From: Acholeplasmataceae bacterium
GTDB lineage: Bacteria > Bacillota_I > Bacilli_A > Acholeplasmatales > Acholeplasmataceae
Assembly: GCA_021736335.1 (NCBI GenBank)
Contig: JAIPGC010000007.1
Location: 1 to 35,771 of the forward strand
Length of the DNA: 35,771 bases
Reading direction: 5' to 3'
Position 1 is the stretch's first letter. The number at the start of each line of letters is the position of its first letter. Position numbers and translations under genes: made by a program. Under the pieces are notes generated by a model that saw only the letters and a program-made list of their open reading frames with translations, made no database searches and was not told where the DNA came from. This document shows positions 1 through 35,771 of the stretch, one piece after another.

Positions 1-2
1 TC

Positions 3-896
3 GCTAGAAAATTAGTTTTATCCGCTTTAACAGTAGTTTTAACGGTAGTGGCTTTAGGGACTACTACATTTGCATGGTTTACATTAACAAACACCGCAGT
101 CGTTCAACCATTTGAAGCACAAATCGTTGCTGACACCGGGATTGAAGTTTCACTAGATACAATTGATTGGTATACTACATTAACTACTGATCTTATTGAA
201 ACTTATATTTTTGACACATATGGTGCATTCAGATTTACTCATGTCACTACTGCAACTGGTTATAGTTCATTTAATACACTTGGAGCTTCTGGTTTAACAA
301 ACACATCAGCAGGCTACTTAGAAATACCAGTTCATTTTAGATCCAATTCAGCAGACGCTATTGACTGGACAGCAGTTACATTAACATCACCACTATCACC
401 TTGGTTATCTGATGTCGCATTTACTTCAACAACTGGTGCAGTTACTGCTGGTGGTAGTATACCTCAAGATGCATCTAATGCAATGAGAGTCAGTGTACAA
501 GGTATTGTTGCAGCAGATCCTGCTCACGTTGTCGTATTTGAAAGAGCAGCTACAAACAACAATAACGTAGTTCTTGGTGGAGATGGTGTTACACCTGTTG
601 ACTACAGCAATGGTGGTGTTGGTAATGCAGGTTCATACAACTATTATTATGCTAAGACTGGCGCATTAGTTCCAGGCACTGACGCAGTGGTTGTTGCTCC
701 AGCTGTCACATTAATAAATGATGCTAATGCACAAAGAGTATTAGACCTCACTGCAGATACAACTTATGGTACAGCATTCTATGGTTCACTTACAATTCGC
801 GTTTGGTTAGAAGGTTGGGATGCAGATTCTTACAACTCACTACTCGCAAGAATGATCTCAGCTTCATTCACATTTATCGGAACTAACGTCGTATAA
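3..896 (+). CDS. SipW/TasA-type exported protein, 5' partial
   Basis: The reading frame is open to the left edge of the window, so the true start lies upstream; a GTG at 48 is internal to the signal sequence and not a believable start. The visible N-terminus is a basic ARK followed by about 20 hydrophobic residues ending in TTTFAWFTLTN, which is the hallmark of SipW-dependent signal peptides (TasA/camelysin type: hydrophobic stretch, then AWF/AWY, then a Thr/Asn-rich exit). The mature part, about 265 residues, is rich in Thr, Ala, Asn and Val, poor in Cys and Lys, and looks like a secreted beta-sandwich. Codon use (GCA, GGT, ACA, CCA) looks like that of a strongly expressed gene. A 14-bp hairpin follows the stop. 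It is followed by a SipW-like peptidase gene, the expected processing enzyme. Function inferred: subunit of an extracellular fibre or coat. No specific family is assigned. Confidence 0.75.
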   Translation, partial: ARKLVLSALTVVLTVVALGTTTFAWFTLTNTAVVQPFEAQIVADTGIEVSLDTIDWYTTLTTDLIETYIFDTYGAFRFTHVTTATGYSSFNTLGASGLTNTSAGYLEIPVHFRSNSADAIDWTAVTLTSPLSPWLSDVAFTSTTGAVTAGGSIPQDASNAMRVSVQGIVAADPAHVVVFERAATNNNNVVLGGDGVTPVDYSNGGVGNAGSYNYYYAKTGALVPGTDAVVVAPAVTLINDANAQRVLDLTADTTYGTAFYGSLTIRVWLEGWDADSYNSLLARMISASFTFIGTNVV

Positions 897-936
897 TAGA
901 GAATAGTTCAGGTATTAAAAGACACAATTCTAGTCA

Positions 937-969
937 GGTAAGTGCATTTTCTTGAAAAATGCACTTACC
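937..969 (+). other. Long perfect hairpin after the exported-protein gene
   Basis: GGTAAGTGCATTTT (937-950) pairs perfectly with AAAATGCACTTACC (956-969) around a CTTGA loop, giving a 14-bp stem. No T-run follows on either strand, so it is not a standard intrinsic terminator. It probably marks the 3' end of the upstream transcript by processing or protects it from 3' exonucleases, while limiting read-through into the next operon. This role is inferred. Confidence 0.6.
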
Positions 970-977
970 GTCCATCT

Positions 978-1008
978 TTGAATTGAATGTTTTGGTGTAT
1001 ACTATAAG
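978..1008 (+). promoter_or_regulatory. Possible promoter of the sipW-AAA operon
   Basis: TTGAAT at 978-983 and TATAAG at 1003-1008 are 19 bp apart; TATACT (998-1003) is an alternative -10 with poor spacing. The position, upstream of a gene whose RBS (AAGGGAG) begins near 1034, is right, but neither spacing is ideal, so the exact boxes are uncertain. Confidence 0.3.
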
Positions 1009-1046
1009 TATAAATTATTTGTATACATTAAATTAAGGGAGTTATT

Positions 1047-1745
1047 ATGGAAAAGTCAAAACAAAAGTTAGCACTAAAGATCTTAAAGATCAGTGTTAAT
1101 ACATTATTCTACATCGTGATTGCATTATTGTTGGTTTTTTCACTGGCGAACATTCAAGTCAAGAAGGAAAATGACATTGCAAATGTTTTTGGAAGAGGAT
1201 TTTTGTCAGTCCAATCAGACTCTATGTCAGGTGACCTAGAGGATAATTTTGAAAAGGACGACATGGTTTTTGTTAAAATGCTCAATGATTCAGATCGTGA
1301 AAATCTTGAAGTTGGTGATATTGTTACATATTTTGATCTAACTATCAGGGCTTTTAATACGCATAGAATTGTTGAAATTTATGAAAACGATGGCGAAACA
1401 TATTTAGTTACCCAAGGTGATAATACACCTGGTCCAGACCAACCGATTCGTGCTACAGAAGCGAAGGCAATTTACTTGTCTAAATGGAGCGGTTTTGGTG
1501 CAACACTCGATTATTTGCAATCACCAACAGGATTTGCATTATTTGTTATATTACCTGTTGTCATTATTTTAGTTTTTGAGGGTATTGTTTTAGTCAGAAA
1601 TATTTTAGCTTTGAATAAAGTTAAAATGGAAGAAAAGTATGCACTTGAAAAAGAGAAGACAATTGTTGATCTTGAAGCCGAGAAAGATAAGATTCGCGCT
1701 CAAATCATGGAAGAACTTAAAAACAATAAGGAATCAGATCTATAA
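1047..1745 (+). CDS. SipW-like type I signal peptidase (paralogue 1)
   Basis: 232 residues. Topology: TM1 about 15-35, an extracytoplasmic catalytic domain, TM2 about 163-187, then a charged cytoplasmic tail. The catalytic motifs are of the ER/archaeal/SipW type: Ser59 in SDSM, His106 in THRI where classical LepB enzymes have Lys, and a GDN box at 124-126 with Asp131 nearby. This Ser-His-Asp arrangement is known for B. subtilis SipW, which processes TasA and TapA. The likely job is cleavage of the SipW-type signals of nearby exported proteins. Residues 190-232 form a Lys/Glu-rich, probably helical tail. It is the first gene of a five-gene run with gaps of 33, 14, 16 and 11 bases, preceded by an AAGGGAG ribosome binding site. 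A second copy of the family sits at 5975-6649. Confidence 0.88.
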   Translation: MEKSKQKLALKILKISVNTLFYIVIALLLVFSLANIQVKKENDIANVFGRGFLSVQSDSMSGDLEDNFEKDDMVFVKMLNDSDRENLEVGDIVTYFDLTIRAFNTHRIVEIYENDGETYLVTQGDNTPGPDQPIRATEAKAIYLSKWSGFGATLDYLQSPTGFALFVILPVVIILVFEGIVLVRNILALNKVKMEEKYALEKEKTIVDLEAEKDKIRAQIMEELKNNKESDL

Positions 1746-1778
1746 TCTCATAATGTAAAAGATTCATAAGGAGAATTT

Positions 1779-3311
1779 ATGGTAGAGTTTGCTCGATACT
1801 ATATTGACTTCATTAGAGAACTCTTTGCGAATATCGGTAAATTTTTCAAGAGCCTATTTGAAGCCTTTGCCGATTTGTTTTTTAATGGAGTTATTAATTA
1901 TTTTAATAATTTTAATCAGGCATCAGAAGAATTCACATTGCTCGATTGGGTAATGGCTTTTATCGTTATTTTAATTAATATAGCATTCATTATTTTTATT
2001 GGGTTAAAGCTTTATCAATGGATTAGAAGATATGTGAAGTTCTCAAAATCAGAGATTGAAAAAGATGAATTATTAGAAGAAATCACTTTTTTAAATCAAA
2101 AGACAATTGAGCTTATGGATGAGAAGAATAAAATCCTTTCACTTAAAATGGGTGGTCCTGGTGGAGAAGTTGATTTAAGACAGTATAGTGCTGAAGAAGA
2201 ATTACAAGAAGAACTTACAGGTCCTTCACGTTTTGTTAAACTGATTCAAGTTGATAGAGAATATGAAAATACAGTAACAGCGATTCACATGCGTGACGAA
2301 GATATGATCAATTTGAATGCATTAGTTAAAAGATTTATTAACTTTTCAGCATCTAAATTGGGATTATTTTATGATAGAAAGATTATATCAGCATTTTTTT
2401 CAGGTATGGCAACATCAAAAACTATGATTTTAGAAGGTATATCTGGTACCGGGAAAACATCTCTTCCTTATGCTATGGGTAAGTTTTTTGGTCATGATTC
2501 TAATATCATCGCAGTTCAACCTTCATGGAGAGATAGAGCTGAAATGGTTGGTTACTTGAATGAATTCACGAAAAAGTTCAATGAAACTGACTTTCTAAAA
2601 GCAATTTACGAAACTACTTATCGTGATGATATTTGTATTGTTGTTCTAGATGAAATGAACTTAGCACGTGTTGAGTACTATTTTGCAGAGTTCTTATCAT
2701 TGCTTGAAATGCCTGATCCCGATGTATGGTGGGTTGATGTTGTTCCTGATACACAGCCTGGGGATCCTAAAAATCTTAGATTAGGTAAGATATTATTACC
2801 ACAAAATGTATGGTTTGTTGGAACAGCCAATAAGGATGACTCCACATTTACAATTACCGATAAGGTGTATGACCGTGCAACTCCAATTGAAATCAATGCG
2901 AAAGCAGCATATATAGATGCACCTCAAACAGAAGGTGTGACCATTAGTTATGATTATCTGCAAGATTTATTTAGACAAGCTTATAAAGAGCACCCAATGA
3001 GTCTTAAAGCATTAGAAAATCTTGAAAAACTAGATGCATTTATCACAAATAACTTTAAAGTTACCTTTGGTAACCGTATTATGAAACAAATTCGTGCCTT
3101 TGTTCCTGTCTTTGTTGCTTGTGGAGGAACTGAGTATGAAGCATTAGACTACATGGTAGCAAGAAAAATCTTTAGAAAGTTTGAAAGCTTGAATTTACCA
3201 TTTTTGCAAAATGAAATTAATGATTTATCTTCGTTACTTGATCGTTTATTTGGTAGAAATGTCTTTGTTGAATGCCAAGCATATCTGACAAGTATCAAAA
3301 AACAATTTTAA
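1779..3311 (+). CDS. Membrane-anchored McrB-like AAA+ ATPase
   Basis: 510 residues. The N-terminus has an amphipathic/aromatic stretch (1-45) and one strong transmembrane helix at about 57-78, followed by a coiled coil (about 90-125). The AAA+ domain starts near 178: Walker A GISGTGKT (220-227), the QPSWRDRAEMVGY segment after it (247-259), Walker B with Asp291-Glu292 in VVLDEMN, sensor 1 Asn351 in GTANKDDST, and a DRA arginine (Arg366). This pattern belongs to the McrB/AAA_5-like ATPase family, in which the ATPase acts on a partner encoded next door. No DNA-binding McrB N-terminal domain is seen; its place is taken by the membrane anchor. The neighbours are signal peptidases, exported proteins and a possible McrC-like partner directly downstream (14 bases). 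I infer a membrane-tethered remodelling motor linked to the export or assembly of the surface proteins rather than restriction. RBS: AAGGAG before the ATG. Confidence 0.85.
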   Translation: MVEFARYYIDFIRELFANIGKFFKSLFEAFADLFFNGVINYFNNFNQASEEFTLLDWVMAFIVILINIAFIIFIGLKLYQWIRRYVKFSKSEIEKDELLEEITFLNQKTIELMDEKNKILSLKMGGPGGEVDLRQYSAEEELQEELTGPSRFVKLIQVDREYENTVTAIHMRDEDMINLNALVKRFINFSASKLGLFYDRKIISAFFSGMATSKTMILEGISGTGKTSLPYAMGKFFGHDSNIIAVQPSWRDRAEMVGYLNEFTKKFNETDFLKAIYETTYRDDICIVVLDEMNLARVEYYFAEFLSLLEMPDPDVWWVDVVPDTQPGDPKNLRLGKILLPQNVWFVGTANKDDSTFTITDKVYDRATPIEINAKAAYIDAPQTEGVTISYDYLQDLFRQAYKEHPMSLKALENLEKLDAFITNNFKVTFGNRIMKQIRAFVPVFVACGGTEYEALDYMVARKIFRKFESLNLPFLQNEINDLSSLLDRLFGRNVFVECQAYLTSIKKQF

Positions 3312-3325
3312 TTAAAGGGTAAAAT

Positions 3326-5197
3326 ATGAAAAAGACAAGTGATCTCGTAAAATTCCATCAAACATTAAATGATGCACTCTATCAAATGGAAATGGAAGAG
3401 GAATTTCCTAATCACTTTTACCAAGCCCTTCTTTCTGGGGAAAACACAATTTATCAAAAAAATATTTCTGAAATTAAAACTTTTCATGAAGATTGGATTG
3501 GTACGATTGAATCCTTTTTCCCAAGTTTAGATAAAATTACAAAGAATTCAAAATCTGGATTGAGATATGATCGTGAGATTGTTGCAATCGAAAAAGCTAA
3601 AAAGACAAATAGTGAATCCGTTAGACACTTAGCATCACACACACACCTCATCAAAGAGATGCGTGATGGCGAAGTCGTTCCTAAACAAATTTTAATCACT
3701 CAAGCAGAAATTGATCTAGCTATTTATGAAAATCGGTTCATCATGACATTGATCAATCGTCTTTTTAAATTTGTTCTAGATCGATATGAGATCGTTAAAA
3801 AGAATGTTCAGTCATTTGAGCGTAAGCATTTTAACCTAAAATCAGAATTTAAAATCAGAGAATCCATCGTTGAAATGGACATTGATTTGAATGTAAAAGA
3901 CGAAATTGAATTTGATAGTGATGGCAGAAGTAATTATAAATTGTTAAATAGAATCAATGCATTATTAAAGATGGTCAACGGATTAAGAGAAAGTAATTTT
4001 ATGGAAGAGCTGAAAAATGCGAAGCCTATTGTCCCTCCAATCATGAAGACCTCAATCATTTTGAAAAATGTTGACTATAACAATTGTTATAATCTTTGGT
4101 TATATTTAGATAAGTACAATACATTTAATTTTGATTTGGATATTAAAGAAAAAAACTTGCCATTTGATAAGTATTACTTGAGAAATGTTTATCAAACAGC
4201 TTTAATGACATTTTCTACAGTCTATGCGAATCAAGAAGCTCTAGCAGACCATTATCAATATGTTGATATCGAAGAATACAAGAGAAGAGCACCGAAATTT
4301 GTTAAAAAGAACTTAAAAGACATTATCAATCAACCGGATCCTGTTGTTCTTGAGGATACTCAAATTAGTCAGTATTATCTTGATCAAAGTGTTGAAATGT
4401 TTAAAAAGAATCTTGAAAAACATAGTGAGGAATCATCATCTTATGATGTTGCATTAAGAAAAGCACTACGTGACACAATTGAGATTACGAATAAATTATA
4501 TGAAAACTATTTTGAGTTTAAACCAGAAAATATTAATGATGATATGTTTTTTGCTCGGATGCTTAAACCCGATACAGAAGCTGATTTGCTCAAAGCAAAG
4601 GATAAAGCAAGAGTTGCACGTATCATTCGTGAAACCAAGGAAATTGATTATAATAATGCCATTCGTTTAGAAAAGCGAATGATGAAAGAAATTCAAGATC
4701 TTGATAAGAAACTTGCTAAAGAACTTAAGAGTAAAGCCTATGATTTAGCAAAGAAGTTGACAATTGAAGAGAAAATTAGAATAGAAAGAGAAAATTTGTC
4801 TATCAATCAAGGTATTCTTGAAGATTACTTAAAGTATACAGGTGAGCAAAGACAAATCTTAAATGAAGAACAAAAAGCATTTGCTGAAAAGCTAAAACAA
4901 AATCAATTGCTTGTGAAAGAAGAAGAAAGAAAGATCATAGAGACAGAAAAGAAAAAAGCAAAATCTATGTATAATCAGGAAATGAAAAAACTTCAGGCAG
5001 AGCAAAGATTAGAAAAGAAAAAGCTTGCAGAACAAATAAGAGCACAAAGAGCAGCACAAAAGAAGAAATTAGCTGATGAGAAACTAAAATTGAAAGAAGC
5101 ATCAGCAAAAAGAATTGAAAAAGCTAAAGAGAAAATACAAACTAATTATGAAAACAAGATGAGTACAGCAAAAAAGAAGCTAGAAACTAAGAAATAG
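3326..5197 (+). CDS. Coiled-coil protein, possible McrC/DUF2357-like partner of the AAA+ ATPase
   Basis: 623 residues, without signal peptide or transmembrane helix. The N-terminal part contains LAIYENRFIMTLINRL (131-146), which resembles the conserved YENRF(V/I) helix of DUF2357/McrC-like proteins that pair with McrB-type ATPases. I could not find a PD-(D/E)XK nuclease core. Instead, residues from about 431 to 623 form a very long Lys/Glu/Ala/Gln-rich coiled coil ending in a basic tail. Genetic coupling to the AAA+ gene is tight (14-base gap, AAAGGG RBS). The most economical reading is a cytoplasmic scaffold driven or loaded by the ATPase and perhaps contacting the charged tails of the two signal peptidases. 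The family assignment is tentative and needs a profile search; the coiled coil is plain from the sequence. Confidence 0.7.
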   Translation: MKKTSDLVKFHQTLNDALYQMEMEEEFPNHFYQALLSGENTIYQKNISEIKTFHEDWIGTIESFFPSLDKITKNSKSGLRYDREIVAIEKAKKTNSESVRHLASHTHLIKEMRDGEVVPKQILITQAEIDLAIYENRFIMTLINRLFKFVLDRYEIVKKNVQSFERKHFNLKSEFKIRESIVEMDIDLNVKDEIEFDSDGRSNYKLLNRINALLKMVNGLRESNFMEELKNAKPIVPPIMKTSIILKNVDYNNCYNLWLYLDKYNTFNFDLDIKEKNLPFDKYYLRNVYQTALMTFSTVYANQEALADHYQYVDIEEYKRRAPKFVKKNLKDIINQPDPVVLEDTQISQYYLDQSVEMFKKNLEKHSEESSSYDVALRKALRDTIEITNKLYENYFEFKPENINDDMFFARMLKPDTEADLLKAKDKARVARIIRETKEIDYNNAIRLEKRMMKEIQDLDKKLAKELKSKAYDLAKKLTIEEKIRIERENLSINQGILEDYLKYTGEQRQILNEEQKAFAEKLKQNQLLVKEEERKIIETEKKKAKSMYNQEMKKLQAEQRLEKKKLAEQIRAQRAAQKKKLADEKLKLKEASAKRIEKAKEKIQTNYENKMSTAKKKLETKK

Positions 5198-5213
5198 TAA
5201 AGGTGGTGATATC

Positions 5214-5963
5214 ATGTCAATTCGTCCAAAATCAACTACGAACCGTATGGTCATGGTATCCATGGTTTACTTTATGCTTGCTTTAACCATATTTACAGTA
5301 GTCATATTTGCTTGGTATACCTTAACAGATATCAATAGAGCAAGTCTTGTTTCACAAGTTTCCGGTGTTGAAGCTGAATATGCATTTTATGTTTATCGTG
5401 ATAGCGAAAAGAATGGGAGTAATGAACTCACATTAATTGATAATGTTTGTATTCTTAGCGAAGATCTTTGTTATGAACATATACTTAATCCAACATCAAA
5501 TACACTTATCCCAAGTTATGTGGCACCAGGAGAAAGATTTTCATTTGCTATTAAAATTACAAGTGTTGGTGAAACCGAAGGTTACTTAGCTTTAGATTTT
5601 AAAGATATTGTATCTGCTGGATATGATATCATTCAAAACAAGATTCAAATTGCATTTCTATATGAGCTTGATAAAGTTTCTTATATTAATGAAGGTGTAG
5701 AATCCATAGATTATAAAGACTCTGGAATTATCATATATTATAATCAACATTTTGATTATGATAATAACCACATATATAGTCTCATATCCAATGTACCTTT
5801 TGGATTAGAAGGAGATCTCAATTCGACTGTTGTTATTTACTTTGATCTTTACTTTGATCCAACGATTTATGGTCAAACAAGTGAAGGTGTTCCTTATACC
5901 AATAGCAACATCTTTATGAATCAAATATTCGCGATTAATCATATTGTCATGACAATTTATTAA
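5214..5963 (+). CDS. SipW-type signal-containing exported protein
   Basis: 249 residues. The basic N-terminus (RPKSTTNR) is followed by a hydrophobic segment about 13-33 that ends in VVIFAWYTLTDINRA, the same FAW(F/Y)TLT junction as in the protein at the left edge of the window, so it is a probable SipW-peptidase substrate. The mature region is beta-rich and contains two Cys in DNVCILSEDLCYEH that could form a disulfide. There is no second membrane segment and no wall anchor. It lies 16 bases after the coiled-coil gene and 11 bases before the second signal peptidase gene, with an AAAGGTGGTG ribosome binding site. Likely a minor subunit, nucleator or cap of an extracellular structure by analogy with tapA-sipW-tasA; the analogy is inference. 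Confidence 0.72.
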   Translation: MSIRPKSTTNRMVMVSMVYFMLALTIFTVVIFAWYTLTDINRASLVSQVSGVEAEYAFYVYRDSEKNGSNELTLIDNVCILSEDLCYEHILNPTSNTLIPSYVAPGERFSFAIKITSVGETEGYLALDFKDIVSAGYDIIQNKIQIAFLYELDKVSYINEGVESIDYKDSGIIIYYNQHFDYDNNHIYSLISNVPFGLEGDLNSTVVIYFDLYFDPTIYGQTSEGVPYTNSNIFMNQIFAINHIVMTIY

Positions 5964-5974
5964 GAGGTGTTACA

Positions 5975-6649
5975 TTGAAAAAAATATTTACAGGCTTTTT
6001 GGTATCACTAACCATCTTAATATTTGGTCTATCCATATCGATTATGTTTTTAGGTGCTACAGCATACAAAAACAATGAGTTATTCTTTATTTTCGACCAC
6101 TCATTTTCAATCGTTCCCACCGATTCTATGATTGGTGATCAACCAGATTCATTAGACCCCGGTGATATTGCGATTTTAAGACGCGGCGCATTCGAAGATA
6201 TTGAGGTTGGAGATGTCGTTGTTTATCAAGATAATGTGAATATCAGTGGCACTATCAAGAGTATTTTGATTATTCATAGAGTCATAGAAATTAGAAGTGA
6301 TGGCAGTCTCGTTACCAAAGGTGATAATCCACTAAACACAGTTGATCCACACCCAGTAACTAGTTCGACATATCAAGGGACTCTAATTTCTAAAATTACC
6401 TTCTTAAAGCCATTAGTTGACTTGATGATTAATAGTCGAAGTCTAATCTTTCTAGCTTTAACTGCTGTACTCGTGATACTTTTGATTTGGGAATTAGCTC
6501 ACATGTATTCAAATATTTATAAGCCAATCCAAAAAGAAAAAATAGATAAATATGAAGCGGAAGTAGCTCAAATTAAGAAGCAAGAAGAAGAAAGAATATA
6601 CAAAGAAATACTAGAAGAAGAAAAAGCGAAAATAAAGCAATCAAAATAG
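5975..6649 (+). CDS. SipW-like type I signal peptidase (paralogue 2)
   Basis: 224 residues, starting with TTG at 5975; AAGAGGTG sits 5 bases upstream and no better ATG is available. TM1 is about 4-28 and TM2 about 155-177. Catalytic Ser51 lies in TDSM, His101 in IHRV, and the GDN box is at 116-118 with Asp124 following, so all three elements of the Ser-His-Asp SipW/ER-type peptidase are kept. As in the copy at 1047, the protein ends in a highly charged helical tail (about 182-224) that should face the cytoplasm. It is the last gene of the five-gene operon. Two active copies in one locus suggest division of labour between substrate sets, for instance the protein before it and the two small exported proteins after it. 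This is inference. Confidence 0.87.
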   Translation: MKKIFTGFLVSLTILIFGLSISIMFLGATAYKNNELFFIFDHSFSIVPTDSMIGDQPDSLDPGDIAILRRGAFEDIEVGDVVVYQDNVNISGTIKSILIIHRVIEIRSDGSLVTKGDNPLNTVDPHPVTSSTYQGTLISKITFLKPLVDLMINSRSLIFLALTAVLVILLIWELAHMYSNIYKPIQKEKIDKYEAEVAQIKKQEEERIYKEILEEEKAKIKQSK

Positions 6650-6658
6650 TGCTTTTAA

Positions 6659-6687
6659 TTGACAAAAGAGCAACAATATATTATAAT
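6659..6687 (+). promoter_or_regulatory. Strong vegetative promoter of the riboswitch operon
   Basis: Perfect consensus TTGACA (6659-6664), a 17-bp spacer and TATAAT (6682-6687). Transcription should start near 6694. The -35 box starts 10 bases after the stop of the preceding gene, so the downstream unit is transcribed separately from the sipW-AAA operon, although read-through is not excluded because no clear terminator lies between them. Confidence 0.88.
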
Positions 6688-6694
6688 TGAATTA

Positions 6695-6715
6695 GGATAT
6701 TATATAATAATATCC
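6695..6715 (+). other. 5' leader hairpin at the start of the riboswitch transcript
   Basis: GGATATTA (6695-6702) pairs perfectly with TAATATCC (6708-6715) around TATAA. It would sit at the extreme 5' end of the mRNA, where it could protect the transcript, or as DNA could be an operator at +1. CCC at 6714-6716 could instead pair with GGG at 6725-6727, the 5' edge of the aptamer. Confidence 0.5.
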
Positions 6716-6718
6716 CTT

Positions 6719-6791
6719 AAAAAAGGGCAAAGCTAGGGCAACCTAGTGACGCAAAGCTATAGGGCCTAAATTAGGTAGCCAGTTGCATCTC
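6719..6791 (+). ncRNA. Cyclic-di-GMP class I riboswitch aptamer (GEMM-I)
   Basis: The conserved GEMM-I landmarks appear in order: AGGGCAAAGC (6724-6733), a hairpin CTAGG-GCAA-CCTAG with a GNRA tetraloop (6733-6746), GTGACGCAAAGC (6746-6757), the tetraloop-receptor side GCTATAGGGCCTAA (6756-6769), a second stem GCTA/TAGC (6756-6759 with 6776-6779), and TAGCCAGTTGC (6776-6786) closing the base stem through TTGC with GCAA. The family binds c-di-GMP, with a GEMM-Ib subset preferring cGAMP; the discriminating base cannot be fixed without an alignment. It lies 25 bases after the promoter and controls the genes from 6840 to 15691. Confidence 0.93.
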
Positions 6792-6814
6792 GAAAGAGGT
6801 ACGACTGGCTTTTT
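6777..6814 (+). terminator. Intrinsic terminator forming the riboswitch expression platform
   Basis: AGCCAGT (6777-6783) pairs with ACTGGCT (6804-6810); the inner stem ATCTC/GAGGT closes a GAAA loop (6792-6795), and TTTTT (6810-6814) follows. The 5' arm reuses AGCCAGTTGC, the conserved 3' strand of the aptamer. Ligand-bound aptamer and terminator therefore look mutually exclusive, predicting that ligand turns the operon ON. The logic is inferred from base pairing. Confidence 0.82.
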
Positions 6815-6839
6815 GAATTTTTAAGAAGGAGGCAAGCGC

Positions 6840-7505
6840 ATGAGAAAGTTAAAAATTAGATTAACATCACTATTCATCGTTATTATATTAATGATGTCCA
6901 TCCCTACAGTTGTTTATGCATGGATGACTTACGTTGAAGAAAAATCGCTTGTCACCATTAATGCAGGCGAAATTGATATCACAACTTATGCTAATGAACA
7001 AATAACCATAGATCAAATTGATTTGATCGATTTGACATATGTTGATTATCAAAATGATTTTATTTTGGATCAATCTGGCACCTTAGACATTATTGCATCC
7101 AATCTTAGAATAGATATCTTAGCATCTGAACAATCTGTATCCATCAAACATCATATCCAGTTGATTGACAATTCTAGTCAAGTGGGTCTTTTATATTTTA
7201 TCATCTATGAAGGAATGAATGTCGGTGAAGCTTATACACTTCAATCTGACTATCATGCATTGATGAGTACAATCATTTTAGGATTAACAGTCAAGGAAGA
7301 TCAACTTGCTGCAATTGAAGCTTATAATCTGGATGTGCTTGATCAAATGGCAGCTGAAACGTTAAATGCTGGAGACATGCTCACTTTCCAAATTGTATTT
7401 TGGGGTGATCATGATGAAGCTCCAGATCCAATGATTTTCTTGGATCAAATCTATAGCCTCTCCATGATTATTGATGTTATCAATTCAAAGGGTGAGGTGG
7501 CATAA
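6840..7505 (+). CDS. SipW-type signal-containing exported protein, first gene of the riboswitch operon
   Basis: 221 residues. The N-terminus MRKLKIRL is followed by a hydrophobic segment (9-26) ending in VVYAWMTYVEEKSLVTINAG, matching SipW-dependent signals in which the AW motif precedes a region ending in an AGxID-like strand (here AGEIDITTY). The rest is acidic, beta-rich and Cys-free. There is an excellent AAGGAGG ribosome binding site (6825-6831). It is directly downstream of the c-di-GMP riboswitch and one base separates its stop from the next ATG. By family analogy it would be a small TasA/TapA-like surface subunit; no closer identity can be given. Confidence 0.75.
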   Translation: MRKLKIRLTSLFIVIILMMSIPTVVYAWMTYVEEKSLVTINAGEIDITTYANEQITIDQIDLIDLTYVDYQNDFILDQSGTLDIIASNLRIDILASEQSVSIKHHIQLIDNSSQVGLLYFIIYEGMNVGEAYTLQSDYHALMSTIILGLTVKEDQLAAIEAYNLDVLDQMAAETLNAGDMLTFQIVFWGDHDEAPDPMIFLDQIYSLSMIIDVINSKGEVA

Positions 7506-7506
7506 T

Positions 7507-8190
7507 ATGTTTTCTGCACTTAAAAGAAGAATTTATCTATCCTTAACACTGGTTGTCTTGCTCTTTGGTGTATCACTGGTTGCAGTTTTTGCTTATTTCC
7601 AAACTCAAGAGCAACGAGGTATTATCATTCAAACTGGTGATTTTGAAGTTGAAGTATTTGCTTCATTTAGTGGGGTTGTAGTAGATTATAATAGCCCATA
7701 CTATAACAGAGAGACTGGAACACTCATCGTTAATGCCTATGATTCACTAAGTAGTAATTATGTAGGTAACCTTGAAATATCTGTTGAAATAACAGCTGTT
7801 GTTCCAGCAAGAATGAGAATGAAGCTTCAAGAACAGTGGACACTCACAAGAACTTATCTGGATCAAGATCCACTTTATCCAATTGCAGATGTTATAGAAG
7901 TCGTCTACAACTCAAATCATGGAGCTGGTTACTACCCATTCTCATTGTTAAAGATTCCACCAACATTTACACCAATTTATGATGTTGATGGATATGCTTA
8001 TATGAGTAGCATCATACCAAAGGGTGTAACTACAACATTTGATTTTATTCAATCAGGAGATCCTTACATTGTTAAGAATAATGAAGTATTTACAGAAACT
8101 TGCTTTCTATATATAGATTTAATGATTGATGTCGTACAAGCAAACAGATTTTCAGAAATCTGGGGTATTGATCCAAACTTTTATAATTAA
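7507..8190 (+). CDS. SipW-type signal-containing exported protein, second gene of the riboswitch operon
   Basis: 227 residues from ATG 7507, which follows the preceding stop by one base and is served by GGTGAGGTGG; a start 12 codons earlier would overlap the previous gene and add unlikely charged residues. The N-terminus MFSALKRRIYLSL leads into a hydrophobic segment (about 9-30) ending in VAVFAYFQTQEQRG, then IIIQTGDFEVEVFAS, a diverged version of the SipW-type junction with FAYF in place of FAWF. The mature part has many Tyr and Val and a YYPFSLLKIPP segment. No transmembrane helix follows. It is probably secreted and assembled together with its neighbours. Confidence 0.7.
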   Translation: MFSALKRRIYLSLTLVVLLFGVSLVAVFAYFQTQEQRGIIIQTGDFEVEVFASFSGVVVDYNSPYYNRETGTLIVNAYDSLSSNYVGNLEISVEITAVVPARMRMKLQEQWTLTRTYLDQDPLYPIADVIEVVYNSNHGAGYYPFSLLKIPPTFTPIYDVDGYAYMSSIIPKGVTTTFDFIQSGDPYIVKNNEVFTETCFLYIDLMIDVVQANRFSEIWGIDPNFYN

Positions 8191-8206
8191 GAAATGAGGT
8201 GAAGAC

Positions 8207-11200
8207 ATGAAAAGAATATGGATGAAAAAAATCGCATTGTTCTTTTTTGTCTTTGCTTCTATTTTTTTACTATCTGATTGGATAGGTTTTACTAACTCTC
8301 AGGGTTTCGATTATCAAGTTTCAAGTTCATGGCAAGGTCAGGACTTAGGTTTTACACCTCAGTTGGATGTTTCTTATGATAGTGAATATCGTCCATTTAG
8401 TGAAATCATCGAATCAGTTCTTTCAGTTGACAATACTAAAATATATGTCATCGAAGACGCATATGATTTATATCATTTATCTCAACTATCCAAAGGTGCA
8501 GATAAAAGTACATATCTGAGTTTGGATTACGTTCTTGGTGGAAACATAGACTACTATGATATCGTTCAACAAAATATTACTTATCGTTTTAGTCCAATTG
8601 GATTTGTCGAACCATTCTCTGGTACATTTGATGGACAGGGTTATGAAATAACAAATTTATTCTTCCATTCGATTTTATTTGAGGAAGATTACGATCTAAA
8701 CTATGCTGGATTAAGATATATATCCATGTTTTCAAAAGTAAGTAATACAGGAGTAGTTAAAAACCTAGGGTTAATTAATCCAATTATCATCCAACCAATC
8801 GAATGGGGAATCATGGATAATGTTTCATCATTAGTTGGAGCAAACTATGGACTTGTAGAAAATACTTATATGATTGATACACGTGGAAATGCGGCAGGAT
8901 TCAGTGTAGAAGGGCAATTTAGATTGTCAGGATTAGTATCAGTCAATCTTGGTACAATCTTAAATAGCTTTGTTGCATCTGCACACATCAGATCTAATGC
9001 TGTTGTCAATAATCTTTCTACAAGTGCTGTTGTCTACTCAAATACAGGAACACTTACGAATGTTTATTATGATGAGACTGTTTATGCTGATAGCAATGCT
9101 TTTACAGCTCCTGCTGTTGGTCTAGAAACTTTCGAATTTCAAGATAGTGCGAATTTTTCAAGTGATTGGTATTTTAATGATTCATATGAGTCACTAGCAG
9201 ACTTACCTAGTGAAATCTCACAAGTTACACTTGAAAACACATATCCAATATTACAGGGATTAACAGTGAACAATGGTATTTTAGAAATAGAAAATGCTGT
9301 TGATTTTGTCTATATGAATCAGTTGCTTCTTGTTTCAGGTTATTTTAGATCTAGTCATTATGAAATTATTGCTGATATTGACATGAACCGTGTTTCAAGA
9401 GAAGCTTATCAAGCTGCAAGTGTTGGATTTAATGGTACTTTATCATCATCATTAAGCACTCCATCTACACGCTTATATACAAGAGATACTAATCAAGGTG
9501 GAGATATTTTGTATCACACCATTCTTAATTTGAAAATAGAGTTTGCTTCTCAGGTCGGTAATTTTTCTAGTTATGCTTTATTCACATCATTTTTTGGTAC
9601 AATCGAAAATATCAATTTTGTGAATTATCAAATTACAACCACTGACCTAGAGGATCAAGTTCTAAAGACGAAAGTTCTAGTAGGTTCTATTGCAGGTCTT
9701 ATGAGTAATGGTCACATTGAAAATGTGCATGTTCACGGTGATATTAATGTAACAGAAACATCAACAGCCATGACAAAACTTTATGTTGGTGGTATTGTTG
9801 GTGAAGGCAGTGGAGCGCTTAATAAAGTCTCTACAAATGGCAATCTAACTCAAGGACTTCAATATCAAGCAACAAAAAATAACTACAGTTCAACTGGTGG
9901 TATCATTGGTTTATCAAATGGTATTTCTATAGATTTAGCTATTAACAATAATGTCATTATTGGTCAAGGATATCATGCAACAAATAGTTTAACTTACTAT
10001 ATTGGTGGCATCATTGGATATGGTAGAGTTAGAACAATGTCGAAGATAGTCAATCTTTCAAATGTTTATTCTAGTGATAGTGCTGGATATATTGGTACGA
10101 TTTATGCTGGTGGTATCATAGGCATGCAAACCAATCAAATGGGTTCAGTTTCACAGGTTTTCAATGATGGTGATATAGATGTTATTGAAAATCAAGTATT
10201 CAACATGACACTAGCTGGATACGGTTATGTCAATGGATTACTCAAAGATCTTGATTCTGAGTTTTCATTTTATAGTATCACTAATGCTGGAAGATTGAGA
10301 CTTGTTCAACCCAGTGGAACAACTTACTCTGAAACAGATTTAGGACTCATAACCGCAGATGTTTCTGGTGTCATCATTGCTGAAACAATTGATGCAGAAT
10401 TTTATGGGTTATTTAATGAAAGCAATTTTTCAATTGACCTCGCATTAATCAATCAATATGCAGGTGTACTCAATCTAAGAAATTCCAGTGAGTCAACAGT
10501 CATTCAGTCTTATAACACAGGAGATATCACTTTATCAAGTTTAAATGTATTGACACACTCAACGGTTAAGGTTTCTGGTAATGTCTTAGGACAAAATATG
10601 AGCCTAGAACAATTAAGAAATGAAGGAAATATTTCTATAGAATTTGATCATTTGACTACAGTTTCTTCTGGAAACTTTTATGTCTACGGTCTTTTTGAAG
10701 AAGTATCTCAAGATATGACTGCTGCCAATGGTTATAATGGTGGTAATATCTCAATCATTCAAGACTTAGCACCATCTGTTAACTACAATATATTTGCAAG
10801 TGGACTTGCTTATAGAAACTCAAACACAAATTATTATGCAGAACATCAAATAGATTCTACAAGCATCGATATTACTGATATTATTGGTTCAATGGATAAT
10901 TTTATCAATGATGGAGACATTCACATATTAGGATCATTTAATGGCACTACAAGAGCATCTGGTGCATTAATCATTAATGAATCTTCAATCACATCAGTTA
11001 CGAATCTAGGTGATATCATCAATCAAAATGATATATTGCTTGTCAATGGATTTGTTGAAGCTGCAGGTATCGTTGATTTGATGATTGGTCAATATGCTCG
11101 CATCAAAGACTCTGCTAATTATGGTACGATTACTGCCGTATCTTCTAATGCCAATGGGTATCTTCAAGCAGCAGGTATTGCAGTTAGAAATGACCGATTA

Positions 11201-14200
11201 GAAAATGGTAATTTGGTATCAACAGGGACAAATCACAAATATCAAAAGATATTATTTAGCATCAACTATGGTGATATCTATGCCTATAGCCAAGTTGATG
11301 AATCATTATATACAATTTCAAATGAAACACATTCAAAAGCATCTGGTATTTTTGGTCAAGGTTTATTGAGTGTCGTTGATGTTATCAATTATGGCAATGT
11401 CTACTCCAAATATTTAGCGAGTGGTATTTTTGGTTTTATCTCCTTAAATACGTTTGGGTCAATTTCTGCAAATCAAGTTTATATTGCAAATGCCATTAAT
11501 TATGGAAAAATTAGAGCTATTTCGTCATACAATGGTTCATTTACCATTGATATGAATGTTTTCCCATCAGTCATGCCTTATAATGCTTTTGGCACATTCA
11601 TTGGTAAATTCCATACCGGAGTATCCACATGGGAATTCCTTTCTAATTCTACAACAGCAGTCTATCCAATTGACTTAATCAATTTTGGATATTATGCTAA
11701 TTTTGATAGTCTAGGCAATTTATTAGGTAATTCACCAACCATTACACTGGATCCACATCTAACTGAAAATGCTGAAGGTGCTGAATTGCTATTATTCATT
11801 CTTAACCAAATGTCAACCACTAATCCTGATGACACATCGGTCGCACCATTTAGATTATTCCAGCTTGGGGATTTTCCTCATATCGCTGATTATGGTAAAG
11901 ATATCACTTCTTATACACTAGATGATACAGCTACTGGTATATTTAATGAATTATTTATATTCAGAAAACCCCCAGTAAGCTTTTTTGGAACTGATCAATA
12001 TTTAAGAAATTATTTCACTTATTTACCAAGAGACAAGGCTAGTGATCCATTACTTGCTAAATTAGAAGCAGATACAAGTGATTATTTCTTTGGCATTTAT
12101 GTCTTAGCAAGTAGTAGTGGTGTAGGAAATGGTATCTATATTCCTGATCATATGGATTTAGATGCTTTAAATCCTCAAATTCTTAATGGTGAGCCAGATC
12201 TAACATGGTTAGGTGTAGATACAGATCCAGATAGTGTGATCTATAAGCTCACTGTTGGCATGCGTCAAATTAAAAGAACATACGCAACAACTATTTATGA
12301 CCTTGAGGTTTTACAAGTTGATGCTTTTGGTGATCCAATTGAAGATGGACTGGTTCTAAAGAAACCTGTTATTGATGAGGAAAGAGGACTAATAACATAT
12401 TACTTACCAAGTAATGCTACTATTTTATCTGGAACCACATCTCAACAAGTTACAGCATATAGTTATGTTGAAGCAGCAGAAGGTATTGGTACAAAGGTAC
12501 CTGATACATTTGAAAATAATGAATGGTCTTATAAATGGGTAGGTGACTTTAAAAAGGTTGGCGAAGATTATGTTCCTATAGGACCATATAATACAACTGG
12601 TATATTTAATGTCACCTGGAGAGATTATACGGAATTCATTTCTAGTAAAAATAGAAGTGACTCTGTATCAAGTGCAGTTTATGATCGATACTTACAAGAA
12701 ACAGGCGCGAGTCTTACTTATGTGCATGTTCATTTACCACATATCAAAGAATATACGACACTTAATAATTATTGGTGGAGACAAACTGGTTATGTTGTGA
12801 GTTCTTCACAAAGTGCAGCAGCTGGTTATGGTGCTTATAAGATTATTGTACCTACATATCCGCCTAGTTATCCTGTTGTTTATGAATATGTCGGACCTAG
12901 TACTGAACTGGTTACTTATGTTTTAACCAATGTTGAAGGTGGCGGAACAATGACCATCTATGATGATCCAGGTGTTTATTTTCAGGCTCATCTTGATGAT
13001 ACAACCTACACGATTGCATCTGGTGCAACTTTCTATGATGATGGTTCTCCAATGCTTGAATCAGCAACAATTCCATTATCTTATGGTATTTATGATGCTA
13101 TTTATGATGGCACAACTTTTGAATTAATTGACAGTGTTGAAAGTCATTATGGTAGTGTGAGAGTGTTTTCTTCAAATTACGATGAACTTAATCCTTCTAC
13201 TTACAAGGATTATCAAATCAGAATTATTCGTACAGCAGATCAGAGTTTGACTGCTTTGGATTTACTCTATGTTAATGGTGTAAGTGCATTGCCTACTATT
13301 GTCGATTTTAGAAACGTAACTTCAACTGAAATGATTCATTACAAATCAGATGGTGTCAATGGTATCATGACATTTACCTATGAAACATTAAATATTGCCA
13401 ATGAATACAATGTTTTACCGATTTTATCCTTATTTGATAATAATACGAGCGTAAAGATGCACACATCCTTGTACAGGTTAAGTCAAGGTATTGTTACAAC
13501 ATCAGGAGCATTTAACAACCAATTTGGTACTTGGAGTGATGGTACAGTTACTGTAGAATTTGAAGTGACGAATCTTCTTCCAAGTGGATCTTACCGGATG
13601 GAACTTGAATTGGTCACAGGCGAGACTGCAATCATTTATTTTGACAAAATTGAAAGTGCTGATGGTTTCTTGATCAATATTGAATATGATGGAGATATTT
13701 TAGAACCAACAGCTAATCAAATCAGTTCAACAATTCCATTTGGTATCTATTATATGCCAAGTGATGAGACAACTGAAATTGTCAACTTTACCAATTTATC
13801 AACGTTAAGTAACATATTTTATGAAGATTTAACAGGTGCATCACTACCTGATTATTTAACCGATATTGAAGTATCACCATTCTCGACTTTGATATCTATG
13901 GATTTAGATATTACAATGATTGATAGTTATCGTCATCAATATGATATTACTTACTATTTAGAAGCAGAAGATGGAACGCCTTTTACGTATACACATATCT
14001 TATCAGAGGCGATTGTTTCTGCAACACCACAGCACATTTACCAAAATGGTGGTGAGGTCGATTTACCATTTGCATATTTGACTGTTTTATATTCTGAATC
14101 ACCGACAGTTCGTGTTGAATTTGATTTTGAAGATGTCTATTTTCCTTCAAATGATGCAATGGTTATGAGTTCTTCATTTACTCCAGAAAATGGTGGTGCG

Positions 14201-15691
14201 ATGGCTGTAGAAGATGAAGATTATTATATCACGATATTGTCTTCACTAGGCTATGAAGTTGACTTTAATAAGGATACTCCAATTGGTTATTATGATATTG
14301 ATTCTTCATATAGTTCAACAACATTTATATGGGGACAAAATTTAACTTGGGCTTTCACATTTGATTCGATTACCGTCAGAAAAGTCAAGAATGATGATAG
14401 TCATTTGAATAATGTTTATTTCGTATCTGATACCGTATTTTCAGGGTTTGATACCATCGTTGATATTGCAGAAATTACATCCTTAACCTACATCGGTTAT
14501 TTGCAATATCCTGAAACTAGATTGATGTCAGTCCTTCCGACTACAGGTATTTATTATGGTGACTATTTTGAATACACCACTTACTGGATTATCGGTCAGG
14601 TTCAAAAGACTAATTTAAGTGCATATTTACCAACATTTGTTTTACCTGATGGATCAATCATTAGACGAGTGACTGATTTGGTTAATGTTGGCTATGAATT
14701 TCAATCTGAGCAATTATCAGCAGATTTCACACCACTTGGTGAATCATTTAACTTTGTTCAATACCGTGTGTATGCACAAGACTACGATGAGTATCCTACA
14801 CATTATACAGATTACTTCATTGCTATACAGGACGTCACTAATAATATCAAGCTCAATTTGACAGTTGTTAATGATACAGATCTTGAGCTCGATAAAGTAT
14901 TTGTTAAGATCAATGTATGCCAAATGGGTGATGATTATACTGAAGAGTGTGCTTTTCAAGATATTATGATTTCTATGTCAGTTTTTGCATATTATCAAGC
15001 TGATACGGATACATATACAAATAGTCAATTTCAAACAACAATGTATGGAACCTATATGGTCTATGTTGATTTACCTGTTGGATATTCATTTTCAGTATCC
15101 GTTCAACAAGTCACAATTGATGGTAGTGCATTCTTCTTTGAAGATTCAATATTACCAAGAAAATATTATGTTACAGTTACAATCATCGAAGAACCAGCAG
15201 TTGTTGATTGGGCACATCAAGAAAATTACAATTATACACCTCAGATCAATCCACTTAATTTAAGTAAAACTTATGTTGCAGGTGAAAAATTCACTTATGG
15301 TGGCGTGACATGGATGGTTCAAGAAGGTTATACATATTTATATCAAGTTGCTACACCTCCAGGAACTCAAGGTGTCTCTCTTGGCTTGCGTGATGTAAGT
15401 GATATCTATAGCACTGTTTCTACTTATATGATTGGTGATACGGTTTTAATGGGAGCAACTTACTATGAAGCAAGAGCCAATGATTTATTTGATGTTGAAC
15501 CAAATCTTGCTAATGTCCTTTTAGGTCAATGGTTTGAGATTTCCGATTTCTGGTTGAATTATAATGTTTATGAAACAGGAGATATTGTTGAATATAACTC
15601 TATCTTATACATAGCGAACTTCCAAAATCAAAATTTAATTCCTCTTGATCATTCGGGTGTTGGTGAAGCATGGAGTGTTTATACCCCATGA
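8207..15691 (+). CDS. Giant exported beta-helix/adhesin-like protein with C-terminal carbohydrate-binding-like modules
   Basis: 2494 residues. A signal sequence or anchor is at about 8-23 after MKRIWMKK. From about 75 to 1130 the protein has GLUG-like and beta-helix repeats: FSGTFDGQGYEITNLF, VGGIVG, GGIIG, and a recurring NxGxI turn (NGGNISI, NDGDIHI, NYGTITA, NYGDIYA, NYGNVYS, NYGKIRA). Residues about 1190-2340 are Tyr/Thr/Asp-rich beta modules without a recognised family. The C-terminus has three related modules (about 2349-2396, 2397-2445, 2446-2494) with GDTVLMGATYYEA and GDIVEYNSILYIA motifs and a closing Trp, like ChtBD3/CBM5-12 modules. There is no LPXTG and no C-terminal membrane helix. 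The RBS is GAGGTG and a strong terminator follows. Likely a c-di-GMP-controlled adhesin or matrix protein; binding specificity is unknown. Confidence 0.82.
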   Translation: MKRIWMKKIALFFFVFASIFLLSDWIGFTNSQGFDYQVSSSWQGQDLGFTPQLDVSYDSEYRPFSEIIESVLSVDNTKIYVIEDAYDLYHLSQLSKGADKSTYLSLDYVLGGNIDYYDIVQQNITYRFSPIGFVEPFSGTFDGQGYEITNLFFHSILFEEDYDLNYAGLRYISMFSKVSNTGVVKNLGLINPIIIQPIEWGIMDNVSSLVGANYGLVENTYMIDTRGNAAGFSVEGQFRLSGLVSVNLGTILNSFVASAHIRSNAVVNNLSTSAVVYSNTGTLTNVYYDETVYADSNAFTAPAVGLETFEFQDSANFSSDWYFNDSYESLADLPSEISQVTLENTYPILQGLTVNNGILEIENAVDFVYMNQLLLVSGYFRSSHYEIIADIDMNRVSREAYQAASVGFNGTLSSSLSTPSTRLYTRDTNQGGDILYHTILNLKIEFASQVGNFSSYALFTSFFGTIENINFVNYQITTTDLEDQVLKTKVLVGSIAGLMSNGHIENVHVHGDINVTETSTAMTKLYVGGIVGEGSGALNKVSTNGNLTQGLQYQATKNNYSSTGGIIGLSNGISIDLAINNNVIIGQGYHATNSLTYYIGGIIGYGRVRTMSKIVNLSNVYSSDSAGYIGTIYAGGIIGMQTNQMGSVSQVFNDGDIDVIENQVFNMTLAGYGYVNGLLKDLDSEFSFYSITNAGRLRLVQPSGTTYSETDLGLITADVSGVIIAETIDAEFYGLFNESNFSIDLALINQYAGVLNLRNSSESTVIQSYNTGDITLSSLNVLTHSTVKVSGNVLGQNMSLEQLRNEGNISIEFDHLTTVSSGNFYVYGLFEEVSQDMTAANGYNGGNISIIQDLAPSVNYNIFASGLAYRNSNTNYYAEHQIDSTSIDITDIIGSMDNFINDGDIHILGSFNGTTRASGALIINESSITSVTNLGDIINQNDILLVNGFVEAAGIVDLMIGQYARIKDSANYGTITAVSSNANGYLQAAGIAVRNDRLENGNLVSTGTNHKYQKILFSINYGDIYAYSQVDESLYTISNETHSKASGIFGQGLLSVVDVINYGNVYSKYLASGIFGFISLNTFGSISANQVYIANAINYGKIRAISSYNGSFTIDMNVFPSVMPYNAFGTFIGKFHTGVSTWEFLSNSTTAVYPIDLINFGYYANFDSLGNLLGNSPTITLDPHLTENAEGAELLLFILNQMSTTNPDDTSVAPFRLFQLGDFPHIADYGKDITSYTLDDTATGIFNELFIFRKPPVSFFGTDQYLRNYFTYLPRDKASDPLLAKLEADTSDYFFGIYVLASSSGVGNGIYIPDHMDLDALNPQILNGEPDLTWLGVDTDPDSVIYKLTVGMRQIKRTYATTIYDLEVLQVDAFGDPIEDGLVLKKPVIDEERGLITYYLPSNATILSGTTSQQVTAYSYVEAAEGIGTKVPDTFENNEWSYKWVGDFKKVGEDYVPIGPYNTTGIFNVTWRDYTEFISSKNRSDSVSSAVYDRYLQETGASLTYVHVHLPHIKEYTTLNNYWWRQTGYVVSSSQSAAAGYGAYKIIVPTYPPSYPVVYEYVGPSTELVTYVLTNVEGGGTMTIYDDPGVYFQAHLDDTTYTIASGATFYDDGSPMLESATIPLSYGIYDAIYDGTTFELIDSVESHYGSVRVFSSNYDELNPSTYKDYQIRIIRTADQSLTALDLLYVNGVSALPTIVDFRNVTSTEMIHYKSDGVNGIMTFTYETLNIANEYNVLPILSLFDNNTSVKMHTSLYRLSQGIVTTSGAFNNQFGTWSDGTVTVEFEVTNLLPSGSYRMELELVTGETAIIYFDKIESADGFLINIEYDGDILEPTANQISSTIPFGIYYMPSDETTEIVNFTNLSTLSNIFYEDLTGASLPDYLTDIEVSPFSTLISMDLDITMIDSYRHQYDITYYLEAEDGTPFTYTHILSEAIVSATPQHIYQNGGEVDLPFAYLTVLYSESPTVRVEFDFEDVYFPSNDAMVMSSSFTPENGGAMAVEDEDYYITILSSLGYEVDFNKDTPIGYYDIDSSYSSTTFIWGQNLTWAFTFDSITVRKVKNDDSHLNNVYFVSDTVFSGFDTIVDIAEITSLTYIGYLQYPETRLMSVLPTTGIYYGDYFEYTTYWIIGQVQKTNLSAYLPTFVLPDGSIIRRVTDLVNVGYEFQSEQLSADFTPLGESFNFVQYRVYAQDYDEYPTHYTDYFIAIQDVTNNIKLNLTVVNDTDLELDKVFVKINVCQMGDDYTEECAFQDIMISMSVFAYYQADTDTYTNSQFQTTMYGTYMVYVDLPVGYSFSVSVQQVTIDGSAFFFEDSILPRKYYVTVTIIEEPAVVDWAHQENYNYTPQINPLNLSKTYVAGEKFTYGGVTWMVQEGYTYLYQVATPPGTQGVSLGLRDVSDIYSTVSTYMIGDTVLMGATYYEARANDLFDVEPNLANVLLGQWFEISDFWLNYNVYETGDIVEYNSILYIANFQNQNLIPLDHSGVGEAWSVYTP
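15251..15688 (+). repeat. Three tandem CBM5/12-like modules encoded at the end of the giant gene
   Basis: Three about 45-50-residue units share the plan Y-x-x-G-(D/E)-x-(V/F)-x-Y/M-x-G/S-x-x-(Y/W), then a variable loop and, in the last two, a Trp. The first unit (GEKFTYGGVTWMVQEG) is the most diverged. The similarity is visible in protein, not at the DNA level. Confidence 0.6.
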
Positions 15692-15710
15692 GAAGCGTAA
15701 ATTAAATATA

Positions 15711-15739
15711 AAAAAGTAGCCTAATAGCTACTTTTTTTT
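15711..15739. terminator. Bidirectional intrinsic terminator
   Basis: GTAGC (15716-15720) and GCTAC (15727-15731) form the stem, with an A-run before and T8 after it. It ends the giant-protein operon on the plus strand and, read in reverse, the ABC-2 exporter operon on the minus strand. Confidence 0.88.
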
Positions 15740-15759
15740 CTACATAAAACATGTTTAGA

Positions 15760-15957
15760 CTAGTTAGATAGAATCAGAATACCACCTATAATACCAGCTA
15801 AACCAAACACTAAAATCAAAATGTTGTATCCTGTTTTTCCCATCATTTTAATGATTATTTTTGATTTCGCATTATTGTATAAGAATGGGAATTGCAAAAG
15901 TAAACCTGCTAAACAAAATACACCGTAAGCAATTAAAAAACCACCCAATATTTCCAT
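15760..15957 (-). CDS. Small two-helix membrane protein of the ABC-2 exporter operon
   Basis: 65 residues with two hydrophobic helices (about 4-26 and 44-63) joined by a basic loop NNAKSKIIIKMMGKTG. The start has a strong AGGAGG ribosome binding site. The gene follows the second permease by 9 bases and is the last before the shared terminator. No family recognised; its place suggests an accessory membrane subunit or a resistance-linked small protein. Confidence 0.7.
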   Translation of the reverse strand: MEILGGFLIAYGVFCLAGLLLQFPFLYNNAKSKIIIKMMGKTGYNILILVFGLAGIIGGILILSN

Positions 15958-15966
15958 TTTTTCCTC

Positions 15967-16683
15967 CTATATATTGACTCTTTTTGCGTAGAGTTTGAAT
16001 AATAAATAACCAAATAATGTATTAACAATAACACCGATTAAGAAGTAAATCCAAGTAGAATTTATGAAAAATGATATTGGTAAAAGCTGCATGGATATAA
16101 TTCTAACTGGCCAGAAACCTGGTAGAAGACCTAGTAGCAATTCTGTCCAATTGCTAATAAACAATGCAGCAATTGGTGCTAATAATATGATACCAGACAA
16201 TTTCATAACAACAAATCCTTCAACTTTATTACTGGCAAATGAGTTTACAATCAGTGCAAGAAGAGGTCCTTGCATTGGAGCAAGCAAGATAATAAATAAG
16301 AGATCAAAGAAGCTTGAAGTCTCTAAGAAACCAGTGAGTATGATGAGTATTAATGTCGTTATAAGGCCAAATATGTAACTGATTGCTAATTTGATAAAGA
16401 TATATGATCTGACCTTGATTGGAGTTATTTTGAGTGATAATAAGACGAAATCATCTTGATCATCAAGGAGCGTAAATCCAGTAATTGCACCGTATAAGAA
16501 GCTGTTCATCAAAATAAAGAATGTCACAACGATATTCGCAGCTAATTCACTCTCCATATCTCTTAAATACGGAATAAGAAAGGTAGCAACAATCACCATA
16601 AGCGCTGAAAAGAAAACAAAGAAGAAATACATTTTATCTCTTAATATGTTTTTTAACTCATGTTTTAATATTCTTTTAAACAT
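15967..16683 (-). CDS. ABC-2 type transporter permease (second permease)
   Basis: 238 residues from ATG 16683, which lies 4 bases after the stop of the upstream permease and behind GGGGTG; a GTG five codons earlier overlaps that gene and is less likely. The N-terminus MFKRILKHELKNILRDKMYF is typical of ABC-2 permeases, with a cytoplasmic amphipathic helix before TM1. About six transmembrane helices follow. A polar loop with DDQDDFVLLSLKITP connects two of them, a feature often seen in this family. It works with the ATPase at 17418-18278 and the permease at 16688-17428, probably as a heterodimer. Substrate unknown. Confidence 0.82.
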   Translation of the reverse strand: MFKRILKHELKNILRDKMYFFFVFFSALMVIVATFLIPYLRDMESELAANIVVTFFILMNSFLYGAITGFTLLDDQDDFVLLSLKITPIKVRSYIFIKLAISYIFGLITTLILIILTGFLETSSFFDLLFIILLAPMQGPLLALIVNSFASNKVEGFVVMKLSGIILLAPIAALFISNWTELLLGLLPGFWPVRIISMQLLPISFFINSTWIYFLIGVIVNTLFGYLLFKLYAKRVNI

Positions 16684-16687
16684 GTCA

Positions 16688-17428
16688 TCACACCCCACTT
16701 TGCTTTACTGCATATTCCTTAAATTTAGGTAATATGTAGAAGAAGTATCCGAGTGTTCCCATGATTAGAAGAGCTGCTAAGCTGATATAAAATTTAGCCT
16801 CAATTGGAGCACCAAAACCTACTTCAATCAGTTTTATGGTAGCTTGTGTTGGAAGGATTAAAAATATATATTCCCATACTTCGCCTTTGAATACTACATT
16901 AAATGTGTTGAGGATACTAGGCGTTGCAAATATGAACATATAGGTCATGACACCAACGAGCATGGAAGTGAAATCTTTTCCGTGAAATGAAAAGACAAAT
17001 CCAAGCAAGCTATGAAAGAATACCGATATAACAAGAGCAAGAAGAATAAGCAACCAATTGATTTGTACGTCACGTACGAAGTAGAAGACAGCAACAATCA
17101 GTAAGGATGATAAAACAGTATGAATGGTATTGGCAATCGTTTTCGATAAGATTAAATCTCTATTGGAAACTGGTGTAACGAGCATCGTTGAAAATGTTGA
17201 CTCAGTTTTTTCAAAAAACATGATAGCTCCAATAAAGATCACAGACATCATGGATGCATCAATAACTATGACCATCGGTAGTAATTGAGAAAGTAGACCA
17301 TCATCATCAATGAAATAAAGGAGTAGAAACCAGACTACAGCTACAACAAAACTAATGGTTGTCACATTATATTTGTTTAAGCGTTGCAGTTCTCCTTTGA
17401 TGAGGATTAAAAGTTTGTTATGCTTCAT
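16688..17428 (-). CDS. ABC-2 type transporter permease (first permease)
   Basis: 246 residues, six predicted transmembrane helices. The N-terminus MKHNKLLILIKGELQRLNKYNV is the amphipathic entry helix common in ABC-2 exporters, and the stretch FFEKTESTFSTMLVTPVSNRDLILSK is the canonical cytoplasmic loop of the family (E-x-x-x-x-T-x-x-x-L-x-T-P). The start overlaps the end of the ATPase gene by 11 bases, indicating translational coupling. Exporter with unknown substrate. Confidence 0.85.
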   Translation of the reverse strand: MKHNKLLILIKGELQRLNKYNVTTISFVVAVVWFLLLYFIDDDGLLSQLLPMVIVIDASMMSVIFIGAIMFFEKTESTFSTMLVTPVSNRDLILSKTIANTIHTVLSSLLIVAVFYFVRDVQINWLLILLALVISVFFHSLLGFVFSFHGKDFTSMLVGVMTYMFIFATPSILNTFNVVFKGEVWEYIFLILPTQATIKLIEVGFGAPIEAKFYISLAALLIMGTLGYFFYILPKFKEYAVKQSGV

Positions 17429-18278
17429 GTGTTAGTCCTACACCTGTAACTTGGATAAATATATCTTCAAGTGTGGTTTCGCCACTGTGAAGTGTTTCAA
17501 TATCTTTGGCTTTCAATCTTTCTAAGAATTGTTCATTTTTGCCAATGTCATCCATTGGATATTCTTCAAGGATTGTCTTCCCATTTTCTTTATACTCTAG
17601 CTTCATGGTTCTTTTTCCATATTTGAGTTTCAAATTTCTTGGACTGTCGATTTCGATAATTTGTCCATCAACGACAAAGGCTACTCGATCACACAGTTGA
17701 TCGACATCAGTCATGATATGACTAGTCAAAAAGACAGTTCCACCAGATTTTTTGAATTCACGAATCATATCTTTTAAAATCATAGCATTCGTGGGATCTA
17801 GACCATTGGTTGGTTCATCTAAAAATAGCATTTCTGGATCATTAAGCATTGCACGAACAAAATTGAGTCTGATTTTCATGCCTTTAGAATATTCGCCGAC
17901 CATTTTATCACGATCTTCCCATAATCCTACACGTTTCATTAAGGTTTCAACATCAGCATTCTTTTGATATAGTTTTAAAAAGAAATTGATATTTTCCATT
18001 GCTGTCATTTTGGAAAAATGAATAGGCATTTCAAAGCTTACACCTATTTTTTCAAAGAAACTGTCATCAAGTTCAGCAATATTTGAACCATCATACATGA
18101 TCGCTCCTGAATACTTATCTAGGAGTTTAATTAAAATTTTCTGCGTCGTACTTTTTCCTGCACCACTTGGCCCAAGAAAGCCAAAAATCTCACCTTTAGC
18201 GATCTCAAATGAGATACCTTTGATGGTTTCTTCCTTGTTTTTTGGATATGTAAATCTAAGATTTTCTACTGCAAACAT
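17418..18278 (-). CDS. ABC-2 exporter ATP-binding protein
   Basis: 286 residues from ATG 18278, one base after the TetR stop; a TTG three codons upstream has no room for an RBS, whereas AAAGGA is about 10 bases before the ATG. Walker A GPSGAGKST (36-44), a signature reading YSKGMKIRL (SKGM in place of SGGQ, which occurs in DrrA/CcmA-type exporters), Walker B LFLDEPTNGLD and the switch histidine in TSHIM are all present, so it should be active. The C-terminal about 70 residues end in TLEDIFIQVTG, as in drug and antibiotic exporters of the DrrA group. Together with the two permeases it makes an efflux system controlled by the TetR protein encoded just upstream. Confidence 0.9.
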   Translation of the reverse strand: MFAVENLRFTYPKNKEETIKGISFEIAKGEIFGFLGPSGAGKSTTQKILIKLLDKYSGAIMYDGSNIAELDDSFFEKIGVSFEMPIHFSKMTAMENINFFLKLYQKNADVETLMKRVGLWEDRDKMVGEYSKGMKIRLNFVRAMLNDPEMLFLDEPTNGLDPTNAMILKDMIREFKKSGGTVFLTSHIMTDVDQLCDRVAFVVDGQIIEIDSPRNLKLKYGKRTMKLEYKENGKTILEEYPMDDIGKNEQFLERLKAKDIETLHSGETTLEDIFIQVTGVGLTHEA

Positions 18279-18279
18279 A

Positions 18280-18888
18280 TTATTCAATTCCTTTCTGTAA
18301 CATTTCTATTAAATGATGAATCTTATGTTCGACTTGTCTGAAGTCGGCTTCATCTTTAAAGTATTCTTCGAGAGTAACCTTACTTGAAAATTCCATTAGA
18401 AAAGCAGCTAATAATTCAGCATCTACAGATGCTTTAATCCTTCCTAATGCTTGATCATGTTTAATGAATGAAATGAACAGTTGTATTGCTTGTTCGGTTC
18501 CTTGGCTCATCATTTTTGAGTTGAGGAAATGTTCTGATGTCACGATTTTCTTTGCTGCCTTTAAAATCTTTGGATTTTCGCTACCAAATCTAAAACCGCT
18601 TAAATAAAGCTGCTGAAAGCGATCTAAAAAAGGCATATCGTGTTCGACGACATACAACTGACCAAAGTATGCAATTTTCTTTTGAGCAATATATTGATAG
18701 AAGTAGTTGAATAAATCATCCTTATCAGAAAAATATTGATAAAAACTACCTCTTGAAATCTTAGAGTCTCGGATAATGTTTGCTATATTGACGTTTTCAT
18801 AGGCGTGGATTCCCATTTCTTTGATGATAGCGTCCATGATACGTTCTTGTTTGTCTTTTGGTAAATTGAAATATGTTTGACTAGGCAT
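18280..18888 (-). CDS. TetR/AcrR-family transcriptional regulator
   Basis: 202 residues from ATG 18888, preceded by GAGGTG; a TTG four codons earlier is less likely. The N-terminal helix-turn-helix is clear: ERIMDAIIKEMG, then NIANIIRDSKISRGSFYQYFSDKDDLF, the classical TetR recognition region. The C-terminal helical domain is variable and should bind an unknown ligand. It is the first gene of the operon with the exporter genes, under a promoter whose initiation site is covered by a palindrome (18903-18916), so it very likely represses its own operon and is released by a substrate of the exporter. Confidence 0.92.
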   Translation of the reverse strand: MPSQTYFNLPKDKQERIMDAIIKEMGIHAYENVNIANIIRDSKISRGSFYQYFSDKDDLFNYFYQYIAQKKIAYFGQLYVVEHDMPFLDRFQQLYLSGFRFGSENPKILKAAKKIVTSEHFLNSKMMSQGTEQAIQLFISFIKHDQALGRIKASVDAELLAAFLMEFSSKVTLEEYFKDEADFRQVEHKIHHLIEMLQKGIE

Positions 18889-18902
18889 ATTACACCTCAA
18901 TG

Positions 18903-18916
18903 TGACACTGTTGTCA
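18903..18916. promoter_or_regulatory. Palindromic TetR operator candidate
   Basis: TGACA (18903-18907) and TGTCA (18912-18916) form an inverted repeat around CTGT. On the minus strand it spans about +1 to +14 of the regulator's promoter, an ideal position for blocking initiation. Confidence 0.65.
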
Positions 18917-18923
18917 TATCTAC

Positions 18924-18952
18924 ATTTTACATCGTTTCTGAGATAATGTCAA
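18924..18952 (-). promoter_or_regulatory. Promoter of the TetR-ABC exporter operon
   Basis: On the minus strand TTGACA (18952-18947), a 17-bp spacer and TAAAAT (18929-18924). Initiation is expected near 18917, about 30 bases before the ATG. Confidence 0.82.
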
Positions 18953-18953
18953 T

Positions 18954-18981
18954 AAAAAAAGAAGAGAGCAATATGCTCTCT
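18954..18981 (-). terminator. Intrinsic terminator after the small Cys-containing protein gene
   Basis: On the minus strand AGAGAGC-ATATT-GCTCTCT (18981-18963) followed by a T-rich tract (18962-18954). The tail overlaps the region just upstream of the TetR operon promoter. Confidence 0.82.
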
Positions 18982-19000
18982 AATGTAGGTGTTATTTATT

Positions 19001-19318
19001 TTATTCTTTTTTTTCTTGATGCTCTTCGCAGCATTTTTCAGTTTTTTTCTGTCTAGTAACTAAAACCTTGTATAAATCATCTTCAATTTTGTAAATTTCA
19101 ACATCATGAATATTCGTTAATCTATTGACATAAGTTACCATCTCAGCTTTATCTGTAAATAGTTTAACTTCTTTTTCAATTATGATATTCATGATATGTT
19201 TTCTAAATGGTTCATTTCTAAATGGTCTATGTTCATGCATTCTCTTGAACCCCTCTTTAAATTCTTCTTTCATTTGATCTTCACAGCATTCTTTTTCAAT
19301 AATGATTCTCTTTTGCAT
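19001..19318 (-). CDS. Small charged protein with two Cys pairs, function unknown
   Basis: 105 residues from the ATG at 19318; a GTG at 19339 would add seven residues (MRERVHE) and cannot be ruled out because the RBS region is only a GA repeat. The protein is rich in Glu, Lys and His, without a membrane segment. It contains KECCEDQ near the N-terminus and EKCCEEHQ near the C-terminus, which flank a central alpha/beta-looking segment (IIIEKEVKLFTDKAEMVTYVNRL). The paired Cys suggest metal binding or thiol chemistry. It is followed by its own terminator and lies 72 bases downstream of the CTSC membrane protein gene. No family recognised. Confidence 0.6.
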   Translation of the reverse strand: MQKRIIIEKECCEDQMKEEFKEGFKRMHEHRPFRNEPFRKHIMNIIIEKEVKLFTDKAEMVTYVNRLTNIHDVEIYKIEDDLYKVLVTRQKKTEKCCEEHQEKKE

Positions 19319-19390
19319 CTCGTGCACTCTCTCTCTCACACCTACAACTATATTTTATGACCAAGAAGTCATGTTGTCAAGAGAGTTAGC

Positions 19391-19861
19391 TTATTTGATT
19401 TTGCATTTACCATTTTGAATTTCTTTTGTCATCCAAAATAAACCTATACAGATGATGGCAAGTGATATAATCTTATAAGGAAATCCTGCCAAAGGTAGAG
19501 CAATCACTGAAAAAGCAATACCAATACTTGCAAAAAAAGCAATCACACATGAAGTGCATCCATAAGTTAAAATTCCAAAGAGAACTGATAATGCTCCAAA
19601 TGTTGATGATTTACCTTCTTTACCCTTGAGTTCAACCATGGTAGTACTTAAGTTCATAAGTAGTGCACTTAACAGTGACATGACGATATTAGTAAATATA
19701 TTAATGATGACCAAAAGTAAGCCATATGACTGAATCATATCTACATAAGTCATATTGAGTCGATCAACGAGTGTGTAAATAATCATGAAAAGAACAAAAA
19801 AGATGGATCCTTGAATGATATATTTTTTCTTTAATTGTAATTGGAATGCTGCTTTTAGCAT
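19391..19861 (-). CDS. Four-helix membrane protein with a CTSC motif
   Basis: 156 residues from ATG 19861, chosen because AGGAGA lies 4 bases before it; a GTG seven codons earlier lacks an RBS. Four hydrophobic segments are visible at about 14-36, 44-70, 85-115 and 120-140. The third holds TYGCTSCVIAFFASIGIAF, a CxxC at the start of a helix like that in several small metal or redox transport proteins, and the C-terminus has GKCKIK. The function is unknown. It may form a transcription unit with the Cys-containing small protein downstream, which would fit a metal or thiol role, but this is only inference. Confidence 0.62.
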   Translation of the reverse strand: MLKAAFQLQLKKKYIIQGSIFFVLFMIIYTLVDRLNMTYVDMIQSYGLLLVIINIFTNIVMSLLSALLMNLSTTMVELKGKEGKSSTFGALSVLFGILTYGCTSCVIAFFASIGIAFSVIALPLAGFPYKIISLAIICIGLFWMTKEIQNGKCKIK

Positions 19862-19960
19862 AAAATCTCCTGTTATAATCACTTATTATTGAATTAAGTA
19901 TATCATATAATATGTGAGTAATCATCATATGATGCATTTCCTAGTTTTTTAACTTATCGA

Positions 19961-19988
19961 TTGACATTCACCTCTTATCATATATAAT
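19961..19988 (+). promoter_or_regulatory. Promoter of the potABCD operon
   Basis: TTGACA (19961-19966), a 16-bp spacer and TATAAT (19983-19988). The expected start near 19995 leaves a leader of about 100 bases in which I see only a weak GTTTA/TAAAC hairpin (20065-20081) and no recognised riboswitch. Confidence 0.82.
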
Positions 19989-20095
19989 ATATATGTTATG
20001 GTTTATTATTGTTTAACTTACAGTTTATATTTAGTAAACATTAGTGCCATTTGACAGAGTATCGTTTAAAGAGAGTAAACACAACGGAGGAGAAT

Positions 20096-21394
20096 ATGCC
20101 TGCACTTATAGAATTGAAAGACGTCACAAAAGAATTTAATGGACAAGTTGTTTTAAGAGGTATCGATCTAACGATTGAACAAAATGAATTTGTTACTTTA
20201 CTTGGTCCATCAGGATGTGGAAAGACAACGACTTTAAGAATTATTGGTGGGTTTGTTGATCCAAGTGCTGGTGAGGTTTTATTTGATGGAAAATCCATTT
20301 TGGATACTCCAGCACATAAGAGACCTACAAATACTGTGTTTCAACGATACGCCTTATTTCCTCATTTGGATGTCTTTGAAAATGTTGCTTTTGGTTTAAG
20401 AGTTAAAAATGATTCTCTTGCGACACTAGAAAAAATCAAAGATATTCAAGATCAATATCAAGAAAAAATGAAACTTACAAAAGATAAAATAGAAATTAGT
20501 GAGCTCAAAAAAGAATTAAAAGAAGCAATCACTTATATTAGAGATCCAAATGGAGATCTAAAAAAACAAATTTCTCAACTTGAAAAATCAATTAAGAGTG
20601 AATCAAATCCTACCATAATAGAACAAACAAAAAATGAAATAGTAATGCTAAAAAAACAATTCATTACGAAAAAGACTAAAGAAAAAAATATCTCAGAAAA
20701 AGTGATTAAATACTTGAAAATGGTTGGACTAGAAGGGTATGAATCGAGACCGGTGCATAAACTATCAGGTGGACAGCAACAAAGAGTTGCTATTGCACGA
20801 GCTTTAATTAATGAACCTAAGGTTTTATTATTAGATGAACCTCTTGCTGCGCTAGACCTCAAACTAAGACAAGAAATGCAGTATGAGCTTAAAGAAATCC
20901 AAAGAAATGCAGGAATTACCTTTTTATATGTAACACATGATCAAGAAGAAGCACTAACGATGTCTGATAAGATCGTTGTTATGAATCATGGTGAAATTTT
21001 GCAAATTGGAACACCTGAAGATATTTATAATGAACCCGCAAACACATTTGTTGCAAAGTTTATTGGTGAATCAAATATTATTCAAGGTATTATGAAAGAT
21101 GATTTCTTGGTACATTTTGATGGACTTGACTACATATGCGTTGATAAAGGTTTTGCACGAAATGAAAATGTTGATATCGTCATAAGACCTGAGGATATTG
21201 ATATTGTTGCTGAAGGCACAGGTATTTTAACTGGAGTTGTCGATAGCATTGCTTTTAAAGGTGTACACTATGAGATTGATGTAAAAACTAAAGATAGAAT
21301 ATATACCATACATACAACTGATTATGCAAAAGAAGGCACTAAAATTGATCTGACTTTTGGACCTGAAGACCTACATATTATGGAGCAATGGTAA
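20096..21394 (+). CDS. potA: Spermidine/putrescine ABC transporter ATP-binding protein PotA, with coiled-coil insertion
   Basis: 432 residues from ATG 20096, preceded by GGAGGAG; an upstream in-frame ATG at 20051 has no RBS. It energises polyamine uptake by PotBCD. Walker [10 protein letters not shown] (37-45), Q-loop Gln83, signature LSGGQ (223-227), Walker B LLLDEP (244-249) and a C-terminal TOBE-type region (about 340-432) are present. Between the Q-loop and the signature there is an insertion of about 95 residues (103-200), Lys/Glu/Ile-rich and coiled-coil-like, absent from typical PotA of about 370 residues. Long insertions in PotA are known from mollicutes, which supports the proposed lineage. 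The stop overlaps the start of potB. Confidence 0.93.
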
Positions 21395-22245
21395 TGCAAT
21401 CTATTGATATTAAAAAATCTAGACCTAAAAAGAAGTTTGAACGTGCTCTAGGTTTTCCATATTATTTTGTATTAATCGTTTTGGTCGTTATTCCTATCTT
21501 CTTAATGGTTATTTCATCCTTTCAACTGGATCGTTCATCAGGCATTTTCCCTATCAGTTTCACTTTCTCTCATTATCTTGATTTCTTAAGGGCAACATCA
21601 TTTGTTAGAGCCATGACATCAAGCTTATGGATTGCAGCTGCAACAACAGTTGTCACACTAGTTATTGGTTATCCATTAGCCTACATTTTAACAAAACTCA
21701 AGTTCAGATTACAGATATCCCTACTCTTATTAATTAATGCACCAATGTGGATTAATATGTTATTAAGAGTTAGAGCACTTGAACAGATTATTCGCATGTT
21801 ATTTCCTTACTTAATTGATTCTGTACCAGGTGTTGTCATAGGATTAGTTTATGTTTATTTACCATTTATGGTGCTACCCATTTATGCAGTTCTATCAAAG
21901 ATAGATACCAATCTATTGGAGTCTGCTGCAGACTTAGGTGCTAATCGTTTCAAAACGATTTTGAAGGTTGTTGTCCCTCTTTCATTATCAGGTGTCTTAT
22001 CAGGTATATTAATGGTTTTCTTACCAGCAGCAACAACGATTATTATTCCACAATATTTAGCACCTAGTCAAAACATCTACATGATAGGTACTTTAATTGA
22101 AAAGAGCATTATTAATAATGGTCGAATCAGTTACGCTTCAGCAGTAGCAATTGTCTTATCCCTTGTCATCTTAGGTATTGTTTATTACATCAAGAAGTTA
22201 GATAAATACAAGGGGGTGAATAGAAATGAAAAAGAAGCGTATTAA
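21394..22245 (+). CDS. potB: Spermidine/putrescine ABC transporter permease PotB
   Basis: 283 residues. ATG 21394 overlaps the potA stop (TAATG) with GGAG 8 bases upstream; another ATG at 21388 is too close to that RBS. Six transmembrane helices are seen, with the permease loop ESAADLGANRFKTILKVVVPLS (EAA-type motif, contact site for PotA) near residue 180, and the sequence INAPMWINMLLRVRA typical of PotB. Overlaps potC by 20 bases. Confidence 0.92.
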   Translation: MQSIDIKKSRPKKKFERALGFPYYFVLIVLVVIPIFLMVISSFQLDRSSGIFPISFTFSHYLDFLRATSFVRAMTSSLWIAAATTVVTLVIGYPLAYILTKLKFRLQISLLLLINAPMWINMLLRVRALEQIIRMLFPYLIDSVPGVVIGLVYVYLPFMVLPIYAVLSKIDTNLLESAADLGANRFKTILKVVVPLSLSGVLSGILMVFLPAATTIIIPQYLAPSQNIYMIGTLIEKSIINNGRISYASAVAIVLSLVILGIVYYIKKLDKYKGVNRNEKEAY

Positions 22246-23038
22246 TCCGACAAGTTTGGTTTTTCTTATTCTTGTTTTCGTTTTCATTTATGCACCTATT
22301 ATTTCAATTGCTGTTTTCTCATTTAATGAAGCAAATTCACTTGTTCGTTGGTCTGGTTTTACTTTTGCTAGATACATCGAATTATTTACTGATCGTGAAT
22401 TATTCAACTATAGCAATCCAAGAGAAAGCATTGTCTTTATGACCTTATGGATAGCTTTAGTTTCAACACTTGTATCGACTATTTTAGGAACACTTGCAGC
22501 TATTGCTTTAACACAGACTAAAAAGGTGATTAGAGACTTAACAATGAGTGTGAATAATATACCTATTGTTAGCCCTGAAATCATCACTGCAGTATCATTA
22601 CTTGTTTTATTTGGAGCACTACAAATTGCACCGAGCTACAATACCATGCTTTTGGCACATATTGCCTTTAGTACGCCATATGTATTGATTACGGTTTATC
22701 CTAAAGTTAAGAGCTTAGATCCTAACATTGCTGATGCAGCCTATGATTTAGGAGCTTCACCATTCAAGGCTTTACTTAAGGTTATCTTGCCTCAAATCAA
22801 AGTGGCAATCATAGCTGGAGCAGCGATTGCATTTACAATGTCTTTTGATGATTTTATTATTAGTTACTTTGTCGCTGGTTCAAGTGGGGATAAGAATATA
22901 TCTATATATTTATATACCAATCGTTTAAGCCCCAAACCTATTATTAATGCATTATCTACCATCATCTTGTTAATTATTGGTGGTAAAATAACATATGATT
23001 ATTTTAAAACAGGAAAGAAAATGGAGGAAATAGAATGA
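22226..23038 (+). CDS. potC: Spermidine/putrescine ABC transporter permease PotC
   Basis: 270 residues, six transmembrane helices, beginning KKKRINPTSLVFLILVFVFIYAPI as PotC proteins do. The EAA-type loop reads DAAYDLGASPFKALLKVILPQI (about 170-191), and SFDDFIISYFVAG is the strongly conserved PotC segment after it. The RBS AAGGGGGTG lies inside the end of potB. The TGA stop overlaps the ATG of potD (ATGA), so the four genes are translationally coupled. Confidence 0.92.
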   Translation: MKKKRINPTSLVFLILVFVFIYAPIISIAVFSFNEANSLVRWSGFTFARYIELFTDRELFNYSNPRESIVFMTLWIALVSTLVSTILGTLAAIALTQTKKVIRDLTMSVNNIPIVSPEIITAVSLLVLFGALQIAPSYNTMLLAHIAFSTPYVLITVYPKVKSLDPNIADAAYDLGASPFKALLKVILPQIKVAIIAGAAIAFTMSFDDFIISYFVAGSSGDKNISIYLYTNRLSPKPIINALSTIILLIIGGKITYDYFKTGKKMEEIE

Positions 23039-24213
23039 AAAAAGGTCTATTATTAAGTTTATTGTTGACTATGGTTTTATTGCTTGTTTCTTGTGAATCA
23101 GTACCAACCCTTAGATTATATAATTGGGGTGAATATATTGATGACGCATTAGTTGCACAATTTGAAGAAGAAACAGGTTACAAAGTGAAACAAATAGCAT
23201 TTGACTCAAATGAGGTTGCGATTACTCAAATCAAAGCAGGAAATCAATATGATTTGGTGATACCAAGTGATTATGCTATTGAACAATTAGCAAGTGAATC
23301 GCTAATTATGGAAATGGATTGGTCAAAGATTACAACGTTTGATCCAACTACAGATTTAGCTGATGGATTGTCATCCATTTTGGATCAAGTAAAGAATGGA
23401 ACAAATGGATTTGATTTGCTTGAATACTCTGCACCGTATTTTTGGGGTAATGTAGGTATTTTATATAATGCTTCAGTCGTTGATAGTGCAGATTTAGATG
23501 GCTGGGACACATTAACAAATACAGAATATCAAGTTGCTTTCTATAATAGCTCAAGAGATGCATTCATGCCAGCTCTCAAAGCAACAGGTGCTTTATCTAT
23601 TAATGATCCATCTGAGGCTGAGTTTAATGCAGCTGTTCTATGGCTAAATAATGCACTGACTCAAGAAACAGATGTGATTACTGATGAAATCTTTGATGCG
23701 ATGCTTGATCCAGCAAGATATGATATTGTTGTTGCTTATTCAGGTGATTCCAATTATTTGATGAGTGAAAATGATAACCTTGACTTTTATGTTCCAGAAG
23801 AAGGAACAAACATTTGGGTTGATGGATTCGTTATTCCAAATGGTGCCAATGAAGAACTCGCTTATGCATTTATTAACTTTATGTTATCTTATGATAGTAT
23901 GTTGCAAAATACAGAGTTTGTAGGTTACTCAACACCAAGAAAAGATGTATTTACTGAGGTGTTATCAGTAGGTGGATCTTTTGCAGATTATAGTTCATCA
24001 TATGATGTAAGAATTAGTGCAAATGACGAGGTTTACCGTTATAATCTTGCATTAAAAACTCAAATGGATACCAAATGGCAAGAAATTCTTGCCAATAAAG
24101 GTTATGAGAGTGAAGGGCTTGGAACTGGGGTTTATGTTGCAATTGTTGTGATTGCAGTTCTGGTGATCTCATCAGCAACTCTTGGATTCATTAAAAAACG
24201 AAGAAAAGCATAA
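23035..24213 (+). CDS. potD: Polyamine-binding lipoprotein PotD with C-terminal membrane helix
   Basis: 392 residues. The signal peptide ends in the lipobox LVSC with Cys20 as the lipidation site. The mature protein starts with PTLRLYNWGEYID, the diagnostic start of PotD/PotF domains, and keeps DLVIPSDYAIEQL and PNGANEELAYAFINFML, expected for the polyamine-binding fold. Residues about 363-382 are an additional hydrophobic helix followed by KKRRKA, so the protein appears tethered at both ends: a lipid at the N-terminus and a helix with cytoplasmic basic tail at the C-terminus. Most PotD proteins lack this. Last gene of the operon, followed directly by a terminator. Confidence 0.92.
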   Translation: MKKGLLLSLLLTMVLLLVSCESVPTLRLYNWGEYIDDALVAQFEEETGYKVKQIAFDSNEVAITQIKAGNQYDLVIPSDYAIEQLASESLIMEMDWSKITTFDPTTDLADGLSSILDQVKNGTNGFDLLEYSAPYFWGNVGILYNASVVDSADLDGWDTLTNTEYQVAFYNSSRDAFMPALKATGALSINDPSEAEFNAAVLWLNNALTQETDVITDEIFDAMLDPARYDIVVAYSGDSNYLMSENDNLDFYVPEEGTNIWVDGFVIPNGANEELAYAFINFMLSYDSMLQNTEFVGYSTPRKDVFTEVLSVGGSFADYSSSYDVRISANDEVYRYNLALKTQMDTKWQEILANKGYESEGLGTGVYVAIVVIAVLVISSATLGFIKKRRKA

Positions 24214-24240
24214 AAAAAAGGGCGTTGCCCTTTTTATTTT
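24212..24240. terminator. Bidirectional intrinsic terminator
   Basis: GGGC (24220-24223) and GCCC (24227-24230) around GTT, with A8 before and TTTTTATTTT after. It serves potD on the plus strand and the GH16 gene on the minus strand, whose stop codon lies inside the T tract. Confidence 0.88.
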
Positions 24241-24959
24241 AGTTGATAGACTTTAATGGAATCCACTTCAAGTTCAAATGGGAACGTTTTATCATCAATT
24301 TGACCTCCATACCATCCACCAACAGCAAGGTTGATAATAAGATAGTAAGGTTCGTCAAATGGCCATTCTTTTTCTGTATCATTTGCTTGTTTTTCGACGG
24401 TTAAATAAGGATTTCCATCAACAGAAAATACAAGTTCCTTATCTGTCCATGTGAGCTCATAATCATGAAATTGATCAGATGCATCTGGTAATTCTATCCT
24501 TTTTCCCTTATGTGTTCCAATCTTATGATTATAACTGGCTGTATGGATGGCACTAGAAACAGTACCAAAACGATTTCCAGCAAACTCAACCAAATCAATT
24601 TCTCCACATAATGGCCATCTGATTTGTTGTTCTTTGTTGCTGACTGCTAAAAACCAGATAGCTGGCCAACTTCCTTTACCATTAGGCATTTTAGCGCGAA
24701 CGACAAACTTACCATATTTAAAGTGTTGTTTTCCATATGTATTAATCTTAGCAGATTGATATTTGCAGTGTTCCTGATTATAGATGGATGCCTTAATATG
24801 TAGTTTGGAATCTTTTACGAAACAATGATCAAGTGAATCAGTATAGCATTGTGATTCATTATTTGGCCATCTGTCACCAATTTCATAGTTCCAAACAAGT
24901 GGATTAACTTTTCCTTGACCATCAAAATTTTCTTCAAATACGAGTTGGTATGTTTTCAT
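24234..24959 (-). CDS. Glycoside hydrolase family 16 (beta-glucanase-like), apparently cytoplasmic
   Basis: 241 residues from ATG 24959, with GAGG 7 bases before it. The protein starts MKTYQLVFEENFDG, the usual beginning of a GH16 catalytic domain, and ends with the domain's last strand, so there is no signal peptide or extra module. The catalytic motif is intact: GEIDLVEF with Glu120, Asp122 and Glu125 (E-x-D-x-x-E), and WPAIWFLA, WNYEIGDRWPNNE and NLAVGGWYGG match conserved GH16 stretches. The family hydrolyses internal bonds in beta-1,3/1,4-glucans, agars or related polymers. Substrate here is not determined; a laminarin/licheninan type is likely. Lack of a secretion signal implies action on imported oligosaccharides, or non-classical export. 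Confidence 0.88.
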   Translation of the reverse strand: MKTYQLVFEENFDGQGKVNPLVWNYEIGDRWPNNESQCYTDSLDHCFVKDSKLHIKASIYNQEHCKYQSAKINTYGKQHFKYGKFVVRAKMPNGKGSWPAIWFLAVSNKEQQIRWPLCGEIDLVEFAGNRFGTVSSAIHTASYNHKIGTHKGKRIELPDASDQFHDYELTWTDKELVFSVDGNPYLTVEKQANDTEKEWPFDEPYYLIINLAVGGWYGGQIDDKTFPFELEVDSIKVYQLK

Positions 24960-25072
24960 AATATAGCCTCTTTCAGTTATCAATTGATGTCTCAACAAAT
25001 ACAATATTATCATAAAGCTGAGAATATTCATAGTATTATAGATAAATCGTTTCAAACTAAAATCACATTTCA

Positions 25073-25101
25073 TTGACAATCCTTTATGTGCTACATATAA
25101 T
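25073..25101 (+). promoter_or_regulatory. Promoter of the GH4 gene
   Basis: TTGACA (25073-25078), a 17-bp spacer and TATAAT (25096-25101). Transcription should begin near 25108, which rules out the ATG at 25108 as a normal start and supports ATG 25135. Confidence 0.87.
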
Positions 25102-25134
25102 AAGGATATGCAAACGAGACTGGAGATGATTACA

Positions 25135-26514
25135 ATGGAAAGAAAATTCATCAAAATTGCTTATATTGGTGGTGGTTCAAGACAATGGGCAAGAAACCTA
25201 ATGAGCGATTTATCGATTGAAAAGCAATTGAATGGTGAAGTAAGACTCTATGATATTGATATAGAAGCAGCATATGATAATGCTAAGATAGGTGCTCTTT
25301 ATCAAAAAAACCCTCAAAGTGTGAGTTCTTGGAATTATATAGTCAAAGAAAAGATAGAAGATGCGCTGATTGGTGCTGATTTTGTCATCATTTCCATCAT
25401 GCCAGCAACATTTAAAGAAATGTCAGTTTACCTTCATCATCCTGAAAAATATCATATCTATCAATCTGTTGGTGACACCACAGGTCCTGCTGGTGTGATG
25501 CGTTCACTCATTGCGATGCCAATATTCGTTGAATTTGGAAAAGCCATAAAGAAATATGCACCAAATGCTTGGGTGATTAATTTTACGAATCCTATGACAA
25601 TATGTCTTAGAGCGCTACACGAAGGATTTCCTGAAATCAAAGCATATGGGAATTGTCACGAAGTGTTTGGAACACAAGAAGATTTAGCTGAGATTTTTAA
25701 TAAAATCAAAGGTGTTAATATAGCATCAAGAGAAGATGTAAAAGTAACTGTTTCAGGTATTAATCACTTTACTTGGATTACAAAAGCAAGCTGTTTTGGA
25801 GAGGATTTAATGCCATTATATGGAAAACAAGTAGAACAATATGGAAATATTGATGGTGAAAGTGACAAAGAAGACTTTATGAAGCATTACCCATTTGGAA
25901 GTGAAAGTAAAGTTAAATATGATTTATTTAAAAGATATCATTGCATGGCAGCTGCAGGAGATAGGCATCTAGCAGAATTTATGCCATCATCCTTCTATTT
26001 AAAGGATCTTAATCAAGTTGCTAAATTTAAATTTCATCTAACACCTAGTCAGTGGAGAATTGATAGACTAAAAGAATACCAATTATTAACAAAACAACTC
26101 ATTGCTGGAAAAAAAGAATTAACAGTTAAACCAAGCGGAGAAGAAGGTATTAGACAAATTAAAGCATTGCTAGGTATGGAAACATTAATTACTAACATCA
26201 ACCATATTAATATAGGGCAAGCAATAGGTTTACCTTTTGGTCAGGTTGTTGAAACTAATGCACTATTTAGGTTTGATGCTGTAGAACCAATCATTGCTGA
26301 TAAACTACCGTTAGAAGTAGAAAACATGGTGAAAACACATATGAAAGGTCATGAATTACTTATAAAGAGCTATAGAACTAAAGATTTAAAATATGCGTAT
26401 GAAGCAATGGAAAATGATCCACTTTGTAAATCTTTATCAGAAAAACTAGTTAGTCAGATGTTTTTTGAAATGGTAGATCAAATCAAATCATATCTCACTT
26501 ACTATACGATATAA
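25135..26514 (+). CDS. NAD-dependent GH4 glycosidase, alpha-galacturonidase candidate (LplD-like)
   Basis: 459 residues from ATG 25135 with GGAG 9 bases upstream. The Rossmann start KIAYIGGGSRQWARNL binds NAD; Asn152 in FTNPM, Cys174-His175 in GNCHEVFG and His211 in GINHFTW are the GH4 substrate- and metal-binding positions. GH4 enzymes use NAD and a divalent metal in a redox-elimination mechanism. Within the family, the CHEVFG context and the neighbours (UxaC, pectinesterase, LplABC-like importer) favour the alpha-galacturonidase branch represented by B. subtilis LplD, over alpha-glucosidase or alpha-galactosidase. Own promoter and own terminator make it monocistronic. Substrate specificity is inference. 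Confidence 0.82.
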   Translation: MERKFIKIAYIGGGSRQWARNLMSDLSIEKQLNGEVRLYDIDIEAAYDNAKIGALYQKNPQSVSSWNYIVKEKIEDALIGADFVIISIMPATFKEMSVYLHHPEKYHIYQSVGDTTGPAGVMRSLIAMPIFVEFGKAIKKYAPNAWVINFTNPMTICLRALHEGFPEIKAYGNCHEVFGTQEDLAEIFNKIKGVNIASREDVKVTVSGINHFTWITKASCFGEDLMPLYGKQVEQYGNIDGESDKEDFMKHYPFGSESKVKYDLFKRYHCMAAAGDRHLAEFMPSSFYLKDLNQVAKFKFHLTPSQWRIDRLKEYQLLTKQLIAGKKELTVKPSGEEGIRQIKALLGMETLITNINHINIGQAIGLPFGQVVETNALFRFDAVEPIIADKLPLEVENMVKTHMKGHELLIKSYRTKDLKYAYEAMENDPLCKSLSEKLVSQMFFEMVDQIKSYLTYYTI

Positions 26515-26522
26515 CATAAATA

Positions 26523-26556
26523 AACGCTCATCACTCCAAGAATGAGTGTTTTTTTA
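26523..26556 (+). terminator. Intrinsic terminator after the GH4 gene
   Basis: ACGCTCAT (26524-26531) pairs with ATGAGTGT (26542-26549) with one G-T wobble; a run of T (26549-26556) follows. Confidence 0.85.
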
Positions 26557-26624
26557 TTATTTGAAGTAACAATTGATACAAAATTATTAAGAATTATCAC
26601 TTTATGTATCTATTATTTTAATAA

Positions 26625-26639
26625 TGAAAGCGTATGTCA
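26625..26639 (+). promoter_or_regulatory. Upstream LacI/CcpA-like half operator
   Basis: TGAAAGCGTATGTCA resembles the site at 26649-26662 read on the other strand (GAAA-C/G-CGT-n-GTCA) with one extra base. It lies just above the -35 box of the uxaC promoter and may be a second binding site for the same repressor. Confidence 0.35.
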
Positions 26640-26647
26640 AAAAAGTA

Positions 26648-26677
26648 TTGACAACGGTTTCGCATGTATGGTAAAAT
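26648..26677 (+). promoter_or_regulatory. uxaC promoter with embedded LacI-family/cre-like operator
   Basis: TTGACA (26648-26653), an 18-bp spacer and TAAAAT (26672-26677). Read on the minus strand, 26662-26649 is CGAAACCGTTGTCA, which matches the CcpA cre consensus TGWAANCGNTNWCA at 13 of 14 positions. The operator covers the -35 box and the first part of the spacer, so binding should repress. Whether CcpA or a pathway-specific LacI regulator binds is open. Confidence 0.65.
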
Positions 26678-26692
26678 ATATTTAGAATAAAC

Positions 26693-26714
26693 GGTGTCCG
26701 TATATATAGACACC
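26693..26714 (+). other. Leader hairpin upstream of uxaC
   Basis: GGTGTC (26693-26698) and GACACC (26709-26714) pair around CGTATATATA in the 5' untranslated leader. No T-run follows. The rest of the 26515-26805 intergenic stretch holds only the GH4 terminator, the promoter with its operators and an AT-rich leader. Confidence 0.45.
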
Positions 26715-26805
26715 CTAACATTGAATTAAACTTAACACACAAAAAAAGCAATAATTATTAAATATTTTGATTTAGTAGATAAACAAAACTATTTAGGAGC
26801 TATAT

Positions 26806-28200
26806 ATGAAACCATTTATCCATGATGATTTTCTTCTGCAAAATGAAATAGCTAAAAATCTATATCATCGCTATGCAAAGAACCTTCCTATCATAGACTA
26901 TCATTGTCATTTAAGCCCTAAAGAAATTTTTGAAGATAAAAAATTCAATAATCTTTATGATGTTTGGCTATCAGGTGATCACTATAAGTGGCGCCTTTTA
27001 CGTGCGAATGGGGTAACCGAAGATTTTATCACAGGTAATCAATCCGATGAAGCTAAATTTTTAAAATGGGGAGAACTTGTTCCTCAATTAGTTGGCAATC
27101 CTTTGTATCATTGGACTCATTTTGAGTTGGCAAGATTCTTTGGTATTCATGAATTGTTAAGTGCAAAAACAGCACCTGCAATTTATAAGGACGTCAATCA
27201 ACAGTTGAAAACATTAACTGCTAGAAAGTTAATTGAGATGAGTCATGTTGAAACAATATGTACAACAGATGATCCCACAGATTCTTTGGAATGGCATGAA
27301 AAAATAGCTAAAGATCCAACATTTAAAACAACTGTTTTACCTGCTTTTCGTCCTGATAAAGCAATCAATATTGATCTATCTTGGTTTACAGACTGGGTCA
27401 ATCAGTTGAGCCAAATTGTCGGCTACAAATTGTCTGATCTCAAAGCATTTAAAAAAGCACTCACAGAGCGCATCACCTTTTTTCATGATAAAGGATCGAG
27501 ATTATCAGATCATGCATTAGATGTCATAATGTATCAGGATGCAACAGAAGATGAAGTTGCAATCATTTATGAGAAAGCATATTATCATCAAAATCTAACA
27601 ACAGAAGAAATTAAAAAATATAAAGGTCACTTACTTGTATTTTTAGGAAAAGAATATCATAAGCGTGGATGGGTTCAACAATATCATATTGGTGCACATC
27701 GGGATTTATCAAAAAGAATGCTTAAAGAATTAGGACCTGATACAGGATTTGATTCAATTAATGATGGTCCAATTGCAAAACCTCTAGCTCAGCTTCTTGA
27801 TGCTCTTGATTCCACAGGAGAACTACCTAAAACAATCATCTATACACTCAACCCAAGAGATTTCGAAGTTGCAATTACTTTAATGGCAGCATTTCAAGGT
27901 GGAGGTATTGCTGGAAAGATTCAATTTGGTTCAAGTTGGTGGTTCCTAGATACCATTGACGGTATGACAAAGCAGATTAAAGCACTCGCAAATAATGGAT
28001 TGATTTCACAATTCATAGGGATGCTCACAGATTCTAGAAGCTTCTTATCATATCCTAGACATGAATATTTTAGAAGACTCCTGTGTCATATCATAGCTTC
28101 AGAAGTTGAATTGGGATTGTATCCCAATGATGAAGCAATATTAGGAAAAATTGTAGAAGATATTTCATATTATAATGCAAAGAAATATTTTAATTTCTAA
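26806..28200 (+). CDS. uxaC: Uronate isomerase UxaC
   Basis: 464 residues, the normal length for UxaC. The start MKPFIHDDFLLQNEIAKNLY, the metal-binding HxH motif IIDYHCHLSP (His33, His35), the stretch FARFFG-like ELARFFGIHELL, ETICTTDDPTDSLEWH and the C-terminal MLTDSRSFLSYPRHEYFRRLLC are all family hallmarks. It converts D-galacturonate to D-tagaturonate and D-glucuronate to D-fructuronate in the cytoplasm. RBS AGGAG before the ATG. The 3' end overlaps the convergent pectinesterase gene by four bases, with no intergenic terminator. It gives the locus its uronic acid signature; the subsequent enzymes (UxaB/UxaA, KDG kinase and aldolase) are not in this window. Confidence 0.96.
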   Translation: MKPFIHDDFLLQNEIAKNLYHRYAKNLPIIDYHCHLSPKEIFEDKKFNNLYDVWLSGDHYKWRLLRANGVTEDFITGNQSDEAKFLKWGELVPQLVGNPLYHWTHFELARFFGIHELLSAKTAPAIYKDVNQQLKTLTARKLIEMSHVETICTTDDPTDSLEWHEKIAKDPTFKTTVLPAFRPDKAINIDLSWFTDWVNQLSQIVGYKLSDLKAFKKALTERITFFHDKGSRLSDHALDVIMYQDATEDEVAIIYEKAYYHQNLTTEEIKKYKGHLLVFLGKEYHKRGWVQQYHIGAHRDLSKRMLKELGPDTGFDSINDGPIAKPLAQLLDALDSTGELPKTIIYTLNPRDFEVAITLMAAFQGGGIAGKIQFGSSWWFLDTIDGMTKQIKALANNGLISQFIGMLTDSRSFLSYPRHEYFRRLLCHIIASEVELGLYPNDEAILGKIVEDISYYNAKKYFNF

Positions 28201-29084
28201 AAGTCTTTGATTGATAATAACAAGGTATTGATATGTTTGATCATTAATTCATCAAGTGGTTTTGCTAAAGAAGATTGAACATAAGGATATTCATAGAATC
28301 TGTAATATAATTTATCCCAACGATCATACCTATTACTATGAAATAATCCAATAAATCGGCAATTATTAAAGATAGTAGATCCAAATGTTCTCCATGGTCT
28401 TGCTAGATACACATCATTTTCACTAGATTTTGAGATGATATCACAATCATTAAATATCAATCCATATGAAAATGAAACATAGGTTGATGGCGCACAAATG
28501 TAACCTTTATTAAGAGCAATAATTTGACACTGATCAAATAATGCAGTTCCACTTCCAAAAATAAAGTCAACATCACCCATAATGATACACTTTGAGAATA
28601 TGGATAATGTTTCTTCTATATGTCTTTGTGTATCTGGTAAAAATTGATCATACCTTTCTACTAAGTCTATAGGTAGCGGACCAATAAACAAAGTATCCTG
28701 GTGACCTAACAACCGGCATGACAAAATATTAGTATGGTTACCATAAATAGATAACGCAACCGCTTGACCGATGGTAGGACCTGACCCAGATGTATTCTCA
28801 ATTGTTAGATTCTTAAGTTCAACATGGTCAGACAAAATAGTAAGGGTTGATGTTCGAAAGGTATTATATAGTAAACCGTCATTGTGCATTTTATAGCTGT
28901 AATCATCATATTCAATGACAGTAGTCTCAAAATTAGAACCTATGAGCTTTAAGTGATTATGATTGATTCTTAGCTTCTGATAATATCTGCCAGGAGCAAG
29001 ATGAATCTCAAGTCGCTCATGATCAGGGTATTGATCCAGGATTTCCTGAATCTGATCATTGGTATTCAAATACAGAGTCTTCAT
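28197..29084 (-). CDS. Pectinesterase (carbohydrate esterase family 8), apparently cytoplasmic
   Basis: 295 residues. All pectin methylesterase motifs are present: GQAVAL with Gln107, GHQDTLF with Gln129 and Asp130 (acid/base), GDVDFIFG with Asp173 (nucleophile) and ARPW with Arg229 and Trp231. The fold is a right-handed beta-helix, as the repeated strands show. The protein begins directly with the domain (MKTLYLNTNDQIQEIL), without a signal peptide, so it should remove methyl groups from imported oligogalacturonides in the cytoplasm. The RBS AAGGAGG is excellent. It is transcribed divergently from the importer operon and convergently with uxaC. Confidence 0.92.
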   Translation of the reverse strand: MKTLYLNTNDQIQEILDQYPDHERLEIHLAPGRYYQKLRINHNHLKLIGSNFETTVIEYDDYSYKMHNDGLLYNTFRTSTLTILSDHVELKNLTIENTSGSGPTIGQAVALSIYGNHTNILSCRLLGHQDTLFIGPLPIDLVERYDQFLPDTQRHIEETLSIFSKCIIMGDVDFIFGSGTALFDQCQIIALNKGYICAPSTYVSFSYGLIFNDCDIISKSSENDVYLARPWRTFGSTIFNNCRFIGLFHSNRYDRWDKLYYRFYEYPYVQSSLAKPLDELMIKHINTLLLSIKDF

Positions 29085-29111
29085 GGGTTTTCCTCCTTAC
29101 AATCTACTTAT

Positions 29112-29140
29112 ATTATATAGAGGAGTTGTTACTTTGACAA
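29112..29140 (-). promoter_or_regulatory. Promoter of the pectinesterase gene
   Basis: On the minus strand TTGTCA (29140-29135), a 17-bp spacer and TATAAT (29117-29112). Initiation near 29105 gives a 20-base leader. The -35 box lies on the start codon region of the divergent gene at 29134. Confidence 0.78.
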
Positions 29141-29694
29141 TCCAAAAGTTCAGAACCGTCGATTTAATTGTCCTTTCTTTAATTGCACTCATCGTCGATG
29201 TGATTGGCTATTTTGCAAGTCAAGGTGCCTTAGTGTTCTTTTATGTAACACTATCAACTCCAATCATGATGATTGCTTACATCAGATGGAACTATCGTGG
29301 ATTAATAGTTAATGTCGTTGCTATTGTCGCTTATACGCTATTATATAAGAATTTCGAATTAATTCCATTGATAGGTTATACACTAAGTGTCATGTCCTTA
29401 GGACTCGTGATGTTTTGGTTTAAAGCTGTTAAACCAAACCATATCAAAGATGAAGTTCTCATTCTAACACTTTATTATTTATCAGGTTATTTAATGTTAT
29501 TTGGATTACAGGTTCTATCACAATGGATCGTAAGTGGTCAAGTTCAATGGATTACAATGATTACCAGACATAGCATCAATTTTGCTTTGGGTTGGGTTAT
29601 TATGTTAATTGCTTCAAGACAACAAGATTTCATGGTTGACATGAATACATATTTGCTTAGACAAATTGAAGAAAGAAAAAATGAGGGCTTATAG
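29134..29694 (+). CDS. Multi-spanning membrane protein at the head of the importer operon
   Basis: 186 residues from TTG 29134; GAGGAG (29120-29125) lies 8 bases upstream, whereas an in-frame ATG at 29059 is inside the divergent pectinesterase gene without an RBS. Five or six hydrophobic helices are visible (about 10-29, 34-52, 56-72, 77-95, 108-130, 146-160), followed by a charged cytoplasmic tail. Size and topology resemble ECF-type substrate-binding (S) components, but no S-component motif is recognised. Gap to the permease gene is three bases, so it is co-expressed with the sugar importer; role unknown. Confidence 0.68.
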   Translation: MTIQKFRTVDLIVLSLIALIVDVIGYFASQGALVFFYVTLSTPIMMIAYIRWNYRGLIVNVVAIVAYTLLYKNFELIPLIGYTLSVMSLGLVMFWFKAVKPNHIKDEVLILTLYYLSGYLMLFGLQVLSQWIVSGQVQWITMITRHSINFALGWVIMLIASRQQDFMVDMNTYLLRQIEERKNEGL

Positions 29695-29697
29695 AGC

Positions 29698-30741
29698 ATG
29701 AGTCGCAAATTCAATCGTGATGTAGAAACAATGACAATTGAAGAAATCAAAAATGAACAATACCTAGAACAGGTCGAGAAGAACAAGTGGCATCATTATT
29801 GGCATCTCATTAAAAAAGATTGGCCACTATATGCCATGATATTACCTGTACTGTTATTCTTCTTCATTTTCAGATATATGCCAATTTATGGTATTTTGAC
29901 TGCATTTAAAGATCAAGCTGACTTGACTTTAGGTGTTGGAGAATCTCCATATGTCGGATTTTATGCTTTTAGATCACTGATTGCTGGTGATTATTCAAGA
30001 GAATTCTGGCAAGCGTTCAGAAATACGTTTGCAATTAGTATGTACGGGTTGATCTTTGGGTTTCCTGTTCCAATTATCTTAGCATTATTCTTTAGTGAAA
30101 TCAAAAGTGATGTTTATAGAAGTATCACACAAATCTTATCTTATCTACCGAAGTTTATTTCTACAGTCGTCATCACATCCATCATTACACTCATGCTTTT
30201 TGAAGGTCATGAACCCCATCAAGCACCAGGTATATTAACCAGCTTATTTACAAGTTTAGGACTTATTACTGAAGGTACACGCATGCTTAGCCAACCTGAA
30301 TATTTTAGATCTATCTATATCATTTCAGGCATTTGGGAAGGTGCTGGTTATGGATCTATTGTTTATTTTGCTGCTATTATGGCAATCAGTCCAACAAATT
30401 ATGAAGCTGCACGTATCGATGGTGCGAATAAACTTGCTCAAATAAGATATGTGACCTTACCTGGCATGGCACCGACACTGACGATTATGCTGATTTTAAG
30501 AATTGGTGAGATATTATCAGTTGGATATGAGAAGATTATCTTACTTTATAATGTGCAGACATATGCAACCGCTGATGTGCTCTCCACATTTGTTACTCGA
30601 ATAGGTGGACTATTAGGTGGTCAGTCTGTGTCTTTAAACACAGCAGCAGCTGCAGGATTGTTCGAATCTATTATTGCGATGTTCCTTGTCATAGGGGCTA
30701 ACTTTATTTCTAGACGTGTCTCTGACACATCGTTATTCTAA
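29698..30741 (+). CDS. LplB/YteP-type oligosaccharide ABC transporter permease
   Basis: 347 residues. A cytoplasmic N-terminal extension of about 45 residues is followed by WPLYAMILPVLLFFFIFRYMPIYGILTAFKD, the characteristic first membrane segment and periplasmic turn of LplB-like permeases. Six transmembrane helices and the EAA loop YEAARIDGANKLAQIRYVTLP are present, where the ATPase docks. The family imports complex plant oligosaccharides (rhamnogalacturonan or galacturonan fragments in B. subtilis). Pairs with the next gene. Confidence 0.9.
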   Translation: MSRKFNRDVETMTIEEIKNEQYLEQVEKNKWHHYWHLIKKDWPLYAMILPVLLFFFIFRYMPIYGILTAFKDQADLTLGVGESPYVGFYAFRSLIAGDYSREFWQAFRNTFAISMYGLIFGFPVPIILALFFSEIKSDVYRSITQILSYLPKFISTVVITSIITLMLFEGHEPHQAPGILTSLFTSLGLITEGTRMLSQPEYFRSIYIISGIWEGAGYGSIVYFAAIMAISPTNYEAARIDGANKLAQIRYVTLPGMAPTLTIMLILRIGEILSVGYEKIILLYNVQTYATADVLSTFVTRIGGLLGGQSVSLNTAAAAGLFESIIAMFLVIGANFISRRVSDTSLF

Positions 30742-30751
30742 GGAGCCTACT

Positions 30752-31615
30752 ATGCAGAGATTAGATAGAACAGAACTGATATTTAAAATAATTTCATATT
30801 CCTTCATCACATTATTTGCTATAGCCGCACTCTATCCATTTATATATACGATATCAGCAGCTGTATCAGGAAAATTAGCATTTGAATCTGGGAAGGTCAT
30901 TTTCTGGCCAGTTGATTTCCAGATGGATGCATTAATTGGTGTTATATCAGATAAGGGATTTTGGATCGCTTATACCAATACGCTATTTTACACTTTCTTT
31001 GGAACTGCATTTTCAATGGTCTTATCTGTGATGGCAGCTTATGCACTTTCCAAACAAAGATTGGTTTTTAGAAGCAAAATCAATTTCTTCATTGTCTTTA
31101 CGATGTGGTTTTCTGCAGGTATGATTCCAGTATTTCTTAACTATAGAATGTTTGGAGTTGAATTCAGATGGGGTATCATTTATGGCTTTGGTATTCAAGC
31201 GTTTAATCTGATCCTACTTAGAAACTATTTCAGTGGTGTATCAAAAGAAATTGAGGAAGCAGCAGTTGTTGATGGAGCAAATGAGTTTCAAATATTGACA
31301 AGGGTTTATCTACCCATGTCAAAAAGTGCAGTAGCAACTGTCACGTTATTCTACGCATTATCTAGATGGAATGGATATTTCTGGAATTTGATTCTTGTTA
31401 ACTGGACTGTTGAACATCCGCTTCAGGTTTTTCTTAGAAAGTACTTGAGTGAATATTTACTCGATGAAAATGCTTCAATTACAAACACTCCATATTCACC
31501 TTACTCGTACATGTATGCAATGATTGTCATGTCTATTATCCCGATCATCGTCATTTATCCATACTTGCAAAAATATTTTGCACGTGGTGTAAACGTTGGT
31601 GGGGTTAAAGAATAA
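30752..31615 (+). CDS. LplC/YtcP-type oligosaccharide ABC transporter permease
   Basis: 287 residues from ATG 30752 with AAGGAG 6 bases upstream; an in-frame ATG at 30716 lies in the previous gene and has no RBS. Six transmembrane helices, start FKIISYSFITLFAIAALYPF and the segment AVSGKLAFESGKVIFWPVDF are typical of YtcP/LplC permeases. EAA loop: EEAAVVDGANEFQILTRVYLP. Forms the heterodimeric channel with the LplB-like protein encoded 10 bases upstream. Confidence 0.9.
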   Translation: MQRLDRTELIFKIISYSFITLFAIAALYPFIYTISAAVSGKLAFESGKVIFWPVDFQMDALIGVISDKGFWIAYTNTLFYTFFGTAFSMVLSVMAAYALSKQRLVFRSKINFFIVFTMWFSAGMIPVFLNYRMFGVEFRWGIIYGFGIQAFNLILLRNYFSGVSKEIEEAAVVDGANEFQILTRVYLPMSKSAVATVTLFYALSRWNGYFWNLILVNWTVEHPLQVFLRKYLSEYLLDENASITNTPYSPYSYMYAMIVMSIIPIIVIYPYLQKYFARGVNVGGVKE

Positions 31616-31639
31616 AAAAAGAAAAGAGGAAGAAAAAGA

Positions 31640-34222
31640 ATGAAAAAAGTATTTGGGATAATTCTTATGGTATTGTCACTTTTCGCTTTAGTAGGCTGTA
31701 TTGATGATGGCCCTATTGAAGAGCCTGAAAAAACATTAGTTTCGATTAGTGTTAAGGTTGCACCTACTAAATTGGCTTATGAAGTTGGTGAAGATACATT
31801 AAGTTTGGCCGGATTACAAGTTGAAGGTATCTACAATGATGGTTCCAGTATTATCATTACTGAAGGTATGGGGGCACTTAATTATCAAGTTACTGGATTT
31901 ACAACAACAACAGCTGGTATTAAAACACTGACTGTTACAGTAGGTACCCTTACAACAAGTTTCATTATTGTTGTCAGTGATCCAGAAGCTGAAGTGGTAT
32001 TGCTTGCCATTCGTGTTGCAACTCAACCATCGAAGACAACTTATGGTCTTAATGGCGTGTTCACACCTAATGGATTGGTACTTGAAGCAGTTTATTCAGA
32101 TGGTACAGCTGTAGCAATTGATAATGAAGATGTCATTTTTAATGGCTTTAATTCAATGACTGCAGGTTTGAAGACCATCACAGCGTTCTACCGTGGCAAG
32201 ACAGTTACATTCGGAGTTGTTATCACTGCTGATTTGGTTGAAGATGATCCTTCTAAGGCAATCACTTTAAACATGGCATATAACTACAATGGTAGAGGTA
32301 TTGCTTTTCAAGAAACTACACCTTATGTATCCTTAAATGGAACAACTTATAATAGTGGTGACTTACTACCAGTTTGGGAAGCTCTAGGAGAAAAATTGAA
32401 CATTAATTTCGTTGATGTTAAAGTATCTAACAATACAAATAACCAATTCAATGAATTATTGACTTCAGAATTCGCTGGTGTTGATTTGATTAACTCAACA
32501 GGTGCTACATTAACACAATATGGTGTTTCAGGTGGTAACTTTGTTGACTTATCTAAATATTTAAATTCAATGCCAAATCTAAATGCTTTCTTAACAGCAA
32601 ATCCAGCAGTTAGAGCATCAATGACAGCATCTGATGGTGGTTTATACTATACACCTTATTTTGATGGTTTTGGTGAAATTGAACAAATGTTCTTAGCTCG
32701 TATTGACTGGGTACAAGACATCCTTGACGTTGCATCACCTACATTTGATTCTGCAGCTTATACTGGAGCTTTCACAGTAGAAACTACTACTCCAGAAAGT
32801 TTAACAGTTAATGTTACTGTTGCTAATCCAAATGGTACAACTCGTGTTGTAGAAAAATCACATACAGCTAACATCCTTACAACACTCGCTGCATTACCAT
32901 CTAAGACAGGTGCTACATTAGCTACTGCATTTAGATCATATATGACAGCAACTTATGGCGACCAAGGTTATGCTAACCTATCTGACGTTTTTGTTGGTAC
33001 AGATGCTGCATATGATGTTGATGAATTGATTGCTTTGATGCATGTTGTTAAAGCTAATCCTCAATTCTTGACAAGAGAATTTGGTACAGGTACAAATACA
33101 ACTGCTACACCTTTAACATCAGTTGAAGGTATGTTCCCAAGAACATCACAAACCTCACGTATTAGAAACTTATTCCGTGGACTAGAAATGTTTGGTCTTC
33201 GTGGTATGTTCTCAAGATATCAATGGGTTTATTTCGATGAAGATGGTGAAATAGTAGATGCAAGAGCACAACAAGAAACAATTGATGGCGTTACTCAATT
33301 ATCAAAATTATTTGCTGATGGTTTAATAATTCCTACATTTGATTCAGGTTCTAACACAGACCATAGAGCAATGTTGTTACAAGGTTCATATGGTTTCATT
33401 ACCTATGACTATAATGCATCATCAACTCCTAATGGTTATATCGCAGCAGCACAAGCACTCGATCCTACTTTCAAGTTTGAAGCAATTCTACCTCCAGTAA
33501 ATAACTGGTTAGGTGATGGCACATATTTCCATTTCTCTGAAGGCGTTAGATCTTTAAAGAATGAAGCTTGGGGTATTCCTATTGCTGTAGAATCAGATAC
33601 TGCTAAACTTGCTAGAGTTCTTACTTTAGTTGACGGTATGTATGATTATTCATCAGAAGATTCAATTGGTAATATTCATCTTTATGGTCCAGAAGGTTGG
33701 ATCGATGGAGAAATCGAATACAATGGAGAAATGATTCCAAAGATCTCTGATGCTGCAATGGCAGAAATGCAAGCACTTGCTTCTGGTAATATGATTAACT
33801 ACTTAAGAAACTTTGTTGGAGCAACAAATGCTATTGGTCATATTCGTAGCTTAGGCTTAGAATATCAAACATTATCTCCTCAAGGTATTGAAGGTATTGA
33901 AAGAATTAACGTGGCTGTTCAAGCTGGTACATTCAGATTGGCAGGTCAATATGTTTCAGATAATCCATGGTATGATTTAGCACCAACATTGTTCGCCTTG
34001 ACGGCAGATGAAATTGCTGATATGGCTACATTAACATATGATGACTTATGGGCTGATGCTAATCTACCAGTTCTTGTACGTTATGCATTCTCAGGTAATG
34101 GTGGTTCAGTGACATCTGCAGATTATTTCAGCACTTATGTCATTAAAGAATCAGTAAACACCTATGAAATGATTTATAAAGCAGCACTTCAAGCAGCTTA
34201 TCAACGTGTAAACGACAGATAA
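31640..34222 (+). CDS. LplA/YtcQ-like oligosaccharide-binding lipoprotein with two N-terminal Ig-like domains
   Basis: 860 residues, much longer than a usual binding protein of about 450-550. The lipobox LVGC places lipidation on Cys20. Two tandem Ig-like (Big_3-type) domains follow, about 31-107 and 115-190, each with the pattern K-x-x-Y-x-x-(G/N)...L-x-(L/V)-x-x-x-Y-(N/S)-D-G-(S/T) and ending in TAGxKTxT plus a beta strand. The solute-binding domain starts near 205 (ITLNMAYNYNGRGI) and contains insertions; YTPYFDGFGEIEQMFLARIDWVQDIL and RALWGIP-like NEAWGIPIAVE are of the LplA type. The gene follows the two permease genes after 24 bases and is ended by a strong hairpin. Strong codon bias suggests abundant product. 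Expected ligand: pectin-derived oligosaccharides, by context. Confidence 0.88.
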   Translation: MKKVFGIILMVLSLFALVGCIDDGPIEEPEKTLVSISVKVAPTKLAYEVGEDTLSLAGLQVEGIYNDGSSIIITEGMGALNYQVTGFTTTTAGIKTLTVTVGTLTTSFIIVVSDPEAEVVLLAIRVATQPSKTTYGLNGVFTPNGLVLEAVYSDGTAVAIDNEDVIFNGFNSMTAGLKTITAFYRGKTVTFGVVITADLVEDDPSKAITLNMAYNYNGRGIAFQETTPYVSLNGTTYNSGDLLPVWEALGEKLNINFVDVKVSNNTNNQFNELLTSEFAGVDLINSTGATLTQYGVSGGNFVDLSKYLNSMPNLNAFLTANPAVRASMTASDGGLYYTPYFDGFGEIEQMFLARIDWVQDILDVASPTFDSAAYTGAFTVETTTPESLTVNVTVANPNGTTRVVEKSHTANILTTLAALPSKTGATLATAFRSYMTATYGDQGYANLSDVFVGTDAAYDVDELIALMHVVKANPQFLTREFGTGTNTTATPLTSVEGMFPRTSQTSRIRNLFRGLEMFGLRGMFSRYQWVYFDEDGEIVDARAQQETIDGVTQLSKLFADGLIIPTFDSGSNTDHRAMLLQGSYGFITYDYNASSTPNGYIAAAQALDPTFKFEAILPPVNNWLGDGTYFHFSEGVRSLKNEAWGIPIAVESDTAKLARVLTLVDGMYDYSSEDSIGNIHLYGPEGWIDGEIEYNGEMIPKISDAAMAEMQALASGNMINYLRNFVGATNAIGHIRSLGLEYQTLSPQGIEGIERINVAVQAGTFRLAGQYVSDNPWYDLAPTLFALTADEIADMATLTYDDLWADANLPVLVRYAFSGNGGSVTSADYFSTYVIKESVNTYEMIYKAALQAAYQRVNDR

Positions 34223-34239
34223 AATTATTCTTTTGAAGC

Positions 34240-34266
34240 TCTAGGAGGGCTTATTGCCCTCCTAGA
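34240..34266 (+). other. Stable hairpin after the binding-protein gene
   Basis: TCTAGGAGGGC (34240-34250) pairs perfectly with GCCCTCCTAGA (34256-34266) around TTATT. No T-run follows, so transcription probably continues into the next genes. The usual effect of such a structure is to stabilise the upstream mRNA so that the binding protein is made in excess. Confidence 0.65.
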
Positions 34267-34302
34267 ATCCTTCATTCAATCTAGATGAAAAGAAGAAGAT
34301 CG

Positions 34303-34908
34303 ATGAAAAATATATTTAAAACAATACATCAAATTGTAAATAGCATGAAAAAATTTGTTTGCAAAAATGTTCAGATGATTGCCTATGTCATCCTTTTACT
34401 CACGACAGTTGGGTTCTTTATCTATACACTTGGATACTCATCCAATTGGGCATTAATTGTTTCATCAACACGTGCAGCAAATTATTTTAATGCATCACAA
34501 CAAGCAAACCGATTGTTAGCGCAATTAGGATTTATTTCTATAGTCATTGTTGTTCTTGGGTTGTTCTTTGGTTCAGCAAAAAGAACAACATACTATTTAA
34601 GTAATATTGTTTTAAGCATATTATCTAGTATCTTACTCCTTGTCTCAGCATTTATGACATTATACTATAATAAGGTTCTTGAGGTTATGTACCGCAACAT
34701 CTCAGAGCTTGAAGTTCCTTCATATCTTTATGATATTCGTAGAATCAAAAAGAGTTATATGATCTTTGAATTTGGGAATGTTTATGCATATGTGATGATT
34801 GTTGTTGGCATCTTATTTGGTGTTTTCTTAATCTTTAAGTTGATTGCTCAAAGAGATAGAAAAGTTCAATTACAAAGAAGGGTGGAAGAAGCATATGTCA
34901 ATTCATAA
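34303..34908 (+). CDS. Membrane protein of the oligosaccharide importer operon, unknown function
   Basis: 201 residues from ATG 34303, which follows GAAGAAG; an ATG six codons earlier (34285) lacks an RBS. Four transmembrane helices are visible (about 20-44, 71-90, 98-123, 150-176) with a polar extracytoplasmic loop (STRAANYFNASQQANR) and a basic C-terminal tail. No catalytic or binding motif recognised. It overlaps the next gene by 14 bases, and both sit between the binding protein and the ATPase gene, suggesting a conserved accessory part of this transporter operon. Confidence 0.68.
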   Translation: MKNIFKTIHQIVNSMKKFVCKNVQMIAYVILLLTTVGFFIYTLGYSSNWALIVSSTRAANYFNASQQANRLLAQLGFISIVIVVLGLFFGSAKRTTYYLSNIVLSILSSILLLVSAFMTLYYNKVLEVMYRNISELEVPSYLYDIRRIKKSYMIFEFGNVYAYVMIVVGILFGVFLIFKLIAQRDRKVQLQRRVEEAYVNS

Positions 34909-35338
34909 TATCAAAGTTGATAAGATGCGCTATCAGGTCAATTCACTGTCTTTTGGCCTTGTCATGCTATCTTTAGTACCTTCTGTAATCTCTTTGTTTT
35001 CTATTATCACTCCTCCTGCCGTGGTACCTACGTTTTCAACTGGTATAGAAATTTTACTAAGTATTCTACTGCTATTACTTACTTTTTTAGGCGGAGAAAA
35101 AGCGAAAGCATATCAAAAAAAATGGGGTATAGCATTAATAGGATTTGCGGGAATGCACCTTGTAAGAATATTTTTAGAGCCTTTAAAACTCTTCAAGTTG
35201 GCACAGTTATCACAAGCTCAATTCATATGGATTGTTATTGAGATTGTTTTAGCATGTGTTTTGCTAGTTGTTGCTGGAGTGATTACAATCATCAAACATG
35301 ATCAATTAATGAAACATTTGAAAGAGGTAGAAAACTGA
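34895..35338 (+). CDS. Small four-helix membrane protein, unknown function
   Basis: 147 residues from ATG 34895; AGGGTGG is 9 bases upstream, and the longer in-frame start at 34844 is inside the previous gene. Four hydrophobic segments (about 16-36, 43-60, 70-85, 108-131) and no known motif. Ends with TGA one base before the ATG of the ATPase gene, so the genes are coupled. Not recognised as a member of any family. Confidence 0.66.
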
Positions 35339-35339
35339 T

Positions 35340-35771
35340 ATGGCAACCATGACACTAAAGAATGTCAATAAAATCTATCTTAATGGTGTGCAAGCTGTTT
35401 TTGATTTTAACCTTGAAATCAAAGATAAGGAATTTATTGTGCTTGTTGGTCCATCTGGATGTGGTAAGTCAACGACACTAAGAATGATTGCTGGTCTTGA
35501 GGAAATCAGTAGTGGCGATTTATTGATTGATGACAAAAGAGTCAATGATGATGCACCTAAGGATAGAGATATCGCGATGGTTTTTCAAAATTATGCGCTT
35601 TATTCACACATGTCTGTTTATCATAATATGGCATTCTCACTTACCTTGAGAAAAGAAGAATCAGATTTGATTCACGAAAGAGTGATGTGGGCTGCAGGTA
35701 TATTAGGACTCATTCCTTATTTAAATAGAAAACCAAAAGAGTTGTCTGGTGGTCAAAGACAAAGAGTTGCA
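35340..35771 (+). CDS. MsmX/UgpC-type sugar ABC transporter ATPase, 3' partial
   Basis: The first 144 residues are inside the window; the gene continues past its right edge. Walker [10 protein letters not shown] (37-45), Q-loop in [11 protein letters not shown] and signature [10 protein letters not shown] (135-144) are visible. The start [29 protein letters not shown] is typical of MsmX/MsmK/UgpC ATPases that energise several oligosaccharide importers. In B. subtilis the LplABC and YtePQ systems borrow MsmX from elsewhere; here such an ATPase gene is linked to the permeases. The expected C-terminal regulatory domain cannot be checked. Confidence 0.92.

Follow-up and report, generated by a model that had tools for sequence, protein, structure and literature searches.

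A CoCoPALM-type operon combining an McrBC-like NTPase pair with SipW-like signal peptidases in an Acholeplasmataceae bacterium

The described systems closest to the operon studied here are McrBC, the TapA-SipW-TasA operon, and the CoCoPALM class. In McrBC, the McrC domain contacts the NTPase and stimulates it. For TasA-like fibers, we know of no dedicated motor so far. CoCoPALM was named in one paragraph by Bell et al. in 2024, with detailed analysis deferred (eLife 13:RP94800, PMC11090510), and the part of that article concerned with this group treats the AAA family considered here as a branch of McrBC.

Here, a window of 35,771 nt (the whole stretch of DNA analyzed) from an Acholeplasmataceae bacterium was studied. 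Judged by the features described for the class, namely, an NxD motif, a membrane anchor, a DUF2357 partner, and signal peptidases, the operon at its start is of the CoCoPALM type. The first-pass annotation had presented this combination as one not known as a described system, which was incorrect, since CoCoPALM had already been named (PMC11090510). Literature joining SipW with McrB, or SipW with an AAA ATPase and Acholeplasma, contained no description of such a system. In the reading that fits best, the operon would encode an NTP-driven, c-di-GMP-linked assembly machine for SipW-processed surface fibers rather than a phage defense system.

Operon layout and secreted substrates

ORF reading and annotation placed a single operon at positions 1 to 15691 of the window (Table 1). 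The first-pass annotation had described a five-gene operon at 1047 to 6649. All five ORFs were present at the coordinates given, tightly spaced with gaps of 33, 14, 16, and 11 nt, but the operon extends well past them. No nuclease family (HEPN or other, as in CoCoNuT) was found among the nine operon proteins by Pfam and profile searches. Metabolic and transport genes lie downstream of the operon.

Table 1. Genes of the operon, in their order along the window
Feature	Position	Strand	Basis or remarks
Secreted substrate of the SipW type, truncated N-terminally where the contig ends	3..896	+	ORF; model is a predicted beta-sandwich
SipA, SipW/ER-type signal peptidase	1047..1745	+	TIGR02228 9e-20; Ser/His/Asp motifs preserved; charged tail of 48 residues on the cytoplasmic side
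McrB-like AAA+ NTPase, membrane-anchored	1779..3311	+	Profile and alignment; NxD sensor motif GTANKDD
McrC-like partner, 623 aa	3326..5197	+	DUF2357 at residues 60-161; C-terminal helix of ~204 residues replacing the nuclease
Sub249, secreted substrate with SipW-type signal	5214..5963	+	ORF; conserved in sister module
SipB, second SipW/ER-type signal peptidase	5975..6649	+	TIGR02228 3.6e-11; catalytic motifs intact; 48-residue cytoplasmic tail
Sub221, secreted substrate with SipW-type signal	6840..7505	+	ORF and N-terminal signal
Sub239, secreted substrate with SipW-type signal	7471..8190	+	ORF and N-terminal signal
Giant protein of 2494 aa, secreted, encoded at the end of the operon	8207..15691	+	Candidate tip or surface adhesin

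Substrates were assigned by their N-terminal motif and a custom-built profile. The first substrate was modeled with a pLDDT of 87, and its best VIA-align match was the TasA fiber 8aur (Z 5.6 over 136 residues at 3.7 Å, a weak match below Z 8), with which FimA-type pilins tied; Foldseek returned E values of 0.016 or worse. The predicted fold thus weakly resembles TasA and donor-strand pilins. The giant protein gave a sub-threshold CBM5/12 match close to its C-terminus.

The NTPase pair and the signal peptidases

The AAA protein carries a Walker A motif (GISGTGKT), a Walker B motif (VVLDEMN), and the sensor listed in Table 1, whose N351-K-D353 is invariant in the family alignment and present too in the Clostridial members listed. 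A hydrophobic helix at about residues 58 to 76, conserved in relatives, constitutes the membrane anchor. When the family profile was compared with the PDB, only McrB entries were matched (6hz4 at 1.6e-6 and other McrB structures). The protein is thus a McrB-like ATPase with a transmembrane anchor, as claimed earlier. No DNA-binding specificity domain was found; residues 1 to 150 comprise the transmembrane helix and a helical linker, with no Pfam match above cut-off. CoCoPALM NTPases carry an FtsB-like coiled coil; in this region of the present protein, residues 85 to 125 formed a helix-like segment lacking a clear periodicity of 3.5.

For the partner, Pfam gave no match on the full-length protein, and the N-terminal 430 residues, searched without the long helix, matched DUF2357, the McrC N-terminal domain, at 9.9e-8. 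The McrC family PF10117 was absent from the genome by profile search. With the predicted model, VIA-align placed McrC structures in the top four positions (Z 8.3 to 8.8; next globular row, 4.9), a separation that Foldseek alone did not make, and the partner profile matched only long-helix proteins among PDB sequences. On its domain match and modeled fold, the partner is an McrC homologue. The model is helical after residue 277 and ends in one helix at residues 417 to 620, whose hydrophobic periodicity peaked at 3.70 rather than 3.5 (shuffle P of 0.001 over 3.3 to 4.0); thus, "long helix" is a safer label than "heptad coiled coil." The earlier description, a coiled coil of about 190 residues, was close in length; strict heptads were not found, and the partner is more than a coiled-coil protein, being DUF2357/McrC-like. 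As that description also had it, no nuclease is visible: PD-(D/E)XK was found neither by Pfam nor in the predicted model.

The two SipW-like peptidases reported to flank this pair were confirmed by their TIGR02228 matches, and both retain the Ser-Met, His-Arg, and Gly-Asp motifs and look active; SipA also matched the SipW model NF046067 at 3e-18, under that model's cut-off. SipA tails were at least 25 residues long in 86/86 cases (median, 53.5), and SipB tails had a median of 45.5 residues. Three stand-alone peptidase relatives on one contig of the same genome had cytoplasmic tails of 8, 10, and 17 residues, in contrast to about 50 in the module peptidases, whose tails are helical. Eight Ruminococcus-type loci encode the McrC-like protein and the second peptidase as one fused protein, and all eight keep the peptidase catalytic motifs.

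Conservation of the module and its candidate functions

For the neighborhood survey, which the first-pass annotation had proposed, relatives were picked by the AAA alone. A peptidase lay directly upstream of the AAA gene in 58/68 relatives, the DUF2357 partner directly downstream in 63/73, and a second peptidase within 4 kb after the partner in 43/47; a SipW-type substrate was encoded upstream in 43/49. The Sip-AAA-DUF2357-Sip order was kept across Bacilli and Clostridia, two classes in whose members it is found again and again, and its conservation in AAA-selected relatives argues that it is not due to chance. The AAA gene was carried by 20/20 genomes of the genus, and flanking genes were conserved in another species and another genus. 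Thus, the operon is a core trait and not a mobile island; phage records yielded two partial AAA matches and nothing more.

Genes for GGDEF/EAL proteins were found within 8 kb upstream in 28 of 40 readable loci and were not found in the other 12. These are membrane proteins; the metal-site DD is kept in the farther one, and the nearer EAL protein is degenerate, its second metal-site Asp being changed. In the present genome, the c-di-GMP genes lie on a different contig, and the linkage therefore rests on relatives. Sister modules have the AAA gene but neither the McrC-like gene nor the second peptidase, and in some of them the first peptidase lacks the catalytic serine; thus, neither the McrC-like protein nor an active first peptidase is indispensable to every fiber operon. 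Type 2 modules have no peptidase; they consist of the AAA and its DUF2357 partner along with a giant protein and a GGDEF-EAL protein that is degenerate.

We put a probability of roughly 55% on a CoCoPALM-type operon in which, judging from sequences and predicted structures, the McrBC-like NTPase pair has moved away from restricting nucleic acids and serves the cell surface as a machine for SipW-processed fibers. The AAA ring would sit beneath the membrane, be stimulated by the McrC-like stalk, and grip or move the peptidase tails, and this grip may gate or drive the processing and polymerization of TasA-like fiber subunits. The giant protein would be the tip or adhesin, and the degenerate EAL protein could be the c-di-GMP sensor. 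More tentatively, the ring and stalk may form a c-di-GMP-gated motor that couples NTP hydrolysis, via the signal peptidases, to donor-strand fiber assembly. The AAA+-powered extracellular-fiber machine proposed earlier is still the best-fitting reading; peptidases and fiber-like substrates belong to the module. The machine's part in "export, assembly or positioning" is one that we continue to infer. If this is right, a DNA-restriction NTPase pair has been reused in Acholeplasmatales and in Clostridia such as Ruminococcus for building or controlling surface filaments, and in these groups TasA-like fibers would gain a dedicated motor.

Alternatively, the AAA protein could be a membrane unfoldase in quality control that extracts spent signal peptides, stuck pre-pilins, or the module's own peptidases from the membrane, and not a fiber builder. 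A membrane-anchored AAA beside long-tailed peptidases, and the peptidase-McrC fusion, would suit membrane substrates. However, no associated cytoplasmic protease was seen in the operon, and McrB-type rings are not, to our knowledge, protein unfoldases. This reading is unlikely. Less likely again is a LapD-like c-di-GMP switch, in which the degenerate GGDEF-EAL protein would work with the AAA to set whether giant surface adhesins are released or retained, with the peptidases as releasing proteases. The adjacent GGDEF/EAL genes, the altered metal site of the nearer EAL protein, and the composition of type 2 modules fit such a switch, but the 12 loci in which none of these genes was found within 8 kb upstream do not, and no LapG-like protease was noticed.

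We give a slightly lower chance to an anti-phage or restriction system in which the McrBC-like pair would serve as an envelope sensor of infection and the effectors would be the peptidases or the secreted proteins. The AAA protein matches the defense candidate PDC-M26A (8.4e-42), AAA-DUF2357 cassettes occur on plasmids, and the family is a branch of McrBC (PMC11090510). Against this stand the absence of a nuclease by Pfam and in the model, the presence of the AAA gene throughout the genus with conserved flanks, the metabolic and transport genes downstream, and the constant company of peptidases and secreted proteins rather than nucleases. Finally, an unrelated McrBC remnant sharing an operon with a SipW locus by chance or transcriptional convenience, favored by nothing but the oddness of the combination, is contradicted by the neighborhood counts, by the persistence of the arrangement in both Bacilli and Clostridia, and by a gene fusion seen repeatedly, and is highly improbable.

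Comparison with described systems

The PDC-M26A candidate and the plasmid cassettes share the AAA family and the DUF2357 partner with the operon. The cassettes consist of four genes, with no signal peptidase among those annotated, and the DUF2357 protein from Deinococcus gave a sub-threshold zinc-ribbon match. McrBC of Escherichia coli and Thermococcus (6hz4, 6ut6, 6ut5) likewise combines an AAA domain with a DUF2357 partner, and the McrC-like model superposes on the N-terminal part of its McrC. Unlike McrBC, the operon has no methylcytosine-binding domain, a PD-(D/E)XK nuclease was not seen, its AAA has a membrane anchor, and the motif is NxD instead of NxxD.

TapA-SipW-TasA of Bacillus subtilis resembles the operon in encoding a SipW-like peptidase with SipW-type secreted beta-sandwich proteins. 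However, it has no AAA or McrC-like protein, whereas the operon has long cytoplasmic tails on its peptidases, several substrates, and a giant protein.

The closest likeness is to CoCoPALM, for which the paragraph in Bell et al. (PMC11090510) describes an NxD McrB-like NTPase with a transmembrane N-terminus, an McrC homologue with a long helical region, and signal peptidase-family genes alongside. That paragraph, as far as it goes, gives no mechanism. TasA-like substrates do not come up in it, nor do a link to GGDEF/EAL proteins, a fusion of McrC with a peptidase, the tails of the peptidases, or modules lacking McrC. Beyond it, we add the Sip-AAA-DUF2357-Sip order, the fusion, the tails, the GGDEF/EAL genes, the substrate likeness, and the McrC-less sister modules. 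The fusion and the tails, in particular, provide a concrete and testable physical model for a gene association so far named but not explained.

Operon layout and recurrence in relatives

The genome carrying the window is 1.75 Mb in size and 85% complete, and the window is one entire contig. Nine closely spaced genes on one strand span positions 3-15691, and the coordinates given in the first-pass annotation were correct. The third gene encodes a membrane-anchored McrB-like NTPase (AAA), accompanied by SipW-like peptidases (SipA and SipB), an McrC-like partner and SipW-type secreted substrates.

Features of the window operon, its contig and related loci
Location	Coordinates	Strand	Feature
Window	3-896	+	Substrate
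Window	1047-1745	+	SipA
Window	1779-3311	+	AAA
Window	3326-5197	+	McrC-like partner, 623 aa
Window	5214-5963	+	Substrate
Window	5975-6649	+	SipB
Window	6840-7505	+	Substrate
Window	7471-8190	+	Substrate
Window	8207-15691	+	Giant protein
Window	24234-34222		Carbohydrate-related genes: GH16, GH4, glucuronate isomerase, permease, Big_3 surface protein
L032	1063-1779		First peptidase of a sister module, without the catalytic Ser-Met motif
L052	6173-10436		Stand-alone 900-aa membrane AAA and 522-aa DUF2357-like partner with a zinc ribbon-like end
L067	7275-8888		Related AAA amid prepilin-like protein genes (GFTLVELLVVIAILAIL)
L148 (Ruminococcus flavefaciens)	7517-8287		Stand-alone EAL protein, first gene of the operon, catalytic motifs changed
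L165 (contig C15, window genome)	8611-12169		Three SipW-like proteins and three short SipW-type-signal proteins, without AAA

When the AAA alignment was scanned against 84,980 species genomes, at least 583 relatives were confirmed and the best 80 were kept. These 80 came from Acholeplasmatales and related Bacilli, Izemoplasmatales, and Clostridia, with Acholeplasma granularum and R. flavefaciens among the cultured carriers; the closest named relatives were Acholeplasmataceae metagenome genomes, with an 86% identical AAA. Because only the AAA served as the query, its neighbors provide an independent test. In the neighborhood survey that the first-pass annotation had proposed, the arrangement recurred: among these best 80 of at least 583, a peptidase lay directly upstream of the AAA in 58/68 loci, a DUF2357 partner directly downstream in 63/73, a further peptidase within 4 kb past the partner in 43/47, and a SipW-type substrate within 3 kb upstream in 43/49. 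Partner and second peptidase formed a single protein in eight loci, and the catalytic motifs of the peptidase were present in every one of them. Among 295 genomes sampled from the rest of the phylum, 46 had a match at E ≤ 1e-80. A tree of the AAA set the modules of Clostridia (support, 0.974) and those of mostly Bacilli (0.975) apart from plasmid AAAs as two clades, and the node uniting them was weak (0.413).

Protein components of the module

The window AAA domain gave a weak Pfam match (AAA_5, 0.008), and against solved structures the family profile matched Escherichia coli McrB (1.6e-6) and no other entry. The Walker A motif, the Walker B core and the sensor motif GTANKDD were invariant or near-invariant in a diverse alignment. 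The sensor is of the NxD type, a shortened form by which PMC11090510 sets off one branch of the McrB-like NTPases. A hydrophobic helix at about residue 58 is kept in relatives. The PADLOC model PDC-M26A matched the window AAA and also a plasmid AAA from an AAA-DUF2357 cassette; thus, PDC-M26A identifies the family to which the NTPase belongs and not what the window operon does.

Once the long helix was left out of the query, partner residues 60-161 gave an above-cut-off match to DUF2357, which is the N-terminal domain of McrC (9.9e-8; 2.9e-8 by six-frame search). In an AlphaFold2 model (64 sequences; mean pLDDT, 80), the four best VIA-align rows were McrC (Z, 8.3-8.8; 137-141 residues; 3.7-4.0 Å), mainly over residues 51-267, and the next globular row was clearly lower (Z, 4.9). 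Since Z values near 8 can be common, the McrC claim is carried by the sequence match, with which the fold agrees. The part of the model past residue 277 is helical, with a single helix (417-620) at its end. The partner had been described as a coiled-coil protein without a visible nuclease. The long helix stands, and no nuclease domain, including the PD-(D/E)XK type named as refuting evidence, was seen in the partner; the McrC domain had been missed, and because the periodicity of hydrophobic residues is strongest at 3.70, the helix is more probably straight or hendecad-like than a classical heptad coil.

SipA and SipB matched TIGR02228, the archaeal/ER-type signal peptidase model (9e-20 and 3.6e-11), with intact catalytic motifs. 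By a simple hydropathy rule, module peptidases have long, charged cytoplasmic tails: at least 25 residues in 86/86 SipA proteins (median, 53.5), a median of 45.5 for SipB, and 48 residues for each in the window. The three AAA-less SipW-like proteins on contig C15 have tails of 8, 10, and 17 residues. The long tails and the partner-peptidase fusion put the McrC-like protein beside the peptidase, on the cytoplasmic side, and hint at a coupling between them. The C15 cluster, in which one SipW-like protein lacks the SxSM motif, is an ordinary SipW-type locus within the same genome.

The first substrate was modeled as a beta sandwich (pLDDT, 87). Its best structural match was the TasA fiber 8aur (Z, 5.6), tied with FimA-type pilins; archaeal bundling pili and a second TasA entry were also among the matches. 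The model is compatible with a donor-strand fiber subunit, which is not proof.

Module variants and c-di-GMP-type neighbors

A sister module on contig C40 of the window genome, like its counterparts, keeps the AAA and substrates and lacks the McrC-like gene and second peptidase; in several such modules the first peptidase has no catalytic serine. Losses similar to that in L032 occur in L053, L079, and L083, and L061 holds a 119-aa remnant. Type 2 modules comprise a giant protein, a degenerate GGDEF-EAL protein, the AAA, and a DUF2357 partner, without a peptidase. In type 3 modules the partner lies between two AAA genes, with a degenerate AAA upstream and large proteins downstream; a transglutaminase domain and MBG-like domains were found in the two large proteins examined. 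Two AAA genes flank a DUF2357 protein in L044, L047, L050, and L071, and in the one of these modules examined, transglutaminase and MBG-domain proteins come next. In L044 and L050, the AAA halves of both copies are near-identical and the membrane N termini differ, as if by gene conversion. In a further variant the AAA has 900 aa and the partner is shorter; many relatives have roughly one such L052-type pair per genome.

In relatives, two membrane GGDEF-EAL proteins are encoded upstream of the module, and C40 ends in the first part of one. Of 40 readable loci (best 80 of at least 583 relatives), 28 had GGDEF/EAL genes no more than 8 kb upstream, in a group with only a handful of EAL genes per genome. 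The metal-site DD of EAL is intact in the farther protein. All checked sequences of the nearer protein have another residue in place of the second Asp, and the type 2 proteins have lost even the EAL motif; the nearer protein and the type 2 form appear receptor-like rather than enzyme-like. The stand-alone EAL protein of R. flavefaciens is a candidate c-di-GMP receptor.

Function and relation to known systems

The AAA was present in 20/20 genomes of the genus, and its flanking genes were conserved in a second species and, in part, in a second genus. Together with the constant pairing with secretion genes, this argues for a core surface function over defense. Our confidence in a surface-fiber role is moderate; it is lower for the detailed mechanism, in which a membrane-tethered NTPase ring with an McrC-like stalk would act on the peptidases and fiber assembly, with c-di-GMP as a possible input.

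The McrBC restriction label does not fit: the partner shares DUF2357 with McrC, but neither a nuclease nor a specificity domain was found. The combination had been regarded as undescribed, which does not hold, as Bell et al. 2024 (PMC11090510) had already named CoCoPALM. A search by that name gave the paper and its preprint, and no other relevant hit. The single paragraph there describes McrB-like GTPases of the NxD type that carry a fused segment, transmembrane and coiled-coil, and have signal peptidases associated with them. Most of these features were found in the window and none was contradicted; for the FtsB-like coil, the NTPase shows a helix-like segment at 85-125 that lacks a clear periodicity of 3.5. 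As far as that paragraph defines it, the window operon is a member of the CoCoPALM kind.
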